A stretch of DNA of 64,000 nucleotides, taken from the NCBI RefSeq assembly GCF_947496485.1, contig NZ_CANMCZ010000004.1:1-64000 (forward strand). The letters are read 5' to 3'. This document shows positions 1-64,000 of this stretch, one piece after another. Under the pieces are notes generated by a model. The model saw only the letters and a list, made by a program, of their open reading frames with translations, searched no databases and was not told the DNA's origin. Position 1 is the first letter of the stretch. Each line of letters opens with the position of its first letter. This DNA comes from an uncultured Winogradskyella sp. GTDB lineage: Bacteria; Bacteroidota; Bacteroidia; Flavobacteriales; Flavobacteriaceae. Made by a program: the position numbers and the translations under genes.

Positions 1-2
1 GT

Positions 3-3000
3 GAAACCGGATTAAGTGTTACCATAGATGCGAGTGCTGTAGATATGAGCACACCAGGCAGTTATAATGTGACCTATGATGTAACTGATACAGCAGGCAA
101 TCCAGCGACTCAAGTGATACGAACTGTAACGGTTCAAGATACGACTGGTCCAACTATACCTAATTTACCTGTAATTACAGGTCAATGTAGCGCAACAGTT
201 CCTGTTCCAACAACAACCGATAGTTGTACAGGATTAATTACAGGAACTACATCAGATCCTTTAACTTATAATAGTCAAGGTTCTTTTGCAATAACATGGA
301 ATTTTGATGATGGAAATGGGAATTCCATAAACGTTGTTCAAAATGTAGTTATTGATGATACAATAGATCCAGTAGCAGTTTGTCAAGATATTACAATACC
401 GCTAGATAATATAACTGGAACAGCGACTATAACTGGAGCTCAAATAGATAATGGATCAACTGATAATTGTGGTACAGTTAATTTTAACTTATCACAAAGC
501 ATGTTTGATTGTTCTAATATAGGTACTAATGTCATAGTTCTTACTGTTGATGATGGTAATGGAAATACAGATACATGTACAGCGACAGTTACAGTTACAA
601 GTCCTACAATTACAGGTGGAACATTGGTTGGGTATTTAAATAATAATCAAACGCCTGCTGATGCTGATGATTTGGTTGAAGTCACTGCTTGCCCAGATGA
701 ACCTCAAAATGCAACTTTTACTTTGTCTGGGCATACAGGAAATGTTGCCTATTGGGAATCTTCAAATGACGGAGGTGTGACTTGGACAACTATTGCAAAT
801 ACAACAACAACATATACCTATACTAATATTCTTGAAACAACTTTGATTAGAGCTGTAGTTCAGATTGGTTCTTGTCAGGCAAACTCATCAATAGTAGTTG
901 TGGCAGTTATTCCACCAGATTTACCTCCTACAATTATTGGACCAGATACATTTACCTCTTGTTTAGGAGATGCTGTTACAGTACAAGTTGAAAGTTCTTT
1001 TGCTGTTAATCCAGAATTTAATAACGGAGGGCAATTTGATCAAGCTAACCTGCCTGGTTGGCTAGTAGATGGTCTTGATGGAGTGAGTGGTTGGAGTGCT
1101 TCAGGAAGCAATTCGGTTCCAACTGCATGGAGAGGTATAAGTAATGGTAATGCAAATAATTCGAGCAATATCACTGAAGGTGTTCGTTACAAAAACCAAG
1201 GATTTGGTAAGTTTGCAATAACTTATGGTAATTTTGGAACTCCAGCCATAACCACCTTAGAAACGGCCGTTTTTAATACTTTAGGATTATCCACTGCTAG
1301 TTTAGACTTTCAATCTGCCTATTATTTACAGGCAGGTGCTGTTGGTATGGTAGAGTTATCGGTTGATGGTGGAACAACATATCCAGTCACTTTAATGAGT
1401 TTTAGTGGACCTGGAGATTCTGGTGGGTTTGTAAATTTAGGAAATGGAGGCAACAATGTGCCAACCATTAATCTGGCGGATCCTAGTAATGGAGTTTCTC
1501 TTGATTTGACAGATTATATAGGCTTAACCAATTTAAGAATTAGATTTACATTTACATCTACAGTAGGAAGTTCATGGGCAATTGATGGAATAACACTTCC
1601 TCAAGCACCTGTAGATGAAGTAATCGAATGGACAGATGATAACGGCATAGTTGTTACTACTGGTTCAACAACAACAATAACACCTGTTACTCCTGGTGTA
1701 CAAATTTATGGTGCTACGTCCTTAATAAACGGCTGTAGAGCTGATGGAGATGAAGGGACAGAATTTGTTACTATAAATTCTAGTCTAGCTTATGCAGGAG
1801 AGGATATTTCCCAAATTATTGGTGAATGTGGAGAGGATATTTCTCTCAATGCTTATGATAACAATTTAACTGCTGCTCAAAATATATTAAATGGTGTCAA
1901 TAATGCGTCCATTTTTACAACAGGAACATATCCAGGTACAAGTGAAGCTGGTGTTTGGTCTGCTAATCAAATTTCAGCTTGTGGAGGTAATTATACGTTT
2001 TCTGATTTGGGTAGTCCAACTTCAAAGTTTACTGCAGATCCTGGAACTTATGAATTGACTTGGACCATACCTTCCATTAACTGTTCAGATACCATCTTAG
2101 TTACTATTGAAAGTTGTCCAACGATTGATTTTGACGGTAATAATGATTATATAACATTTAAAGATAATTATGATTTTTCTAGTGGATTTAGTTTAGAATT
2201 ATGGGTAAAACCAGAATCTGTTACTGGAACTCAGACACTAATTTCAAAACGAGATGCTAATAATAGAAATAATGGATACGATTTAAGTTTAGTAGGTTCT
2301 ACTGTTCAATTCAACTTTAATTCCACAGGAAGCATAACATCTTCTTATCCAATTTCAACTGACAGATGGTATCACATAGCAGTAACTTATGATAATGCTG
2401 GTAATAATTATAGGTTATATATTGATGGGATAGAGGTGAGTACTCCGGTTAATGCTATATATCCAGTTGGTAATTCAATGAGTTGTATTGTTGGTGCAAT
2501 GGATCAAAGTAATAATCCTCCAAATAAACCTGTAAGCTACTTTAACGGTTGGATAGATGAACTTAGAATTTGGGATGTAGCTTTAACAGATGCTCAAATT
2601 CGTATGATGATGAATCAAGAAATTGAGAATAATACTGCTATAAGAGGCGCAGTAGTTCCTCTTGATGTTCCTGGTTTAAATTGGGCAGATTTAGATGGCT
2701 ATTATCGCATGGATGTTAACTGTGGTAAATTATTAGCTAATAAAGGAATAGAAGGTTTAATGAGAAATATGAATTCTGTACAGCAGGAAACGGCACCAAT
2801 ACCATATACATCTCGAGTGGATGGCCAAGAATGGGCTACAGATAACACATGGACTAATTTTAGTGTTTGGGATGCACCTAATAGTAATGGAGTTGACGGT
2901 GTTACACCTATAGAATGGAATATCGTACAAGCTTCTCACAATATTGAATCTGGTGACAAAGACATTACTGTTTTAGGTCTTATTTCTGATGTTGCAAATA

Positions 3001-4694
3001 AAGAATTAACCATTATGGATCCGTTTACTACAAATGATGAATCTAATGATGGACAAATGTTAAGGGTAACTCATTATTTAGATTTAGATGGAGACATTGA
3101 TTTAGTTGGGGAATCTCAATTACTACAGGATGAAAATAGTATTCTAGATAATGGTAGTGCTGGTAAAATAGAAAGAGACCAACAAGGAACAACCAATATC
3201 TATAATTATAATTATTGGAGTTCTCCAGCGACTACGCAAGGCAGTAATAATAACAGTCCATACACAATTAATAGTATATTAAGAGATGGTACGAATACAA
3301 ACGCTGTGACTTTACCTAATATAAATTGGATAGGTGGTTATGATGCATCGCCTGTTCCATTAAGTATTCCAAGTTACTGGTTATTCTCATATGAAAATTT
3401 CCCTTTAGATTCCTACTCAGACTGGAATCCAATAGGACAAACAGGAAATTTAAACGCTGGTTTAGGATTTACAATGAAGGGTAGTGGAGCAGCTACACCT
3501 TATCAAAATTATGTGTTTGTTGGCAAGCCAAATAATGGAACTATTTCAAATACTGTGAGCATTGGTAATCAAGTTTTAGTAGGTAACCCTTATCCTTCAG
3601 CAATTGACGCAAATGAATTTATAAGAGACAATATACCTGTTGGCGGTAATCCTGGAAGCTCGGGCAGTATTGATGGTACTTTATATTTTTGGGAACATTA
3701 TACTTCTAATATCACTCATATTTTAGAAGACTATGAAGGCGGTTATGCAACGTATACTTTAACAGGAGGAAACCCAGCAGTATCACCACCATTAATTAGT
3801 GGCTTAGGTACATCTGTATTGTTGCCAGAACAGTTTATACCAGTTTCACAAGGTTATTTTGTTACGGCAAGTAGTACTGGAGGTCTTATAACATTTAATA
3901 ATGATCAACGTGTTTTTGTTAAAGAGACCTCTGGTGATTCACAATTTTTTAGAAGTCCAAATTCACAAACGACGCAGCCTAATGAACAAGATACCCAAAT
4001 AAAACGTTTGCGTTTTGATTATGAAGGTGCTGATGGTTATCACAGATATCTTTTATTAGGATTTATTGATAATGAATTTGCTACTGATGGATTTGACTAT
4101 GGCTATGATGCCGAAATTACAGATTTACTACCTAATGATTTAAGTTTTGTGATTGAAGGTAAAAACTGCTCTACTCAGGGAGTAGGTGCTTTTGATGATA
4201 CAAAACAATATCCATTATCTCTATTTTCTAATATGACAGGTGAAGTAAACTTATCGTTAACCGATATTGAGAATTTTGAGGCAAGTCCATCTGTATATAT
4301 ATATGATTCCTTTTTAAATATCTATACATTATTAAATGAAAATGATTTTCAATTAATGCTTGAAGATGGTGAATATCTAGATCGTTTCTATATTGTATTC
4401 AATAATTCGGCTTTATCTTTGGATGATGAATTGAATACTGAGTTCTCTATCTTATATTTATTAGAGGATAATGAACTATTTATTTCTTCTCGAAATATTT
4501 CGAATCTTGAAAAAGTTGAGTTATTTAATATTAACGGACAGAAAGTAATATCATTTAAGGATTCAGATTTTATTTATAACGGTTCAGAATTAAATATTAG
4601 AATTAAAACACCAAATATCTCAGAAGGGGTTTATATCGTTAAATGCCATATTTCAGATTATTTTTATAATAAAAAAGTAGTAATTAAGCGCTAA
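3..4694 (+). CDS. Giant surface adhesin with HYR repeats, LamG domain and T9SS sorting tail (5' end outside window)
   Basis: The frame is open from base 3, before the first in-window ATG at 45, so this is the C-terminal part of a longer protein. Counting from that ATG, roughly residues 1-190 are HYR/Ig-like repeats with paired cysteines and DDGNGN motifs. A LamG/concanavalin-like domain spans about 690-865 (FSLELWVKPES, WYHIAVTYD, GWIDELRIWD). The last 75 residues form a type A T9SS sorting domain ending KKVVIKR. About 200 residues before that tail closely match the protein encoded directly downstream. Known for the family: export by T9SS and attachment to or release from the surface. Inferred role: adhesion or polysaccharide contact; no catalytic domain is visible. 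Confidence 0.9.
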   Translation, partial: ETGLSVTIDASAVDMSTPGSYNVTYDVTDTAGNPATQVIRTVTVQDTTGPTIPNLPVITGQCSATVPVPTTTDSCTGLITGTTSDPLTYNSQGSFAITWNFDDGNGNSINVVQNVVIDDTIDPVAVCQDITIPLDNITGTATITGAQIDNGSTDNCGTVNFNLSQSMFDCSNIGTNVIVLTVDDGNGNTDTCTATVTVTSPTITGGTLVGYLNNNQTPADADDLVEVTACPDEPQNATFTLSGHTGNVAYWESSNDGGVTWTTIANTTTTYTYTNILETTLIRAVVQIGSCQANSSIVVVAVIPPDLPPTIIGPDTFTSCLGDAVTVQVESSFAVNPEFNNGGQFDQANLPGWLVDGLDGVSGWSASGSNSVPTAWRGISNGNANNSSNITEGVRYKNQGFGKFAITYGNFGTPAITTLETAVFNTLGLSTASLDFQSAYYLQAGAVGMVELSVDGGTTYPVTLMSFSGPGDSGGFVNLGNGGNNVPTINLADPSNGVSLDLTDYIGLTNLRIRFTFTSTVGSSWAIDGITLPQAPVDEVIEWTDDNGIVVTTGSTTTITPVTPGVQIYGATSLINGCRADGDEGTEFVTINSSLAYAGEDISQIIGECGEDISLNAYDNNLTAAQNILNGVNNASIFTTGTYPGTSEAGVWSANQISACGGNYTFSDLGSPTSKFTADPGTYELTWTIPSINCSDTILVTIESCPTIDFDGNNDYITFKDNYDFSSGFSLELWVKPESVTGTQTLISKRDANNRNNGYDLSLVGSTVQFNFNSTGSITSSYPISTDRWYHIAVTYDNAGNNYRLYIDGIEVSTPVNAIYPVGNSMSCIVGAMDQSNNPPNKPVSYFNGWIDELRIWDVALTDAQIRMMMNQEIENNTAIRGAVVPLDVPGLNWADLDGYYRMDVNCGKLLANKGIEGLMRNMNSVQQETAPIPYTSRVDGQEWATDNTWTNFSVWDAPNSNGVDGVTPIEWNIVQASHNIESGDKDITVLGLISDVANKELTIMDPFTTNDESNDGQMLRVTHYLDLDGDIDLVGESQLLQDENSILDNGSAGKIERDQQGTTNIYNYNYWSSPATTQGSNNNSPYTINSILRDGTNTNAVTLPNINWIGGYDASPVPLSIPSYWLFSYENFPLDSYSDWNPIGQTGNLNAGLGFTMKGSGAATPYQNYVFVGKPNNGTISNTVSIGNQVLVGNPYPSAIDANEFIRDNIPVGGNPGSSGSIDGTLYFWEHYTSNITHILEDYEGGYATYTLTGGNPAVSPPLISGLGTSVLLPEQFIPVSQGYFVTASSTGGLITFNNDQRVFVKETSGDSQFFRSPNSQTTQPNEQDTQIKRLRFDYEGADGYHRYLLLGFIDNEFATDGFDYGYDAEITDLLPNDLSFVIEGKNCSTQGVGAFDDTKQYPLSLFSNMTGEVNLSLTDIENFEASPSVYIYDSFLNIYTLLNENDFQLMLEDGEYLDRFYIVFNNSALSLDDELNTEFSILYLLEDNELFISSRNISNLEKVELFNINGQKVISFKDSDFIYNGSELNIRIKTPNISEGVYIVKCHISDYFYNKKVVIKR

Positions 4695-4702
4695 TATGTA
4701 GC

Positions 4703-4748
4703 TTTTTACGACATATATGTTAACAAAACACGTATTTTGTCGTAAAAA
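4703..4748 (+). terminator. Inverted repeat after the adhesin gene
   Basis: TTTTTACGACA (4703-4713) pairs perfectly with TGTCGTAAAAA (4738-4748), and a second smaller stem lies in the loop. T-rich sequence follows. Probable terminator between the adhesin and its paralogue. Confidence 0.5.
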
Positions 4749-4826
4749 TATGCTTTTTATGGATTTTTTTGTTTAGATACAATATATTCGAAAAAATATA
4801 GAAGTATCATAAACAACCCAAATCTA

Positions 4827-5603
4827 ATGAGAACTATATCTACACTACTATGCGCTATACTGTTTGTAACATTTTCAAATAGTGTTGAAGCTCAATCAGA
4901 GATTCAACGTGTAAGGATTGATTTTGAAAACCCAGAAGGTTTTACAAGACATTTGTTACTTGGTTTTGTTCCTGATAATTCTGCTACTGATGGATTTGAT
5001 TATGGTTATGATGCTCTAAACCCAGATGATTTACCAGATGATTTAAATTGGATTATAGAAGGTGATCGTTACGTCATTCAAGGTGTTGGTGAGTTTAGTG
5101 TAGCTAAGTATTATCCATTAGGAATGTTTTTGACTAATTCTGGTGATATTTCAATTTCCCTAAGGGAATTAGAAAATTTTGAAACTGAAGTCAATGTCTA
5201 TTTGTACGACTTAGAATACGATAGTTATACATTATTAAATGAAACTGATATGACTCAAAATATATCTGCTGGAAATTATTTGGATAGATTTTTTGTAGCA
5301 TTTTCTAACGATATTCATTTAGAGGTTAACAGCGATTATAATGTAGAAATAGATAAAGAGTATCAGAAAGATGTAAATATATGGTACTCTAAAGACAATG
5401 ATGAATTACATATTAATGGTTTGTCATCTGATGAAAATTCAATATTAAATATTTATAGTCTTGAAGGAAAAAAGATATGGGAAGACAATTGTTCTGAAAA
5501 GGACTACATTGTAAATACTTCAGAAATTCTAAACGGAATTTATTTTCTTACGATAGAAACTTCTACTTTTTTGCATTCTACTAAAGTTTGTATAACTAAT
5601 TAA
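4827..5603 (+). CDS. Secreted T9SS type A sorting-domain protein, paralogue of the adhesin C-terminus
   Basis: A 258-residue protein with a signal peptide of about 22 residues (hydrophobic core, then VEAQS). Residues about 25-160 match the region just before the sorting tail of the upstream adhesin: both carry the TDGFDYGYDA motif, a QGVG motif and an LxNFE segment in the same order. The last 75 residues are a T9SS sorting domain (LNIYSLEGKK, LNGIYFLTIE). It follows the adhesin by 132 bases in the same direction and looks like a duplication of the adhesin's C-terminal module placed behind its own signal peptide. No enzymatic motif is visible; the role is unknown. Confidence 0.85.
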   Translation: MRTISTLLCAILFVTFSNSVEAQSEIQRVRIDFENPEGFTRHLLLGFVPDNSATDGFDYGYDALNPDDLPDDLNWIIEGDRYVIQGVGEFSVAKYYPLGMFLTNSGDISISLRELENFETEVNVYLYDLEYDSYTLLNETDMTQNISAGNYLDRFFVAFSNDIHLEVNSDYNVEIDKEYQKDVNIWYSKDNDELHINGLSSDENSILNIYSLEGKKIWEDNCSEKDYIVNTSEILNGIYFLTIETSTFLHSTKVCITN

Positions 5604-5671
5604 AAAAGTTTAAACGAGTTTAAGAATCCTAGTGGCATTTTTAGTAATTTTATCATTTAAAATTACAGAAA

Positions 5672-6823
5672 ATGTCAGGTCATAAATTAGGATTAAATAC
5701 CATTTGTACACATATTGGAGAAATAAAAGATGAGCAATTTAAAGGTGCAGTATCACCAATATATCTAAGTTCATCATATGAATTTTTTGATGTAGATGTA
5801 AAACGTTATCCACGCTATTTTAATACACCAAATCAGGAATATTTAGCTAAAAAAATTGCGGCCTTGGAGCATACAGAAGCAGCGATGATATTTGGCTCTG
5901 GCATGGCAGCCATTAGCACCATGTTTTTAGCTTTTTTAAGGCAAGGGGATCATTTAGTGGTACAAAACACTTTGTATGGTGGAACTGTTAATTTTATAAA
6001 AGAAGAATTTCCGAAGTATGGTATAGAATTTACATTTACTAATGGTTATAAAGTTGAAGATTTTGACGCTGCCATTCAATCGAATACAAAACTGATTCAT
6101 ATAGAAACTCCTTCTAATCCGTTGTTAACGATAACCGATATTATGGCAGTTGCTGAACTGGGTAAATCTAAAAACATTCTCACTTCAATTGATAATACAT
6201 TTGCTTCTCCTGTAAATCAGAATCCAATAGACCTAGGAATCGATATGGTTATGCACTCTGCTACGAAATATTTTGGTGGACACAGTGATATTTGTGCTGG
6301 TGCAGTGGCAAGCTCAAATGAGCATATAGAACGGATTTGGAATGTAGGTAAAAATCTTGGAGGAAGTCTAAGTGATATGACGGTTTGGATGCTAGAACGT
6401 AGTATGAAGACTTTAGGGCTTCGTGTTAAAGCACAAACTAAAAACGCTATGAAGATGGCAAGGTGGCTAGATAAACATCCTAAAATATCAAGAGTCTATT
6501 ATCCTGGACTAAAATCGCATCCAGAGTATAAATTAGCGAAGTCTCAAATGAAAGGTTTTGGTGCAATGCTATCTTTTGAGTTGATAGGTGATTTGGACGC
6601 GGAACAATTTCAAAAAGAATTAAAACTGATAAAATCTTCCATGAGTTTGGCAGGCATTGAGAGTACATTACTTTCACCTCATTTAACTTCTCACGCATTG
6701 CTCACTCAAGAAGAACGAGATAAAATTGGTATTAGTGATCAATTGATTCGTTTTTCTGTTGGTATTGAAAATATTAAAGATTTAAAACACGACATCAGTC
6801 AGGCTATAACTGCGTTAAAGTAG
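5672..6823 (+). CDS. PLP-dependent trans-sulfuration enzyme (cystathionine gamma-synthase / gamma-lyase family)
   Basis: A full-length 383-residue fold-type I PLP enzyme. Family motifs seen are YPRYFNTPN near residue 48 (phosphate and neighbouring-subunit contacts), QNTLYGG with the stacking tyrosine near 110, the cofactor aspartate in SIDNTFASP near 175, and the Schiff-base lysine in SATKYFGGHSD near 199. The C-terminal SLAGIESTLLSPHLTSH is also typical. The family includes cystathionine gamma-synthase, cystathionine gamma-lyase and methionine gamma-lyase; sequence reading alone does not separate them. It overlaps the convergent DUF2490 gene by 20 bases. Confidence 0.9.
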   Translation: MSGHKLGLNTICTHIGEIKDEQFKGAVSPIYLSSSYEFFDVDVKRYPRYFNTPNQEYLAKKIAALEHTEAAMIFGSGMAAISTMFLAFLRQGDHLVVQNTLYGGTVNFIKEEFPKYGIEFTFTNGYKVEDFDAAIQSNTKLIHIETPSNPLLTITDIMAVAELGKSKNILTSIDNTFASPVNQNPIDLGIDMVMHSATKYFGGHSDICAGAVASSNEHIERIWNVGKNLGGSLSDMTVWMLERSMKTLGLRVKAQTKNAMKMARWLDKHPKISRVYYPGLKSHPEYKLAKSQMKGFGAMLSFELIGDLDAEQFQKELKLIKSSMSLAGIESTLLSPHLTSHALLTQEERDKIGISDQLIRFSVGIENIKDLKHDISQAITALK

Positions 6824-7496
6824 TTTTGGGTTTTCTAGAATCGGTTTGAAAGCTTATGCCAATTTGAATTCTGTTGAGGTTGTTTTTTGTAATATGCTGT
6901 TTCAAATAACCGACTTGTATCTGTGAATTTTCTAAAATATTAATTCCAATTCCTGTATAAAATCGGTTTTCATGAAATGCTTGGTCTTGAAAGTTTACAA
7001 AGGGTTCATCTGACATTACAAAGTAAAACGTTCTATTAAGATTATATTTTAGGCTTAATTTGTATCTAAATCGGTGCTGTGTTTCATTACGAGTTTTAAA
7101 ATCTAAGAAACGTTGTTCTAATCTTCCTCTATGTGACACTTTAATTTTTCCCCAATTATGTTTATAAACATATTGTTCAAATAATCTATTTTCATGAAGA
7201 TTTGGTACTTTGTCAAATTCAAAAACAGTATCAATATCCAAATAAGCGTAGCCTATACCAATAGAAGATTTTGAGCTGAAATGATAATTTCCTGCTATAG
7301 AGCCAATCACTAAATTATAGTTAGATGATGGTTCATAAAACCTTAGTTCTCCATAAGGCGTTATACTAAAATTTTCACTAATACGATGACTGCTTCCATA
7401 AGTATACCATGAACCTAAAAAGTCTTCTGAAGGATTTTGTGAAAACAATAATGTTTGTAATGTGAGTAATATAGATAAGAAGATGATTTTTTTCAT
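6804..7496 (-). CDS. DUF2490 family outer-membrane-like protein
   Basis: 230 residues with an N-terminal signal peptide (MKKIIFLSILLTLQTLLFSQ) and then alternating beta-strand pattern with features of DUF2490: WYTYGSSHRIS near the mature N-terminus, regular aromatic residues, and RFRYKLSL with FVMSDEPFVNF in the middle. Families of this type are predicted beta-barrels of unknown function in Bacteroidota. The gene lies after pckA on the same strand but is separated by a good terminator, so it probably has its own promoter. Its 3' end overlaps the PLP enzyme gene tail to tail. Confidence 0.75.
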   Translation of the reverse strand: MKKIIFLSILLTLQTLLFSQNPSEDFLGSWYTYGSSHRISENFSITPYGELRFYEPSSNYNLVIGSIAGNYHFSSKSSIGIGYAYLDIDTVFEFDKVPNLHENRLFEQYVYKHNWGKIKVSHRGRLEQRFLDFKTRNETQHRFRYKLSLKYNLNRTFYFVMSDEPFVNFQDQAFHENRFYTGIGINILENSQIQVGYLKQHITKNNLNRIQIGISFQTDSRKPKTTLTQL

Positions 7497-7512
7497 TTTA
7501 AGATTGAAATAA

Positions 7513-7541
7513 TTAAAAAAGAGCCCATTTCTGGGCTCTTT
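7513..7541 (-). terminator. Rho-independent terminator of pckA
   Basis: AAGAGCCCA (7519-7527) pairs perfectly with TGGGCTCTT (7532-7540) around a 4-base loop. Read on the minus strand, the stem is followed by six T, 16 bases after the pckA stop codon. Confidence 0.85.
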
Positions 7542-7556
7542 TCAGTCATGGAATTA

Positions 7557-9194
7557 TTAAACATGATCACCTAAATGATGGTGTTCATCAATTAATGGAC
7601 CACCTTCTATAATCTGATCAGATGCCTCACTTGCAAATTTTTCAAAGTTTAGATGGAATGAGTGTGCTAATTGAATAGCTTTACTGATATAACCTCCTTT
7701 TTGTAACCAAGTATTCATTGGGTCTAATATTTCTGTTGGAACGTTAGGAATATACTTTGGCATATGTAATCCGAAGATTGGATGTTGCTCATAGTCAACT
7801 TTATCTAAATCTCCATTAAGGATAGCTGTAATCATTGCTCTTGTATATTTTAATTTAATACGAGAACCAACACCGTAAGGCCCGCCGCTCCAACCTGTGT
7901 TTAGTAGCCAAACATTAACACCAGCTTCTTGCATTTTTTTACTTAGCATTTCGGCATATTTTGTTGGATGTAATGGCATAAATGGTTCTCCGAAACAAGC
8001 TGAGAATGAAGGGACAGGTTCTGTAATACCAGCTTCTGTACCTGCTACCTTTGCAGTATAACCAGAGATAAAGTGGTATGCAGCTTGTCCTGGTGTCAAC
8101 TTAGATACTGGAGGTAATACACCAAATGCATCACAGGTTAAGAAGAAAATATTCTTAGGATTATCCGCATAAGAAGGTTGTTGAATATTATCTATATGAT
8201 AAATAGGGTAGCTTACTCGCGTATTTTGTGTAATGCTACTATCCATATAATCAACTTCACCATTATCTTTAAAAACTACGTTCTCTAAGATTGCGCCTGG
8301 TTTAATAGCTCTGTAAATGTCTGGTTCTTTTTCTTCAGTTAAGTCAATAACTTTTGCGTAGCAACCACCTTCAAAATTGAATATTCTGTTTTCAGCGGTC
8401 CAACCATGTTCGTCGTCACCAATTAGTTTACGGTTTGGATCCGCAGATAATGTTGTTTTACCAGTACCTGATAATCCAAAGAAAATTGCAGTATCACCAT
8501 CCTCACCAACATTAGCAGAACAGTGCATAGGTAGTACATTTTTATCTACAGGTAATATCATATTTAGGGCAGAGAAAATACCTTTTTTCATTTCACCAGT
8601 ATATGCAGATCCACCAACAAGTGCTATTTTTTTAGTAAAATTTAATATTGAAAAATTACCTTGTCTAATACCATATTTTTTTGGTTCAGCACATTCGTAA
8701 CCTGGTGCACATAATACTAGCCATTCTTCCTCAAAGTTTTCAAGTTCAGATTCATCTGGTCTTAAGAACATATTGTAGATAAACATATTAGACCATGGGT
8801 ATTCAGTAATGGTTCTAACATTCATTTTGTATTTAGGATCGGCACAAACATAGCCATCTCTGACAAAAATTTCTTTTCCACTTAAATAGTTTTCTATTTC
8901 TGATTGTAAATAGTCAAAATTCTCTGGTGAAATACCCTTGTTTGTTTTTCCCCACCAAACTTTATCTTTAGTATAATCATCTTTCACTAAAAATCTATCT
9001 TGAGGTGAGCGTCCTGTAAATTTTCCTGTATTAATGGCTAAAGTACCATTATTTGTTTCTTTCCCCATTCCCTTTTCTACGGTAATGGCTTGTAATTTTT
9101 CTGGTGATAAGTTCCAATGTGCATTGGTATCTTTTAATCCATACTTTGTAAGGTCTCTTGTTTTCATAATCGGTTGTTTTAATAAATTTTCCAT
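7557..9194 (-). CDS. pckA: Phosphoenolpyruvate carboxykinase (ATP)
   Basis: 545 residues, full length for the ATP-dependent class. It catalyses oxaloacetate + ATP to phosphoenolpyruvate + ADP + CO2, the first committed step of gluconeogenesis, or the reverse in fermentative metabolism. Seen are the P-loop GLSGTGKTTLSADP, the metal-binding IGDDEHGW, the substrate-binding FTGRSPQDRF near the N-terminus and NTGWSGGPYGVG with its basic continuation IKLKYTRAMI. An alternative start is the ATG ten codons in (MKTRDLTKYG); neither has a clear ribosome site, as is usual in this phylum. A terminator follows directly. Confidence 0.96.
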   Translation of the reverse strand: MENLLKQPIMKTRDLTKYGLKDTNAHWNLSPEKLQAITVEKGMGKETNNGTLAINTGKFTGRSPQDRFLVKDDYTKDKVWWGKTNKGISPENFDYLQSEIENYLSGKEIFVRDGYVCADPKYKMNVRTITEYPWSNMFIYNMFLRPDESELENFEEEWLVLCAPGYECAEPKKYGIRQGNFSILNFTKKIALVGGSAYTGEMKKGIFSALNMILPVDKNVLPMHCSANVGEDGDTAIFFGLSGTGKTTLSADPNRKLIGDDEHGWTAENRIFNFEGGCYAKVIDLTEEKEPDIYRAIKPGAILENVVFKDNGEVDYMDSSITQNTRVSYPIYHIDNIQQPSYADNPKNIFFLTCDAFGVLPPVSKLTPGQAAYHFISGYTAKVAGTEAGITEPVPSFSACFGEPFMPLHPTKYAEMLSKKMQEAGVNVWLLNTGWSGGPYGVGSRIKLKYTRAMITAILNGDLDKVDYEQHPIFGLHMPKYIPNVPTEILDPMNTWLQKGGYISKAIQLAHSFHLNFEKFASEASDQIIEGGPLIDEHHHLGDHV

Positions 9195-9224
9195 GATTTA
9201 ATATTTTTTGATTCGACTTTCAAT

Positions 9225-11063
9225 TTAAAATGGCCATATTAATGGCACTAATAGTAATGTTGTGATTAGGAAGAGTAGAAGCAATGGTGCTCCGACTTTT
9301 AAATAATCCATAAACTTGTAACCACCTGCTGTCATTACCATGGCGTTTGTTGTAGTACCAACTGGCGTTAAAAATGCAGTTGAAGCACTTATAGCCACTG
9401 CAATCATAAATGGCGCTGCAGATAGTTTTAATGTATTTGCGGCAATAATTACAATTGGTGCCATTAAAACTGCTGTCGCAGAGTTATTGATGACTTGACT
9501 AAACGTCGTGGTGAGGAGAAATACACCTCCTAGCAAAACAATGGGATGTAGACTTCCTAAAGTATTAACTAGCCCATTGGCAATTAATTCTGCAGTGCCA
9601 GTTTTTTGAAGTGCTATTCCCATCGGTATCATCGCTGCAATCATTACAACGCTTATCCAGCTAATCCCTTTATATGCTTTTGCTATTGGAACACATTTTG
9701 TAATTAAAACTATTCCAGCACACATTAGTGCAGCAACTGCTCCAGGTACAATTTCAAAAACTAACAAAAAGATCATTAATATAAGCGCAAACAAAGCGAT
9801 ATATGATTTATATGTAATATCGGTTACGGTTTTTGCCATACCTTCTGGACTGCCACAGATAACTAAATTTTCATGGTGTTCTTTTAACTGATCTATATCA
9901 CTCCATATACCCCTTACCAAAAAGGCATCACCAGCTTTTACTATAATTTCACGTTCTGTAAATGGCTTGTTGTTCCGTGATGCAGCCATTAATTGTACAC
10001 CGAAACGCTTAAAGAATTTACCTAATCGTATTTTTCGACCTACAAGGACAGACTTGGGGGTTACCAATACTTCTGCCATACCAACTTCTTGATTGATTAA
10101 GTTGTTTTTTAATTCATCTTTTATAGGCTCTAACGGAAGTAATCCCAATCTAAACTTTATCATTAATGCATTAATGGCTTCGGTATCTCCTTTGACTGTA
10201 ATAATATCGTGATATAAAAATTCTGTATCATTCGTTGGAAATTCAATAAATGGGTCATTTCCCTTTAGCACGCTTGGGTGTCTTCGTTTTATTCTTAGAA
10301 TGGATATGTTATGTTCTTCTTCAAAATTCCAATCTCCGAGTTTTGTGTTTAATAAAGGTGATACAGATCTTACTCTTAGTCTATAATAATCATCATCTAC
10401 TTTATAGGCTTCAATCCATTTGTGCAGTGTTGTGCTTATATCTACAGGTTTATTATTAGTTTTATTACTTGGTAACAAGCGGTAACCAATAAATCTAAAA
10501 TAAAGTAGAGCTATTATAAGTAAAGGCAACCCAATTAAAGCAAATTCGAAGAAAGAGAAACCTTCTAATCCGCTTTCTAGCATTGTATTGTTTACAATAA
10601 TGTTTGGAGGTGTGCCTGTTAAGGTTAACAAACCACCAGTGTTAGATCCAAATGCTACAGGCATTAATAATTTAGAAGGCAAAGTACCAATACTCCAAGC
10701 TGAAGAAATTGTAACTGGCATTAAAGTAGCAACTGTGCCAGTATTACTAACAACACCAGACAATAATCCTGAGCCTAATGTTGTAATTAGTAAAAGTTTA
10801 GTTGTGCTTTTACCAGCCATCTTAATAAATTTTTTACCTGCTAATGCTGTCCAACCCGTTTGAGATAAGCCTTCACCTATAATGAACAAAGCAGCAATCA
10901 TAATTACCGTTGGATTGCTAAATCCGCTTAAGGTTTCCTTTAAATCTAATATTCCAAAAAGGAATAGGCTTAGCATTGAAAGTAGAGCAATTATATCTGG
11001 TGTATATTTTCCCCAAATGAATAAGGCGATTGTAATAATTAAAATGGTTAGCATTAAGCCCAT
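9225..11063 (-). CDS. SLC13-type anion permease with two TrkA-C (RCK_C) domains
   Basis: About 612 residues. The N-terminal half (helices to about residue 210) and C-terminal half (from about 425) carry the paired membrane bundles of the divalent anion:Na+ symporter family, with NTGTVATLMPV and SNTGGLLTLTGTPPNIIVN in the first half and NNSATAVLMAP and TPVGTTTNAMV in the second. Between them lie two TrkA-C cytosolic domains, a frequent arrangement in sulfate or dicarboxylate permeases. The start at 11063 (MGLMLTILII) is preferred because the longer form adds 16 polar residues with no signal character. Substrate is not readable from sequence. It sits 30 bases upstream of pckA on the same strand, so the two may be cotranscribed. 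Confidence 0.85.
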   Translation of the reverse strand: MGLMLTILIITIALFIWGKYTPDIIALLSMLSLFLFGILDLKETLSGFSNPTVIMIAALFIIGEGLSQTGWTALAGKKFIKMAGKSTTKLLLITTLGSGLLSGVVSNTGTVATLMPVTISSAWSIGTLPSKLLMPVAFGSNTGGLLTLTGTPPNIIVNNTMLESGLEGFSFFEFALIGLPLLIIALLYFRFIGYRLLPSNKTNNKPVDISTTLHKWIEAYKVDDDYYRLRVRSVSPLLNTKLGDWNFEEEHNISILRIKRRHPSVLKGNDPFIEFPTNDTEFLYHDIITVKGDTEAINALMIKFRLGLLPLEPIKDELKNNLINQEVGMAEVLVTPKSVLVGRKIRLGKFFKRFGVQLMAASRNNKPFTEREIIVKAGDAFLVRGIWSDIDQLKEHHENLVICGSPEGMAKTVTDITYKSYIALFALILMIFLLVFEIVPGAVAALMCAGIVLITKCVPIAKAYKGISWISVVMIAAMIPMGIALQKTGTAELIANGLVNTLGSLHPIVLLGGVFLLTTTFSQVINNSATAVLMAPIVIIAANTLKLSAAPFMIAVAISASTAFLTPVGTTTNAMVMTAGGYKFMDYLKVGAPLLLLFLITTLLLVPLIWPF

Positions 11064-11281
11064 TGATTCTACTTTTAACTTTACTGTAAAATTACTGGCA
11101 TTAAGAAGCAATTATTATGACTAATGTCATACTTTCAAAGAATTATGAATTTTTCAAATTTGGTTAATAATTTTGCATTTTAATCGAGGATTTGTAAAGC
11201 GAAACCGTTTGCGAAATAAAAAGAAAGCGATAATCTACCTTCTTTTTAATATTTTTGGTATTCAAGAAAAGAGAATTATAT

Positions 11282-12004
11282 ATGAAATTAGACATATTAG
11301 CTATTGGAGCACATCCAGATGATGTTGAGTTAGGCTGTGGTGCAACCTTAGCAAAGGAAATTGCTAACGGAAAAAAAGTAGGTATTATTGATTTAACTCG
11401 TGGAGAATTGGGAACACGTGGTACAGCAGAAACTAGAGATTCTGAATCTTTTAATGCGGCTAAAATTCTTGGAGTCCATACCAGAATAAATATGCGATTT
11501 GCTGATGGTTTTTTTGTAAATGACAAAACACATCAAATAGAGATTATTAAAATGATTAGATTCTACAAACCGGAAATTGTGATATGTAATGCTATTGATG
11601 ATAGACATATAGATCATGGTAAAGGCAGTAAATTAGTCAGTGATTCTTGTTTTTTAAGTGGCTTGCTAAAAATTGAAACTGTGCACAAAGATGAGACTAA
11701 TATTCAAGAGCCATGGAGACCAAAAGCAGTTTATCACTATATGCAATGGAAAGATTTAGAGCCAAATGTTGTTGTGGATGTATCTGGATTTATGGATAAA
11801 AAAATGCAAGCTATCTTAGCTTATAAAACCCAGTTTTTTGATCCTAATAGCGATGAGCCTGAAACACCTATTTCTAGTAAGAATTTTACAGATAGTGTGA
11901 AGTACAGGGCTCGTAATTTAGGGCGACTTATTAGCGTAGAATATGCAGAAGGTTTTACAGTGGAGCGTTATCCTGCTGTAAATAGTTTATTTGATTTAAA
12001 ATAG
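11282..12004 (+). CDS. bshB1: Bacillithiol biosynthesis deacetylase BshB1
   Basis: 240 residues of the LmbE/PIG-L zinc deacetylase fold. The metal site is visible as GAHPDDVELGCG at residues 8-19 and the second histidine pair in DDRHIDHGKGS. The family removes the acetyl group from N-acetylglucosaminyl-malate to give glucosaminyl-malate, a precursor of the thiol bacillithiol. The start at 11282 (MKLDILAIGAHPDD) is chosen because the motif normally begins within ten residues of the N-terminus; the in-frame ATG at 11255 adds a poor leader. The gene is monocistronic here and faces tRNA-His across a terminator. Confidence 0.92.
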   Translation: MKLDILAIGAHPDDVELGCGATLAKEIANGKKVGIIDLTRGELGTRGTAETRDSESFNAAKILGVHTRINMRFADGFFVNDKTHQIEIIKMIRFYKPEIVICNAIDDRHIDHGKGSKLVSDSCFLSGLLKIETVHKDETNIQEPWRPKAVYHYMQWKDLEPNVVVDVSGFMDKKMQAILAYKTQFFDPNSDEPETPISSKNFTDSVKYRARNLGRLISVEYAEGFTVERYPAVNSLFDLK

Positions 12005-12010
12005 AAAAAC

Positions 12011-12038
12011 AAAAAAGCCTTTCATTGCTGAAAGGCTT
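12011..12038 (-). terminator. Terminator of tRNA-His (also faces bshB1)
   Basis: AAGCCTTTC (12015-12023) pairs with GAAAGGCTT (12030-12038). On the minus strand it is followed by a run of T, ten bases after the tRNA 3' end. It may also stop bshB1 from the other side, but that strand has a poor T tract. Confidence 0.8.
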
Positions 12039-12047
12039 ACTAATTTA

Positions 12048-12123
12048 GGGTGGAAGACCGGGCTCGAACCGGCGACTTTCGGTACCACAAACCGACGCTC
12101 TAACCAACTGAGCTACAACCACC
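12048..12123 (-). tRNA. tRNA-His (anticodon GTG)
   Basis: The minus strand reads a full cloverleaf with D arm GCTCAGTTGGTTAGAGC, anticodon loop TTGTGGTA and T loop TTCGAGC. The 5' end has the extra G at -1 opposite C73 that marks tRNA-His. CCA is not encoded. Confidence 0.95.
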
Positions 12124-12139
12124 ATTTTAATTAGGACTG

Positions 12140-12170
12140 CAAATGTAAATTATTTCCAATTTTCTGCAAA
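12140..12170 (-). promoter_or_regulatory. Primary-sigma promoter of tRNA-His
   Basis: On the minus strand TTTG (12170-12167) is followed after exactly 19 bases by TACATTTG (12147-12140), the Bacteroidota -33/-7 arrangement. The tRNA begins 16 bases downstream of the -7 element. Confidence 0.75.
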
Positions 12171-12190
12171 GTCTTTTCTAAACTTATTTT

Positions 12191-12227
12191 AAAATAAAAA
12201 GCCCTTCAATTGATATTTGAAAGGCTT
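12191..12227 (-). terminator. Terminator of the M28 peptidase gene
   Basis: On the minus strand the 11-bp stem at 12217-12227 and 12199-12209 pairs with one G-U wobble and is followed by TTTTATTTT. It lies 24 bases after the peptidase stop codon. Confidence 0.8.
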
Positions 12228-12250
12228 CGAATCTGTTATGATTTTGTCTG

Positions 12251-13825
12251 TTATTCCGTTGCTTTATCCACAACAACTCTTTCGTCTCTATTTGCCACTT
12301 CCCAGGCTGTATGAAATACTAAACGCGTTCTGTTTTCTAATAGATCGTATTCAATTTTATCTGGTGTATCGCTTGGTTGGTGGTAGTCATCATGCGTTCC
12401 ATTAAAGTAGAATATAACGGGAACATTATTTTTCGCAAAATTATAATGATCCGATCTATAGTAAAAACGGTTAGGATCATTTTCATCATTATAAGTATAA
12501 TCTAACTCAACATTCGTGTATTTTTTATTGACTTCTTCTGAAATGTTATGTAAATCTGTACTAAGTTTATCACTACCAATTAAATAAACGTAGTTTCTAT
12601 CTCCTTCGGTACGTTTAGGATCTATTCTGCCAATCATATCTATGTTCAAATCAGCAACTGTATCTTCTAAAGGAAATATAGGATCATTATCAGTGTAATG
12701 CCTAGAACCTAAAAGTCCTTTTTCTTCACCTGTAACATGTAAAAAGAGTATAGATCGTTTTGGTCCATTACCATCTTTTTCAGCCATTTTAAAAGCTTCG
12801 GCAATTTCAATAATAGCAATAGTACCAGAACCGTCATCGTCTGCACCATTATAAACTTTACCATCTTTAATGCCTTCGTGGTCCAAGTGTGCAGAAATAA
12901 CTACAATCTCATTAGGTTTTTCTGAACCTTTAATGTAAGCCACAACATTTTCAGAAGTTATTGATTCAGATTTATTTTCAATCGCTAAGTCTATTTTTGT
13001 TGGAATAGTTTGAGGTTTGCTATCTTCAGATATTGAAGCGTATATAGCTTTACCTAATTCCTCATTAATCATTAGCATCATCATTCCAGATTCATTACTT
13101 TTTAGAGATAAGCGTCCCGATGCACCAGATTCGGCTTGTCTTTGAAAATATGGAGCATATCTTGAAAACAAATCATTATCTACAAAAAGTAAACCTTTAG
13201 CTCCATTGTCCTTTGCAGCATCTCTTTTGCTAGATAGTGATTGACGACCATTAGTCCATTTAGTATCTTCTGAAGTACCAGAAGTAATATAGTTACCTTC
13301 AACATCTTTCGGTTCACCAGCTTTAGCTAACACTATTTTTCCTTTGACATCTATATCCTTATAGTCAGAATAATTATCTGAATCAATCCCATAACCAACA
13401 TATACAATTTCATCGATTGACATATTCATACTTTCTGTTGCAGTAATTACAATATGGTTTTTGAAGGCACTAAATTCTTTACCATTAACACTTAGCTTAG
13501 CCTCTGTAACTTTTTGTTTTTCTAAAGGAACTTCTTGAAAATAGTCATCTCCACCTAAAGGTGTCGGAATTTCCATGGCTTTGTAATGCTCTTTTAAGTA
13601 TTCAACTGCTAATTTTTGTCCTTTTTTACCGGTTTCTCTACCTTCAAATTCATCTGAAGCATATTGATAGAGCATTGTTTTTAATTCTTCTGATGTAATG
13701 CTTGAAGCATATTCTACAGGGTCTGCTGGAGCCTTTGTTGTTAAAGATGGAGTATTACTTTTTGAAGATGTACCACAGCTTAATATTAAGCTAGAGATAC
13801 AAAGAGTTAATAACAATTTTTTCAT
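12251..13825 (-). CDS. M28 zinc aminopeptidase lipoprotein with inserted PA domain
   Basis: 524 residues with a lipoprotein signal (SLILSCGTSS; cysteine at 17). The M28 metal ligands are all visible: H and D in ISAHLDHEG, D in NGADDDGSG, the catalytic and bridging glutamates in VTGEEKGLLGS, D in NIDMIGRID and H in YRSDHYNF. Between about residues 130 and 300 sits a protease-associated (PA) domain containing GIDSDNYSDYKDIDVKGKIV and AKDNGAKGLLFVDN. The family cleaves N-terminal residues from peptides in the periplasm or at the cell surface. The gene lies downstream of a shorter paralogue on the same strand, separated by 127 bases. Confidence 0.93.
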   Translation of the reverse strand: MKKLLLTLCISSLILSCGTSSKSNTPSLTTKAPADPVEYASSITSEELKTMLYQYASDEFEGRETGKKGQKLAVEYLKEHYKAMEIPTPLGGDDYFQEVPLEKQKVTEAKLSVNGKEFSAFKNHIVITATESMNMSIDEIVYVGYGIDSDNYSDYKDIDVKGKIVLAKAGEPKDVEGNYITSGTSEDTKWTNGRQSLSSKRDAAKDNGAKGLLFVDNDLFSRYAPYFQRQAESGASGRLSLKSNESGMMMLMINEELGKAIYASISEDSKPQTIPTKIDLAIENKSESITSENVVAYIKGSEKPNEIVVISAHLDHEGIKDGKVYNGADDDGSGTIAIIEIAEAFKMAEKDGNGPKRSILFLHVTGEEKGLLGSRHYTDNDPIFPLEDTVADLNIDMIGRIDPKRTEGDRNYVYLIGSDKLSTDLHNISEEVNKKYTNVELDYTYNDENDPNRFYYRSDHYNFAKNNVPVIFYFNGTHDDYHQPSDTPDKIEYDLLENRTRLVFHTAWEVANRDERVVVDKATE

Positions 13826-13952
13826 TTAAATATAAGTTGAGTTAATAGGAAAAGTTATATGTTAAAAGTTGACTTTTTAAGCCAACGGATAAAGTTACGA
13901 AAATTGAATAGCCTTTAATAGATGTCTAAATTTCTTTTAACAATTTTTAACA

Positions 13953-14984
13953 CTAAATAATTTCAGGAGTTAATCGCTCTGGGGAATTTGCTAAATACCA
14001 AGCTGAAGCAAAAATCAATTTTGCACGTTTTTCTAAAAGTGGATAGTTAATTTTATCAGCCGTATCTGTTGGTTTGGTGTAATCTTCATGTTCTCCATTA
14101 AAGAAAAACACAACAGGAATACCTTTTAATGCAAAATTGTAATGATCAGACCTATTATAATAGCGATTAGGATCGTTTTCAGAATTATATTTATAGTCTA
14201 GATTTAGATTCACAAATTCTGAGTTTGCTTCTTCTACAACATAATGTAATTCTGTACTCAAACGATCTGCTCCAATAACATAAACATAATTTTCGTTGTC
14301 TTTATGTCGTTCGTCAACACGACCAATCATGTCTATATTTAAAGTTGCAATTGTGTTTTCTAATGGAAAGATTGGATTTTCGGTATAATATCTAGAACCA
14401 TGTAATCCGACTTCTTCTGCAGTTACATGTAAAAAAACTATACTTCGTTTTGGTCTGTGCCCATCTTTAACTGCAATGGTAAAGGCTTCGGCCATTTCTA
14501 ATACAGCTGCGGTACCAGATCCATTGTCGTCAGCTCCGTTATAAATCTCGCCCTTAATGATACCCTCGTGATCTGAGTGGGCAGATATATAGATATATTC
14601 GTTTGGATATTCTGAACCTTCAATGTAGGCAATAACATTTTGAGAATCATTTAAACTGTCAGGTAAAATCTCTTTCGGAACTTTTTGATAGTAATTTGAA
14701 TGGGACTCTGGCGCTTTAATATTTTTAGATTTGTAATAGGTTCTTATGTAGTCACAAACTTGGTTATGTCCTTCTTCTCCTGTCTTCCTTCCGTTGTATT
14801 TATCAGAAGACACTTCTTCTAGATGTGCTTTTAATTCTTCAGTTGTAATAGTGTTCAAATATTTCTTAACAACCTTTTCATCTTTATAGGTAATACCATT
14901 TTTTAGATTGTCAATTTTTTCACTATGTCTAAGTGTGGCGCAAGAACCAACCAGAATGAGTGCAGAAGCAACTAATATTTTCAT
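13953..14984 (-). CDS. M28 zinc aminopeptidase lipoprotein lacking the PA domain
   Basis: 343 residues with a lipoprotein signal (LILVGSCATL; cysteine at 15). The catalytic half is closely similar to that of the neighbouring peptidase and keeps every metal ligand (ISAHSDHEG, NGADDNGSG, VTAEEVGLHGS, NIDMIGR, RSDHYNF). The two proteins align from the N-terminal region up to YYQKVPKE; this one then runs directly into NVIAYIEGSEYPNE, so about 170 residues corresponding to the PA domain are absent. It looks like a tandem duplicate that lost, or never had, the insert. Inferred difference: substrate access or specificity. Confidence 0.9.
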   Translation of the reverse strand: MKILVASALILVGSCATLRHSEKIDNLKNGITYKDEKVVKKYLNTITTEELKAHLEEVSSDKYNGRKTGEEGHNQVCDYIRTYYKSKNIKAPESHSNYYQKVPKEILPDSLNDSQNVIAYIEGSEYPNEYIYISAHSDHEGIIKGEIYNGADDNGSGTAAVLEMAEAFTIAVKDGHRPKRSIVFLHVTAEEVGLHGSRYYTENPIFPLENTIATLNIDMIGRVDERHKDNENYVYVIGADRLSTELHYVVEEANSEFVNLNLDYKYNSENDPNRYYNRSDHYNFALKGIPVVFFFNGEHEDYTKPTDTADKINYPLLEKRAKLIFASAWYLANSPERLTPEII

Positions 14985-15269
14985 TTATAAGTCTGTTGTA
15001 TTTTATGGTTACATGCTATCGTTATTCATAATCCCCTTAAATTATAAAATGTTGAATCCGCAAGTTTTACCTAATTAATTGATTTTAGCAAAAATAAGAC
15101 AAATAGGTGATAATTTTTCGTAGGATTGACATGAAAATTTTCAGTTATTGTTGAGTGTAATTATTTGATTATAATACTTTAACGTTTATTCTAATAATAT
15201 ACAAATGCGTATCTATAGACTCTAATTTCTATATTATGAATAAACGAACAGAATTTTAATAAAAAAACC
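14985..15269. other. Intergenic stretch without a recognised gene
   Basis: About 285 bases between the divergent M28 gene and the tRNA-Ser promoter. I see no convincing coding frame, hairpin or TGA-N6-TCA box here. It presumably holds the peptidase promoter, which I could not place with confidence. Confidence 0.4.
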
Positions 15270-15300
15270 TTTGGCAACACCGAAAAGGATTTTATATTTG
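15270..15300 (+). promoter_or_regulatory. Primary-sigma promoter of tRNA-Ser
   Basis: TTTG (15270-15273), 19 bases, then TATATTTG (15293-15300): a full Bacteroidota -33/-7 promoter ending 11 bases before the tRNA. Confidence 0.75.
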
Positions 15301-15311
15301 CAACCGCTAAA

Positions 15312-15396
15312 GGAGAAATGGCAGAGTGGTCGAATGCGGCAGTCTTGAAAACTGTTGAGGGTCACACCTCCGGGGGTTCGAATCCCTCTTTCTCCG
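15312..15396 (+). tRNA. tRNA-Ser (anticodon TGA)
   Basis: Acceptor GGAGAAA pairs with TTTCTCC followed by G73. The anticodon loop is CTTGAAA (TGA), and the long variable arm typical of serine tRNAs is present. T loop TTCGAAT. CCA is not encoded. Confidence 0.97.
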
Positions 15397-15400
15397 CTTA

Positions 15401-15434
15401 AAAACCCATAACACAATGTTATGGGTTTTTTGTT
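15401..15434 (+). terminator. Terminator of tRNA-Ser
   Basis: AAAACCCATAAC (15401-15412) pairs perfectly with GTTATGGGTTTT (15418-15429), continuing into a T tract, five bases after the tRNA. Confidence 0.9.
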
Positions 15435-15466
15435 GCTATGTCTTTACTTGCTCAAATATTTCAACA

Positions 15467-15509
15467 TGAGCAATATCATTTCACAGCTATCGCTTTATAT
15501 ATAGATTTA
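15467..15509 (+). promoter_or_regulatory. FNR/CRP-type box promoter of the lactate dehydrogenase gene (box 1)
   Basis: Box TGAGCAATATCA at 15467-15478; the -7 element TAGATTTA (15502-15509) starts 29.5 nt from the box centre. This is the first box met along the window; the next gene starts at 15536. Confidence 0.75.
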
Positions 15510-15535
15510 TACTATCAAATTTTCAGAGATTAATC

Positions 15536-16543
15536 ATGAAAGTACTAGTATACAGTTCAAAAGATTTTGAAATTCCTTATTTAGAAAAAGCTAATAACAA
15601 AAAGCACGAACTCACTTTTATAAAGGATGCTTTGTCTTCTCAAACCGCTATGAAGGCCATTGGTTATGAAGCCATTTCAATTTTTTCTGCAGACGAGGCT
15701 TGTTTTATAACTATTGAAAAGCTTAAAGATTTTGGGGTAAAATATATAACATTGCGATCAGCTGGCTATGATAATGTTAATTTAAGAGCTGCATCAAGAT
15801 TAAATGTAAGTGTAGCTAATGTCCCAGCTTACTCGCCTTATGCCATTGCTGAGCATACTGTGGCTCTACTTTTAGCATTAAATAGAAAATTAGTTGAATC
15901 TAATCTAAGAGTAAGTCATTATAATTTTAATTTGAATAATCTCGTTGGTTATGACCTAAATGAAAAGACTGTTGGAATTATTGGTACCGGAAAAATTGGT
16001 TCAGTAATGTGTAAGATAATGAATGGTTTTGGCTGTAAATTATTAGGTTATGACATTGAAGAGAATAAGGATTTAGTTAAGTCATATGATTTACATTACA
16101 GCTCGCTGCAAGAACTATGCTCTCAATCAGATATTATTTTACTTCATGTACCATTAAATAAAGATACGCATCAACTCATAAATGAGGATATTATTTCTGA
16201 AATGAAAGATGGTGTAATTATTATTAATACTGCCAGAGGATCTGTTATTAATACAGAACACATAATTGAAGGTCTTAGAAATGGAAAAATCGGAGCTTTG
16301 GGAATTGATGTTTTCGAAAATGAAAAAGGTGTATTCTTTAAAGATAATTCTCAAGAGATACCAAATGATGATTTTTTGATTCAGCTAAATGCGTTTCCTA
16401 ATGTTTTAATTACTGGTCATCATGCTTTTTTAACCCAAGAAGCATTAACTAATATTGCAGAAACTACAATCTATAATTTAGACTGTTGGAGTAGTGGAAG
16501 GGAAACTGAAAATGAACTAATTTTAAAGCATGCCACTTTATAA
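15536..16543 (+). CDS. D-isomer-specific 2-hydroxyacid dehydrogenase, probably NAD-dependent D-lactate dehydrogenase
   Basis: 335 residues, the length and organisation of fermentative D-lactate dehydrogenase (LdhA type). Seen are the NAD-binding GIIGTGKIG near residue 145, the catalytic arginine in NTARGSVI, the glutamate in DVFENEKG and the proton-relay histidine in TGHHAFLT. The RSAGYDNVN and PAYSPYAIAEH segments are typical of this branch. The enzyme would reduce pyruvate to D-lactate while reoxidising NADH. It is a single gene under box 1, which fits induction when respiration is limited. Other 2-hydroxyacid substrates cannot be excluded. Confidence 0.85.
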   Translation: MKVLVYSSKDFEIPYLEKANNKKHELTFIKDALSSQTAMKAIGYEAISIFSADEACFITIEKLKDFGVKYITLRSAGYDNVNLRAASRLNVSVANVPAYSPYAIAEHTVALLLALNRKLVESNLRVSHYNFNLNNLVGYDLNEKTVGIIGTGKIGSVMCKIMNGFGCKLLGYDIEENKDLVKSYDLHYSSLQELCSQSDIILLHVPLNKDTHQLINEDIISEMKDGVIIINTARGSVINTEHIIEGLRNGKIGALGIDVFENEKGVFFKDNSQEIPNDDFLIQLNAFPNVLITGHHAFLTQEALTNIAETTIYNLDCWSSGRETENELILKHATL

Positions 16544-16544
16544 C

Positions 16545-17489
16545 CTATCTGTTTTTAGTGTCATAGATATCTTTTATAAAAGATGTATTTCCTTTTTTAT
16601 CAATAATTTTTAAATCATATCTTATACTAATTCTCGTGTTAATTGGAGCATAGTAATATATAACCCAAGCATCTGCCTCCTTGCTTCCTATGCATCCATT
16701 AGAATGGGCTTTTTCCAAAGTTTCTGGATTTGTAGTAGGATGAATTAACTGACCATAACGTAACCCATTAATTTCAGTTTCTATAAACGGAATTTGTGGT
16801 AACTTAGTTACTTTTCCATCATCTCTTTTAGTCTCATGATATTCATGATTGTTAACTGGGTTGATGTATCTAGGGTTTCTAAAATGATTAACAATTTGAC
16901 CTTCACCCGTTTTCGTTTTTAAATCCTGAATTCTTCCTGACATTTCAAGATATTTTCTTTCATTTTTACCAACTCTAATCGGAAACTGATAGAGTAGAAC
17001 TGAATCTTCATAAATCCGAAGTTTAAATTCTGGAATATTGATATCTATTATAGTATTTTGAAATTTATGTAATAGTTTTTTTGCTTGAATTGAATCTGGT
17101 ATTTGTATTAAATTCCCTCTTGGCAAAGCAATCATTTTTTTTTGATTATACACAAAAGAATCCTTGGCTTTCATTCTGTAATAGTCAGTGTTTTGGAATG
17201 TGTCTATTATCCATAAATTACTCCGCACTAGTAAATGTTCGGTTAATTTATATGGAGTTAACGAGTCGTGTTTTTTTACTAATGAGTCCATAAATTGAAA
17301 ATAATTCTCAATAGTTATGGATTTATTAATAGAAACCAAGTTTACCATCGAGTCTTGATGGTAAACTTGGTTTACAGCTTTTATTTTTTTAGTAACTGAT
17401 AATACGTTTTTATTATTAATCCATGATTTTACAGGTACTAAACATAGTACTAATATGAACATATGTATTTGTAGCACTAGTCTTTTCAA
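16545..17489 (-). CDS. L,D-transpeptidase (YkuD) family protein
   Basis: 314 residues with an N-terminal membrane anchor or signal segment (residues about 7-24). The YkuD domain covers about 145-290: substrate-binding histidine in GQLIHPTTNPE and the catalytic cysteine in the active-site motif AHSNGCIGS, followed by the usual helix. L,D-transpeptidases make 3-3 crosslinks in peptidoglycan or attach proteins to it. The gene is third and last in an operon with a heavy-metal-associated protein and a peroxiredoxin and overlaps the latter by 4 bases, so a cell-wall crosslinking enzyme appears coregulated with redox defence. Confidence 0.85.
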   Translation of the reverse strand: MKRLVLQIHMFILVLCLVPVKSWINNKNVLSVTKKIKAVNQVYHQDSMVNLVSINKSITIENYFQFMDSLVKKHDSLTPYKLTEHLLVRSNLWIIDTFQNTDYYRMKAKDSFVYNQKKMIALPRGNLIQIPDSIQAKKLLHKFQNTIIDINIPEFKLRIYEDSVLLYQFPIRVGKNERKYLEMSGRIQDLKTKTGEGQIVNHFRNPRYINPVNNHEYHETKRDDGKVTKLPQIPFIETEINGLRYGQLIHPTTNPETLEKAHSNGCIGSKEADAWVIYYYAPINTRISIRYDLKIIDKKGNTSFIKDIYDTKNR

Positions 17490-18223
17490 TTAGTAAGTAG
17501 TTTTGTCTTTTTCAGAATTTTGTCTAAGACTTCTTCTTTATCCAAATTTTTGGTACAGAAAAACCAATCTTCACATTTTAGTTCATCTACAGAAGCCATT
17601 CTTTCTTCTGCCACACCACAAGATCCTGCTGGTGAGACAATAACATCATCTCCTGGATTCCAATCCGCAGGAGTCGCAACAGAGAATTTATCTGATGTTT
17701 GCATAGCGATTAAAGCGCGGTAGATTTCATCAAAATTTCTTCCTAAACTTAATGGATAGTAAATAATAGCTCTAATCAAACCTTTTGGATCTATAAAAAA
17801 TACAGCTCTAACAGCTTGTGTTTTGCTTTCACCAGGTTGAATCATACCATATTTTTTAGCGACTTCCATAGTAATATCTTCAATCAAAGGAAACTTCACT
17901 TCAATGTTTTTCATGCCATTGAACTTAATTTTTTCTTTAATAGTTCTTAACCAAGCAATATGACTATATAAACCGTCAATCGATAATCCAACTAGTTTAC
18001 AATTTGCTTTAGCAAACTTATCTTCAAGATTTGCAAAAGTCATAAACTCACTTGTACATACTGGAGTAAAATCAGCTGGGTGACTAAATAGTATGACCCA
18101 TTCTCCAGAAAAATCTGCAGGGAAATTAATGTCTCCTTGTGTAGTTACTGCTTTAAACTCTGGTGCTTTGTCACCAATTCTTGGCATTGCAATAATTTGC
18201 TCTTGATCTTGTATTGTTTCCAT
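17486..18223 (-). CDS. Peroxiredoxin of the Prx6 (1-Cys) type
   Basis: 245 residues. The peroxidatic cysteine lies in FTPVCTSEF near residue 50, with the conserved arginine in TQAVRAVFFIDP. A C-terminal extension carries further cysteines in AGSCGVAE and LKCEDWFFCTK, which in archaeal and some bacterial Prx6 relatives can act as resolving residues. The enzyme reduces H2O2 and organic peroxides in the cytosol. The start at 18223 (METIQDQEQ) is preferred to the upstream frame because it follows the HMA gene's stop by only 4 bases. Second gene of the operon from box 2. Confidence 0.9.
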   Translation of the reverse strand: METIQDQEQIIAMPRIGDKAPEFKAVTTQGDINFPADFSGEWVILFSHPADFTPVCTSEFMTFANLEDKFAKANCKLVGLSIDGLYSHIAWLRTIKEKIKFNGMKNIEVKFPLIEDITMEVAKKYGMIQPGESKTQAVRAVFFIDPKGLIRAIIYYPLSLGRNFDEIYRALIAMQTSDKFSVATPADWNPGDDVIVSPAGSCGVAEERMASVDELKCEDWFFCTKNLDKEEVLDKILKKTKLLTN

Positions 18224-18227
18224 TATA

Positions 18228-18497
18228 TTATTTTTTAATTCTACCAATAGCACAACTTAAGTAGGATTGTGCTTTTGTTGTTAATTTATTTTCTTTTCCA
18301 ACTATTGGATAACCTATTCTAGATAGTAAATGCTTAGCCGCTTCGAAATCATTATTAGTATGATAGTCAAAAGCAACTGTGCAATCTTTACTATTAACTT
18401 CTACATCGCTAATATTTTTAACATTAGATAATCTGTTAACAATAGTCTTTTCGCAGCCACTACATTTTAGATTTTGTATATGAACTGTAATTCTCAT
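18228..18497 (-). CDS. Heavy-metal-associated (HMA) domain protein
   Basis: 89 residues, essentially one HMA fold. The metal-binding CxxC is in NLKCSGCEK near residue 10, and IGYPIV is near residue 60. It resembles copper chaperones, although an HMA fold can also be retained for other metals. The start at 18497 (MRITVHIQN) is forced by the promoter: the -7 element of box 2 lies at 18516-18523, so transcription should begin near 18511, inside the longer frame. First gene of an HMA-peroxiredoxin-L,D-transpeptidase operon. Confidence 0.85.
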   Translation of the reverse strand: MRITVHIQNLKCSGCEKTIVNRLSNVKNISDVEVNSKDCTVAFDYHTNNDFEAAKHLLSRIGYPIVGKENKLTTKAQSYLSCAIGRIKK

Positions 18498-18515
18498 AAT
18501 ATGATTTTTAAGTCT

Positions 18516-18558
18516 TAAAGGTATTTTTAACAACACTAGTATGAAATGATATTCATCA
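18516..18558 (-). promoter_or_regulatory. FNR/CRP-type box promoter of the HMA operon (box 2)
   Basis: Box TGATATTCATCA at 18547-18558, -7 element TACCTTTA on the minus strand (18523-18516), centre-to--7 distance 29.5 nt. Confidence 0.75.
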
Positions 18559-18569
18559 GTGTTTTGATA

Positions 18570-18612
18570 TGATGATTATCATTTTAATTCATTCATTAAA
18601 CATCTAAATTTG
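18570..18612 (+). promoter_or_regulatory. FNR/CRP-type box promoter of the MCE transport operon (box 3)
   Basis: Box TGATGATTATCA at 18570-18581, -7 element TAAATTTG (18605-18612), distance 29.5 nt. It lies 11 bases from box 2; each divergent operon has its own box in correct register. Confidence 0.8.
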
Positions 18613-18622
18613 AAATGCTGGA

Positions 18623-19414
18623 ATGTTAAAAATGTTAGTTTATACAAACATAAAAACTAGGTTGAGATCTTTTTTTATAGAAATTGGTGAGCTATCATAT
18701 TTCACCCTTAGATTTCTTAAAGAAGTTTTTAAAGCACCTATTGAATTTAAGGAGATTATTCGTCAGTGTTTTTATATGGGTAATCGTTCATTACTTCTAG
18801 TTGGTATTACAGGTTTTATAATAGGTTTGGTACTAACCTTGCAGACCAGACCAACTTTAATGGAATTCGGAGCCGTTTCCTGGATGCCATCTATGGTTGG
18901 TATTTCAATAGTTAGAGAAATCGGTCCAATTATTACTGCTCTGGTTTGTGCTGGTAGAATTGGTTCTGGTATTGGAGCCGAATTAGGATCTATGAGAGTG
19001 ACCGAGCAAATTGATGCCATGGAAGTTTCTGGTACAAATCCCTTTAAATATTTGGTTGTTACTCGTGTATTAGCGGTAACGTTAATGCTACCATTATTAG
19101 TCATCATAGGTGATGCAGTTGCACTATTTGGATCGTTTTTGGTTGAAAGCGTAAAGGGTAATGTTTCTTTCACACTCTTTTTTAATCAGGTATTTAGTTC
19201 TTTGGAATTTGGTGATATCATTCCTGCTACTATCAAGTCGTTCTTTTTTGGGTTTGCAATAGGGATTGTAGGTTGTTTTAAAGGGTATTATTGTAGTAAA
19301 GGAACTGTTGGTGTAGGTATTGCAGCCAACTCTGCAGTTGTATTTACATCTTTATTATTATTTATTATTGACTTTATTGCTGTTTTCGTAACTGATATTT
19401 TTTATGATTTATGA
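18623..19414 (+). CDS. MlaE/YrbE-type ABC permease of an MCE lipid transport system
   Basis: 263 residues with the permease hallmarks of the MlaE family: an amphipathic N-terminal segment, about five membrane helices, and the conserved cytosolic stretch LVCAGRIGSGIGAELGSMRVTEQ that couples to the ATPase. The family moves phospholipids or other lipids across the periplasm with an MCE partner. The stop overlaps the ATPase start (ATGA), so the two are translationally coupled. First gene of the box 3 operon. An alternative start is the ATG at 18632. Confidence 0.88.
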   Translation: MLKMLVYTNIKTRLRSFFIEIGELSYFTLRFLKEVFKAPIEFKEIIRQCFYMGNRSLLLVGITGFIIGLVLTLQTRPTLMEFGAVSWMPSMVGISIVREIGPIITALVCAGRIGSGIGAELGSMRVTEQIDAMEVSGTNPFKYLVVTRVLAVTLMLPLLVIIGDAVALFGSFLVESVKGNVSFTLFFNQVFSSLEFGDIIPATIKSFFFGFAIGIVGCFKGYYCSKGTVGVGIAANSAVVFTSLLLFIIDFIAVFVTDIFYDL

Positions 19415-20178
19415 CAATTAATAAAAACATATCGACTAAAGAAGTGGTTCTCGAAATCAAAGATTTGTATAAAAGCTTTGGGGACAATCACGTACTTAAC
19501 GGATTTAGTTTAAAACTGCACCAAGGAGAAAACCTCGTAATAATGGGGAAGTCTGGGTCTGGGAAATCGGTAATGATAAAATGCTTGGTGGGTTTAATGG
19601 AAGCAGACAGTGGAACTATCTCAATAATGGATAAAGATATTACCAAATTAACTCAAGAAGCTTTAGATATTTTGAGAGCGGATATTGGTTTTTTATTTCA
19701 AGGAAGTGCATTGTATGATTCTATGACAGTACGAGAAAATTTAGAATTTCCTTTAAGAAGACATTCTAAAAAGATGGGTGACCATATAAATACCACAGAA
19801 TTAGTAGTTGAGGCGTTAGAAAATGTTGGACTAGCAGACGCTATAGATTTAATGCCATCAGAACTTTCTGGTGGGATGAAACGGCGTGTCGCATTAGCAA
19901 GAACTCTAATTCTTAAACCGAAAGTGATATTGTACGATGAACCAACAAGCGGATTAGACCCTATAACTTCAAAAGAAATCATAATCCTAATGCAAGAAAT
20001 TCAGAAAAAATATAGAACAGCGTCGCTTATCATTACACACGATGTTGATTGTGCGCGAGTCATTTCAGACAAAATGATTCTACTTATAGATGGAACAGAT
20101 TATGCAATAGGAACTTTTAAAGAATTATCTGCATCAAATGATCCCAAAATAAAAGCATTTTTTAAACAAGACTTATGA
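19411..20178 (+). CDS. MlaF-type ABC transporter ATPase
   Basis: 255 residues with Walker A GKSGSGKSV, Q-loop FLFQGSALYDSMTV, signature LSGGMKRRVALART (the GGMKRR form is typical of MlaF), Walker B VILYDEPTSGLDP and switch histidine in IITHD. It powers the MlaE-type permease encoded just upstream and the MCE protein just downstream; both junctions overlap by 4 bases. Location is the cytosolic face of the inner membrane. Confidence 0.92.
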   Translation: MTINKNISTKEVVLEIKDLYKSFGDNHVLNGFSLKLHQGENLVIMGKSGSGKSVMIKCLVGLMEADSGTISIMDKDITKLTQEALDILRADIGFLFQGSALYDSMTVRENLEFPLRRHSKKMGDHINTTELVVEALENVGLADAIDLMPSELSGGMKRRVALARTLILKPKVILYDEPTSGLDPITSKEIIILMQEIQKKYRTASLIITHDVDCARVISDKMILLIDGTDYAIGTFKELSASNDPKIKAFFKQDL

Positions 20179-21167
20179 AAAATACAAGCTCACAAAAATT
20201 TAGATTAGGACTCTTTGTCATCATTGGCACTGCGCTTTTTATTACTGGAGTTTATCTTATTGGACAGCGAAAAGAAATGTTTAAAAAAACATTTACCATT
20301 AGTGCTTATTTTCAGAATATAAATGGATTGCAAAGAGGAAATAATGTGCGATATGCTGGTATTGATATTGGCACAGTCAAAAATATTTCTATGATTAACG
20401 ATTCTACCATTAGAATAGATATGAATATTGATGAAAAAATTTCAAACCACATTAAAAAGAACGCCATTGCAACAATTGGTTCGGACGGTTTGGTTGGTAA
20501 CATGATTGTGAATATTGTTCCTGGTAAAAGTGTTTCTGAAGTTATAGAAAATGATGATATTATAGAATCCTACAGTAAAATTGGAACTGATGATATTTTG
20601 AATACACTCAACACAAGTACTGAAAATGCAGCAATATTGACATCAGATTTATTGAAAATTACCAATAGTATAACAAAAGGTAAAGGGACTATTGGTGTAT
20701 TACTAAACGATACAATTATGGCACAAGATTTAAAGCAATCCGTTACTAATCTTAAAATAGCAAGTCGCGGTGCTTCCAATACTATTAATGAACTAAATGC
20801 TATAGTTTCTTCAATAAAAACAAATGATAATACTGTTTTGGGCATGATACTAAATGATTCTATTTCTGGTGAAAAACTAAAGCACATCGTAACAAATCTT
20901 GAAACTTCGAGCTTAGAGATCGATACTTTATTAAACAATATAAATAGAATTGTAGATGACTTTAGTTCTGGAGAAGGTGCTTATAAATATGTGGTTAATG
21001 ATACGGCTTTAGTTAATAGCTTAAAATCTACTCTCAAAAATATTGATGAAGGCACAGATAAGTTTAATCAAAATATGGAAGCCTTAAAACATAATTTTTT
21101 AACCAGAAGATATTTTAAAAAATTAGAGCGACAAGAGAAAAAGGAAGCCAAGAAAGGAAGTAATTGA
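20175..21167 (+). CDS. MlaD-type MCE domain protein
   Basis: 330 residues: one N-terminal membrane helix (about 10-28), an MCE domain (about 35-115, with YFQNINGLQRGNNVRYAGIDIG and the TIGSDGLVGNMIVNI core) and a long helical periplasmic tail with two related segments containing GTIGVLLNDT and TVLGMILNDS. MCE proteins form hexameric lipid tunnels between the membranes. The basic C-terminus (KKLERQEKKEAKK) is unusual for a periplasmic end. Last gene of the permease-ATPase-MCE operon. Confidence 0.88.
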   Translation: MKNTSSQKFRLGLFVIIGTALFITGVYLIGQRKEMFKKTFTISAYFQNINGLQRGNNVRYAGIDIGTVKNISMINDSTIRIDMNIDEKISNHIKKNAIATIGSDGLVGNMIVNIVPGKSVSEVIENDDIIESYSKIGTDDILNTLNTSTENAAILTSDLLKITNSITKGKGTIGVLLNDTIMAQDLKQSVTNLKIASRGASNTINELNAIVSSIKTNDNTVLGMILNDSISGEKLKHIVTNLETSSLEIDTLLNNINRIVDDFSSGEGAYKYVVNDTALVNSLKSTLKNIDEGTDKFNQNMEALKHNFLTRRYFKKLERQEKKEAKKGSN

Positions 21168-21255
21168 TTCTTTATTGAAATATAAATCTCAATTGGGTTT
21201 TCACGTTGAATTGTGCTTTTGGATATATAAAATCAACTAATAAAAATATCCCAAT

Positions 21256-21298
21256 TGATATATATCATTGATTTCTGAAGAAATAGTCAAGATATTTA
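21256..21298 (+). promoter_or_regulatory. FNR/CRP-type box promoter (box 4)
   Basis: Perfect palindrome TGATATATATCA at 21256-21267. In the usual register lies GATATTTA (21291-21298), one mismatch from TAnnTTT(A/G). Confidence 0.6.
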
Positions 21299-21321
21299 TG
21301 TATAAAATAAAAACATACATT

Positions 21322-21924
21322 ATGGAAACTGCACAAAACACACATTTTATAGACAAGATAGTAGATGCCTTAAAAAAGGCAGCTGTTGAACTAGAGGAAT
21401 TTCAAGTAAAAGCAGCACTCGGAAAAGCCGAAGCACAAGATAAGTATGAAGAACTCAAGAAAAAATTCAACCTCTTTATCCACGAAAGCAAAACGAAAGT
21501 GAACACTGGTAAAGAAAGAGTTGATGACATCCATAGCAAGTTTGACGAGTTAAGAGTACAATTGGCATTAGGAAAGGCAGAGACTTTAGAAAAGTTTGAA
21601 GCTCAAAAAAAGCAATTGTTACTAACATTGCACGAACTTGAGGTAAAGATTAAAACTAATGAAAAATTTAAGCGTATGTACGCTATGGTTTTAATAGAAA
21701 TTGAAAAGTTTAAGGTTAGCCTAGATATTTTAGAGGAAAAATTTAAGCAAGGTAAGACTGATGTAAAAGTATCCTTTGAAAAGGGGAAAGAGGAATTTAA
21801 AAGATTTGTCGATGACTTTAAAGAAAAATATTCTAAAAAGGAAGAGACGAAATGGGAACATTTTCAAAATGAAATTTCTGAAGCTTTTACTCATTTTAAA
21901 CGAGCATTTGTTACCAAGGCTTAG
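21322..21924 (+). CDS. Coiled-coil protein with internal repeat, unknown function
   Basis: 200 highly charged, almost wholly helical residues. Two segments about 60 residues apart are similar (AALGKAEAQDKYEELKKKF and LALGKAETLEKFEAQKKQL), so the protein arose by internal duplication or folds as repeated helical hairpins. No membrane segment or known catalytic motif. The start at 21322 (METAQNTHF) is chosen because the box 4 -7 element puts transcription near 21303. I do not recognise the family; it is reminiscent of phasin or stress-induced helical proteins, but that is only an impression. Confidence 0.7.
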   Translation: METAQNTHFIDKIVDALKKAAVELEEFQVKAALGKAEAQDKYEELKKKFNLFIHESKTKVNTGKERVDDIHSKFDELRVQLALGKAETLEKFEAQKKQLLLTLHELEVKIKTNEKFKRMYAMVLIEIEKFKVSLDILEEKFKQGKTDVKVSFEKGKEEFKRFVDDFKEKYSKKEETKWEHFQNEISEAFTHFKRAFVTKA

Positions 21925-21974
21925 TTAAGAAGAAAAAGACTGGAATATTATAGAGTCAATAATTGTAATAAGCT

Positions 21975-22040
21975 GTCAGTCTGAGCGCAGTCAAAATATT
22001 GGTATAATAAACTATATGTTTTTTGATTGCGCTCAAAATA
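21975..22040. repeat. REP-like inverted repeat
   Basis: Between convergent genes, CTGAGCGCAGTCAAAA (21981-21996) is inverted as TTTTGATTGCGCTCAA (22021-22036), with two mismatches. The GAGCGCAGTC core resembles a short repeat I have met dispersed in many flavobacterial genomes; copy number here cannot be judged from one window. It may also act as a bidirectional transcription stop. Confidence 0.6.
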
Positions 22041-22087
22041 ACACATGTTTTGCAATCTTTAATACTGATTTATATACATAAGCACGA

Positions 22088-23791
22088 TTAATTATCGTAA
22101 TCTCCTTTTCTAATATTTAGTAGCATCCCAGAAATAATTATTGCTGCTATTATAATCCCAATAATACCAAACACTGAAGTTCCTTTCCATAAAGGCGTTA
22201 CACTATTAACAATCAACAAAGTGGAACCCACTACCAAGGCAACAGAAATAAAAGTGCTAACCAGTTGCTTTGTGATGCGCTGTAAGGTATGTACCATTGG
22301 GTCAATACCTTTGTGCGTTAAATCTACTTTTACTTGCCCACTATTTATTTTACGAATGGCGTTTTTCAAATCTCCTGGAAAGTCTTCCATATAATTACTC
22401 AGCTCATACATAGAATGTAAAACTTTTTCACCCATTTTTAGCGGATTGTAATTTTTGGACACACTTTTTACAAGATATGGTTTAACCATTTTAAACTGCT
22501 TTAAATCAGGGTTAAGCTTATCTATTACGCCCTCTATGGTAACCAAAGACCTAGCGAAGAGGTAAAAATAGGTTGGTACTTTTAGACCGTGAGCTACAAT
22601 TATATCTTTTAGTTCCATTAATATGGTGCTCATTTCATTTTTATGAACGGTTCTCACATAATGTTTCTCTACGAATTCATTAATATCAAATTCTAAGTCC
22701 CTCATATTGGGTATAGAAGCATTGGTTGATAATTTTTGTAGCACTTTTATAATCCTATTAACGTCTTTTTTAAGTATGGACATAAACAATTGTCCAAAAA
22801 TTTCGATATCCCTTGGTAATATGCTGCCCATCATTCCAAAATCTAGATAACAAATTTTGTTATTTGGCATTACTAATAAATTACCTGGATGCGGATCTGC
22901 ATGGAAAAAACCATATTCAAAAATTTGCTTAAAATAAGTAATGGCCAATCGTTTTCCAATATTCTTGACATCCACACCAGATTCCTCGAGTTTTGTAAGT
23001 TCGTTTATTTTAATACCAGACATAAATTCTAATGCCAGTATTTTATCGGTTGTATAATTTTGGTACACTTTGGGTGCACTTGCAAACTGGTCTTTACTCG
23101 TATCGTTATGTATATTATTGTAAAACCGTTGTACATTTAGAGACTCATTAATAAAATCAAGTTCCTTTAAAATGGATTCTTCAAAATTTTTAACCAACCC
23201 AACCGGATCAAAACTCTTTAATGACGGAATTCTTTTTTCTAATATTGCAGCGATGTGATACATTACTTTTATATCTTCAAAAATAATATCGCGAATACCT
23301 GGTCGCTGAATTTTTAAAACAATACGCTCACCGTTGAGCAACGTAACCTTGTGCACTTGTGCCATTGAGGCGGACGCAAAAGGTGTTGGCTCAAACCAGG
23401 CGAATAAATTCTCAACCTTATCCTTTAGTTCTGTTTCTACAATCTCCTTTGCCTGTTCTTTAGGAATTGGTGGCACATTATTTTGTAGTTTTTCTAACTC
23501 AAAAACCAAATCGAATGGGATTAAATCTGGTCTGTTACTTATAATTTGACCAAATTTTACAAATGTTGGTCCTAGTTCTTCACAAACCAAACGCATTTTT
23601 TCCCATTTTGTATGTTGTAAGGCACGTTTTGTAGATGCCTTTGGTATAAATTTCTGAAAGAATCGATAGCGTTTCTCCTTACGCATGTAAAATACCAAGT
23701 CATCAAAACCATATTTAACCAATACTTTGATGATTTGATTATATCTAGCAACGGCATTATATCCACTCCCTATTTTACCAAAAACTCCCAT
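22088..23791 (-). CDS. AarF/ABC1/UbiB family atypical kinase
   Basis: 567 residues. Family motifs seen are the N-terminal KxGQ signature in VKFGQIISNRPD, the alanine-rich loop ASASMAQVH that replaces the glycine-rich loop, the catalytic FHADPHPGN and the metal-binding YLDFGMMG. Two membrane helices close the C-terminus (about 505-560). UbiB-type proteins are needed for quinone biosynthesis in other bacteria, through ATPase activity that is still debated. The gene lies 4 bases after a small coiled-coil gene and is expressed from box 5, tying quinone or membrane lipid handling to this regulon. Confidence 0.9.
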   Translation of the reverse strand: MGVFGKIGSGYNAVARYNQIIKVLVKYGFDDLVFYMRKEKRYRFFQKFIPKASTKRALQHTKWEKMRLVCEELGPTFVKFGQIISNRPDLIPFDLVFELEKLQNNVPPIPKEQAKEIVETELKDKVENLFAWFEPTPFASASMAQVHKVTLLNGERIVLKIQRPGIRDIIFEDIKVMYHIAAILEKRIPSLKSFDPVGLVKNFEESILKELDFINESLNVQRFYNNIHNDTSKDQFASAPKVYQNYTTDKILALEFMSGIKINELTKLEESGVDVKNIGKRLAITYFKQIFEYGFFHADPHPGNLLVMPNNKICYLDFGMMGSILPRDIEIFGQLFMSILKKDVNRIIKVLQKLSTNASIPNMRDLEFDINEFVEKHYVRTVHKNEMSTILMELKDIIVAHGLKVPTYFYLFARSLVTIEGVIDKLNPDLKQFKMVKPYLVKSVSKNYNPLKMGEKVLHSMYELSNYMEDFPGDLKNAIRKINSGQVKVDLTHKGIDPMVHTLQRITKQLVSTFISVALVVGSTLLIVNSVTPLWKGTSVFGIIGIIIAAIIISGMLLNIRKGDYDN

Positions 23792-23795
23792 ATTA

Positions 23796-24167
23796 TTACT
23801 TTGCTTCTAACTTGTTTAAACGTGCCTCTAACAATGCAATTTCCCTATCGGCATTTTTTAATTTTTCATTAAGCGCTTTAATTTCATCTAAATGGGCAAT
23901 GTTCATTTTTTTATAAATCTTAACCGCTTGTTCCTCTATTTTTTGTTCAAGTTCATCCTTTACTTGGTTGGCTTTCAAGATTATTTTATCAATAAATTCA
24001 AGTTCATTTCCATCTTCATCAATATGAGATTCCGAAGCTACTTTGTTGATTTCATTTTTCCCTTTATCGGACAGTTCGTTAATTCTACCCATAAGTTGCG
24101 CCTCTTTCGCAAAATGGTATATACTCGATGATAAGGTGAGTAGCTCTAATATAGTCCTGGTTTTCAT
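23796..24167 (-). CDS. Small coiled-coil protein upstream of UbiB
   Basis: 123 charged residues, mostly helical, ending in a heptad-like segment (LNEKLKNADREIALLEARL). No signal peptide or catalytic motif. Its position, 4 bases before the UbiB-type kinase and directly behind the box 5 promoter, suggests a partner of that kinase. It resembles the poly(3-hydroxyalkanoate) granule-associated and phasin-like proteins often found next to AarF genes, but I would not assign it. Confidence 0.65.
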   Translation of the reverse strand: MKTRTILELLTLSSSIYHFAKEAQLMGRINELSDKGKNEINKVASESHIDEDGNELEFIDKIILKANQVKDELEQKIEEQAVKIYKKMNIAHLDEIKALNEKLKNADREIALLEARLNKLEAK

Positions 24168-24192
24168 AAGCTATATATTATATATTCCAGAT

Positions 24193-24266
24193 TAAATTTA
24201 TGATTTCTTTCTACGATTCTAAATGATATAAATCATTTCAGTTTAACTTATTTATAGCTTCTTTTA
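24193..24266. promoter_or_regulatory. Bidirectional FNR/CRP-type box promoter (box 5)
   Basis: One box, TGATATAAATCA at 24224-24235, has a perfect -7 element on the minus side (TAAATTTA, 24200-24193) and a one-mismatch element on the plus side (TTCTTTTA, 24259-24266), each 29.5 nt from its centre. It serves the coiled-coil/UbiB operon and the gene at 24326. Confidence 0.7.
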
Positions 24267-24325
24267 TACTATAAATAGTTAATCGAAGTATAATTAAAGA
24301 AAGACCACTTTTGTGGAACATACGC

Positions 24326-24820
24326 ATGAAAATAGAACACTTAGAAGCGCATGTAAATGACTACAAGCAATCTATTAAAACCGTAGTCGACAAAAAAACA
24401 GTTTGGCATACCAAAACTAAGACGCTCATCAGTAATACGCTTAAAGCGATTTGTAAGCAATACGATATTGGTTGGAAAGTACAGGAGCTCAATTGGATTG
24501 GTACCAATGAGGCTGTCAACATCACTTTTGATTCTTTCCCAAAAGAGCTTATAGATTGTACCAACCAGATACCAGCGTATCAATTTATTCAAGGTGGCGC
24601 ATTGGTATTTTCTCAATCTTACAGTGGCGATATCTATGTGTTTGTTTTGTATCCTATTGTTACCGAAATTCCAACTGAAAATAGTTCTAAAGAATTAGAC
24701 GTTTACAGTCCAAAAGATATTAACGCAAAATTGATAGTTGAAAAAGTAGATGATTTTTTAAAGGAAATGATTAAATGGGAATTACCAACCTTTAGAACGA
24801 AGTTGGGTTATCAAGAGTAA
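24326..24820 (+). CDS. Conserved hypothetical cytosolic protein
   Basis: 164 residues, no signal peptide or membrane helix, mixed alpha/beta with a hydrophobic strand FVLYPIVTEIP. The start is ATG at 24326 (MKIEHLEAH); the longer frame would begin with TTG. I do not recognise the family. It is a single gene on the plus side of box 5. Confidence 0.6.
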   Translation: MKIEHLEAHVNDYKQSIKTVVDKKTVWHTKTKTLISNTLKAICKQYDIGWKVQELNWIGTNEAVNITFDSFPKELIDCTNQIPAYQFIQGGALVFSQSYSGDIYVFVLYPIVTEIPTENSSKELDVYSPKDINAKLIVEKVDDFLKEMIKWELPTFRTKLGYQE

Positions 24821-24840
24821 TAGCATTTTTTTCTTCAACG

Positions 24841-24883
24841 TGATTAATATCATTTATTATTCTGTCTTTAGGATTTACCTTAA
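24841..24883 (+). promoter_or_regulatory. FNR/CRP-type box promoter of the dodecin gene (box 6)
   Basis: Box TGATTAATATCA at 24841-24852; TACCTTAA (24876-24883) lies in register with one mismatch to TAnnTTT(A/G). Confidence 0.6.
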
Positions 24884-24911
24884 AGACTTATTAATCATAA
24901 ATCTATATATT

Positions 24912-25118
24912 ATGTCAGTATTAAAAGTTGTCGAGATTTTAGGGAATTCTACTGTTAGTTTTGAAGATGCCGTTAGCAACGTGATAAAAGAAGCTTCAAA
25001 AACTATTAAAAACATTAAGTCTGTGTATGTACAAGATATGCAAGTAACTGTGAATAACAATGCCATTGCAGAATACCGAGTTACTACTAAAGTGTGCTTT
25101 GGCATTATGGAAGGTTAA
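24912..25118 (+). CDS. Dodecin family flavin-binding protein
   Basis: 68 residues, the exact size of dodecin. The pattern KVVEILGNSTVSFEDAV, IKEASKTIKNIKSV and AEYRVTTKVCFGI matches the beta-alpha-beta-beta fold that assembles into a hollow dodecamer binding flavins as a storage or quenching device. The start at 24912 (MSVLKVVEI) is forced by the family and by the position of box 6; the longer frame starts before the promoter. A terminator follows 27 bases later. Flavin storage makes sense next to several flavoproteins in this island. Confidence 0.88.
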   Translation: MSVLKVVEILGNSTVSFEDAVSNVIKEASKTIKNIKSVYVQDMQVTVNNNAIAEYRVTTKVCFGIMEG

Positions 25119-25142
25119 TTCTTTATTTGGAATTGAATAGCT

Positions 25143-25178
25143 AAAAATCCTGATGATATAGTTCATTAGGATTTTTTT
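25143..25178 (+). terminator. Terminator of the dodecin gene
   Basis: AATCCTGATGA (25146-25156) pairs with TCATTAGGATT (25163-25173) with one G-T pair and runs into a T tract. Confidence 0.85.
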
Positions 25179-25193
25179 AAGCAATAAAAAGTT

Positions 25194-25826
25194 TCATAAT
25201 GAAATTCTGCGCTTAATTGGTAGTTTGATTTTAACTGCTACATCTGGCCAGAGTTTAGAGATGCCATCAGGCCCTATATGCAAGTCATAACATTCTTTGT
25301 TTAAAGTATCCAAAGCTATTTTACCATCCCATTTAGTTAGGTCTAAATGTGTTGAAATAGTCAAAGTGTCGTTTTTATAATTATAGCTGTAACTTGTTAG
25401 GTTATTAATGCTATTCATTTGCAATGCCAAAAGCCCTTTTTCATCTTCAACTTCTATTATTTTACCTCTAATCGTATCTGTATTAAAACTTTTAAAAAAT
25501 GTTTGTTTTAATTTAGGATCTCTTATGGCGTTGTATGAGTTCACAGAATTTGTACAGATACTGATTTCAGAACTTTTTAATAAGGCTTGGATAGAAGGTG
25601 CGCTCTTATCATAAAAGTATATGATACTATCAAACTTACCACTAATACCAACTTTCTCTGTAAACTTATAGGCTGTCCATAATACTTTTATACCTGAGGT
25701 ATCTAGTGTATAATTATATGTCTTTTGAGTTGTTTTGTCTACAGAAAATTTTTTTTCTGAAGTATTGCAAGAAAAAACAAATAGGGTCAATAATAAATAA
25801 ACAAGATATTTAACTAGTGAAAACAT
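25194..25826 (-). CDS. YceI-like lipoprotein
   Basis: 210 residues with a lipoprotein signal (LLLTLFVFSCNTSEK). The mature part begins with the YceI-type strand VLWTAYKFTEKVGISGKF and continues as a beta-rich lipocalin-like fold with the pattern LDLTKWDGKIALDTLN. YceI proteins bind isoprenoid-type lipids such as quinone precursors in the periplasm. The start at 25826 (MFSLVKYLV) is chosen because box 7 puts transcription near 25843; the longer frame begins upstream of it. Single gene. Confidence 0.75.
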   Translation of the reverse strand: MFSLVKYLVYLLLTLFVFSCNTSEKKFSVDKTTQKTYNYTLDTSGIKVLWTAYKFTEKVGISGKFDSIIYFYDKSAPSIQALLKSSEISICTNSVNSYNAIRDPKLKQTFFKSFNTDTIRGKIIEVEDEKGLLALQMNSINNLTSYSYNYKNDTLTISTHLDLTKWDGKIALDTLNKECYDLHIGPDGISKLWPDVAVKIKLPIKRRISL

Positions 25827-25847
25827 GGTCAGAATTTTTATAGTTAG

Positions 25848-25890
25848 CAAAATTAAAGTGGTTATTAGAATCATGAAATGACCTCAGTCA
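25848..25890 (-). promoter_or_regulatory. FNR/CRP-type box promoter of the YceI-like gene (box 7)
   Basis: Box TGACCTCAGTCA at 25879-25890, -7 element TAATTTTG on the minus strand (25855-25848), in register. Confidence 0.72.
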
Positions 25891-25914
25891 GTTTGCTGGT
25901 TTAATTGGTCTCGA

Positions 25915-26994
25915 TTAATTAAACTCTATATCAGTAATCTCTAATTTTAACCAGTTGAAATCTCCTCCAGATAATTTCCATGTGACTTTACATTTATTTG
26001 GAATTTTTACACCATTAAACTCTTTGTGAGATAAAGCTTCGACATGCCAAGTTTCGAGTGTAGAATTTGTACTGCCACCATAATAGCGATCCGCTGTAAA
26101 TGAGATAAAATCCCCTTTTGTACTAAATGAAAACACACCTGAAACAGATTGATTTTTGTAAATAAAAGTTGCTTTTGCTGAGGTTTCATCTATACTTTGC
26201 CAAGTCATGTATTTATTTAAAGCTGAGCTTGGAAACCAGCAGATTTCAGCCAAATATCTAATCATAGCTCCAGAATTTATTTTATCATTCTGAGATTCAT
26301 TAACTACGGGAATAATTGCACCTAATTTAATGAGCATTTCACCATTACCATCTGTTAATTTATCGCGACCAATCATCTTTATTAGTAAAGCATCAACTGT
26401 AGTACTCCATACAAAGGAAGAACTCTTTGTGTTAAAATATTGCGTTGCGACAAAAGGCATCCATTTACTGCTTGGCTTTGTGCGCATTTTACCTTTTTGT
26501 TTTAAGCGAACTGTAACTATTTCTTCCTTTCCGATGATACCAGAGTGTTTTAACCATTTTTGGATGACATTTGGAAGATGATTTAAATCCTCTTCTTTTA
26601 TGACTTTTATATTATTTTGAGTTATGTTACTAAACAGTTCCCTCGATTCTAATTCTACCATTTTTTGGAATCGATATTTACCATATGCATGTATACCAAC
26701 TAGCAGAATTATTAGATTAAGAATTGTACCTAATTTAGTATCATTCCATGCTATTATAATGAGCGTCTGAGATACAATTGCACTTGTGATTCCTAAGTAG
26801 AACCAATGTTTATTGCTTAAAAATTGAAATGCTGAAACCGTAAATAGAATAAAAGTGATTAACCAAAGTGCACCTATAGGTTTTGAAATGCCCAATACTT
26901 GTTTTTCAATTGATGTTGAAAGGAAGGCACTGACAAGACCCATTAAATGAATAAGTCCATGAATCCCCATTAGTATGGCAAATGCATATTTCAT
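25915..26994 (-). CDS. DUF6544-like membrane-anchored protein
   Basis: 359 residues: three or four membrane helices in the first 105, then a soluble domain of about 240 residues starting LPNVIQKWLKHSGIIG and containing KMRTKPSSKWMPF, AEICWFPSSAL and GVFSFSTKGDFISFTADRYY, features I associate with the DUF6544 family. Function unknown. It follows the outer-membrane protein gene at 27003 by 8 bases and shares its box 8 promoter. Confidence 0.65.
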   Translation of the reverse strand: MKYAFAILMGIHGLIHLMGLVSAFLSTSIEKQVLGISKPIGALWLITFILFTVSAFQFLSNKHWFYLGITSAIVSQTLIIIAWNDTKLGTILNLIILLVGIHAYGKYRFQKMVELESRELFSNITQNNIKVIKEEDLNHLPNVIQKWLKHSGIIGKEEIVTVRLKQKGKMRTKPSSKWMPFVATQYFNTKSSSFVWSTTVDALLIKMIGRDKLTDGNGEMLIKLGAIIPVVNESQNDKINSGAMIRYLAEICWFPSSALNKYMTWQSIDETSAKATFIYKNQSVSGVFSFSTKGDFISFTADRYYGGSTNSTLETWHVEALSHKEFNGVKIPNKCKVTWKLSGGDFNWLKLEITDIEFN

Positions 26995-27002
26995 AATGCC
27001 AA

Positions 27003-27584
27003 TTAAAAGGATTTAGATATACCAAGACCAAAGGATAAATAGTTTAAATCCACTTCAGTGGTTTGATTTTGAATAAACTCTAAATCTCTTGAAAGTGAAC
27101 GGTATCTAATACTTGGACGCAAGCTCCAGTTATTACCAAGTTTGTAGTCTAAGCCAGCTTCTAATTGCCAACCAAAGCCATGATTAGAATCATCTATGAG
27201 GTCTCCATTACCATCCTCAAGTTCTAAATGATTATAAATAGCTCCAGCTCTCAACAAATATGATAAATCTTCAGAGTTTCCTAAGGGATGAATAAATTGC
27301 AATCCAAAGGTGTAGCCTGTTTCGTCAAAATCTGCTTCGGCATCTTCAATAGCAAAAGTATTGTAACCCCAACCTGCGTAAGCGTGAAGATGTTCTAAAA
27401 AGCGATACCCAATTGTAGCTTCAAAACCAAAGCCTGTTTTTATGTTTGAGTTGCCCAAATCTTCAGTTGGGAAGTTAATATTTGGTCTAAATTCTGCTGA
27501 CCATTTATTTTGTGCAAAAGTGATACTTGTAATTAGTAAAAAAAATACAGCACAGTATAAGTTTAATTTTGAATTTTTCATCAC
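27003..27584 (-). CDS. Outer-membrane beta-barrel protein
   Basis: 193 residues with a signal peptide (LLITSITFAQNKW) and eight to ten alternating amphipathic strands, ending with the C-terminal LNYLSFGLGISKSF typical of inserted barrels. Strands such as GFEATIGYRFLEHLHAYAGWGYNTF are rich in glycine and aromatics, as in the OmpW/OmpA-like small barrels. Transport or structural role unknown. First gene from box 8, followed by the DUF6544-like gene. Confidence 0.75.
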   Translation of the reverse strand: MMKNSKLNLYCAVFFLLITSITFAQNKWSAEFRPNINFPTEDLGNSNIKTGFGFEATIGYRFLEHLHAYAGWGYNTFAIEDAEADFDETGYTFGLQFIHPLGNSEDLSYLLRAGAIYNHLELEDGNGDLIDDSNHGFGWQLEAGLDYKLGNNWSLRPSIRYRSLSRDLEFIQNQTTEVDLNYLSFGLGISKSF

Positions 27585-27621
27585 GAAATATTTTAATTTA
27601 GATTTTTTGCTTTATTACCGC

Positions 27622-27664
27622 CAAAGGTATAGTCAGAGCTAAGACTGTACAATGATATTGGTCA
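27622..27664 (-). promoter_or_regulatory. FNR/CRP-type box promoter of the beta-barrel operon (box 8)
   Basis: Box TGATATTGGTCA at 27653-27664, perfect -7 element TACCTTTG on the minus strand (27629-27622), in register. Confidence 0.78.
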
Positions 27665-27711
27665 TTGCAAGTTGTTTGTATTCAGGTGTTTAAAACTTAT
27701 TTAGTTCTTTG

Positions 27712-27780
27712 TTACAAAAGAAAAACAGTAGTTGATATAAGGATAAGTATTGTAATCACTAGTCTAATAAAGGTTCTCAT
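27712..27780 (-). CDS. Putative 22-residue membrane peptide
   Basis: A short minus-strand frame, ATG at 27780 to TAA at 27712, encodes MRTFIRL followed by 15 hydrophobic or small residues (ITILILIS, then TTVFLL), a single short membrane helix with a basic N-terminus. It begins about 20 bases after the transcription start predicted from box 9. No homologue is known to me. The frame is short enough to arise by chance; placement behind a regulatory box and the amphipathic-to-hydrophobic layout are the only support. Confidence 0.4.
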   Translation of the reverse strand: MRTFIRLVITILILISTTVFLL

Positions 27781-27804
27781 AATAGCATATTTGGTTCTAT
27801 AAGA

Positions 27805-27847
27805 CTAATTTAACAGGTGAATATATTTCTTAAAATGACCATAGTCA
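27805..27847 (-). promoter_or_regulatory. FNR/CRP-type box promoter of the small peptide (box 9)
   Basis: Perfect palindromic arms in TGACCATAGTCA (27836-27847). TAAATTAG on the minus strand (27812-27805) lies in register with one mismatch. No plus-strand element fits. Confidence 0.5.
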
Positions 27848-27889
27848 TTTTAGGAAATATTTTAGTACATATAGCAAAACTATTTTCAG

Positions 27890-27928
27890 TAAAAAAAACT
27901 GGGCAAGCTTATTTCTATGCTTACCCAG
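27890..27928 (-). terminator. Terminator of the GerW-like gene
   Basis: CTGGGCAAGC (27899-27908) pairs with GCTTACCCAG (27919-27928) with one mismatch. On the minus strand the stem is followed by eight T, 34 bases after the stop at 27962. Confidence 0.85.
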
Positions 27929-27961
27929 ATTAAAATTCAGTCCAAGAAAATATAATGAGAA

Positions 27962-28330
27962 CTAAGCCTCAACAGGCTCTTTACTTCTCTTTTCGACTAT
28001 CTTTTCTATTAAATCAGGTACTTTTTCAAAAGCAGCTGCAAGTCCATGCGTTTTACCAGCTTCAATAAAAGATATCTCATCATCTTTAGTTGCTAAAAAG
28101 CCTATAGGTTCAATTCCCATTCCAGCTCCAGCTCCCATGCCTTCACCTTTTTTACCTTTACTTTCTATACCTTCTCCGCCTCCAGAACCAAATCCCATAC
28201 CCACTTTAATAACAGGTACACATTTAAATTCTCCTAATTGAAACTCCTTACCAACAACTGTTTCTGTATTGGCCTCAGTTTTCATAAAATCTGTAATCTT
28301 TCCCAATAATTCTTCTAAATGTAGTTCCAT
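27962..28330 (-). CDS. GerW/YtfJ-like protein
   Basis: 122 residues. The pattern of a helical N-terminus, TVVGKEFQLGEFKCVPVIKVGMGFGSGGG, a glycine-rich loop (GEGMGAGAGMGIEPIGFLA) and a C-terminal helix matches the GerW (YtfJ) family, named from a Bacillus germination protein but widespread in non-sporulating bacteria. Function outside Bacillus is unknown. It follows a membrane-anchored gene by 11 bases; in Firmicutes, too, ytfJ sits next to a DUF2953 membrane gene. Confidence 0.85.
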   Translation of the reverse strand: MELHLEELLGKITDFMKTEANTETVVGKEFQLGEFKCVPVIKVGMGFGSGGGEGIESKGKKGEGMGAGAGMGIEPIGFLATKDDEISFIEAGKTHGLAAAFEKVPDLIEKIVEKRSKEPVEA

Positions 28331-28341
28331 AATATTATGTT

Positions 28342-28848
28342 TTAATTATTAATAAATGATTTAATTAAACGTATTGGTCTATTTTCAATAGATAATAGTA
28401 CGTTGTTTCTTCCTTCAAAATTTGCACTTAATTGGGTGTTGTTGTAAAAATTAAATAGCGCAAAAACAGGATAGAGTTTCGAATTAAAAATGCAGTCACC
28501 AGAATCTATCTCTGCCTGAAATTGTTTAACTCTAAAAGTTCCTAATACGTTTATTATTTTTCTTAAAGAAATAGTTTTTGAACTTCTCTTTTTTGTGGTT
28601 TTCTTATTGTTCTTGGTCTTGCTAGAAAAATTAATCTTCTTCAATGGATAAAAATCAAAATTTAAGAACATTACTTTTAAATGTACTTTTATAACTTCTA
28701 ACTCATCTGCTTCAATATTTGCTTTCGCTAATCCTTTGATTTGTATAAAATACTCATTGGTTCTAGTGTTTATGTATAAAATTATAGGAACGAACAATAA
28801 ATAGATGATTATTAATAATATCACTATTGAAAGTATAAGTAATAACAT
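28342..28848 (-). CDS. DUF2953-like membrane-anchored protein
   Basis: 168 residues with one N-terminal helix (about 2-24), a basic low-complexity stretch near 75-95 (KTKNNKKTTKKRSSK) and a beta-rich end containing FQAEIDSGDCIFNSKLYPVF. The layout resembles DUF2953, the common neighbour of GerW/YtfJ genes, and the GerW-like gene follows 11 bases later. First gene from box 10. Confidence 0.65.
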   Translation of the reverse strand: MLLLILSIVILLIIIYLLFVPIILYINTRTNEYFIQIKGLAKANIEADELEVIKVHLKVMFLNFDFYPLKKINFSSKTKNNKKTTKKRSSKTISLRKIINVLGTFRVKQFQAEIDSGDCIFNSKLYPVFALFNFYNNTQLSANFEGRNNVLLSIENRPIRLIKSFINN

Positions 28849-28862
28849 CCTTATTTTTGTGG

Positions 28863-28905
28863 TAAAGTAATATCAAAAATGTCCTTTTAACAATGATATT
28901 GGTCA
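28863..28905 (-). promoter_or_regulatory. FNR/CRP-type box promoter of the DUF2953/GerW pair (box 10)
   Basis: Box TGATATTGGTCA (28894-28905), the same 12-mer as boxes 8 and 11; TTACTTTA on the minus strand (28870-28863) is in register with one mismatch. Confidence 0.65.
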
Positions 28906-28906
28906 G

Positions 28907-29833
28907 TTATAACTTATTGTAATTCTTCAAAACTCTTAAAGCTCTGAGTGTATTCCAACGACTTGGTTTTCCTGCTTTTTCCATGTCAAAATGAGTTTGC
29001 CCAGGATGTTTTGCTTGTACATTCCAAGTACCATTTTTATTTCGCTTTTTTATTAGAATGTTTATAGCTGGTTGCATACGATTATCCCATTTTGTTTTAG
29101 AATATTGAAAATAATCTAAGGCACTCAAAATATCATAACGCCAGCGCCTTGGGTAAGATAGTTTCAAAAAATCCTTGTTGATTATTTTTCCGGTTCTATC
29201 CGAAATATAGAGTTGATGCATAAGGATAAATTCTTTTGAGGATGCCATAGCTTCTTTTACCTCTTCAATTCGATAGGTGTAGCCATTAATATCATATTCT
29301 GTAAGGCCTTCCAATATAGACAACGTTGTATGCAAGGAGCTATGTACTGGTCTTCCTCTATTGGATCTACAATTAAAACCTCCATCAGGCATTATCTGAT
29401 CTAGAATACAATCCACAACAGATTTTAAGTCTTCTTTATTTGTTTTGAAGTAGGATGCATAGTTTAAGAACATTCCATTAATACATTGGTCACTTATTTT
29501 ATTTTTCCCAATTGGTAAAATACCGCCATCATTTGCTTTTTTATGTTCTAGGATAATATCAATGGATTCTTTTATTAGCTTATTATTAGTTGCTATATAA
29601 AGGTTTCTTAAATCCATAAGCGTATAGTTTGATGATGTCCATTTGGGTTGGTAGAATGCTTTTCCCCAATGTCCTTTTTTATGACGTTTAGATAAGAATT
29701 GAGCACCAAAGCCTTCGGTTGCAATTCTGTTTCTTAAGTCTGGTCGTTTTTCATCTAACAAATCACGATGCACTTGATATTGGACGGATACATCACCTTC
29801 TAAAAGCCAGTTTATAATTTGTTGTTTATTCAT
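28907..29833 (-). CDS. Prenyltransferase/squalene-cyclase-like alpha-toroid protein
   Basis: 308 residues made of repeated helical hairpins with conserved glycines and aromatics: NDGGILPIG, DGGFNCRSNRGRPVHSSLHTT, NGTWNVQAKHPGQTHFDME. This is the alpha/alpha-toroid pattern of terpene cyclase and prenyltransferase repeats. The DxDD motif of squalene-hopene cyclases is not visible, so cyclase activity is doubtful. Last gene of a six-gene operon from box 11; the box 10 palindrome starts two bases after its stop. Confidence 0.65.
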   Translation of the reverse strand: MNKQQIINWLLEGDVSVQYQVHRDLLDEKRPDLRNRIATEGFGAQFLSKRHKKGHWGKAFYQPKWTSSNYTLMDLRNLYIATNNKLIKESIDIILEHKKANDGGILPIGKNKISDQCINGMFLNYASYFKTNKEDLKSVVDCILDQIMPDGGFNCRSNRGRPVHSSLHTTLSILEGLTEYDINGYTYRIEEVKEAMASSKEFILMHQLYISDRTGKIINKDFLKLSYPRRWRYDILSALDYFQYSKTKWDNRMQPAINILIKKRNKNGTWNVQAKHPGQTHFDMEKAGKPSRWNTLRALRVLKNYNKL

Positions 29834-29835
29834 CT

Positions 29836-30660
29836 TTATGATTTAAGAATAAATTTTTGTTTTATCGTATACTTTAATAAGTATATAAATGTTGCTAATG
29901 CACCTAACCATAGTAACATATAAAAAGGTAAAAGAGTATCCAATATCCCAGTTCTTTTAAAGGCGAAAATACTACCCACCAAAAGTACCAAGGGATATAT
30001 TACGCACTTTGTCATTACAATGATTGAAATGACATATCCCCAGATTTTCTTATTCCATAACAGGATTGCACCAACTACTAATGTGGATACTAACAACGAT
30101 AGATCGGTCGCAAAGACTACACTTGTTGGATGATCAGTTTGCGAAATACCAATTGGTAATTCATTTGTAAAAGCAAAACTCAATGATTGTGCAACCCATA
30201 ATCCTCCAATACATAAAGCAAAAAAAATCATAAAGCCACTAATCCATTTTACAGGAGTTTTATATATGATATACTTTTTTAGGGTTGCAAAATCTGTGTA
30301 CATTAAAGCAAGGATCAGCGCATAGGCAGAAAGTGTAAAAATAGATACATAAATTAGGAATAGTTCATTAAATGCCGCACCATACATATAAAAAATATAA
30401 TTGTACAGCATATACCAGAATGTACCCATTAATATGAGTTGTGCTTTTACCGAATGGTGATTTGCAAAAAATAAAGCCATGATCATTGTTGGGATTATAA
30501 TGCATATTGTGATAAGATCATTTCCAATCCAAACCGCTTTTACAAACTCATTATCGCGATAAATACTGCCTGCAAATAATCCTGAAAACGAAGCAATAAT
30601 CGCAAGTATTATAATGAGTATAGATAGTCTAATTAAAACTTTAGATAGAGGTGTTTTCAT
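29836..30660 (-). CDS. Polytopic membrane protein, unknown function
   Basis: 274 residues with about eight hydrophobic helices, few charged loops, and no recognisable transporter motif. It lies 2 bases before the toroid gene and 6 bases after the preceding membrane gene in the box 11 operon. Confidence 0.6.
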   Translation of the reverse strand: MKTPLSKVLIRLSILIIILAIIASFSGLFAGSIYRDNEFVKAVWIGNDLITICIIIPTMIMALFFANHHSVKAQLILMGTFWYMLYNYIFYMYGAAFNELFLIYVSIFTLSAYALILALMYTDFATLKKYIIYKTPVKWISGFMIFFALCIGGLWVAQSLSFAFTNELPIGISQTDHPTSVVFATDLSLLVSTLVVGAILLWNKKIWGYVISIIVMTKCVIYPLVLLVGSIFAFKRTGILDTLLPFYMLLWLGALATFIYLLKYTIKQKFILKS

Positions 30661-30666
30661 TTGATT

Positions 30667-31131
30667 TTAGCTTTTCCATACATAATTAAGATCCTTTTTC
30701 TTTAATACCATGAATGCAGCAATAGAAACTGTAATCGAAAATGGAAACGCGGAACCGACCATTAACGGAGCAATAGCCAATAAGAATAAAATAATACCAA
30801 TACAGGCAATCTTCACTATGAACCCTTTTAACAATATTCCTATTGCTATTAAAAGCTGACCTGTAGCAATTATTGGAATTAATATACTTACATACTTACT
30901 AAACCACCCATAAATAAAATCTCTGTAAAGCGGTATTGCTAATTCTCCATAATCCAAATAGTCATTGGGTTTTACCAATCCTAAATACATGTTAGCACAG
31001 AAAGCGCTAAAAAATAAAAGAGCAAATAAAATTCGTGTTGCTTTGGTGCGTTTCATAGCAACAATTAGTATAATGACACTAACTATTTGTGAGATTACGT
31101 AAGGAATTAAATATTCATTTAGTCCTTCCAT
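30667..31131 (-). CDS. Small four-helix membrane protein, DoxX-like
   Basis: 154 residues with four membrane helices. The third, in IPIIATGQLLIAIGILLKG, resembles the DoxX/DoxD-like family (helix with Gly-x-Leu-x-Ile-x-Ile-Gly), proteins linked to thiosulfate or quinone redox chemistry in some organisms. The assignment is tentative. Third-last gene of the box 11 operon. Confidence 0.5.
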   Translation of the reverse strand: MEGLNEYLIPYVISQIVSVIILIVAMKRTKATRILFALLFFSAFCANMYLGLVKPNDYLDYGELAIPLYRDFIYGWFSKYVSILIPIIATGQLLIAIGILLKGFIVKIACIGIILFLLAIAPLMVGSAFPFSITVSIAAFMVLKKKDLNYVWKS

Positions 31132-31162
31132 ATCTATTTATTTTTCTATCTATTTAACACTA

Positions 31163-31918
31163 TTATTCTGCAAGTTCCTTTTTCAAAATATTCTTAAATC
31201 GAGTTGCACTTAGATAATGGTCTTCTATTAGTTTACCATCATGTAAAAGGTTAAATACACCAAAGCCTGAAGGAGCGTTCTTAGCTTCTTTCACTGTGTT
31301 TAATTTGGTGACCTTTAAATCAATACCATAATCCATAGCAGTATTTATAAGATCGAAAACAGACTTGTCATGCCAAGGACATTGGTCTGCATACACTAAA
31401 TGCCACCCTTTATAGTTTTGTTGTTGCTTTTTCCAGTCATAAAATTCAGGTTTTTTAGCTGTGTCATCCCATTGTTTTGAAAGCAACTCGAATCTATCTT
31501 TTTTATCTAATTGTATAAATCCGTTTTTCTCAAACAATGATTTATCTGCTAACCATGAACCTTTACTTGTCATCACACACAAGCCTGACATATTTTGAGC
31601 TTTTGCGACTTTTTCGGCTTCGTTAATAAGTAGAGAGCCATAACCTTGGTTTCTATCTTTTTTAGAATAAACAGCGATACAGTGCACAAACATAAAGTCA
31701 TCGGCATTGACTGGTCTCCAGGCTTGTATTGCAGGTGTAAATTCAATAAAGCCAATCATTGTATCATTATCATCTTTTAAAATTCGTATTTGTAAGCCTT
31801 CTTTATAACGTTTTTCAAACCATTTACGCTTTGCCTCAAATCCTGGCTTTTTAATATCCTTAATGCAGAAAAGTGTTTCTTCATGGACATTTTTTGGTGT
31901 AACTTCTACTAGTTTCAT
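31163..31918 (-). CDS. GNAT acetyltransferase fused to a YoaP-like domain
   Basis: 251 residues. The N-terminal GNAT domain (about 1-145) shows the acetyl-CoA loop in CIAVYSKKDRNQGYGSLLI. The C-terminal part (about 160-250) begins GWHLVYADQCPWHDKSV and matches the YoaP-like extension, a thioredoxin-like region with a single cysteine. The acetylated substrate is unknown. It overlaps the next upstream gene by 4 bases. Confidence 0.78.
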   Translation of the reverse strand: MKLVEVTPKNVHEETLFCIKDIKKPGFEAKRKWFEKRYKEGLQIRILKDDNDTMIGFIEFTPAIQAWRPVNADDFMFVHCIAVYSKKDRNQGYGSLLINEAEKVAKAQNMSGLCVMTSKGSWLADKSLFEKNGFIQLDKKDRFELLSKQWDDTAKKPEFYDWKKQQQNYKGWHLVYADQCPWHDKSVFDLINTAMDYGIDLKVTKLNTVKEAKNAPSGFGVFNLLHDGKLIEDHYLSATRFKNILKKELAE

Positions 31919-32319
31919 AATTCCTCTTTTACAATTCTTATCATTTTTGCTGTCTGAGCAATAGGTATATCCCAGGCTTCTTTGATCTCACCTTCCATAA
32001 TACACCATACCACAACAGCATCGATCTCGATTGGTTTACCTTCCAATGACATGCTGTCTTTAACAAGTGCGATGACTATATTATCTCCTATAGCAGTTGC
32101 AGATATAGGGTTTACTTTAAAAGAACCACTAGTGCGACCTGCTAGTTTTTGAAAGAAATCCTTCAAACCAGAAAGACCGAAATAGTCTCCTTCTAACTCA
32201 GTAAGCTTAGGGTTAATATAATGCCAAACGAAATCTTCGGCTAAAATTTCAGCAGCAGTATTAGGATCTGCAGGATTAAACCTCTTTAAAATCGTGATAT
32301 TAGGATGTTCTTTATTCAT
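31915..32319 (-). CDS. NTF2-like / SnoaL-type domain protein
   Basis: 134 residues with the cone-like NTF2 fold pattern: LAEDFVWHYINPKL, LSGLKDFFQKLAG, and closing strands with WCIMEGEIKEAWDI. The family includes enzymes and binding proteins; no catalytic Asp/His pair can be assigned with confidence. Second gene of the box 11 operon. Confidence 0.7.
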   Translation of the reverse strand: MNKEHPNITILKRFNPADPNTAAEILAEDFVWHYINPKLTELEGDYFGLSGLKDFFQKLAGRTSGSFKVNPISATAIGDNIVIALVKDSMSLEGKPIEIDAVVVWCIMEGEIKEAWDIPIAQTAKMIRIVKEEL

Positions 32320-32323
32320 TCCT

Positions 32324-33451
32324 TTAATTTTTAACCAGTTGGTTATTAGGATGAAGTAAGTTTAAGGTCAATGCTCCATAAGTAATGGATATTATCACAA
32401 CAGAAAGTAATATTCCTGCATAAGGAATCATAGTGATTACACGCAAAACGATTGTACATAATAATGCCAGAAATGTGATACTCCAAAAACCCCAATTCTT
32501 TTGTTTTTTATACTTCAAATAATACATGAGCAACAATGACGCTACCAAATGACCAAACAACAAACTAAATATGAAAACTGCGGCAGCAAAAAGCCCGAGA
32601 GGGATGCCTATTGCGATAACAAACGAAATAAGTATCATTAATGGAATTCCGATTAGATAAATTAATCCGAAACCAAAGCTTTTTAAAACGCTATTTTCTA
32701 AATCGTCAACAGCATTTGAAAATGCATTTTTGAAAAGTGCATGTAAAACTAGAATAGCTAAAAATGAAGACAATATATAGGTGATCCATAATTTTAATGA
32801 ATTTGTACCCAAAGTGGTTAATGATAATTGCGACGTATCTTCACCAAGATCTTCATTAAATTGGGCTTCAGTGCTAACCAGTGAATTGTTAAAATCTATT
32901 TCACCATCGCTATTCCAATACTCTACATTCTTATGAAATTTAGCATTTGCTCCGATGATGAGATTTTCTCCTATTATTTTTGAGGATTCTTTTACAGTTC
33001 CATTAATTTGAACATCACCTCCTTTAATTTCAAGTTTGCCTGCGACCTCGCCATTAAAGTCAATATTACCAGCATAACACTTTAGATTACCATGTATAAT
33101 AGCATTTTTAGTAATGATAACCTCTCCACCAAAAACAACTAGATCATCACCAATTTCTGAATCAATGGTTGCCTTTCCTACTGCTATGCGAACATCATCT
33201 GCTACATAACTGTTAAGAAATAATTCACCACCAGCTGCCGTTAAATCTCCATTAATACTATCATTAATACTTAGTTTTCCTCCTGCTATGACCAAGTCTC
33301 CTTGTACTACGGCATCTACTTTTACCGATTCACCAGCACTGTAAGTATCATCCTGCTGTGTTTTATCAATGACGATTTCACCTTCATTTTCTGTTTGACC
33401 AAATGATACTATTGAACAGAGAATAAGGAATAAAGCTGTTATTTTTTTCAT
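32324..33451 (-). CDS. Bactofilin-like (polymer-forming) beta-helix protein with C-terminal membrane domain
   Basis: 375 residues with a signal peptide (LFLILCSIVSFGQ). Residues about 25-195 are a right-handed beta-helix of short repeats of the type VxGDLxxxGGxLxIN. About 230-365 holds four membrane helices. The start at 33451 (MKKITALF) is chosen because the -7 element of box 11 (33476-33483) overlaps the beginning of the longer frame. It heads a six-gene operon. Role unknown; a periplasmic scaffold tied to the inner membrane is plausible. Confidence 0.75.
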   Translation of the reverse strand: MKKITALFLILCSIVSFGQTENEGEIVIDKTQQDDTYSAGESVKVDAVVQGDLVIAGGKLSINDSINGDLTAAGGELFLNSYVADDVRIAVGKATIDSEIGDDLVVFGGEVIITKNAIIHGNLKCYAGNIDFNGEVAGKLEIKGGDVQINGTVKESSKIIGENLIIGANAKFHKNVEYWNSDGEIDFNNSLVSTEAQFNEDLGEDTSQLSLTTLGTNSLKLWITYILSSFLAILVLHALFKNAFSNAVDDLENSVLKSFGFGLIYLIGIPLMILISFVIAIGIPLGLFAAAVFIFSLLFGHLVASLLLMYYLKYKKQKNWGFWSITFLALLCTIVLRVITMIPYAGILLSVVIISITYGALTLNLLHPNNQLVKN

Positions 33452-33475
33452 TAGTACAAATTTTTGATTAGGCAT

Positions 33476-33518
33476 CAAAACTACTAGCTTTCAGTGATTT
33501 AAAAAATGATATTGGTCA
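33476..33518 (-). promoter_or_regulatory. FNR/CRP-type box promoter of the bactofilin-like operon (box 11)
   Basis: Box TGATATTGGTCA at 33507-33518, perfect -7 element TAGTTTTG on the minus strand (33483-33476), in register. Confidence 0.78.
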
Positions 33519-33560
33519 TTAGTATACCCAAAAACTAACATTGAAAATAGAGTTTCAAAA

Positions 33561-33603
33561 TGATATATATCATTGATTAAAAGGTGAGTAGATGTTTATT
33601 TTG
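33561..33603 (+). promoter_or_regulatory. FNR/CRP-type box promoter of the flavoprotein operon (box 12)
   Basis: Perfect palindrome TGATATATATCA at 33561-33572; TTATTTTG (33596-33603) is in register with one mismatch. Transcription would start near 33608, after the first possible start of the gene. Confidence 0.65.
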
Positions 33604-33625
33604 TAACATAAATAATTTGAAGCTT

Positions 33626-34117
33626 ATGAAAAATTTATTATTAACAGGAATCTTTGTTATTACAACAATCTTTAGCCTGTCAGCGCAAAATGAATTAAAT
33701 GCGACGCAGCTAGATACTGTACAGCCAAAATTTGAAATTAAAGTAATTACAAGTGTGGAGTCTATTGTACCACTTGGTCTTGGTCGCTCACGCTTAATTT
33801 CTGCAAATACAGATCGCGATTATAAAGAATTTACATCTGAGCAAACTGAAGATGACAACACACGTAACAAATCCAAACGAAAAAATATTCGTGTTAAGGA
33901 CTTTGAAGAAACAAAATTGTTAAACTTCTATAATATTGGAGGTATACGTTTTCAAAATATTGCGTCTAACGATGCTGTAATATCTTCAAAGTTAACAGCA
34001 ATGTTAGCTGAGGGTTGGGATCTCATATTTGTGACCAGTGCAGTAGAAAGCGATGCTGGTGAAACGGATGAGCAAGGTATTTTTATTACACGCTATATTT
34101 TTAAAAGAAAGTTATGA
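33626..34117 (+). CDS. Secreted hypothetical protein
   Basis: 163 residues with a signal peptide (MKNLLLTGIFVITTIFSLSAQ). A conserved-looking segment near the end, SSKLTAMLAEGWDLIFVTSAVES, resembles the C-terminal part of DUF4177-like proteins. The start at 33626 follows from box 12. First gene of a plus-strand run of seven. Confidence 0.6.
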   Translation: MKNLLLTGIFVITTIFSLSAQNELNATQLDTVQPKFEIKVITSVESIVPLGLGRSRLISANTDRDYKEFTSEQTEDDNTRNKSKRKNIRVKDFEETKLLNFYNIGGIRFQNIASNDAVISSKLTAMLAEGWDLIFVTSAVESDAGETDEQGIFITRYIFKRKL

Positions 34118-34165
34118 GTACACATATTTATATGTTGCGCTTTATGCTACGAAAATAATAAACTC

Positions 34166-35995
34166 ATGAAATACAATACAATCATTATCGGAGGAGGCTT
34201 AGCCGGATTAACTGCCGGAGCTACACTATCAAAATTTGGCAAGAAAGTTCTTTTATTAGAGCAGCACCATAAGCCTGGTGGCTGTGCAACCACTTTTAAG
34301 CGAGGAGATTTTATTGTTGAAGTTGGCTTGCACGAAATGAGTGGTCTCACTGAAAATGGGACGATTACTAGTATTTTCAAAATGCTTGAAGTAGACAAAA
34401 ACGTTCAATTTGAAAAAGTACCTGAGTTCTACGGTGTGGTTTCCGATAAAGAAGATTTTGTGATGCCACATGGATTTGATGCAGCTACCAAGGCATTGAT
34501 AGATAAGTATCCCGAAGATGAAAAAGGGATCAAACGCTTTTTTAAGTTGATTGTTGGAACACGAAAGGAAGCTATCAATCAACCGAGCTCACCTCTAAAG
34601 CAAAAATTGATTTACCCATTGATGCCATTGCTTTATCCTAATCTTGTTGAGGCCACCAAGCATACCGTTGGGTCTTGGTTAGATAAGTACATTACCAATG
34701 AAAAAGCAAAATTAGATCTTATAGCACATATTGTGTATTGGGGTGATGATCCATATACGCTATCAATGTTTTATTTTGCTCTACCATTTTCAGGCTTTAT
34801 TGAGAATGGTGGTCACTTTATAAAAGGTGGATCACAGCAGCTTTCCAATTACCTTGCCTCATACATAGAAAAAAATGGTGGCAGTGTTGTTTTAGGCAAA
34901 AGAGCTGAGAAAATCATTACCAATAATGGTAAAGTGACTGGAGTTACATTCCGTGATAGTTTTAATAAGAATTCTAAATCTAAGACTATTACATGTGATA
35001 ATGTTATCGCCAATTGTGCCATTCCTGCGGTGACTTCCCTGTTGGACGCGACTTATTCTGCTCAACTTCAACAAAAAATCAGTTCAAAAACCAATTCATG
35101 TTCATTATTATGTATTTATCTAGGTTTTAATACCGATGTAGAAAAGTTTGGTGTAAAATACTACTCAAATGTTTTTCAAGGCGATGATGTAACTGCCTTA
35201 AAGGATATTAAAACTAACCATCATGGCGATTGGTCTAAACGCAGATTCATTTTTGTAGACTATAACAAGGTAGATGCTGGACTTGCACCACCTCATAAGT
35301 CTGAAGGTGTAATTTGTGCCACTGATTATATTGAAGATTGGGAGAATTTAAACAAGGAAGATTACGACGCAAAAAAAGAAGAAGTAGCACAAATATTATT
35401 ACAACGATTGGAAAAGCAGTATCCAGGAATTCTGAATAGCATCGAATACTACGAAGTATCTACTTCTAAGACTATTAAACGTTATACATCTAACCCAACT
35501 GGTTCAGTTTATGGTTATGCCCAAACTAAAGACCAGATAGCAGGCAAGCGATTTAGAAATAATTTCTTGATTCCTAACCTATATTTTGCATCTGCATGGA
35601 CATTCCCAGGAGGTGGTTTTGAAGGTTCAATTCAAGGAGGCTTTTTAGCTGCTTTACAAATGAATAAAGACAAAATCTGGTCCGATTGTGATGATGCAAA
35701 ATATGAGGACCAGAGAATCGTTTCACTCTTGGAGCGTAAAAAAATTGATGATAAATCATTGGAATTAAGATTTGAAAAACCAGCTGATTTTCTGCCACAT
35801 AACGGAGCGTATGCTTGTCTCAATCTCTTGAAGCCCAAAGTAACCGAGTTAGATCTACCTTATCGCTGGCTTCCCATTAATTCTTCTTCAGAGGAGCATG
35901 GTATAGGGTTTAAGATAGAGTTGGATGGCAGTAGCTTTTCTAAAAGTTGTGAACTTATAGACATAGGTGAAGAATCTATTGTTTTTGGACCTTAA
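34166..35995 (+). CDS. Phytoene-desaturase-like FAD oxidoreductase with fused FR-type flavin barrel
   Basis: 609 residues. Residues 1-500 are a complete FAD-dependent amine-oxidase/phytoene desaturase module: GGGLAGLTAGATLSKFGKKV for the dinucleotide site, EQHHKPGGCATTF, and a C-terminal ASAWTFPGGGFEGS. This branch includes carotenoid and retinol saturases or desaturases. From about 515 to the end lies what reads as the FAD-binding beta-barrel of ferredoxin reductase-type proteins (SLELRFEKPADF, then PYRWLPINSSSEEHGIGFKI, then FSKSCELIDIGE), ending at VFGP where the NAD-binding half would normally start. The redox partner is unknown. Confidence 0.78.
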   Translation: MKYNTIIIGGGLAGLTAGATLSKFGKKVLLLEQHHKPGGCATTFKRGDFIVEVGLHEMSGLTENGTITSIFKMLEVDKNVQFEKVPEFYGVVSDKEDFVMPHGFDAATKALIDKYPEDEKGIKRFFKLIVGTRKEAINQPSSPLKQKLIYPLMPLLYPNLVEATKHTVGSWLDKYITNEKAKLDLIAHIVYWGDDPYTLSMFYFALPFSGFIENGGHFIKGGSQQLSNYLASYIEKNGGSVVLGKRAEKIITNNGKVTGVTFRDSFNKNSKSKTITCDNVIANCAIPAVTSLLDATYSAQLQQKISSKTNSCSLLCIYLGFNTDVEKFGVKYYSNVFQGDDVTALKDIKTNHHGDWSKRRFIFVDYNKVDAGLAPPHKSEGVICATDYIEDWENLNKEDYDAKKEEVAQILLQRLEKQYPGILNSIEYYEVSTSKTIKRYTSNPTGSVYGYAQTKDQIAGKRFRNNFLIPNLYFASAWTFPGGGFEGSIQGGFLAALQMNKDKIWSDCDDAKYEDQRIVSLLERKKIDDKSLELRFEKPADFLPHNGAYACLNLLKPKVTELDLPYRWLPINSSSEEHGIGFKIELDGSSFSKSCELIDIGEESIVFGP

Positions 35996-36020
35996 GATTA
36001 ATTCGCAAAACAGAATTAAT

Positions 36021-37037
36021 ATGAAAAGAATAAAGATACCTGATACTATGACAGTGGTCGTTTTGAATTCTTATTCTGGTGCTGATGCCCTAAGTATTGA
36101 GCAACGACCAGTACCAACACTAGGAAGGAACGAAGTTTTGGTCAAAGTTGCCTTCGCACCAATAAATCCATCGGATTTGGCAACCTTGACAGGCTATTAT
36201 GGCTTTAAAAATCCAACACCTATTGTACCAGGTGGTGAAGGTTCTGGAGAAGTTATTGCCGCCGGACCAGGAGTTATGGCAAGCTATTTCCTTGGTAAAC
36301 GAGTTGCCTGCACTGGTTGGGGAATAGGAGGAGGTGTTTGGTCGGAGTATGTAGTTAAAAGTGTTAAAGGAGGTGTGCTGCCTTTGAATAAATCATTGAG
36401 TTTAGAGCAAGGAGCATTGTCCATAATAAACCCTCTTACAGCCAGTGCTTTTATAGATATTTCGAAAAAAGGTGGACATAAATCAATTTTATTGACTGCT
36501 GCAGCAAGTTCACTTGGAAAAATGGTGAACAGGTTGGGGCAAAGTGAAGGAATTCAAATCGTAAATGTTGTTCGCAGGGATGCACAAGTTGATATTCTCA
36601 AGGCTGAAGGGGCTAGTATTGTTCTGAACAGTAATGATGAAGGATTTGAACAACAACTAAATGACGTTTGCCATGAAACGAATACACGTCTTGCGTTTGA
36701 TGCAGTGGCAGGTTCATTAACCAATCAGCTATTAAAAGCGATACCAAATAACAGCAAGGTTATTGTGTTCAGTGCACTGTCTCGTGAAGCTGTTAAGGCG
36801 AGTCCTAAACTTTTGATATTCGAAAATAAGAGGATTGACAGTTTCTGGTTAGGTCCGTGGATCAGCAAACAAGGTATATTGAAAACAATGTTATTGTGGA
36901 AACGTGCACAGAAGCTGATACCAAGCCATCTCAAAAGCGACATCAGAAAAATCTACCCTATACAAGAAGTAAAAGAAGCCATCAGTGATTATAAGAATAA
37001 AATGACTGGAGGAAAAATTTTGTTAAGAATGACTTGA
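36021..37037 (+). CDS. Medium-chain (zinc-independent) quinone oxidoreductase-like dehydrogenase
   Basis: 338 residues of the MDR superfamily, with no zinc ligands of alcohol dehydrogenase seen. The N-terminal GroES-like half has VAFAPINPSDLATLTGYYG and VPGGEGSGEVIAAG; the Rossmann half has LLTAAASSLGKMVNRLGQ. This pattern fits NADPH quinone oxidoreductases and 2-enoyl reductases. The start at 36021 is preferred, as it follows the upstream stop by 25 bases and removes a nonconserved leader. Operon from box 12. Confidence 0.82.
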   Translation: MKRIKIPDTMTVVVLNSYSGADALSIEQRPVPTLGRNEVLVKVAFAPINPSDLATLTGYYGFKNPTPIVPGGEGSGEVIAAGPGVMASYFLGKRVACTGWGIGGGVWSEYVVKSVKGGVLPLNKSLSLEQGALSIINPLTASAFIDISKKGGHKSILLTAAASSLGKMVNRLGQSEGIQIVNVVRRDAQVDILKAEGASIVLNSNDEGFEQQLNDVCHETNTRLAFDAVAGSLTNQLLKAIPNNSKVIVFSALSREAVKASPKLLIFENKRIDSFWLGPWISKQGILKTMLLWKRAQKLIPSHLKSDIRKIYPIQEVKEAISDYKNKMTGGKILLRMT

Positions 37038-37067
37038 TAAACATCTGACAAACGAAAAAAAAACGAC

Positions 37068-37700
37068 ATGAGAAATTTCATCACTAATTTATCGATCAGC
37101 AAAGCGGCAATGTTAGTAGGAATTGCGTTTATAAGCTCGGTTTTCATCGTAACTCTAGTTGATGATTTTCTTTTAGCCAATTTTGTGGTACCCGGTGATA
37201 CAGAAGTTTTAGCCAAAGATATTGAGGCTAATAGGAAACGATTTGGTTTTGCTGTAGTTGGTTATTTACTCGTGCTGGTCCTTGATGCAATTATTGGTCT
37301 TGCACTTTATGTGGTTCTTAAAACAGCAAACAAAAGTCTTGCATTGTTAACTTCAGTTCTCAGGTTGCTATATGCTTTTACTTTGATAATTGGATTGCTT
37401 TGTTTAGTAATAGAGATTATCGATGTATACGACTATGCATCCATAAAACTCTTAGGATATGTATTTTTTACATTGCACATCTTCGTACTTGGTTATGCGG
37501 TATTCAATTCAGGATATATACCGAAAAGCCTTGGTATTTTGCTAATGGTTGCATCTTTTACATACATCGCATTCTTCATAGATTTTCATCTATCCGAAAT
37601 ATTTGGGGTAATTATAATGTTGACCATGGCTCTTGCAGAACTTTTATTAAGTATCTGGCTTATAGCGAAAAGAAATAGACTACCTGAAAATGAACTTTAG
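37068..37700 (+). CDS. DUF4386 family membrane protein
   Basis: 210 residues with six membrane helices, the usual size of DUF4386. Typical segments are AAMLVGIAFISSVF at the start and SVLRLLYAFTLIIGLL in the middle. Function unknown. It lies 30 bases after the dehydrogenase gene. Confidence 0.75.
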   Translation: MRNFITNLSISKAAMLVGIAFISSVFIVTLVDDFLLANFVVPGDTEVLAKDIEANRKRFGFAVVGYLLVLVLDAIIGLALYVVLKTANKSLALLTSVLRLLYAFTLIIGLLCLVIEIIDVYDYASIKLLGYVFFTLHIFVLGYAVFNSGYIPKSLGILLMVASFTYIAFFIDFHLSEIFGVIIMLTMALAELLLSIWLIAKRNRLPENEL

Positions 37701-37790
37701 TGGGATTCTATTTAGTGAATCATGTAATCATTAATCGAAATAATAAAGAAAATAAAGAATAAAAAGTCTAACGAAAAAAAATAAAGAGTA

Positions 37791-37991
37791 ATGATAGATA
37801 AAAAAGAAAACAAAAAAGATTGGGCCGAAGATAAAAGTACTTGGGCCATTGGTGGTATGACTATGATTGGTGTTGGTGTCGGTTTGATTTTTGTACAAAC
37901 TGCACCAATTCTATTGGTAGCTTCAATACTTGTGGGTATTGGCTTAGGTATTGTGATTACATCGATTATTTCCAGCAGAAAGAAAACATAA
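37791..37991 (+). CDS. Small two-helix membrane protein
   Basis: 66 residues: a charged N-terminus (about 20 residues, DKKENKKDWAEDKS), two glycine-rich membrane helices with GMTMIGVGVGLIFV, and a basic end SRKKT. No family recognised. It lies 90 bases after the previous gene and 10 bases before the next one; I see no separate box. Confidence 0.65.
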   Translation: MIDKKENKKDWAEDKSTWAIGGMTMIGVGVGLIFVQTAPILLVASILVGIGLGIVITSIISSRKKT

Positions 37992-38001
37992 TCTATAAAC
38001 C

Positions 38002-38850
38002 ATGACTATTTCTATTAAAGATAATAACGATGCTAAAGACGTATTTAAACAATGCGGTACTTGTTCCAGAACCTTTGCGCATATTCTTAATCGAGAATTT
38101 GGTCACATTAAGGAAAACGAAGAGCGTGCTTTAAACCCTTTGGCAGGTGGTATCTTGAATGAAGGTCATCAATGTGGAATGCTTTGGGGCGCTGCATTGG
38201 CTGTAGGAGCAGAATCGTATCGCAAACATAATAATCAGGACAAGGCTATAACTATTGCGGTAACAGCAACACAAAAAATAATGGACTCTTTTGTGAAACA
38301 GTCTGGAGCCACAGATTGCAAAGATATCATAGGTTATGACCTTACGAGTATTATCGGAATGTCAAAATTTATGCTGAAAGTAACACTTCAAGGTATGAAA
38401 AACAGTCACTGTTTTAATCTGGCAGAACAATGGGCACCAGAAGCTGTTGAAGTAGCTACTCAAAGTTTATCGGAATACACAAATATTTCACAAAAGCCTT
38501 TAAGTTGTGCTTCGGAAGTAGTTAAGCAAATGGGAGGTAGTATTGAAGAAGTAGTTATGGTTGCAGGTTATGCAGGAGGCCTTGGGTTAAGCGGTAATGC
38601 TTGTGGTGCATTAAGTGCTGCTATTTGGAAAAGAATGCTAGACTGGTGTAGAGAACATCCAGACAAGAATCCACCATTTTTCAATAACAAGACTGCTAAA
38701 AAACTACTTAAAGCGTTTAATAAGTCAACCGATGATAAAATGCTTTGTAGTGACATTTGTGGGCAAGAATTTCAGAGTTTGGAAGATCATACTGCTTATT
38801 TGAAAAATGGTGGTTGTCAAACACTTATTGCCGTATTGGCTAATTCGTAA
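38002..38850 (+). CDS. C_GCAxxG_C_C-type cysteine-rich redox protein
   Basis: 282 residues, cysteines arranged as in the C_GCAxxG_C_C family: CGTCSRTF near residue 13, GHQCGMLWGAAL near 52, CASEV and GLGLSGNACGALSAAIW near 190, and C-terminal CSDICGQ and GGCQTLI. Members are found beside electron-transfer proteins and some are proposed to bind a metal centre; no reaction is established here. Its placement in the box 12 run, behind two oxidoreductases, fits a redox function. Confidence 0.65.
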   Translation: MTISIKDNNDAKDVFKQCGTCSRTFAHILNREFGHIKENEERALNPLAGGILNEGHQCGMLWGAALAVGAESYRKHNNQDKAITIAVTATQKIMDSFVKQSGATDCKDIIGYDLTSIIGMSKFMLKVTLQGMKNSHCFNLAEQWAPEAVEVATQSLSEYTNISQKPLSCASEVVKQMGGSIEEVVMVAGYAGGLGLSGNACGALSAAIWKRMLDWCREHPDKNPPFFNNKTAKKLLKAFNKSTDDKMLCSDICGQEFQSLEDHTAYLKNGGCQTLIAVLANS

Positions 38851-38913
38851 TTATTCTGTCGAAATAATAAGGTATAGCTCTTAAAATGAGTTATTAATAC
38901 CATATATAATATT

Positions 38914-39569
38914 ATGAGCTCAAAAACAGGTTTTTCAAAACCTTATGTACCGCTTTTACCAATAGCAGGAATGGGTTTGTTTGTGCTTCTATATACTTGG
39001 TCTGCAATAAAATATCCTGGTGGTTCTTGGAATATATAAATCATTCAGGCTTTAGTTTCTGGCATAATTATTTATGTGATCTGCTCGATGATTATGCCAT
39101 AAACGGCGAGGTAAATAGTGCTCGCTTTATTGCAAGAACTGCACTTGGTATTTTATGTGCCAGTCTTATTTTACTATGGTTTTACCTGCCTAAATTATTT
39201 ATGACAAAAAGTAATAACCCTAAAATTATGAGGTTGTCAGGTATATTATCTCTTATAATTACGCTATTCCTTGCATCTGGGACGCATGATCTGATTATTC
39301 GTATTGCAGGAATTATTGGAGTCATTGCAATTATAACTTGTCTTGTGGAGCTCTATAAAATAAGAAGCTATAAACTCTTAAGTTTTGGTCTATTTTGTAT
39401 GTTGGTCTTTTTTGCAAACTATTTCATCTATGAAACAGGTTATTTAAGAAACATACTTCCTGTACTTCAAAAATTTACATTTATTAGTTTTATTGTGTGG
39501 TTCGCAATTTTAGATATTCGTTTATATAAAAAGCAGAAATTATATAATGAAAAGAAAACTTCTTTATGA
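38914..39569 (+). pseudogene. Membrane protein gene broken by a frameshift
   Basis: ATG at 38914 reads MSSKTGFSKPYVPLLPIAG, a membrane helix and YPGGSWNI, then stops at 39037-39039. The frame beginning near 39030 continues as EYINHSGFSFWHNYLCDLLDD and five further helices to 39569. Joined at about 39030 the two halves make one plausible protein of about 218 residues with six helices. The change equals one extra or two missing bases. It could be a true disabled gene, a sequencing error, or less likely a programmed shift; no slippery heptamer is obvious at the junction. Confidence 0.7.
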
Positions 39570-39607
39570 TATCTTCTGTTTTCTGCTTTTTTATTGTTTC
39601 CATGATT

Positions 39608-39829
39608 TTATCGTTTTCGTTTTTCATAGACATCGATTAAGGCACCAATCAAAAGTCCTAATAGAAGCCCTAATATGCCTCCTACTGTCATTCCTAAATT
39701 GACGTCTTTATTTAAAAATAAGCTAACAACAATACCAATTATACTGCCTGTTAAAATACCTATAGCTATGGTAAGTGGCATTTTACTTTGTCTATATTTT
39801 CCGATTTTAAAGTAGTCTTTAAACTTCAT
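39608..39829 (-). CDS. Small two-helix membrane protein with glycine zippers
   Basis: 73 residues with helices containing IGILTGSIIGIVV and VGGILGLLLGLLIGALI, and basic ends. Glycine spacing suggests tight helix packing, as in AtpI or glycine-zipper proteins, but no family is assigned. It lies 96 bases after the split-barrel gene and may be the last gene of the box 13 operon. Confidence 0.6.
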   Translation of the reverse strand: MKFKDYFKIGKYRQSKMPLTIAIGILTGSIIGIVVSLFLNKDVNLGMTVGGILGLLLGLLIGALIDVYEKRKR

Positions 39830-39925
39830 CTTAGTTATTCTGAATTATAGCCTTTAAGCTGCAGTTTCAAATTAATTTTATGCCAAATAAACATTGATAC
39901 AGACCTTGTAATTCATTCGACATAA

Positions 39926-40381
39926 CTAATATTTTCGTTCTCTTCCGGTGAGCTCTTCAATATGAATCTTAAAGACAATTGGTTGTCCTTCTTTATATAT
40001 TTTATTTGAAAACTCACTGATGTACTTCAAATCTTTTCCTTCAACATTTCTTATGATTTCTTTTACACCCTCTGCAAATTTATATAGGTTCATCATAGCT
40101 GCACTTCCTTCAAATTCGCGATATATGCCTTGTACTAAAACAGATTTCCAATTGTTTACAGAAGCAACATCAGAAACTTCCATGGACACATCTCTATTAA
40201 TACGCAATGCTCTTATTTTATGACCTTTACCAGAATATCCAATAATGGAATTGGTAATGTCATCATAATAATATGTAATAGGAACTACATAAGGTTTATT
40301 GCTAAAGATGTAAGACAAATGGCCAATGTAATTTTGACTTAACAATAATCTACATTTAGTTTTATCGAGTTTTTGAATCAT
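39926..40381 (-). CDS. Pyridoxamine 5'-phosphate oxidase-like FMN-binding protein
   Basis: 151 residues of the split beta-barrel fold: YIGHLSYIFSNKPYVVPITYYY at the N-terminus, GYSGKGHKIRALR for the flavin phosphate, and VNNWKSVLVQG. Related proteins bind FMN, F420 or heme and reduce various substrates; the actual reaction is unknown. It is a close relative of the protein encoded at 42178 and follows the thiol-like gene at 40384 by 2 bases. Expressed from box 13. Confidence 0.82.
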   Translation of the reverse strand: MIQKLDKTKCRLLLSQNYIGHLSYIFSNKPYVVPITYYYDDITNSIIGYSGKGHKIRALRINRDVSMEVSDVASVNNWKSVLVQGIYREFEGSAAMMNLYKFAEGVKEIIRNVEGKDLKYISEFSNKIYKEGQPIVFKIHIEELTGRERKY

Positions 40382-40383
40382 AA

Positions 40384-40902
40384 TTACATAGAATTAAGAT
40401 TTAAAATTGGCTCTAGACGCTTAGTAATATGATTAACATACGTACTTGTATCTTCTAATATTGATTCGCCTGTAATGGCATCAATACCTTCCATCTTAAA
40501 ATTACCATTACCTGATGTTGTTAGAACTATGATTTTATTCTCTATGTCCTTAGTTCTATTAATAAATAATTCTACATTTTCGGGAGGCTGCCAATTTTCC
40601 CAAGTATGCATTACTACAATTGCAGAATAGGCTGTTGGGTTAACACTTGCTAATGACGTAATATCTATGACTTTTATAAAAACAGAATCGTTTTTATAAA
40701 AATTCACAATGCCTTCTGTAACTTCATTCTTAAATTCGCTTCCTTGAGTGGCAATAAGCAGTTTGTGGTTTAAATCTGGCGAATTCACTTCAAACTCTTG
40801 CGCAACATTCATGGAAAACTCATACTTGTACCAAATAGCGAAGATTAGAAACATAGCTCCTAGCGCTATAAAGAATATTGTAATCCTGCGTTTTGTAGTC
40901 AT
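40384..40902 (-). CDS. Membrane-anchored hypothetical protein
   Basis: 172 residues: one N-terminal helix (about 7-24), then an alpha/beta periplasmic domain with the strands LLIATQGSEF, YSAIVVMHTWENWQPP and KIIVLTTSGNGNF, the order of a flavodoxin-like sheet. The phosphate loop of true flavodoxins is not convincing. First gene of the box 13 operon. Confidence 0.6.
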   Translation of the reverse strand: MTTKRRITIFFIALGAMFLIFAIWYKYEFSMNVAQEFEVNSPDLNHKLLIATQGSEFKNEVTEGIVNFYKNDSVFIKVIDITSLASVNPTAYSAIVVMHTWENWQPPENVELFINRTKDIENKIIVLTTSGNGNFKMEGIDAITGESILEDTSTYVNHITKRLEPILNLNSM

Positions 40903-40926
40903 GATAATAGAATTTTATTTGAGAAA

Positions 40927-40969
40927 CTAATTTATTGTATAGTCTTAATAAAATCTATGATTTTGGTCA
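40927..40969 (-). promoter_or_regulatory. FNR/CRP-type box promoter (box 13)
   Basis: Box TGATTTTGGTCA at 40958-40969; TAAATTAG on the minus strand (40934-40927) is in register with one mismatch, the same element as at box 9. Confidence 0.6.
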
Positions 40970-40977
40970 GTTGGAAT

Positions 40978-41241
40978 TTAAGACTTCCACCGTTCTAATC
41001 TCGGAATACCTCTTGTAAACAGCCAAGCTAGGAATTTAGAAGATCCTTGTTCCACCATTTTACCTTTACAGAAATCTTGCATTTCTTTTACAGTGCCCTT
41101 AAAGGTGAATTCTCCATTTTGATAGCAGTAACTACAATACAGGTCGTTTTTAGAACCATCTGAATTTGTGCCACCCAACTTTGGATCTTTTTTTATAGGC
41201 ATGCCACAACTTTGGCAAAATTTATTTGTTTTAGTTTTCAT
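40978..41241 (-). CDS. Zinc-ribbon domain protein
   Basis: 87 residues with a four-cysteine zinc ribbon: CQSCGMPI near residue 9 and YCSYCYQNG near 36, typical of the small zinc-ribbon family whose first line reads FCQSCGMP. The C-terminal helix contains MQDFCKGKM. Function unknown. Last of a three-gene operon from box 14. Confidence 0.78.
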   Translation of the reverse strand: MKTKTNKFCQSCGMPIKKDPKLGGTNSDGSKNDLYCSYCYQNGEFTFKGTVKEMQDFCKGKMVEQGSSKFLAWLFTRGIPRLERWKS

Positions 41242-41272
41242 TATATTTTTATTTTTTTCTTAGCAGAATTAA

Positions 41273-42163
41273 TTAAAAAACTAAAGGATTTAAATCATAC
41301 TTTCTTAAAACAGACAGTAAATCTGTTAATGGAAGTTCAATAGAATAAGTTCCTGTGTAAGAAGGACATATAACACAGTCATCAAAATAAAACTCTACAA
41401 GGTCGTCATTGAACACAAAGTTGTTTTTACTTGCTATAAAGTCATCTAAAAATATTTCCCAACAGTCATAATACAATTCACCTTTGCCTATTTGCTCGTT
41501 TATACTTTCGTTTATAATTCCTACTAACTCTTCCTCTGATCCTTGAATGAAAAAATCCTCATAAGTCATAAAGACTCCTCTTTCTAAATCAAAATTGAAA
41601 CAGTCAAACGAATAACTAGGGTGCATAGCACCAGAATAATAATTTTCTTTGTAAAACAGGAGACTTACAAGCTGATCATTGACCTTATAGATTTTGTAAT
41701 CTATAAATCGTTCTTCTCGAAACGTTTTAGCTTCAATACTATCGCACAACAGTTTGCTTTCTAAAATGTCTGATTCGGTTTTAGTGATATTGACATAATC
41801 ATTAATAAAATTATTGAAATTGATGTTTGTTGGTTTAAAGGACTCATTAAGTAATGGGTACTTAAAATTTATGGTATAGTCCTCTTTTTCTACAAGGTAT
41901 TCTTTAGCAATTATTAATGCTTCAAGATCTTGGCGTTCATCTTTTTTTTCAATCAGTTTTTTCTGTTTTAACTCAATAGAAATAGTCTTTTTTACATCCT
42001 CAATGTCTTTATCAGTTATTTGTATTGAATCATTAGTTATAGAATTATCACTAATTGAATCTGTAGTTTTGGTTTCGTCAATATCAACAGTAATATTTTG
42101 ATTATTGTCATTTTTACAACTTAGAAATACTGTGATAAATAGTGTGAGATATAGTAGTTTCAT
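41273..42163 (-). CDS. DUF3298/DUF4163-type lipoprotein
   Basis: 296 residues with a lipoprotein signal (LTLFITVFLSCKND), an acidic linker (about 20-75) and a C-terminal domain with HPSYSFDCFNFDLERGVFMTYED and an acidic NDDLVEFYFDDCVICPSYTG, matching the DUF4163-DUF3298 pair known from RsiV-like and lysozyme-inhibitor-like proteins. It lies between the split-barrel gene and the zinc-ribbon gene. Confidence 0.72.
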   Translation of the reverse strand: MKLLYLTLFITVFLSCKNDNNQNITVDIDETKTTDSISDNSITNDSIQITDKDIEDVKKTISIELKQKKLIEKKDERQDLEALIIAKEYLVEKEDYTINFKYPLLNESFKPTNINFNNFINDYVNITKTESDILESKLLCDSIEAKTFREERFIDYKIYKVNDQLVSLLFYKENYYSGAMHPSYSFDCFNFDLERGVFMTYEDFFIQGSEEELVGIINESINEQIGKGELYYDCWEIFLDDFIASKNNFVFNDDLVEFYFDDCVICPSYTGTYSIELPLTDLLSVLRKYDLNPLVF

Positions 42164-42177
42164 AACTATTCTTTAAA

Positions 42178-42633
42178 TTATTTGCGTCTAATTTTACCCG
42201 TAATTTCATCAATTTTAATAATGAAAATTATTGGTAGATCATCATTGTATATTTTACTTGAAAATTCACTTATAAAATCTAATTCTCTATGTTCCTTAGT
42301 CATTATTAGATCTTTTACACCTAGAGAAAAAGCATGAAGTTGAGCCTTTGCCTCACTTCCGGATAGTTCTTCATATTCTCCTTGGACCAAAACAGACATC
42401 CAAGAATTTACAGAAGCAATGTCAGAAATATTTAGGCAGACGTTGGGATTTTTTCGCATCGATCTTACTTTATGACCCTCAGCAGAATATCCTATAATGA
42501 TATTTTGTTTTTCATCAAAATAATAGGTGATAGGTGCTATAAAAGGTCTATTTCTATAGATATATGATAAATAACCGATATAGTTGTTTTTCAGAAGTCT
42601 TAACTTTTCCGTATTGCTCAATGCTCTTATCAT
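42178..42633 (-). CDS. Pyridoxamine 5'-phosphate oxidase-like FMN-binding protein (second copy)
   Basis: 151 residues with the start at 42633 (MIRALSNTEK). That start aligns exactly with the paralogue at 39926 and is needed because the -7 element of box 14 (42658-42665) overlaps the longer frame's ATG. Shared motifs are NYIGYLSYIYRNRPF, ITYYFDE, GYSAEGHKVRSMR and SVLVQGEYEE. The reaction is unknown. First gene of a split-barrel, lipoprotein and zinc-ribbon operon. Confidence 0.83.
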   Translation of the reverse strand: MIRALSNTEKLRLLKNNYIGYLSYIYRNRPFIAPITYYFDEKQNIIIGYSAEGHKVRSMRKNPNVCLNISDIASVNSWMSVLVQGEYEELSGSEAKAQLHAFSLGVKDLIMTKEHRELDFISEFSSKIYNDDLPIIFIIKIDEITGKIRRK

Positions 42634-42657
42634 TATCCTAGGTGTAATGGGTTTCAT

Positions 42658-42700
42658 CTAAATTATTCATTAAATAAGGAAGAAACTATGATTTAAGTCA
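42658..42700 (-). promoter_or_regulatory. FNR/CRP-type box promoter (box 14)
   Basis: Box TGATTTAAGTCA at 42689-42700; TAATTTAG on the minus strand (42665-42658) is in register with one mismatch. Confidence 0.6.
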
Positions 42701-42746
42701 GTTAGTAGTAATTCAATCAACCTTTAAAGCAGTAAAAACAGTTGCT

Positions 42747-43343
42747 TCATTTTTCTACCTCTTTTTTAAGCCGTCTTTTATCTTTATATGCCCAGTAAAT
42801 CCCTTTAACATCTGAGGTCCAATTATCGTACATAAAGATTAATGTTATTTCTTCGAATGTTTCTAGTAAGCCAATACCTATCATTATATAGAACAAGGTA
42901 TATTCAGGATAAAAGAAAAGTGAAAACAGGATAAATGCGCTTTGTATTATTGCGGACAGCTTTGCCAAATAGGTGTGAAATGCACTTGCTTTTCCATATT
43001 TAAAATAGGCAATAAACATTTGAAGAATGTAAGGTATAAATGCAATAAGTATTAAAGTGAGATTGGTTTTTATAAAATTTGTTTCAAAAAAATATAAACC
43101 TACAAGACCAACAATTAAGGTAATTTGGTCGCCAAAAGAATCTAATTGAGACCCTCGTGGACTTGTTATTTTAAATTTGCGTGCCAAGTATCCATCAATA
43201 GCGTCTGTGGAATAACTAATGAGCAACAACCAACTAAAAATTAAGCGTTCATCATAGTAAACAAGAGCTAGTAATACAGGTGCTGCTGCTATTCTATAAA
43301 ATGAGAACCAGTCTGCAATATTATAATTCTTGAATGTAAGCAT
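42747..43343 (-). CDS. CDP-alcohol phosphatidyltransferase family membrane enzyme
   Basis: 198 residues with six membrane helices. The complete family signature D-G-x2-A-R-x8-G-x3-D-x3-D is present in DGYLARKFKITSPRG followed by SQLDSFGD. Such enzymes swap CMP for an alcohol to make phosphatidylglycerol phosphate, phosphatidylserine, cardiolipin or similar lipids; the alcohol cannot be told. The start at 43343 (MLTFKNYNI) follows from box 15. Single gene, another lipid-directed function in the island. Confidence 0.87.
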   Translation of the reverse strand: MLTFKNYNIADWFSFYRIAAAPVLLALVYYDERLIFSWLLLISYSTDAIDGYLARKFKITSPRGSQLDSFGDQITLIVGLVGLYFFETNFIKTNLTLILIAFIPYILQMFIAYFKYGKASAFHTYLAKLSAIIQSAFILFSLFFYPEYTLFYIMIGIGLLETFEEITLIFMYDNWTSDVKGIYWAYKDKRRLKKEVEK

Positions 43344-43357
43344 TCTACTAATTTTTA

Positions 43358-43400
43358 TAAAAATAAATTTAGAATTCAATATTATCAATGAGAGATATCA
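43358..43400 (-). promoter_or_regulatory. FNR/CRP-type box promoter of the phosphatidyltransferase gene (box 15)
   Basis: Box TGAGAGATATCA at 43389-43400, -7 element TATTTTTA on the minus strand (43365-43358), in register. Confidence 0.72.
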
Positions 43401-43453
43401 GTTTAGCTTAGAAATTAAGGGCATAAGCTATTTTATAAGGAGAGTTTTTGATT

Positions 43454-45418
43454 TTAGGCGGCTTTGTAGCGCAGTAATCTTAGAGCATTTAAAACAACAA
43501 CAATAGTAGAACCTTCGTGAAAAGCAACTGCTAAACCAATATTTGTAAGTCCTAAAATAGTTACAGGAACTAACATTACTACAACACCAAGACTAATAAA
43601 AATGTTTTGCTTTATAGTACGCTTAGATTTTCTGCTTAATCCTATCAGAAATGGTAAGTTTTCAATTTTATCCGACATCAAAGCTACATCTGCGGTTTCC
43701 AAAGCAACGTCGCTACCTGCTGCTCCCATAGCAACGCTAACTGTACTTAATGCCATTGCAGGAGCATCATTTACACCATCTCCAACCATTGCTATTTTTT
43801 TATAGCGTTTAATAAGCGCTTTTATTTCTGTGACTTTATCTTCTGGTAATAAATTGCCTTTTGCTTCAGTAAGACCAATTTGGTTGGCAATAGCATCTCC
43901 TACATTTTGATGATCTCCAGTAAGCATTACCATATGTTTTATGCCAATTTTTTTTAATTCTTTTAATGTATTTGCCGCAGTTTTTCGTGGTAAATCCATA
44001 ACACTGATTAAACCAATAATTTCACTTTTATAAGCTACAAGCATTACGGTTTGTCCTAGGTTTAAAAGATTTTGCATTTTACTACTGATTGTTTCATCTA
44101 TTGAAATGCCTTTGTCTCTCATCAACTTTACGTTACCTATAAAAACCGCATCATTGTTGTATTGCGCTTGTATGCCTTTGCCTTGAATAGCATTGACATC
44201 AGTGGCCTTATTTTGAGATTCAATGTTGTATTTTACTCTTATATCTTTGGCTATGGCTTTTGCCAATGGATGATTACTTAAACTTTCTACTTCTAAGACT
44301 ATTCTAATAAACTCTTCTTTATCAAAATTATCAACAGGAATGATATGAGTTAGTTTTGGTTTACCTTCGGTCAGTGTGCCAGTCTTATCAAAGGCAATGG
44401 TTGTTATTTCACCCAAGTCTTCTAGTGCTTTTCCACCTTTAATTAGTACGCCTTTTTGCGCGGCTCTAGCGATACCACTTAATACAGCGCTTGGCGTAGA
44501 AATAGCCAAAGCACAGGGACTGGCAGCCACTAACACTGTTATTGCTCTATATAAGCTCGTATTAAAACTTTCGTCAATGATTAAATAAGCAAAACATAAT
44601 GAAAAGACCACAATGATGACTAATGGTACATACCATTTTTCGAACTTTTTGGTCAATCGTTGTGTTGGAGATTTTTGAGTTTCTACTTCACTCACCATTT
44701 TTATTAATCGCGATACTGTTGAGTCTTTACTTAGTTTTAATACTAAAACTTCGAGGCTATTATCTCCGTTAATAGTTCCGGTATAGACCACATGCTTTTT
44801 ATCAATTTCCGTAAACTGTGGTAAACTAGAGGTGCTTTTAATATAAGTTTTATCCACTGGGATGCTTTCTCCGGTTATTGGAGCTTGATTAATACTACTA
44901 CTCCCAGTAATAATAACACCATCAGCGGCAATTTTTGTGTTAGGTTTTACAACAACAACATCACCTATTTTTAAATCATTTATAGTAATTTCTTCGAGTT
45001 TACCATCTTTTTTAATGAGAGCAGTTTTAGGTGAAAGTTTATTGAGAGCTTCAATAGATTTTTTAGCTTTATTCATGGCATAGTGCTCTAAAGCATGCCC
45101 TAAACTAAAGAGAAAGAGTAGAAGCGCTCCTTCTGCCCAACTATTAATATATGCAGCACCTGCAGCTGCAGCAATCATTAAAAAATCAATATCAAAGCCA
45201 CCTTTAATGATTTTTTTAGAGGCTTCAATAGTAATAAAATAGCCTCCAAAAAAATAAGCAATTATGTAGCTTACTAATGCAGTCCAATTGGGTAAGGCGC
45301 TTAATTTTTCTATTGAAAAGCCAATAACTAGAAAAATACCACAGAGAATAGCAAAATAGAGTTCGGTTTTATTTCCAAAAACGTTGCTGTGCTGGTGGCT
45401 TACTTCTTTATGTTTCAT
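43454..45418 (-). CDS. P1B-4-type heavy-metal translocating ATPase
   Basis: 654 residues. Seen are the phosphorylation loop DKTGTLTEGKP, the actuator loop containing ITGESIPVDK, and the hinge MVGDGVNDAPAMA. The ion-binding helix reads ASPCALAIS (SPC, not CPC), and the last membrane segment has HEGSTIVVVLNALRLL. SPC plus HEGxT and no N-terminal HMA domain define subgroup P1B-4, whose members export Co, Fe(II) or related divalent ions. The short N-terminus has a few histidines (HKEVSHQHS). It lies divergent to a lipoprotein gene over box 16. Confidence 0.9.
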   Translation of the reverse strand: MKHKEVSHQHSNVFGNKTELYFAILCGIFLVIGFSIEKLSALPNWTALVSYIIAYFFGGYFITIEASKKIIKGGFDIDFLMIAAAAGAAYINSWAEGALLLFLFSLGHALEHYAMNKAKKSIEALNKLSPKTALIKKDGKLEEITINDLKIGDVVVVKPNTKIAADGVIITGSSSINQAPITGESIPVDKTYIKSTSSLPQFTEIDKKHVVYTGTINGDNSLEVLVLKLSKDSTVSRLIKMVSEVETQKSPTQRLTKKFEKWYVPLVIIVVFSLCFAYLIIDESFNTSLYRAITVLVAASPCALAISTPSAVLSGIARAAQKGVLIKGGKALEDLGEITTIAFDKTGTLTEGKPKLTHIIPVDNFDKEEFIRIVLEVESLSNHPLAKAIAKDIRVKYNIESQNKATDVNAIQGKGIQAQYNNDAVFIGNVKLMRDKGISIDETISSKMQNLLNLGQTVMLVAYKSEIIGLISVMDLPRKTAANTLKELKKIGIKHMVMLTGDHQNVGDAIANQIGLTEAKGNLLPEDKVTEIKALIKRYKKIAMVGDGVNDAPAMALSTVSVAMGAAGSDVALETADVALMSDKIENLPFLIGLSRKSKRTIKQNIFISLGVVVMLVPVTILGLTNIGLAVAFHEGSTIVVVLNALRLLRYKAA

Positions 45419-45439
45419 TAAAAACTAGAATTCAAAATT

Positions 45440-45513
45440 CAAAATTAACCATCTTTATAATAATGCTAACTGACCGTTATCATTGTGATACCAATGTTAA
45501 TCAAATATTTTTA
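45440..45513. promoter_or_regulatory. Bidirectional FNR/CRP-type box promoter (box 16)
   Basis: One box, TGACCGTTATCA at 45471-45482, has perfect -7 elements at 29.5 nt on both sides: TAATTTTG on the minus strand (45447-45440) for the ATPase and TATTTTTA on the plus strand (45506-45513) for the lipoprotein. Confidence 0.8.
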
Positions 45514-45534
45514 TAAGATAAAAAATTAAAAATT

Positions 45535-46167
45535 ATGAAAGTATATTTTTATATTTTAATCGTAGTGTTTATGATGAGTTGTTCTTCATCGAGAATGACA
45601 GATAGTTGGTTAAATGAAAACTATAAAAATTACGAACCTCAAAAAGTATTGATTATTGGTTTAACTGATAATCTCAGTGGACGGACTTTATTTGAAGATC
45701 AATTAAAAATAGCACTCGAAAGAAGAGGTATAGAAGCTGTTCAAAGTTATAATGTTTTTAAACCCACTTTTACTAATTTAAAACAGAATGAAGAAGACAT
45801 TGAAAAGGAAATAGAAAGATTGTCTGAGGCTGGGTTCGATACCGTTTTAATTTCAGCTGTAAAAGGTGTTGACGAAAAAGTATCATACAGCGGAGATGAT
45901 TTGAGGAGACGTTATTTTTGGAGACGCTTTGGACGTTACTATTATTTAACTCAAGATATTTATTTCCAAGAAGGCTATTATACAAAATATAATGTCTATC
46001 ATTTAGAAGCTTCAATGTATAATTTAATAGAAAATACTGATAAATCTTTAGTTTGGGTTGCTTCCTATGATTTGGTCAACCCAAAACAAGTCAGTTCTAC
46101 AGTTAAGGATTATGTAGATGCTATTGTCAAGTCTTTAGAACAAAAACAAATTATAGACAAAACCTAG
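45535..46167 (+). CDS. Lipoprotein of unknown function
   Basis: 210 residues with a lipoprotein signal (IVVFMMSCSSS) followed by an alpha/beta domain: KVLIIGLTDNLSGRTLFEDQL, FDTVLISAVKG and LVWVASYDLVNP. A basic aromatic stretch (DDLRRRYFWRRFGRYYY) is striking. The SRMTDSW start of the mature protein resembles DUF4136-type lipoproteins. Plus side of box 16. Confidence 0.65.
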   Translation: MKVYFYILIVVFMMSCSSSRMTDSWLNENYKNYEPQKVLIIGLTDNLSGRTLFEDQLKIALERRGIEAVQSYNVFKPTFTNLKQNEEDIEKEIERLSEAGFDTVLISAVKGVDEKVSYSGDDLRRRYFWRRFGRYYYLTQDIYFQEGYYTKYNVYHLEASMYNLIENTDKSLVWVASYDLVNPKQVSSTVKDYVDAIVKSLEQKQIIDKT

Positions 46168-46197
46168 ATATGGGTTTATTAGTGTTACGACAAAAAT

Positions 46198-47118
46198 TTA
46201 AGATGATTTTGTCTGATCGACATTAACTTTCAAATCTGGTATTTTAACTAGTTCTATTGTTGTGGATGCTAGAAGGATTTTGCCCTTTGTATTTTTAATT
46301 TCCAGTCTTATTTTTTCATTTAAAATATGCTTAACATAGCGGCGTTTTTTAAAGTCCACTATATATCTTAAATTAAACTGAACCCAATTATCTGTAAGTG
46401 ATATGGCCAAGGTTGGATCTATTTGCGCGTCTTCTACGTAATACTTATTCACTACACTTTTCCATTCTGATTTAGAATTTGTAGTATATTCTGAAAGCGT
46501 TTCAGAAGCTATTTTTATAATGATTGATTTTGCTAAGTCGATATCAGATCCATATCTGATAGGTAAATTAAATTCATCCCATATAAATGGAAAGTCTTTC
46601 GAGTAATTATAAACTGGCCCTTTGAAAACAAAGGCATTACTCAATTTTACAATCCGACCACTATAATTATCACTGCTTACCCATTGACCAATTTCCATCA
46701 TGGTAGTATATATGCTATCTACATCAATCACATCACCTTTAATTCCATTAATTTCAATACGATCTCCAGGCTTATACACCTTTACCAGAAAAATATACAT
46801 TGAGCCAGCTATACTTAATATGAGTTCTTGAAGTGTAAATGCTAATCCTGCGGTGAATAAGCCAATTATTATAGTGAAGTCTTTTATGCTACCAGAAAAA
46901 TATGTTATTGCTAAAATGATTAATAAAACGTAGCCTATAATTTCTATTCCTTTTTGTGCTTTGTAACGAATTATTGTATTGGAAATCTTCGTTTTTAAAT
47001 AACTTCTTATTAATTGAATTGTCATTAAAACGATGACTAATAATATTATGAACTTTATAATGCTCCAAATGAACGGATTATCTTTAATCCATTCGTTTAT
47101 AAGTTCTATAGTAGTCAT
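46198..47118 (-). CDS. MscS-type mechanosensitive ion channel
   Basis: 306 residues: three or four membrane helices in the first 110, then the MscS pore and beta domain with AGLAFTLQELILSIAGSMYIFL, VYKPGDRIEINGIKGDVIDVD and LSNAFVFKGPVYNYS. The family opens under membrane tension to release solutes. The cytosolic part has a long alpha/beta end. It is the minus side of box 17 and convergent with the preceding lipoprotein gene. Confidence 0.88.
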   Translation of the reverse strand: MTTIELINEWIKDNPFIWSIIKFIILLVIVLMTIQLIRSYLKTKISNTIIRYKAQKGIEIIGYVLLIILAITYFSGSIKDFTIIIGLFTAGLAFTLQELILSIAGSMYIFLVKVYKPGDRIEINGIKGDVIDVDSIYTTMMEIGQWVSSDNYSGRIVKLSNAFVFKGPVYNYSKDFPFIWDEFNLPIRYGSDIDLAKSIIIKIASETLSEYTTNSKSEWKSVVNKYYVEDAQIDPTLAISLTDNWVQFNLRYIVDFKKRRYVKHILNEKIRLEIKNTKGKILLASTTIELVKIPDLKVNVDQTKSS

Positions 47119-47137
47119 TGACCATTAATTTATAATG

Positions 47138-47211
47138 TAAAATTAGTTGATGGTTTTAATATTAAAAATGAGCAATATCATTTCAATTATTCTTACTTAT
47201 TAGTTCTTTTA
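47138..47211. promoter_or_regulatory. Bidirectional FNR/CRP-type box promoter (box 17)
   Basis: Box TGAGCAATATCA (47169-47180), the same 12-mer as box 1. Minus-strand -7 element TAATTTTA (47145-47138) is perfect; plus-strand TTCTTTTA (47204-47211) has one mismatch. It serves MscS and the gene at 47231. Confidence 0.7.
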
Positions 47212-47230
47212 CCTTCTAAGTCAAAATACT

Positions 47231-47623
47231 ATGAAAGTATCAAAGTTTATTCTAGTAGTAATCCCAATGTTCACGTTTATGGGTTTAGAAAGTTGTGGGC
47301 CAGTAATTATATCCTCTAGGCCATCACTACCAACACCTGCTTGGTTTTATCCTAATCGTGTTGTTAACGTGCGTTATATTTATTTTCCAGAATATTATGT
47401 GTATTATGACCTCACGCTTAGAAATTATACATATCTCAATAATGGTGCTTGGCTTACCGTAAACGTATTACCACAACGGTTTAATACTGTTAATTTAAGA
47501 CGTGTAAAACAAGTACGAGTTAAAGATTATTATGGTGATAACATTAGAGAATACCATTCTACAAGAAGAAACAATGATAGCAGTACAAGAAGGCGATCTA
47601 ATACCAATAGAAGACATAGTTAA
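47231..47623 (+). CDS. Small lipoprotein, tyrosine- and arginine-rich
   Basis: 130 residues with a signal peptide and a likely lipobox (MGLESCGPV). The middle is rich in aromatic residues (RYIYFPEYYVYYDL) and the C-terminal 30 residues are arginine- and serine-rich (STRRRSNTNRRHS), possibly for nucleic acid or lipopolysaccharide contact. No family recognised. Its stop abuts the convergent CbpM gene without a gap. Confidence 0.6.
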   Translation: MKVSKFILVVIPMFTFMGLESCGPVIISSRPSLPTPAWFYPNRVVNVRYIYFPEYYVYYDLTLRNYTYLNNGAWLTVNVLPQRFNTVNLRRVKQVRVKDYYGDNIREYHSTRRNNDSSTRRRSNTNRRHS

Positions 47624-47920
47624 TTAAATGTCATCATAAAAGTTTAAACGGTTTTGAAGTCTTGTGATTTCATTTTGTAATTCTTCGTTCTTTTTGAGAA
47701 GATTATAAATAGCATCAATACCTTCTAAATTTATTTCTAGATCGTAATGTAAACGTATCATTTTTTCAACATCATTGAGCTGATTTGTTTTTAAGTAAGT
47801 TACATTATCTGTTATTGTAATCTCTATTAATTCATAATCTTGTAAGGCATCTATAAAGCTAGCAGGAACATTATAATGTGTACAAAATTGTGATATCGAT
47901 ATTAGACGTGTCGTTTCCAT
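47624..47920 (-). CDS. cbpM: CbpM-like modulator of the DnaJ homologue CbpA
   Basis: 98 residues with the MerR-like pattern of CbpM: ISQFCTHYNVPASFIDALQDYELIEI, MIRLHYDLEINLEGIDAIYNLL and a coiled-coil end. CbpM binds the J domain of CbpA and restrains it. The gene follows cbpA by a single base, the usual arrangement. Confidence 0.88.
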   Translation of the reverse strand: METTRLISISQFCTHYNVPASFIDALQDYELIEITITDNVTYLKTNQLNDVEKMIRLHYDLEINLEGIDAIYNLLKKNEELQNEITRLQNRLNFYDDI

Positions 47921-47921
47921 A

Positions 47922-48806
47922 TTATCTTAATTTTGATAATTCTGTAAAGAGTTCTTTTTCCTTAATTGATAGTTTTGTTGGTGTCTTTATATTAAAAGTA
48001 ACATACAAATCACCAAACTGACCTTCTTTTTTATATCTAGGAAAACCTTTGCCTTTTAGTTTTACCTTTGTACCGTTTTGGGTTTCTGGTTTTACCTTCA
48101 ATTTCGCTTTACCATCGAAAGTATTTACCATTATTTCACCACCTAAAACTGCTTTATATAAATCTAAATCGATCGAAACATTAAGGTTATCACCATCTCT
48201 TCTAAATTGTGTTTTATTTATTATTGAAAACTCAATAAACAAGTCGCCATTTGGTCCTCCATTAACACCTTTACCGCCATGGCCTTTTATTTTTATAATT
48301 TGCCCATTTTCAACACCTGCAGGAATTGTAATTCGTATATTTTTATTGTTTACCGTTAATGTTCGCTTATGTGTGGTATAAACATCTTTGAGATTCAGTT
48401 GCAATTGCGCATTAAAATCTTGACCTTTAAATTTCACCTTTTGACCACGAAATTGCGATGAGCCTCCACCAAACATAGAGCCAAAAAAGTCTGAAAAATC
48501 TTCTTCAGAATAGCCTCCATATGGATCTCTTGTGCTTCGCTGATATTGTTCTTGGTGTTTGGCTTTTTCGTATTCCTCGGCATGTTGCCAATGTTCCCCA
48601 TATTCATCGTATTTTTTACGATTTTCTGCATTGCTTAATACCTCATTAGCTTCATTGATATCTTTAAATTTTTGCTCAGCGTCCTTATCATTTGGATTAA
48701 GATCTGGATGGTATTTACGAGCCAGCTTACGATATGCCTTTTTTATATCGTTCTCAGATGCGGTTTTAGAGACTCCTAATATTTTATAATAATCAATGAA
48801 TGCCAT
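47922..48806 (-). CDS. cbpA: DnaJ-type co-chaperone CbpA
   Basis: 294 residues. The J domain (about 4-70) has the HPD motif in [15 protein letters not shown]; a glycine-rich linker ([19 protein letters not shown]) follows, then the two beta-sandwich substrate domains (about 120-290), with no zinc-finger cysteines, as expected for CbpA rather than DnaJ. It stimulates DnaK under stress. It is followed by cbpM and preceded by a small helical protein gene, all from box 18. Confidence 0.92.
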
Positions 48807-49018
48807 TATTTCTTATTATGAGTTTTTGTGTATTGCTTTAAAATTTGTTTGAGACTTTCCAGATAATCTTCCATGATCTTAATATTCATCTCTGGATGAT
48901 CTTGAGATGGTATTGTTATTGGATTTTCGTCTAGAGTCGCATAGAGTTCTGGATAATTAACTTCAATACTAAGCGTAAGTCTTATAATTTGATCCTCTAT
49001 GTCTTGTAGTGTTTTCAT
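48806..49018 (-). CDS. Small helical protein upstream of cbpA
   Basis: 70 residues with two predicted helices ([18 protein letters not shown] and [17 protein letters not shown]). No family recognised. Its 3' end touches the start of cbpA, so the genes are likely coupled. First gene from box 18. Confidence 0.6.
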
Positions 49019-49041
49019 AGTATCAATTTTAAATTACAGAC

Positions 49042-49084
49042 TAAAATTAGCTTTTAATAGAGTAATTAGAAATGATTAATATCA
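49042..49084 (-). promoter_or_regulatory. FNR/CRP-type box promoter of the cbpA-cbpM operon (box 18)
   Basis: Box TGATTAATATCA at 49073-49084, -7 element TAATTTTA on the minus strand (49049-49042), in register. Confidence 0.75.
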
Positions 49085-49096
49085 TTAGAGGAAATC

Positions 49097-49771
49097 TTAC
49101 TGAAGTATTTTTCCATCTCCCATTTGTATGATTCTATCAGTTTTATCCGCAAAATCTTTATCGTGAGTAACCACTAAAAGCGATAAACCTTCCTCTTCAC
49201 TCAATCGTTTAAAAATATTAAATACATTTTCGGCATTATGGCTATCTAGATTCCCAGTTGGCTCGTCTCCCATAATAATGGATGGATTATTAATTAATGC
49301 TCGTGCTATAGCAATTCGTTGTTTCTCGCCACCAGAAACCTGTGATGCACGTTTTTTTGCTAAATGTTCAATATTGAGCATTTTTAATTTTTCTATGGCA
49401 TCATGTTCAATTTCTTGATATGACTTTTCTGCTAATTTTTTCGCGGGAAGCATCACATTCTCTAAAACTGAAAATTCTGATAACAGATAATGAAACTGAA
49501 ATACAAAACCAATATGTTTGTTACGCAAATAGGATAGATGTTCTCTGTCTTGTCCTGTAATAAGAGCATCGTTTAAAAATAATTCACCTTCATAATCCGT
49601 ATCCATTGTGGAAAGTATGTAGAGTAGTGTAGATTTACCACAGCCAGATTTCCCCATGATTGAAGCAAACTCACCTTCCTTAACCTGAAAGTTGATGTCT
49701 TTTAAGACATGAAAAAGAACAGGCTTTTTAAAGTATTTGTTTATATGTTTAGCTTCTAATACAATACTCAT
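49097..49771 (-). CDS. LolD-like ABC transporter ATPase
   Basis: 224 residues with Walker A GKSGCGKST, the Q-loop FVFQFHYLLSEFSVLENVMLP (the LLSEF form is common in LolD/MacB ATPases), signature VSGGEKQRIAIARAL and Walker B MGDEPTGNLDS. It pairs with the FtsX-like permease encoded 1 base upstream and the HlyD-type adaptor. It closes a five-gene operon from box 19. Confidence 0.9.
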   Translation of the reverse strand: MSIVLEAKHINKYFKKPVLFHVLKDINFQVKEGEFASIMGKSGCGKSTLLYILSTMDTDYEGELFLNDALITGQDREHLSYLRNKHIGFVFQFHYLLSEFSVLENVMLPAKKLAEKSYQEIEHDAIEKLKMLNIEHLAKKRASQVSGGEKQRIAIARALINNPSIIMGDEPTGNLDSHNAENVFNIFKRLSEEEGLSLLVVTHDKDFADKTDRIIQMGDGKILQ

Positions 49772-49772
49772 T

Positions 49773-51035
49773 TTACTGTCCTCTTATGATTTTTACTGGA
49801 TCAATTTTTTTAGCTTTTTTAGATGGCAAATAACCTGCAAGAAAAGTTGAAAGCATGGCAAATGAAAAACCAATTACGAAAAATAACGGATTCATATTTA
49901 TTGGATAAGTTTCAACTGTTGGCAGCGCTTCAGTTTGAAATGGAATAGTAGCGATTAAACTTGCCAGTCCTAAACCAATAAGTAATCCTAAAACACCACC
50001 AACAAAACCGATAATCATGGCTTGACTCATAAAAATATGCTGTACATCTTTACCAGAAAAACCTGTTGCTTTTAGAATAGCTATATCATTCATCTTTTCG
50101 TAAATCAGCATATTTAAAATGTTATAAATACCAAAGCCAGCAACAATAAGTAAGGTTATAGAAACTGCATATGTAATTAGGTTTCTTATGGTTGTTCCGG
50201 TTTCAAATTGAGCATTAGCGGTTTTTATATCTATTGCTGTAAGGTTGAATTGCTTCTCTATTTTTTCTGAAAGTGGAATCGCCTGTTCAATATCATACAG
50301 TTTTACATTAATGTCTGTGATATAATTATTAGCCTTGCCCAATATGCGCTGCACGGTTTTTATATTGGCGAAGCTCTGTATAGCATCTAAATCTGCAATA
50401 CCACTTTGATAAAACCCAACTATTTTTAATGGAAATATGCCGCCATTTATTGGACTTACCTGAACACGATCACCTACCTTAAGCGCCATTTTATTTGCTA
50501 TACCAATACCTAAGAGAATACTGTTATCTGTATTTTGTAATGCTTCAGCAGAACCTTCCACGATATAATCTTCCATATTAAAGAGTTTAGCTTCGTCAAT
50601 TGGATTGATGCCAGTTAGATTTCCGCCTAATTCTATCGATCCTGCGATATAGAAGATTTGCGTTTTTATTTGTGGTAGAGCACCACGAACATCCTTATTA
50701 GCTTCTAAGTAATCTATGATTGGTAATGCATTGTGAATTTTTTTCTGACTCAATTTAGGCTTCACAGAATGCACGATGTTAATGCTTTCCTTTAACTCAT
50801 TATATAAAGAAATAGGTTGCTTTTTTGACGGCTCAATTTCGTTGTACACATGAATATGAGGTGTTTGATTCAATATTAAATCATCTAGCATTCCATTTAA
50901 ACCTGTCATAAAGCACACTAAAGTAATGTAAGAACCTATGCCAAATGTTACACCAAGAGCAGCAATAGACGTTTGCTTTATTTTAGTTAGCAAATGTGTT
51001 TTTGCAATACCTAATATCACTTTCCAATTCACCAT
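49773..51035 (-). CDS. FtsX/MacB-type ABC permease
   Basis: 420 residues: one N-terminal helix, a periplasmic MacB-type core domain (about 45-270), and three C-terminal helices separated by EKMNDIAILKATGFSGKDV, the FtsX signature loop. The family exports lipoproteins, peptides or performs mechanotransmission. With the adaptor overlapping it by 1 base and the ATPase next to it, a tripartite efflux or lipoprotein-release assembly is likely. Confidence 0.88.
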   Translation of the reverse strand: MVNWKVILGIAKTHLLTKIKQTSIAALGVTFGIGSYITLVCFMTGLNGMLDDLILNQTPHIHVYNEIEPSKKQPISLYNELKESINIVHSVKPKLSQKKIHNALPIIDYLEANKDVRGALPQIKTQIFYIAGSIELGGNLTGINPIDEAKLFNMEDYIVEGSAEALQNTDNSILLGIGIANKMALKVGDRVQVSPINGGIFPLKIVGFYQSGIADLDAIQSFANIKTVQRILGKANNYITDINVKLYDIEQAIPLSEKIEKQFNLTAIDIKTANAQFETGTTIRNLITYAVSITLLIVAGFGIYNILNMLIYEKMNDIAILKATGFSGKDVQHIFMSQAMIIGFVGGVLGLLIGLGLASLIATIPFQTEALPTVETYPINMNPLFFVIGFSFAMLSTFLAGYLPSKKAKKIDPVKIIRGQ

Positions 51036-52114
51036 TAGTTTTGTTTGTAGATGAAAGTGTCTTTACTAATTCCAGATAAGATTTCTATGTAGTCCATATT
51101 CTGCAATCCTGTTTTTACAGCTACAAAGCCATCATCTGTTTCTACCTCATTATTATCGTTTAAATATGCTTTTGGGATTGTTAATACCTTTTCTTTTTTG
51201 GCAATAATGATGTTAGCTTCACCAGAAAGGCCAGGATATAAAACCTTTGGTTGTTCATTAAAATTTGCTTCTACAACAAAGGTTTGGTTTCGTTCGTCTT
51301 TTTTAGGATATATCTTGGAGATTTTACCTTTAAAAATAATATCGTTGTATGCGTCTAAATTGATAAGCACTTCTTGATTAAGCGTAATACGAACAATATC
51401 TACTTCATCGACTAATAGCTCTATTATAAATCTTTTTGCACTACCAATACTTGCTAATGGCTCCATAGAATTCACAATCTCTCCAGGTTCTTTATATAAG
51501 GCATATACCTTACCGTTTATCTTACTGTTAACTGTAAAATCCTTCGTGGTAATTGCGGCAGATTGGTACTTGTTTTGCGCTTGTTTTAGTGCTGTTTGTA
51601 ATTCGTTTTTTGTTCGGTTTAATTTATTCTGAAGAACTTTTAATTGATTGGATGCTAATTCGTAATTAAGTTTTTTATTGTCGTACTGTGCTTTGGAACC
51701 TATATTTTGATTCCATAGATTTTTTTGTCTAAAATAATTAATAGAATCATTTTTAAGTTTCAATTTCGCAGCCTCAATCTCACTTTCAATACTATTTAAT
51801 ATTGTGGCACTTCCTCTATAGTTCTCTTGTGCTAAGTTTAATGCAAATTGTGCATTTTGGGTATTGAGTTTTGGTGTATTATTAATGATTTGAAACAAAT
51901 GCTGATCTTTAGACACTAAATCACCTTCTTCTATTAAATTTGTATCAATAAGTCCTGAAACAATTGCATATACTTGGTATAAACTGTCTGGTTGCACAGT
52001 TGCGGAAGCATATACAGATTCAGTTAGTGCACGTTCTTTAGGTAATGTTTTTTCTTGTTTATTAGAACAAGCAAATAGAAACAGAATAAGATATAAATAA
52101 GACCAATTTTTCAT
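51035..52114 (-). CDS. HlyD-family periplasmic adaptor lipoprotein
   Basis: 359 residues with a lipoprotein signal (LILFLFACSNKQ). The biotinyl-lipoyl half motif SGLIDTNLIEEGDLVSKDQ, a long coiled-coil hairpin (about 80-185), its return NSKINGKVYALYKEPGEIV and a beta-barrel domain (RFIIELLVDEVDIVRI) form a standard membrane fusion protein. It links the ABC pair to an outer-membrane channel, which is not encoded here. Confidence 0.9.
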   Translation of the reverse strand: MKNWSYLYLILFLFACSNKQEKTLPKERALTESVYASATVQPDSLYQVYAIVSGLIDTNLIEEGDLVSKDQHLFQIINNTPKLNTQNAQFALNLAQENYRGSATILNSIESEIEAAKLKLKNDSINYFRQKNLWNQNIGSKAQYDNKKLNYELASNQLKVLQNKLNRTKNELQTALKQAQNKYQSAAITTKDFTVNSKINGKVYALYKEPGEIVNSMEPLASIGSAKRFIIELLVDEVDIVRITLNQEVLINLDAYNDIIFKGKISKIYPKKDERNQTFVVEANFNEQPKVLYPGLSGEANIIIAKKEKVLTIPKAYLNDNNEVETDDGFVAVKTGLQNMDYIEILSGISKDTFIYKQN

Positions 52115-52116
52115 AA

Positions 52117-53202
52117 CTAATATGCCAGTTTAGACTGTAAGGCTATGTATTCATTTAAGTTAATTGCATCTATTGCACCAAGTATTTTGCCCTGGTTAAC
52201 AACAGGCAAGTATATTTGTTTTTTGCTGTATATAAGTTGATGAATTTTCTTGAGATTATCAGTTTCTTTTACGGTTTCAAAGTTTGTGTCCATAACTGCT
52301 TCTACAAGAATATTCTTATTAGAATTTTCTATTATTTTTTCATGTCTTAAAACGCCTTTTATTATGCCATTTTCTACCACAGCAAAATTAATTTCGGTTC
52401 CAGATATTAATTTATTCACTACAAGATCGATAGAGTCTTTAGGTTTAAAGGTTGTAATATCTAGCAACATGGCTTCTTCAACAGTGTGATTTTTCAGAAG
52501 TTCTAAATGTTGCACAGTTTGGTTCTCTGCATAAGCACCTAAAAAAATGAATAATGCTATAAATATGAGAATTGGATTATAAAGCAATCCTATGAGTAAA
52601 AATATAATAGCAATAAACTGACCAAGACTTGCGGCAATTTGAGTTGCTTTTGCACGATTCATTTTTAGAGCTAACAATGCTCTTAATAATCGGCCACCAT
52701 CCATAGGAAATGCAGGTATCATATTAAATAACGCTAAAGCAACATTGACTATAAATAAGAAGAACAAGAAATTTTGAAATGAAAAACTTGCAAAAATGCC
52801 GTAAGCATCTGTAAAACTTTGATTGAAAAGTTCCTTAACCGGAATAACAAAATAAAGCAAAATTGCTATAGCAAGATTAACCAAAGGTCCGGCAATGACA
52901 ATAAGAAACTCTTGTTTTGGTGATTCTGGCATTTTATCAAAACTCGCCATACCACCAATAGGCAGTAAAGTTATTTTTTCGGTTTTAACACCAATTTTTT
53001 TTGCTGTTAAAGCATGTCCCAATTCATGCAACACAACACATAAAAAAACTGCAAACACAAAAGCTATATTGAATAAAATACTTTCTGTACTTCCACCATG
53101 TTTCAATTCATCAACAATAATCCAGACTATTAGAAGAAAAAACGTCCAATGCACTTTTATTTTAATTCCTGAAACACGACCTAAGCTTAAGTTTGCTTTC
53201 AT
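52117..53202 (-). CDS. M50 site-2 protease with C-terminal CBS pair
   Basis: 361 residues: six membrane helices with the zinc site [16 protein letters not shown] near residue 60 and the second motif [19 protein letters not shown] near 160, as in rseP/SpoIVFB-type intramembrane proteases. Two CBS domains follow from about 235 to 355; the ATP-sensing pattern is weak. Such proteases cleave membrane-bound regulators or signal peptides. It lies in the box 19 operon with an ABC/HlyD system. M50-CBS proteins are known as energy-state-sensing proteases. Confidence 0.9.
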
Positions 53203-53215
53203 TTTTAATCATTTT

Positions 53216-53836
53216 TTAAACTTGGTCTTTAATTTTAACGATAGCCCACGTTTTGTTTTTGCGCTTAACGGCATAAATATTGTCTGCTAAGTACCTTGAA
53301 GTAATTTGAGGGATTCCACCAAAAAAATCCTTATCCAATACGACATTAACACCATCTTGAGTGAGGTAGTATGTAATTTCTCCATCGGTATTAACAAGCA
53401 CTTCAAAATATCTGTAATTCACTATATTTTTGTCTAAGGCAGTATTTTTACCAATAACTTGTTTATCTAATTTAAGAGCGATAGCTACTTCGTTATAAAA
53501 ATTTGTCGAATTCAGAAATTCTGGTTTTATTACTGTTTTTCCTGATTTATCGATAAAACCAAAATAGGAGATGCCTTCTCTAATCTCAACGATTTGGCAT
53601 CTGTCATTATTGAAAATAGGATAATGGCCATCGTCATTCTCTGTAAGGACTAAATCTGTTCTATAGTCTATGATCAGTTGAGCTTCTTTATTTATAAAAG
53701 CCCATTTGCCATCTTTTTTAATTGCAGCCACATCATCGTGAAATGGAGAAATAAAATCTAGATTCTCAATAGATTGTGCAAATCCAAAAATTGGAATTAT
53801 AACTAATGCTAAACATAAAATTGCTAACTTTTTCAT
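53216..53836 (-). CDS. WG-repeat-like secreted protein
   Basis: 206 residues with a signal peptide (LALVIIPIFGFAQS). The mature part contains WG-type repeats (KKDGKWAFINKEAQLIIDYR and YFGFIDKSGKTVIKPEF), short beta segments with G/K/W spacing and an aspartate or lysine turn. The family binds carbohydrate or protein partners in some cases; function here is unknown. First gene of the five-gene operon from box 19. Confidence 0.75.
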   Translation of the reverse strand: MKKLAILCLALVIIPIFGFAQSIENLDFISPFHDDVAAIKKDGKWAFINKEAQLIIDYRTDLVLTENDDGHYPIFNNDRCQIVEIREGISYFGFIDKSGKTVIKPEFLNSTNFYNEVAIALKLDKQVIGKNTALDKNIVNYRYFEVLVNTDGEITYYLTQDGVNVVLDKDFFGGIPQITSRYLADNIYAVKRKNKTWAIVKIKDQV

Positions 53837-53863
53837 GATGTTTTATTTTACTAGTGAATACAT

Positions 53864-53906
53864 CAAAATTAGGACTAGTATAATTATTAAGAAATGATAT
53901 TTATCA
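53864..53906 (-). promoter_or_regulatory. FNR/CRP-type box promoter of the M50/ABC operon (box 19)
   Basis: Box TGATATTTATCA at 53895-53906, perfect -7 element TAATTTTG on the minus strand (53871-53864), in register. Confidence 0.8.
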
Positions 53907-53947
53907 GACTAAAAATAGTCATAATGGCATATTATAATACCCTTTTG

Positions 53948-54361
53948 TTATTTACCTTTTTTTAATTCAATATTAAGTTTCGCAAGTAATATGACTTCTG
54001 ATTTATTTTGGCCAGAAAAACTAGCTGAGATTTCTCCTGCTGTTTTTAGAATCAATGAATTTATATTATCTGTAAAAATAGATTCGTTTTGTTTTTTGAA
54101 GTTTATAAAACTGTTATAACAGGCTTCAGCATCATACTCACGGTCATCTCTAAGCCATTTAAAAGTCTCTATTATATTAGCTTTCAGGTTGTTCGCAGAA
54201 CTATCTTCAATAATACTTTTACTTAGCCAATACTTTTTAACCAATTTTTCTAAGACTTCAAATTCTTCATCTCTAACAGAATTATCTATTGCTGCTATGG
54301 CATAAAATAGTTTACCAAGGTTTTGGTAAAACTGGAATAGTGTATTGTGATTTAAATCCAA
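53948..54361 (-). CDS. Small helical protein, TerB-like
   Basis: 137 all-helical residues. The segment FYAIAAIDNSVRDEEFEVLEKLV resembles the first metal-binding helix pair of TerB-like (tellurite resistance/COG3793) proteins, with an acidic D-x-x-V-x-x-E-E turn. The rest is less typical. It is divergent from the sensor kinase over box 20. Confidence 0.6.
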   Translation of the reverse strand: MDLNHNTLFQFYQNLGKLFYAIAAIDNSVRDEEFEVLEKLVKKYWLSKSIIEDSSANNLKANIIETFKWLRDDREYDAEACYNSFINFKKQNESIFTDNINSLILKTAGEISASFSGQNKSEVILLAKLNIELKKGK

Positions 54362-54380
54362 AATTAAACAAGATTGTGAG

Positions 54381-54454
54381 TGAAATTAAAGTAACTAATC
54401 GTCAATTTCAATGATATAAATCAGTTTTAAGTAATCACTAAACTTATACCTTTG
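54381..54454. promoter_or_regulatory. FNR/CRP-type box promoter of the sensor kinase (box 20), possibly bidirectional
   Basis: Box TGATATAAATCA at 54412-54423. Plus-strand TACCTTTG (54447-54454) is a perfect -7 in register and leads into the kinase/regulator operon, implying autoregulation. On the minus side TAATTTCA (54388-54381) fits with one mismatch for the TerB-like gene. Confidence 0.8.
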
Positions 54455-54519
54455 TATTAGGCTAACACATAGAATTTGCTTAAATTTAAGGGTAATTGTG
54501 ATGCTATAAATAACCTGTT

Positions 54520-56400
54520 ATGCTTCAACAAGATCAAGAAATATTTAACATACTTCTAGAGGCCGTTTCTGAAGGCGTCATTATTGTTGACAATCAGCAG
54601 CATATAATGGAAGTAAATGCAACTGCCGAAGTTATGTTTGGCTATAAAAAAAGTGAATTATTTCAAAAAGATTTAAATCTACTTATTCCTTCAAATTATC
54701 ACGCAAGTCACGCTAATCATTTCGAAAAATTCATAGAACAAGGCAAGAAAAGACCCATGGGTAAAGCCTCTGATATTTATGGCTTGAAAAAGACAGGTGA
54801 TATTTTTGATATTGAGGTAGAATTAAGCCCTTTTACAATTTACAACAAGACCTACGTTATGGCTTTGGTCAGAGATATTTCAGGGCTAAAAGAGACTGAG
54901 AAAAACTTAATGCTTAAGAGTATAGCTCTTCAATCTGCTAGTAACGGCATTATTATCACAGATGCCTTAAAAAAAGACAACCCTGTTATTTATTTTAATT
55001 CAGCTTTTCAGAGGTTAACAGGCTATTCTAGCAAAGAAATACTTAATCATAATTGTAGATTTTTACAAGGTAAGGACAGAGATCAGAAACCGCTAAAAAA
55101 ATTAAGAAAAGCTATTGATAAGGGTGAAAGTTGCCAAGTTATATTGCGTAATTATAAAAAGGATGGTTCTTTATTCTGGAATGATTTATACATAATGCCA
55201 ATTATTGATAAACATGGTGTAGTAACCAATTTTATTGGGATTCAAAATGATGTTACCTTAAGAAAAAAAGCTGAGGCAGAGCGAAATCACTTAGCCACAA
55301 TTTTTGATGAATCTTTAAATGAAATATATGTTTTTGATAGTAAAACATTGCAGTTTATAAATGTTAATTATGGTGCCCTAAAAAACATAGGTTACACTAT
55401 TGAAGAATTAAAAACAATGACACCTCTAGATTTAAAAATTCAGGAGGATGAAGTTAATTTTAAAAATAATATAGAGACCTTACGAAAAAAGAATGTTGAA
55501 AAATTAGAGTTTGAAACCATTCATCAACGAAAAGATGGTACAACTTATCCTGTAGAAGTCCATTTACAGTTGAGTAACTTAGGAGAAGTAGAGGTTTTTG
55601 TAGCTATAATTTTAGATATCACCGAAAGAAAAAATTATACAGAAAAACTCGAAAATAAAGTAGAGGAACGCACAAAGCAGCTCAATGAAGCTTTATCTAA
55701 AGAAAAAGAACTTAATGAGCTTAAAACAAAATTTTTGTCTCTGGTATCGCACGAGTTTAAAACCCCTTTAAGTGGTATTTTAACATCATCAGTTTTACTT
55801 AGCAAGTACACTTTAAGCAGTCAACAGCAAAAACGCGATAAGCATGTTAAAATCATTGCAGATAAGGTTCAGTACTTAACTTCTATTCTTAACGATTTTC
55901 TGTCGCTAGAACAGTTAGAAACAGGTAAACTAAATTATAATTTCACTAATTTTAAACTGAGTAAAGTTATCGATGAAGTTATTTATAATGCCAATATGTT
56001 ACTAAAGAAAGGACAGTCCATAAAGTATCCAGACAATATAGATGATCTATCACTCTATCAAGATGAAAAGAGTATTACTTTAATACTATCTAATTTAGTG
56101 AATAATGCCATAATATATTCTCATGAACATAAAGCTATTAGCATCTTTGTTAACCAAAATGAAACAGAAACCACAATAAAAATTGAAGATGAAGGTATTG
56201 GTATTCCTTTAAAAGATCAAAATAACATTTTTGATCGCTATTATAGAGCAGAAAATGTTAGTAATACCCAAGGCACAGGTATTGGTCTTAATATTGTTAA
56301 AAACCATTTAGAAAATTTAGGTGGTACTATTACTTTTGAAAGTAAAGAAAATACAGGTACAACATTTACTATTACTATTCCTAATACAGCTACAAAATGA
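54520..56400 (+). CDS. PAS-LOV-PAS sensor histidine kinase
   Basis: 626 residues, no membrane segment, so cytosolic. PAS1 (about 8-125) is of the FixL type: the stretch YHASHANHFEKFI aligns with the FixL region that holds the heme histidine, with His64 in that position; the FixL distal arginine is not obvious. PAS2 (about 130-252) is a LOV domain with NHNCRFLQG (photoactive Cys179) and typical FWNDLYIMPI and FIGIQNDVT. PAS3 (about 258-372) is generic. A coiled coil leads to HisKA with phospho-accepting His411 in LVSHEFKTPL, and an HATPase domain with NLVNNA and DEGIGIP. The next gene overlaps by 4 bases. Confidence 0.9.
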   Translation: MLQQDQEIFNILLEAVSEGVIIVDNQQHIMEVNATAEVMFGYKKSELFQKDLNLLIPSNYHASHANHFEKFIEQGKKRPMGKASDIYGLKKTGDIFDIEVELSPFTIYNKTYVMALVRDISGLKETEKNLMLKSIALQSASNGIIITDALKKDNPVIYFNSAFQRLTGYSSKEILNHNCRFLQGKDRDQKPLKKLRKAIDKGESCQVILRNYKKDGSLFWNDLYIMPIIDKHGVVTNFIGIQNDVTLRKKAEAERNHLATIFDESLNEIYVFDSKTLQFINVNYGALKNIGYTIEELKTMTPLDLKIQEDEVNFKNNIETLRKKNVEKLEFETIHQRKDGTTYPVEVHLQLSNLGEVEVFVAIILDITERKNYTEKLENKVEERTKQLNEALSKEKELNELKTKFLSLVSHEFKTPLSGILTSSVLLSKYTLSSQQQKRDKHVKIIADKVQYLTSILNDFLSLEQLETGKLNYNFTNFKLSKVIDEVIYNANMLLKKGQSIKYPDNIDDLSLYQDEKSITLILSNLVNNAIIYSHEHKAISIFVNQNETETTIKIEDEGIGIPLKDQNNIFDRYYRAENVSNTQGTGIGLNIVKNHLENLGGTITFESKENTGTTFTITIPNTATK

Positions 56401-57455
56401 CTACAATTTTAATCATCGAAGATGACGCAGTGTTAAGAGACAATACTGCCGAATTATTAGAACTTTCTAACTACAACGTCATTACAGCACCAAATGGAAA
56501 AGTAGGTGTTGATATGGCAAGAAAGCAACTACCAGATATTATTATATGCGATATTATGATGCCAGAGCTTGATGGTTATGAAACACTTAAGACCTTGTCT
56601 CTTAATGAAACTACAAAGTACATTCCATTTATTTTTCTTTCAGCAAAAACCGAACATAAAGATATTAGAAAAGGAATGGATTTGGGAGCAGATGATTATA
56701 TAACTAAACCTTTTAGTGAAGATGAGCTTATTAGCGCCATTGAAAGTCGTCTTGCCAAAGCTGCTATACTAAAAGACTATAGACAAAAGGAGCAAAACTC
56801 AATTGCAAAATCAGATACTGAAGAAATTAAATCCTTAAATGACTTAAAAAATTATTTTGATGATTACGGAACTGTTTTTACTGTAGAAAAGGATACTATT
56901 ATTTATAGAGAAGGGGATCATTCTAATTATATCTATCTTTTATCAAAAGGTAGTGTTAAGTGTCACATAATTGATGAGCAAGGAAAGGAATTAATTACTG
57001 CATTATACAAAGAAGATGATTTGTTTGGTTTTTCTTCATTCATTAATAATAATCTACCCTATAAAGAAACAGCAACAGCCATAGATGATGTAGAAATGCT
57101 AGGCATTTCCGCAATGAAGTTTAATGAGATATTAAATGAAAATCATAAAGTAACTATGGAACTTATACAGTTATTGTCTGACGATCTTGCAACCATGAAA
57201 AATCAACTTTTAGAAATGGCCTATGGATCTGTTAATCGAAAAACAGCTGCAACTATTATAAAGTTTGCAGAAAAAATTAATCGAAAACCCGAAGATGCCA
57301 TTAAAATTTCTAGAAGTGATTTAGCAAGTGTAGCTGGTATAGCTACTGAAACCTTAATCAGAGCTTTAACTAGTTTTAAAAAGCAGGGACTCATTAAAAT
57401 TGATGGTAGAAATATAAAAGTTTTAGACATCTCTAAGTTAAAGCATATAGCTTAA
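56397..57455 (+). CDS. Receiver domain fused to CRP/FNR-type regulator
   Basis: 352 residues. REC domain 1-122: acidic pocket IIEDD, phospho-acceptor Asp52 in ICDIMMPELDG, Ser82 and Lys104 in DYITKPFSE. A cNMP-binding-like domain follows (about 157-290, with YREGDHSNYIYLLSKG) and then an HTH_Crp domain (about 292-352). Its recognition helix GIATETLIRAL keeps Glu318 and Arg322, the residue pair that in FNR and CRP reads the TGA/TCA half-sites; the intervening FNR serine is isoleucine. No N-terminal FNR cysteine cluster. ATGA overlap with the LOV kinase shows the pair works together. Inferred: binds the 27 boxes of this island. Confidence 0.92.
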   Translation: MTTILIIEDDAVLRDNTAELLELSNYNVITAPNGKVGVDMARKQLPDIIICDIMMPELDGYETLKTLSLNETTKYIPFIFLSAKTEHKDIRKGMDLGADDYITKPFSEDELISAIESRLAKAAILKDYRQKEQNSIAKSDTEEIKSLNDLKNYFDDYGTVFTVEKDTIIYREGDHSNYIYLLSKGSVKCHIIDEQGKELITALYKEDDLFGFSSFINNNLPYKETATAIDDVEMLGISAMKFNEILNENHKVTMELIQLLSDDLATMKNQLLEMAYGSVNRKTAATIIKFAEKINRKPEDAIKISRSDLASVAGIATETLIRALTSFKKQGLIKIDGRNIKVLDISKLKHIA

Positions 57456-57467
57456 TATTCGTAAATA

Positions 57468-57510
57468 TGACTTATATCATTTTCATTGACATATCTTACT
57501 AATAAATTTG
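57468..57510 (+). promoter_or_regulatory. FNR/CRP-type box promoter of the first Usp gene (box 21)
   Basis: Box TGACTTATATCA at 57468-57479, perfect -7 element TAAATTTG (57503-57510), in register, immediately after the regulator gene. Confidence 0.8.
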
Positions 57511-57528
57511 TAGGAAAGTTGATGTGTG

Positions 57529-58377
57529 ATGAAAAATATTCTCTTACCCACAGATTTTTCTGAAAATTCATGGAATGCTATAAAATATGCGATTCATTTT
57601 TTCGGAAAAATAGAATGTAATTTTTACTTATTGCATGTATGCAGATTTGATAATTTGGCAGTTGCTGATTCTTCATTAACTCTAAATCAAGAAGTAATTG
57701 ATAATATTTACACTAAGCCTACTAAGCAAAAATTACGTTCTACATTAAAGCAGATTTTGAAACTCATACCTAATCATAAAAATCATAAATTCTATACGCT
57801 TACAGACTACGGGTTTTTTATAGAATCTATTCGCAAAAATGTTGAAGAAAAGCATATAGATTGTATTGTAATGGGCACAAAAGGTGCTTCAGGATTAGAA
57901 AGAATAATCTTAGGGACCAATACAGCAGATGTTATTACCAAAGTAAAATGCAATGTGTTTGCTATTCCTGAAAATGCCGAATATATACCACCAAAAGAAA
58001 TTGCCTTTCCAACAGATTTCTCATTATCTCATAGTTTACAGGTTTTGCAACCAATGACTGAAATTATAGAACGGTTCAATGCTTCTTTAAGAATTCTTCA
58101 TATCAGTAAGAAAAAGGCAGATTTAAATGATGATCAAAAGAATAACAAAGAATTACTAGTGGATTATTTTAATAATCACGATTTCACTTTTCATTATTTA
58201 ACAAACAAAAAAGTAGAAGATGCAGTGCAATGTTTTGTAGAGAGTAGAGATATTAATTTAATATGTATGGTTGCTAAAAATCTGAATTATTTTCAGCAAA
58301 TATTATTTCATTCTAGAATTGAGAAGATAAGTTATCATACAGATGTACCATTTTTGGTATTACACGAAAAAAACTAA
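57529..58377 (+). CDS. Tandem-domain universal stress protein
   Basis: 282 residues, two UspA folds in one chain. The first half starts KNILLPTDFSENS and carries the ATP-binding G-x2-G-x9-G-(S/T) motif in MGTKGASGLERIILGTN; the second half (from about 155, EIAFPTDFSLSH) has lost it. The ATG at 57529 is used; an overlapping GTG at 57526 would add one residue. Box 21 lies 50 bases upstream. First of six Usp genes at this end of the window. Confidence 0.92.
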   Translation: MKNILLPTDFSENSWNAIKYAIHFFGKIECNFYLLHVCRFDNLAVADSSLTLNQEVIDNIYTKPTKQKLRSTLKQILKLIPNHKNHKFYTLTDYGFFIESIRKNVEEKHIDCIVMGTKGASGLERIILGTNTADVITKVKCNVFAIPENAEYIPPKEIAFPTDFSLSHSLQVLQPMTEIIERFNASLRILHISKKKADLNDDQKNNKELLVDYFNNHDFTFHYLTNKKVEDAVQCFVESRDINLICMVAKNLNYFQQILFHSRIEKISYHTDVPFLVLHEKN

Positions 58378-58381
58378 TATT

Positions 58382-58768
58382 ATGGACAATTCAATTTTTT
58401 TGGCAAAGTTTTGGGGCTGGTATCTCATTATTTTCTTTTTAATATTAAGTCTTAATCCTAAACGTATTAAACAAATATTTGATGATTTAAAAGATCAGAA
58501 ATTCTTGATTCTTTCTGCCTTAATAGCAGTGATTGTCGGATTACTAAACATTGTTTTTCATAACATTTGGGAACCAAATTACAAACTTATTATTACACTA
58601 ATTGGCTGGTCCTCCTTGTTTATTGGTTTGGCTCTATTTGTATTGCCTAAACGAACTGTTAGTTGGTTAGAATTTGTTAATATTAAACTTGTACAAGTTA
58701 TATATATGTTGCTCTTTTTTATAGGTGTTTATTTACTCAATACAGCATATGGTATCGTGTTTTTTTAA
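58382..58768 (+). CDS. Four-helix membrane protein
   Basis: 128 residues with four membrane helices and one short charged loop (NPKRIKQIFDDLKDQK). The start at 58382 (MDNSIFLAK) is 4 bases after the Usp stop; the longer frame would overlap it. No family recognised. It is probably cotranscribed with the Usp gene from box 21. Confidence 0.68.
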   Translation: MDNSIFLAKFWGWYLIIFFLILSLNPKRIKQIFDDLKDQKFLILSALIAVIVGLLNIVFHNIWEPNYKLIITLIGWSSLFIGLALFVLPKRTVSWLEFVNIKLVQVIYMLLFFIGVYLLNTAYGIVFF

Positions 58769-58783
58769 GAAAAACTAGTTAGC

Positions 58784-58826
58784 TGATAAAGATCAGTGAC
58801 AATGGTTTACTATCTGTTTATTTTTG
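58784..58826 (+). promoter_or_regulatory. FNR/CRP-type box promoter of small RNA 1 (box 22)
   Basis: Box TGATAAAGATCA at 58784-58795, perfect -7 element TATTTTTG (58819-58826), in register. The first base of the RNA hairpin, 58831, is 12 nt from the -7 start. Confidence 0.8.
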
Positions 58827-58830
58827 TATT

Positions 58831-58922
58831 GTCATTTAGTAATGACTGAAGAAAGTGGGGATTTTCTTTAAAAATGCAATTAATCAAAAGAAAGCCAAAA
58901 TAACAATTTGGCTTTCTTTTTT
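58831..58922 (+). ncRNA. Small RNA 1, box-controlled (paralogue at 60176)
   Basis: About 92 nt, no ORF. Hairpin 1: GTCATTTAGTAATGAC (58831-58846). Hairpin 2: AGAAAGT-GGGG-ATTTTCT near 58850-58867 with an exposed GGGG loop. An unpaired TGCAATTAATCA follows. The terminator stem AGAAAGCCAAA/TTTGGCTTTCT (58889-58917) ends in a T run. All elements recur in order in the RNA at 60176. Promoter register, terminator and paired conservation argue for a real small RNA. It may be related to a listed family of flavobacterial RNAs such as the Flavo-1 motif; I cannot check this. Confidence 0.82.
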
Positions 58923-59177
58923 GAAAAAATTCCAAAAACTGATATTCCTCATTTTTGAACGCTATCTCTAGTTGTATATTAGTGTCATAATTTAAAATAA
59001 CGTTCTTTAAAATATTGAATATAATGATTCTAATATATCTATAAACTTGAAAATTTTATAGATTATAAAAAAAGTGTTTTGAACTCGTATTTAGCAATAA
59101 CTCATTCTAATGATGCTTTAGCTATTTAATTATGGTTAAAGGTTGCTTAAGGTTAAGTTTTAAAATTGAACACTTTT
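58923..59177. other. Intergenic stretch after small RNA 1
   Basis: No convincing coding frame. An asymmetric TGA-N6-TCA (58940-58951) with TATATTAG in register (58975-58982) could drive a transcript ending at the hairpin at 59178. The support is weaker than for the other boxes. Confidence 0.3.
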
Positions 59178-59211
59178 AGAAACAGGAGGTCTCGACTTCC
59201 TGTTTCTTTTC
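59178..59211 (+). terminator. Terminator-like hairpin with AAACAGGA arms (copy 1)
   Basis: AGAAACAGGA (59178-59187) pairs with TCCTGTTTCT (59198-59207) and is followed by T residues. No gene ends here on the plus strand, so it may end an unrecognised small RNA. Confidence 0.6.
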
Positions 59212-59359
59212 AAACAAACAGATTTTCATAGATTAGAGTAGAGAATTTGTATAGAAGTATTCAAATCTGTGGTTTAGTGATTGGGATTTTGATTATTAGG
59301 AATATTAAGAATTTTTAGTGATTGATTATATTGAACTATAGAATTGAATACTACTAAAA
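59212..59359. other. Intergenic stretch between the two hairpins
   Basis: ACAGATTTT near 59218 is inverted as CAAATCTGT near 59265. The segment just before the second hairpin resembles the segment before the first (AATTGAAyAC, then ACTTTT or ACTACT). No coding frame seen; perhaps a degenerate duplicate. Confidence 0.3.
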
Positions 59360-59397
59360 AGAAACAGGAAGCTTAAACTTCCTGTTTTTTTTGTTTT
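59360..59397 (+). terminator. Terminator-like hairpin with AAACAGGA arms (copy 2)
   Basis: AAACAGGAAG (59362-59371) pairs perfectly with CTTCCTGTTT (59378-59387) and runs into eight T. Similar arms to the hairpin 180 bases upstream. Confidence 0.65.
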
Positions 59398-59412
59398 TAA
59401 GGCTTATTTATG

Positions 59413-59551
59413 TAAGGTGTAATGATTGTCCTTACATTTATAGCTTTAGTCCAAAATATAAATCACCTGCATCAACAAGTCCTGGTTTAATATAACCTTT
59501 GCTGGTTAACATATCATCAATAGTGGCGCTCCATAGATGTGCTACACCTTA
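59413..59551. repeat. 9-bp inverted repeats flanking a gene remnant
   Basis: TAAGGTGTA (59413-59421) and TACACCTTA (59543-59551) are perfect inverted copies bracketing the uracil phosphoribosyltransferase remnant. No transposase gene is present between them. Confidence 0.55.
59438..59548 (-). pseudogene. C-terminal remnant of a uracil phosphoribosyltransferase gene
   Basis: The minus strand reads 36 codons and a stop with LTSKGYIKPGLVDAGDLYFG near the end. This matches the conserved C-terminus of Upp (GYIVPGLGDAGDRxFG type). There is no start codon or upstream part; the next gene's stop lies 13 bases away. It is a truncated leftover, probably from a deletion or rearrangement. Confidence 0.65.
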
Positions 59552-59561
59552 AAATAATTTT

Positions 59562-60008
59562 TTAAAACATAATATTTTGGTAAATCATAGATTTAAGCTC
59601 TTTTGGTAGTTCGCTTCTTAAGTCTTCTAATTCGCCTAATGAGATGTATTTACGCAATAGAATAAATGTAGTGTCAATATAATTTGAAGCAACTTCATCA
59701 GACTCAAAATCATGGATAGAAGTTACACCGTCATAAGCTCTCACTACATCGATAAATTCGGTCATGTTTTTAATCTTTTCTTTTTTATGAAGTGTCCAGC
59801 CATTAACATAAACGGCTTTTAAAAACATTGGGAATTGAGCAATGAGTTGCAAGGATTCTTGTGTAGAAACTACATCTCTCAATCCATGAAGAATGGATGA
59901 TAATATTCGTCCTGCTTTTTCTGTATCATCACCAATGTTTAATCCCTTTGTATATTCTTTTAAGAATGTGTTGGCTTCTGTCGCGAACTTATTAAAATTT
60001 AGTGCCAT
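59562..60008 (-). CDS. DUF2267 family protein
   Basis: 148 residues, all helical, with the DUF2267 pattern: KAGRILSSILHGLRDVVSTQESLQLIAQFPMFLKAVYVNGW near the middle and a C-terminal repeat ELEDLRSELPKEL. Function is unknown; members are often seen in stress regulons with Usp and heat-shock genes. It is a single gene from box 23, facing away from the small RNA 2 unit. Confidence 0.82.
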   Translation of the reverse strand: MALNFNKFATEANTFLKEYTKGLNIGDDTEKAGRILSSILHGLRDVVSTQESLQLIAQFPMFLKAVYVNGWTLHKKEKIKNMTEFIDVVRAYDGVTSIHDFESDEVASNYIDTTFILLRKYISLGELEDLRSELPKELKSMIYQNIMF

Positions 60009-60030
60009 GATTTTTGTTTTTAACTGTATA

Positions 60031-60073
60031 TAAAGATGCTAACTGAATGCAAAAATTGAAATGATATTTATCA
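60031..60073 (-). promoter_or_regulatory. FNR/CRP-type box promoter of the DUF2267 gene (box 23)
   Basis: Box TGATATTTATCA at 60062-60073; CATCTTTA on the minus strand (60038-60031) is in register with one mismatch. Confidence 0.62.
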
Positions 60074-60128
60074 GTGTGATTCAAATAGCACTTTTTTTAA
60101 GTTATTTTATTAAATAAAAAAGCATAAC

Positions 60129-60171
60129 TGATATTTATCAGTTGCTATTAATTAATTTCTATTTATGTTTA
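60129..60171 (+). promoter_or_regulatory. FNR/CRP-type box promoter of small RNA 2 (box 24)
   Basis: Box TGATATTTATCA at 60129-60140, perfect -7 element TATGTTTA (60164-60171), in register. The RNA hairpin begins at 60176, again 12 nt after the -7 start. Confidence 0.8.
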
Positions 60172-60175
60172 TAAC

Positions 60176-60270
60176 GTCATTTGGTAATGACATCAAGAAA
60201 ATGGGGATTTTCTAAAAAGTATGCTATTAATCAGAGAAGAAGCCAAGTTAAAGACTTGGCTTCTTCTTTT
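60176..60270 (+). ncRNA. Small RNA 2, box-controlled (paralogue of 58831)
   Basis: About 95 nt. Hairpin 1 GTCATTTGGTAATGAC (60176-60191; one loop base differs from RNA 1). Hairpin 2 AGAAAAT-GGGG-ATTTTCT, where an A-T pair replaces the G-T of RNA 1. Then TGCTATTAATCA and the terminator GAAGAAGCCAAG/CTTGGCTTCTTC. The terminator stem differs in sequence from RNA 1 but pairs equally well, a compensatory pattern expected for RNA. An apparent 60-codon frame over this region is poor and crosses the terminator. Confidence 0.82.
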
Positions 60271-60325
60271 ATGATTAATGCATTAAATCAGTGCAATATC
60301 TCTCAGATAATATTACAATCTCTTC

Positions 60326-60368
60326 TGATAATTATCATAGTTTTTGAGTTATCTACTAGTTAACTTTA
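60326..60368 (+). promoter_or_regulatory. FNR/CRP-type box promoter of the Usp pair at 60394 (box 25)
   Basis: Perfect palindrome TGATAATTATCA at 60326-60337, perfect -7 element TAACTTTA (60361-60368), in register. Confidence 0.8.
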
Positions 60369-60393
60369 CTAGTGAATGCAAAAACAAGTACCA

Positions 60394-61242
60394 ATGTTTT
60401 CAATACTGCTTCCTACCGATTTCTCCGAAAATGCAATGAATGCAATCAAATATGCCTTAGAATTTTTTAAGTACCATAAAACGGAATTCTATTTTATGCA
60501 TGCTTACCAAAACGAATTTTATGATAGTGAAGAATTGGTGTCTAGAGATGTGTATGATGATATTCTAGATTCAGTTAGTAAACAATCTCAAAGTGGGTTA
60601 GAGGAGCTACTAACAAAAGTTAAACAAATTGCTCCTAACCCTAGATATAATTATCATACAATTTCAGCTTTTAATACACTTGTTGAAGAGTCAAATTCTA
60701 TCGCCGATAAGTATAATATAGATTTGATTGTTATGGGAACAAAAGGCAAATCTAACGATCGAAATATTGTTTTCGGAAGCCGAACATTTCAGGTCTTAAA
60801 GTATGTGCAGTGTCCTGTGCTTGCTATACCATCTAACTATTCTAATACACAACCAAAGCATATTTTATTCCCTACAAATTATTTGATACCAAATAGGCGT
60901 AGAGAATTAAAATTATTATCAGAATTGGCGAAACCTTACAGAAGCGAAATAGATGTTTTATACATTTCTAAAAGCGATAAATTATCAATGCGCCAAGAAG
61001 ATAATAAAGCTTTTATAGCAGACACACTAAGAGATAATAAAGTAAATTTTTGTAATGAGGACAGCAATAAAATAGCAGAATCTATAAAAAATTATATCAA
61101 AGAAAAAAATATAGACATTATTGCTATGGTAAATACACAGCATTCCTTTTTAGAGGATATGCTATTTCCTTCAGAGATCGATAAAGTGAGTTTAGGATTA
61201 GACATCCCATTATTAGCATTGCAAAACACTATACGCAATTAA
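60394..61242 (+). CDS. Tandem-domain universal stress protein
   Basis: 282 residues with two UspA domains: FSILLPTDFSENA at the start, ATP motif MGTKGKSNDRNIVFGSR, and a second domain starting HILFPTNYLIP without the motif. The ATG at 60394 is chosen over the one at 60376: it aligns with the other Usp starts, and the transcript from box 25 should begin near 60373. Followed after 12 bases by another Usp gene. Confidence 0.92.
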   Translation: MFSILLPTDFSENAMNAIKYALEFFKYHKTEFYFMHAYQNEFYDSEELVSRDVYDDILDSVSKQSQSGLEELLTKVKQIAPNPRYNYHTISAFNTLVEESNSIADKYNIDLIVMGTKGKSNDRNIVFGSRTFQVLKYVQCPVLAIPSNYSNTQPKHILFPTNYLIPNRRRELKLLSELAKPYRSEIDVLYISKSDKLSMRQEDNKAFIADTLRDNKVNFCNEDSNKIAESIKNYIKEKNIDIIAMVNTQHSFLEDMLFPSEIDKVSLGLDIPLLALQNTIRN

Positions 61243-61254
61243 AAAAATAGTATC

Positions 61255-62100
61255 ATGAAACATATACTTTTACCAACAGATTTTTCCGAAAATTCTTGGA
61301 ATGCCATTACTTATGCTATCAAACTTTTCAAAAATGAAAAGTGTGTTTTTCATTTGTTAAATACCTATACACCTGTAATATATCATGTTGAATATGTTCT
61401 AGGTTATCCTGCTCAATTTGGATTGGGAGATGCTGTTAGAAATACGTCGCAAGAAAACTTAAAAGAATTGGTGGAAAGAATTTCTATAGAATTTCCTAAT
61501 AATCCCAATCATAAATTTGAAACTTTAGCGAGGTTCGATACTTTGATTTCTGGCATAAAGGAATTTTTGAACAAGCACAAAACGCATATTATAGTTATGG
61601 GTACCAAAGGTGCTACAGGAGCTAAAGAAGTATTATTTGGCTCTAATACAGTAAATGTGTTTAATGAAATAAAATATCCTGTTTTGGCAATTCCATCTGA
61701 TTTTGAATATGAAAATCCGCTCGAAATATTATTTCCTACAGATTTAGAAGCTAACTATAAAGACACGCAACTTAGTTTATTGAAAGAAATTGCAAAGTCT
61801 CATAATTCTAGAATTAATGCTATGCACGTATCAACTGGCTATGAATTAACAGAAGAACAAATCAGTAAAAAGCAAGAGCTAGAAACTTTGTTTAAAGACA
61901 ATTCATATCTGTTCCATGACTTAAGAAGCATGAATGTAGATGAGGCTATTAATGAATTTCAGATTAAAACAAAAACCAACATGTTGGTAATGATTAATAA
62001 CAAGCATTCATTTTTTGAAAATTTATTTTTTCAATCTAAAGTCAAACAAATTGGATTTCATTTACATATTCCATTTTTGGTAATTCCTTCAGCACACTGA
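61255..62100 (+). CDS. Tandem-domain universal stress protein
   Basis: 281 residues: KHILLPTDFSENSWNAITYA at the start, ATP motif MGTKGATGAKEVLFGSN, second domain at EILFPTDLEA without the motif. It follows the previous Usp gene by 12 bases in one operon. Its TGA stop (62098-62100) is the first half-site of box 26. Confidence 0.92.
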   Translation: MKHILLPTDFSENSWNAITYAIKLFKNEKCVFHLLNTYTPVIYHVEYVLGYPAQFGLGDAVRNTSQENLKELVERISIEFPNNPNHKFETLARFDTLISGIKEFLNKHKTHIIVMGTKGATGAKEVLFGSNTVNVFNEIKYPVLAIPSDFEYENPLEILFPTDLEANYKDTQLSLLKEIAKSHNSRINAMHVSTGYELTEEQISKKQELETLFKDNSYLFHDLRSMNVDEAINEFQIKTKTNMLVMINNKHSFFENLFFQSKVKQIGFHLHIPFLVIPSAH

Positions 62101-62140
62101 TTGAAATCATTTCGTTAGGACATTGTAGGCACTAACTTTA
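62098..62140 (+). promoter_or_regulatory. FNR/CRP-type box promoter of the Usp pair at 62164 (box 26)
   Basis: Box TGATTGAAATCA at 62098-62109, perfect -7 element TAACTTTA (62133-62140), in register. The first three bases are the stop codon of the upstream Usp gene. Confidence 0.8.
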
Positions 62141-62163
62141 AAATGAAATTAAAGACTTAAGTC

Positions 62164-63000
62164 ATGAAAAAAAATATCTTACTACCCACGGATTTTTCAG
62201 ACAATGCTTGGAGTGCAGCCGTATATGCTTTTAAACTATATGCAGAGGAACAATGCACATTTTATTTCTTGCACTCGTCCAAAATGAGAGTTTCGACTAT
62301 GTCTAACATATCTAATAAATTAACGTTGATTATGGCAGAAAATGCCAAGAAAGAACTCTCGGAATTAAAGGCAATGGCAGAAAATGCTAAAGTTAATGCC
62401 AACCATAGTTTCCAGATTATTCTAAGCACCGATGATTTGGAAGATGCAATGGAAACTGCAATTCAAGAGCACAAGATAGATCTTGTTGTTATGGGTACAA
62501 AAGGTACGACAAAGGCTAAAGAAATTGTTTTTGGAAGTAATACTGTAACCGTTATTAAAAGGGTAAAGAGTTGCCCAGTTATGGCCGTACCAGATGAATT
62601 TGATTTTGTAGAACCAGAGCAAATTGCTTTTCCAACAGACTTTAACCGTTTTTATGGTGAAGAGTTAGATCCACTAAAACGTTTATCAAAACTCCATAAT
62701 TCTAAAATTAGAATAGTTCATATTAATAAAGAAGACGATCTCTCAGATTTACAAAGCTACAATTTAGCAATGCTAAAAGCTTATTTAGAAGATTATCCTC
62801 ATAGTTTTCATTGGATGCCAGACTACGGTAAAAAAGAACAAGCCATCAAGGATTTTATTGACGAACTCAATATTAATCTTCTGGTTATGATAAACTATAA
62901 GCACAGTTTTATAGAGAGCATAGTAAAGGAACCAGTTATTAAAAAATTAGGATTTCATCCTACAATTCCATTTCTCGTGATACCATCAAACCAAAAATAA
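62164..63000 (+). CDS. Tandem-domain universal stress protein
   Basis: 278 residues: KKNILLPTDFSDNAWSAAVYA at the start, ATP motif MGTKGTTKAKEIVFGSN, second domain at QIAFPTDFNRFYGEELDPLK. It is very similar to the next gene, including the HSFHWMPDYG and LxNSKIRxVHIN segments, which points to a recent duplication. It is expressed from box 26. Confidence 0.92.
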   Translation: MKKNILLPTDFSDNAWSAAVYAFKLYAEEQCTFYFLHSSKMRVSTMSNISNKLTLIMAENAKKELSELKAMAENAKVNANHSFQIILSTDDLEDAMETAIQEHKIDLVVMGTKGTTKAKEIVFGSNTVTVIKRVKSCPVMAVPDEFDFVEPEQIAFPTDFNRFYGEELDPLKRLSKLHNSKIRIVHINKEDDLSDLQSYNLAMLKAYLEDYPHSFHWMPDYGKKEQAIKDFIDELNINLLVMINYKHSFIESIVKEPVIKKLGFHPTIPFLVIPSNQK

Positions 63001-63006
63001 CCTGTT

Positions 63007-63843
63007 ATGAAACGCTCAATTTTAATACCCACAGACTTTTCGGATAATGCATGGAACGCTATTGTCTATGCTCTTAAATTATATGCAAATGAAGAGTGTA
63101 CGTTTTATTTTTTGCATTCTTGGGCAATTTCAAGGTCAACAGTAAGATCTTATATTACAACACATTACGTTGACTCATTAGAAGGAGATGCTTTAAAAGA
63201 ATTAACAGAACTAAAAGAAATGGCAGAAAATGCCAATGTCAATGCTAATCATAATTTCGAAATCCTTTTGAGTAAAGAAAATTTGATTAAGGCCATTTCG
63301 ACTGCTATAAAAAAGCATAACATAGATTTAGTTGTAATGGGCACTAAAGGTGCAACTAAAGCACAAGAATTTTTCTTTGGAAGCAATACTGTAGATGTCA
63401 TTAAAAAGATGAAGCTCTGTCCGATTTTGGTCGTACCAGATGATTTCGATTTTGTGGAACCTAAGCAAATTGCGTTTCCAACAGATTTTACTAGATTTTA
63501 TGGCGAGGAATTGTTACCTCTAAAGCTCATGTCAGAATTATTCAATTCTAAAATTAGAGTGGTTCATATTAATGAAAAGTCAAGTTTGTCTAAAACGCAA
63601 GACTATAATTTTTCTATGTTGCAAGTCTACTTAGAAGATCAACCACATAGTTTTCATTGGATGCCAGATTATGCAGACAAGGCAGTTGAGATCAATGATT
63701 TTATAGATGAGTTAGATGTTAATATACTTGCTATGATAAACTATGAACATAGTCTTATAGAACGTATAGTTAATGAGCCTATAGTTGCTAAAATAGGATA
63801 TCACCCAGTAATTCCATTCTTGGTTATTCCATGTTCTGTCTGA
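63007..63843 (+). CDS. Tandem-domain universal stress protein
   Basis: 278 residues, a close duplicate of the preceding protein: ILIPTDFSDNAWNAIVYALK, ATP motif MGTKGATKAQEFFFGSN, second domain QIAFPTDFTRFYGEELLPLK. It follows after 6 bases. Its TGA stop (63841-63843) is the start of box 27. Confidence 0.92.
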   Translation: MKRSILIPTDFSDNAWNAIVYALKLYANEECTFYFLHSWAISRSTVRSYITTHYVDSLEGDALKELTELKEMAENANVNANHNFEILLSKENLIKAISTAIKKHNIDLVVMGTKGATKAQEFFFGSNTVDVIKKMKLCPILVVPDDFDFVEPKQIAFPTDFTRFYGEELLPLKLMSELFNSKIRVVHINEKSSLSKTQDYNFSMLQVYLEDQPHSFHWMPDYADKAVEINDFIDELDVNILAMINYEHSLIERIVNEPIVAKIGYHPVIPFLVIPCSV

Positions 63844-63883
63844 TATATATCATTTCAGTTCGAAGTTTTACATATTAATTTTA
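63841..63883 (+). promoter_or_regulatory. FNR/CRP-type box promoter of the last Usp gene (box 27)
   Basis: Perfect palindrome TGATATATATCA at 63841-63852, -7 element TAATTTTA (63876-63883), in register. Its first three bases are the stop codon of the upstream Usp gene. Confidence 0.78.
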
Positions 63884-63909
63884 GCTAATGCAGATTTAAT
63901 ACTAATGTT

Positions 63910-64000
63910 ATGAGACATAAAATTTTACTTCCAACGGATTTTTCAAAAAACTCTATGAAAGCAATTAATTATGCAAGAGAGTTATATAAAAATGATCATT
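63910..64000 (+). CDS. Universal stress protein, N-terminal part (cut by window end)
   Basis: ATG at 63910 opens MRHKILLPTDFSKNSMKAIN and continues to the window end, the canonical first strand and loop of the other five Usp proteins here. The array therefore continues beyond the window. Confidence 0.88.
   Translation, partial: MRHKILLPTDFSKNSMKAINYARELYKNDH

Follow-up and report, generated by a model that had tools for sequence, protein, structure and literature searches.

Our analysis suggests that a PAS-domain histidine kinase and a response regulator with a CRP/FNR-type output quite probably form a two-component system that activates a stress island rich in universal stress protein (Usp) genes through class II operators. 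Both genes lie in the 64,000-nucleotide stretch of Winogradskyella DNA analysed here (the window), and the proposal draws on domain architecture, catalytic and DNA-contact residues, kinase pairing, operators with their spacing, and co-occurrence, all of which are read from sequence. In the proposed mechanism the kinase would phosphorylate the receiver of the regulator, whose output half would act as a CRP/FNR-type dimer. The phosphorylated regulator would bind TGAY-N4-RTCA palindromes centred at -41.5 and activate sigma-A promoters in the class II manner, and the co-located, Usp-dominated island would thereby be switched on. The likeliest cue would be oxygen shortage, or a redox change coupled to it, sensed via a FixL/DosP-like PAS1 domain. 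In this strain, as in a minority of relatives, the kinase also has a LOV domain, through which blue light or the state of the flavin may act as a further input.

A response regulator with a CRP/FNR-type output

The two proteins and their domains are located as follows.

56397-57455, + strand: response regulator with CRP/FNR-type output, 352 aa (Pfam REC, cNMP_binding and HTH_Crp_2)
56406-56744, + strand: receiver domain, aa 4-116; codon of the phospho-acceptor Asp52 at 56550-56552
56880-57143, + strand: cNMP-type barrel, aa 162-249, cAMP-contact residues absent (Pfam; Vfr/CRP alignment)
57249-57446, + strand: Crp-type HTH, aa 285-350; Glu318 codon at 57348-57350, Arg322 codon at 57360-57362
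54520-56400, + strand: partner histidine kinase, 626 aa, overlapping the regulator by 4 bp (PAS1-LOV-PAS3-HisKA-HATPase)
54943-55257, + strand: kinase LOV domain (PAS2) with NCRFLQG motif (Pfam; solved-structure matches)

A sequence-only reading of this DNA had described an intact receiver joined to a cNMP fold and a CRP-type HTH, with Asp52, Ser82 and Lys104 in the receiver and a Glu318/Arg322 pair in the recognition helix. The Pfam matches, all three above the curated cut-off, bear this out (Response_reg at 4-116, 101 bits; cNMP_binding at 162-249, 64 bits; HTH_Crp_2 at 285-350, 49 bits). By Pfam the output is not of the NarL/FixJ type, its place being taken by HTH_Crp_2. When the window regulator is compared with 80 orthologues (the best 80 of 565 relatives, 55-77% identical to it), D9, D10, D52, S82 and K104 are invariant in all 81 sequences, so that the receiver has the acidic pair, phospho-Asp, Thr/Ser and Lys of a response regulator; Arg306, Glu318 and Arg322 of the HTH are equally invariant (81/81).

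An AlphaFold2 model (mean pLDDT 87.5, pTM 0.44) gives the order receiver, long alpha5 extension (108-138), beta barrel, helix 250-294 and HTH, in which helix 250-294 is long and of the dimerisation type and the recognition helix spans 317-329. The regulator thus has the cNMP-type barrel, long dimer helix and Crp-type HTH of the CRP/FNR superfamily, and at the sequence level the coexistence of a TGA/TCA palindrome with Glu and Arg in the recognition helix would be a further trait of that group. An FNR-type N-terminal cysteine cluster was not found in the regulator sequence, which has only Cys51 and Cys189, the latter being Cys in 34 of the 81 sequences; this agrees with the earlier suggestion of a regulator without an iron-sulfur cluster. 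The barrel fold is intact and its structural matches are cAMP-bound CRP structures, as would be expected if the barrel bound a nucleotide and the regulator needed both phosphate and ligand. In the Vfr/CRP alignment, however, the positions of CRP Glu72, Arg82 and Ser83, as we take the numbering to be, hold Phe, Tyr and Lys. We rejected cAMP control because the contact residues are absent, and regard a requirement for any nucleotide ligand as very unlikely.

A predicted partner kinase

The kinase core lies directly upstream of the regulator in 78 of 81 loci, which predicts a partnership. Among more distant regulator homologues (38-43% identical), 15 of 17 loci have a kinase directly upstream in the same orientation; of the two exceptions, one (L183) has matches on the other strand only and the other (L193) has none. 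The closest solved structures to PAS1 are the haem O2 sensors FixL and DosP, a likeness absent from the sequence-only reading. Matches to the second PAS domain include the LOV domains of aureochrome (6i23, E 1e-31) and phototropin. The NCRFLQ motif occurs in the window kinase and in 15 of 76 others, and by both sequence and structure match this is predicted to be a LOV-type PAS domain.

At the position of the FixL proximal His, His is present in 67 of 77 kinases. The haem-pocket Arg of FixL is kept in 42 of 77 and is Ser in the window kinase; it is retained in only two of 16 LOV-bearing kinases versus 40 of 61 others. Since the proximal His is not strict and the window kinase has Ser in the pocket, its role as a haem sensor in this strain appears doubtful.

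Predicted operators and target genes

The window contains 51 TGA-N6-TCA boxes, 33 of them intergenic, although by the gene list only about 12% of it is intergenic; other spacers (TGA-N0-5 and N7-14-TCA) give 12-29 matches each. For 21 of the 51, TAnnTTT, the Bacteroidota -7 element, follows exactly 23 bp later, in one case both ways, which makes 22 composites (TGA-N6-TCA, 23 bp, TAnnTTT). The 27 boxes originally counted were therefore about right and far above chance. The whole genome has 57 composites versus 11 for the backwards control, with 22 in the 64-kb window and 35 in the remaining 4.05 Mb. In 1.57 Mb around the 80 orthologues the 23-bp composite occurs 364 times, other gaps from 15 to 32 occur 5-16 times each, and the backwards pattern at most 9 times. 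These spacing and backwards controls rule out chance matches in AT-rich DNA. A passage of PMC9723704 places the flavobacterial -7 element at -12 to -5, and with a 23-bp gap the operator centre falls at -41.5. The boxes are thus predicted class II operators.

The composites found by the scan, each a predicted operator with a -7 element, are listed here with the genes that they face, followed by other genes of the island.

11088-11129, - strand: operator
15467-15508, + strand: operator (2-hydroxyacid dehydrogenase, 15536)
18517-18558, - strand: operator
18570-18611, + strand: operator (MlaE/ABC/MlaD genes from 18623)
24194-24235, - strand: operator (gene 23796-24167, then ABC1-type kinase gene 22088-23791)
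25849-25890, - strand: operator
27623-27664, - strand: operator (outer-membrane barrel gene 27003-27584)
33477-33518, - strand: operator
33531-33572, - strand: operator
43359-43400, - strand: operator (CDP-alcohol phosphatidyltransferase 42747-43388)
45441-45482, - strand: operator (P-type ATPase 43454-45418)
45471-45512, + strand: operator sharing the box of 45441-45482, opposite direction (gene 45535)
47139-47180, - strand: operator (gene 46198-47118)
49043-49084, - strand: operator (DnaJ-type gene 47922-48806, about 270 bp downstream)
53865-53906, - strand: operator (WG-repeat protein 53216-53836)
54412-54453, + strand: class II operator, toward the kinase-regulator operon
57468-57509, + strand: operator (next gene, Usp 57526-58377)
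58784-58825, + strand: operator
60129-60170, + strand: operator
60326-60367, + strand: operator (Usp 60376)
62098-62139, + strand: operator (Usp 62164)
63841-63882, + strand: operator, at the window's end
57526-58377, + strand: universal stress protein gene, predicted target (Pfam Usp)
60376-63843, + strand: four more Usp genes, likewise predicted targets (Pfam Usp)
59562-60008, - strand: DUF2267 gene (Pfam); nearest box 60062, no -7 element in the scan
52117-53202, - strand: membrane protein with HELGH motif, labelled M50/CBS-like by eye from the sequence

The HELGH membrane gene lies 13 bp behind the WG-repeat gene and is therefore perhaps served by the operator at 53865-53906. The true start of the CDP-alcohol phosphatidyltransferase gene is probably further in.

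Over all 81 loci, Usp genes make up 152 of the 346 genes that follow boxes and are found in 75 loci; other box-associated genes in relatives encode Hsp20, a hibernation factor and ribonucleotide reductase. The predicted targets around the regulator are thus mainly universal stress proteins. In 63 of 81 loci the regulator is followed by a box no more than 400 bp away, and in 52 the upstream box serves the divergent side. General autoactivation of the operon was rejected, a kinase-directed box being present in only five of 81 loci, the window included.

Co-occurrence of regulator and operators

We counted strict operators in 110 genomes of the family, one per genus. The regulator is present in 59 of these genera, 25 of which lack a second, FNR-like protein (L001-type); presence calls hinge on E-value thresholds of 1e-60 and 1e-55. 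The median is 25 strict operators (9-44) in the 34 genomes with both proteins, 15 (6-36) in the 25 with the regulator only, 8 (1-28, the 28 in G249) in the 36 with the FNR-like protein only, and 0 (0-4) in the 15 with neither. Regulator-only genomes differ from those with neither (Mann-Whitney, p 7e-8), as do FNR-like-positive genomes with and without the regulator (p 1e-10), both at genus level and ignoring shared ancestry. By least squares the regulator adds 16 and the FNR-like protein 8 boxes per genome, contributions that are roughly additive. Operators therefore track the regulator across the family. The sequence-only reading had named boxes equally common in relatives without the protein as the outcome that would speak against its proposal, and that outcome is not seen in this family (medians 15 vs 0 and 25 vs 8).

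Some regulator-only genomes encode other Crp proteins with the Glu/Arg pair (L114, L123, L124, L126). In G076 there is no L001-type protein at E 1e-10 besides the regulator itself, and of the four HTH_Crp_2 proteins that pass the cut-off none but the regulator has a Glu/Arg helix; still, five composites lie no more than 10 kb from the regulator gene in this genome, and a sixth is found at a Usp gene far away.

The expectation that genomes with this architecture also carry the boxes thus holds in the regulator's own family but not in family f4, where three genomes with 41-42% identical homologues have 4, 5 and 6 boxes versus 1-11 in twelve without (p 0.56) and no composite lies within about 10 kb of the three homologue genes. 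The spacing signal is weak (7 vs 0-3) at 11 homologue loci (38-43% identity) that belong to other families of the class, and stronger (14 vs 0-2) at six homologue loci in f1 and f4, with nine of the 14 coming from one locus.

A separate FNR-like protein and possible operator sharing

It had been proposed that the regulator combines FixJ and FixK in one protein and acts globally, with no separate FixK-like regulator. The fusion is conserved and operators track it, but the same genome also encodes a 225-aa Cys-rich FNR-like protein (C3:315907-316581), as well as one more Glu/Arg Crp protein (L005). A ccoN-type gene whose box has the same core is found about 2.8 kb from the FNR-like gene. Genes of the ccoN, hemN and pflB types are preceded by operators with this core, those of ccoN and hemN lying outside the island, and the FNR-like protein probably reads them at cbb3, hemN and pflB. 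In five genomes with only the FNR-like protein we read 20 of the 22 strict boxes; CcoN follows five of them, HemN four and Usp one. Boxes in such genomes indicate that the operator is not private to the regulator, and together with the operators at ccoN, hemN and pflB they mean that 'global' fits an island regulon in this genome. The sole sign that FNR targets were taken over is the presence of ccoN/hemN boxes in some relatives without the FNR-like protein (G034, G223 and G279; the survey stretches overlap, so that a few boxes are counted twice, and G223 and G289 are not independent of the L074 and L090 loci). In three genomes of this kind we read 9 of 11 (G076), 5 of 10 (G034) and 7 of 18 boxes (G057), the rest being left out by eye as apparent coding matches.

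The recognition helices of the two proteins are near-identical (TATESAIR in the regulator, TATETLIR in the FNR-like protein), and this, the position of the FNR-like gene and the median of 8 boxes where that protein occurs alone could mean that it is this protein that reads the island boxes, the receiver-CRP protein being one of its targets and acting elsewhere or as a modulator. We consider this improbable given the difference between regulator-only genomes and those with neither protein, and the dominance of Usp genes around the regulator against CcoN and HemN in FNR-like-only genomes. The flanks also differ: two positions past TCA, T is found in 17 of the 19 strict sites in the window versus 6 of the 20 strict sites that we read in other parts of the genome (p 2e-4), but across the 80 loci in only 209 of 339. 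A strict flank code parting the two regulators was therefore rejected; it holds in this genome and fails across the loci. Another reading, to which we give somewhat less than even weight, is that the two proteins share these operators; the island would then integrate a phospho-signal with a signal from an iron-sulphur centre or thiol, and neither protein would be its sole owner. This reading overlaps with activation of the island by the kinase and regulator rather than excluding it. The common core, the same helix residues and the additive box counts are consistent with dual reading, while the flank difference within this genome and the different target sets where one protein is present alone, in small numbers, argue against it.

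Comparison with known systems

The FixL-FixJ-FixK cascade of rhizobia resembles the system described here in its FixL-like PAS1 kinase, its response regulator and an output of the CRP/FNR type that uses TGA-type sites, and also in the ccoN/hemN-type genes found behind boxes in some relatives without the FNR-like protein. However, the output of FixJ is of the NarL type and FixK is a second protein of its own, whereas here receiver and CRP output form one chain, stress genes are the main predicted targets, and the ccoN/hemN operators of this genome lie near the FNR-like gene. FNR binds TTGAT-N4-ATCAA at the class II position with a Glu/Arg recognition pair. The operator core here is close to that of FNR/ANR, the position and the pair are the same and some targets are common, but a receiver domain stands in place of the cysteine cluster.

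In DosRST (DevRS) of Mycobacterium tuberculosis, too, a kinase and response regulator act directly on a dormancy set, and ctpF belongs to the devR regulon. A passage of PMC1950094 adds six of eight Usps, nrdZ and hspX. The Usp and P-type ATPase genes here, and Hsp20, hibernation factor and ribonucleotide reductase genes in relatives, are alike by target set only: the output domain of DosR is NarL-type according to the abstract of PMC3029386 and is unrelated to HTH_Crp_2. As far as the passages of PMC11841059 go, NmpRSTU of Myxococcus xanthus likewise places a low-oxygen set with Usp, cbb3 oxidase and HemN under kinase/response-regulator control, but with an NtrC-like regulator and a protoglobin-type sensor. 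By analogy, our system may work like a merged FixL-FixJ-FixK, or as a Bacteroidota counterpart of DosRS.

Implications

To our knowledge, regulators of low-oxygen or dormancy genes in Bacteroidota are little described. A receiver-CRP regulator is not described in the open-licence titles and abstract openings searched, nor in the passages of PMC8510549, PMC4618731, PMC9953108, PMC9239204 and PMC5847659 consulted; censuses of response-regulator output domains may include one. We speculate, while thinking it rather unlikely, that the fused regulator is a phospho-controlled equivalent of FNR that took over the ccoN/hemN operators along with the stress island in genera lacking the FNR-like protein, and that the LOV-bearing minority moved the dormancy switch from oxygen toward blue light or flavin redox.

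Control of low-oxygen and dormancy-type stress genes is usually split between separate regulators, and the sequence data indicate that here it may reside in one chain. If this is right, a single two-gene switch, present in 59 of 110 sampled genera, would directly control a Usp-rich quiescence set, and its CRP-type output would show that DosR-like systems can be put together in another way. With operators placed exactly at -41.5, targets can be predicted for each genome separately, and the system would offer a clean test case of how a cysteine-based and a phospho-controlled regulator share operators or take them over from each other.

Domain architecture of the regulator

The features discussed here are:
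53948-54361, divergent from the kinase gene: 135-aa TerB-like family (7534-7938 in related locus L026)
54520-56400, plus strand: partner histidine kinase
54943-55257, within the kinase: second PAS domain
56397-57455, plus strand: regulator, 352 aa
C3:315907-316581 of the same genome (1492-2166 of locus L001, minus strand): L001, 225 aa, which we label FNR-like, a name of our own

According to Pfam, with each match above cut-off, the regulator has a receiver (aa 4-116), a cNMP-type barrel (162-249) and a Crp-type HTH (285-350). Asp52, Ser82, Lys104 and the Glu318/Arg322 pair lie where the sequence-only reading had placed them and, like the receiver's Asp9/Asp10 pair, are invariant in 81 of 81 proteins, namely the window protein and 80 orthologues (the best 80 of 565 relatives; identity 55-77%). 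An AlphaFold2 model built on a 31-row alignment has a mean pLDDT of 87.5 and a pTM of 0.44, indicating that the domain folds are trustworthy and their relative placement is not. It shows the expected receiver and CRP elements, with receiver alpha5 extending as far as residue 138 and residues 250-294 forming a long helix that resembles the dimer helix of CRP. All 50 Foldseek matches listed for the model are CRP, GlxR, Clr, Vfr and FNR structures, and each of the 60 solved chains listed (of 133) in the sequence comparison covers either the receiver or the CRP half. The cAMP-contact residues of CRP are not kept at the matching positions of the alignment, and inspection of the sequence agrees with the earlier claim that the protein lacks an iron-sulfur cluster, in that it has no cysteine cluster. 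The regulator is a response regulator and a member of the CRP/FNR superfamily; it is not FNR or CRP sensu stricto, nor FixJ, nor DosR, because the features that define these were tested for and are absent. Two genomes (G248, G231) have three full-length copies each, including a 41-42% identical type beside a 57-68% type.

Operators and their distribution

Class II operators of CRP and FNR are centred at -41.5. The window contains 51 TGA-N6-TCA boxes, 33 of them intergenic; 21 of the 33 have TAnnTTT downstream, at exactly 29.5 bp from the box centre. According to the excerpt of PMC9723704, the -7 element of flavobacteria occupies -12 to -5, which together with this offset puts the box centre at -41.5. 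Around the 80 orthologues the composite spacing occurs 364 times, against 5-16 for any other gap of 15-32 and at most 9 for the backwards control; other inner spacers centred within half a base of the same place give at most 10. The genome itself has 57 composites (22 inside the window) versus 11 backwards. Two intergenic window boxes downstream of a gene, at 21982 (TGAGCGCAGTCA) and 22024 (TGATTGCGCTCA), have no -7 element and seem to be a terminator or a dispersed repeat rather than operators.

The proposal that the boxes track the regulator across genomes holds within its own family and is not borne out in family f4. Of 98 genomes sampled first across the order, 13 had full-length regulator matches; in the own family strict operators numbered 9-43 with the regulator (10 genomes) versus 3-6 without (7; p 5e-5), and in f4 counts were no different (3 versus 12 genomes, p 0.56). 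A larger test took one genome from each of 110 genera of the family, without ancestry correction, scoring the regulator at E 1e-60 (59 of 110; includes homologues of about 40%) and L001-type proteins at E 1e-55 (70 of 110).

Strict operators per genome: median (range); total versus backwards
Both proteins (n=34): 25 (9-44); 861 versus 19
Regulator only (n=25): 15 (6-36); 401 versus 10
FNR-like only (n=36): 8 (1-28); 298 versus 22
Neither (n=15): 0 (0-4); 12 versus 5

One exception, G249, has 28 strict operators with no regulator detected (assembly contamination 6%). In G061, ten more operators cluster at C1:3862975-3885914, well away from the regulator gene (3386604), which suggests a second island. 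Across the phylum the regulator was found in 17 of 118 genomes, all within its own class.

Which protein reads the boxes

The sequence-only reading saw a single regulator without a separate FixK. This is not supported as worded, since the genome, with five HTH_Crp_2 proteins, also encodes L001, whose recognition helix (TATESAIR) is nearly identical to that of the regulator (TATETLIR); Glu and Arg are also present in a further one, L005 (TAREVVTR). L001 has six cysteines, kept in both relatives inspected (L112, L113); ccoN is some 2.8 kb away from its gene and hemN 10-12 kb. Operators outside the window precede ccoN-type, hemN, pyruvate-formate-lyase-type, PPK2-type, cytochrome c, universal stress protein (Usp) and CBS genes, named by eye; for ccoN and hemN, relatives were labelled by Pfam. 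In five FNR-like-only genomes, 20 operators precede ccoN (5), hemN (4), one other family (2), Usp (1) and genes without a family label (6), and 2 have no ORF.

Genomes without an L001-type protein bear on the regulator's own part. A search of G076 found no L001-type protein, and the regulator is the only one of its four HTH_Crp_2 proteins above cut-off to have the Glu/Arg pair; the operators of this genome nonetheless cluster at regulator and Usp genes. The picture is less clear in the other two regulator-only genomes covered by this check, G034 and G057, both of which encode one or more further Crp proteins with Glu/Arg. The 21 operators read in three genomes without an L001-type protein include 6 before Usp, 2 before ccoN (G034, G057) and 1 before hemN (G034), and two others (G279, G223) have operators before both hemN and ccoN. 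Twenty stretches, some overlapping, taken from 10 such genomes give a spacing peak of 84 versus at most 4.

Predicted targets

The 386 composites of the 81 loci lead to 346 distinct downstream genes (32 composites have no ORF); since these loci were picked around the regulator, the tally describes its neighbourhood. Usp accounts for 152 genes, in 75 loci, followed by the TerB-like family (38), WG-repeat (16), ribosome hibernation factor (Ribosomal_S30AE, 12), a 148-aa family (11), MlaE (10), DnaJ (9), Hsp20 (6), ccoN-FixO (6), hemN (5), the kinase itself (5) and ribonucleotide reductase (2). Labels are from Pfam except TerB-like, named by eye; a relative of that family had no Pfam match, and an operator precedes it in 38 loci. 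The excerpt of PMC1950094 gives a DosR set including six of eight Usps, nrdZ and hspX, and that of PMC11841059 an NmpR set of Myxococcus including a Usp, cbb3 oxidase and HemN; as far as these excerpts go, the regulator's target list resembles both.

The partner kinase and a possible mechanism

The kinase and regulator genes share a 4-bp overlap; the former encodes three PAS domains, HisKA and HATPase (Pfam). A kinase core lies directly upstream of the regulator in 78 of 81 loci, the exceptions being one cut by the contig (L023) and two without a match (L080, L087). The nearest solved structures to PAS1 are the haem O2 sensors DosP (1.2e-14) and FixL (2.2e-9); for the orthologue L021 the FixL match is 2.3e-13, and FixL or DosP make up 13 of 15 matches, counting two that carry different names and that we take to be DosP. 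LOV proteins rank far lower in both. Of 77 aligned kinases, 67 have His at the proximal-His position of FixL and 42 have Arg at that of the haem-pocket Arg, the window kinase having His and Ser, respectively. Some PAS domains not known for haem binding also have His at the first of these positions, and haem sensing by the kinase is therefore a lead. PAS2 is a LOV photoreceptor domain with NCRFLQG; LOV is present in 16 of 77 kinases, and the Arg is found in 2 of these 16 versus 40 of the 61 without LOV (Fisher p 1.7e-4, without ancestry correction).

Building on the observed operators and residue conservation, the most likely route is that a signal would trigger autophosphorylation of the kinase, phosphate would pass to Asp52, and the phosphorylated regulator would form a dimer with CRP-type DNA contacts, giving class II activation at -41.5. 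DNA binding by the regulator, phosphate control and the signal are what we infer here. We favour oxygen as the signal because PAS1 is related to the O2 sensors named above, the target set is DosR- or Anr-like, and it overlaps with the targets of FNR; given the LOV domain, light or flavin state may also matter in this strain. The kinase-regulator pair would work as in FixL-FixJ-FixK, but with the roles of FixJ and FixK merged in one protein, as the sequence-only reading had it. The receiver/CRP pairing is itself modular, and domain censuses may already list it. What would be surprising to specialists, and testable, is direct phospho-control of an FNR-like operator network, together with its quantitative tracking across genera.
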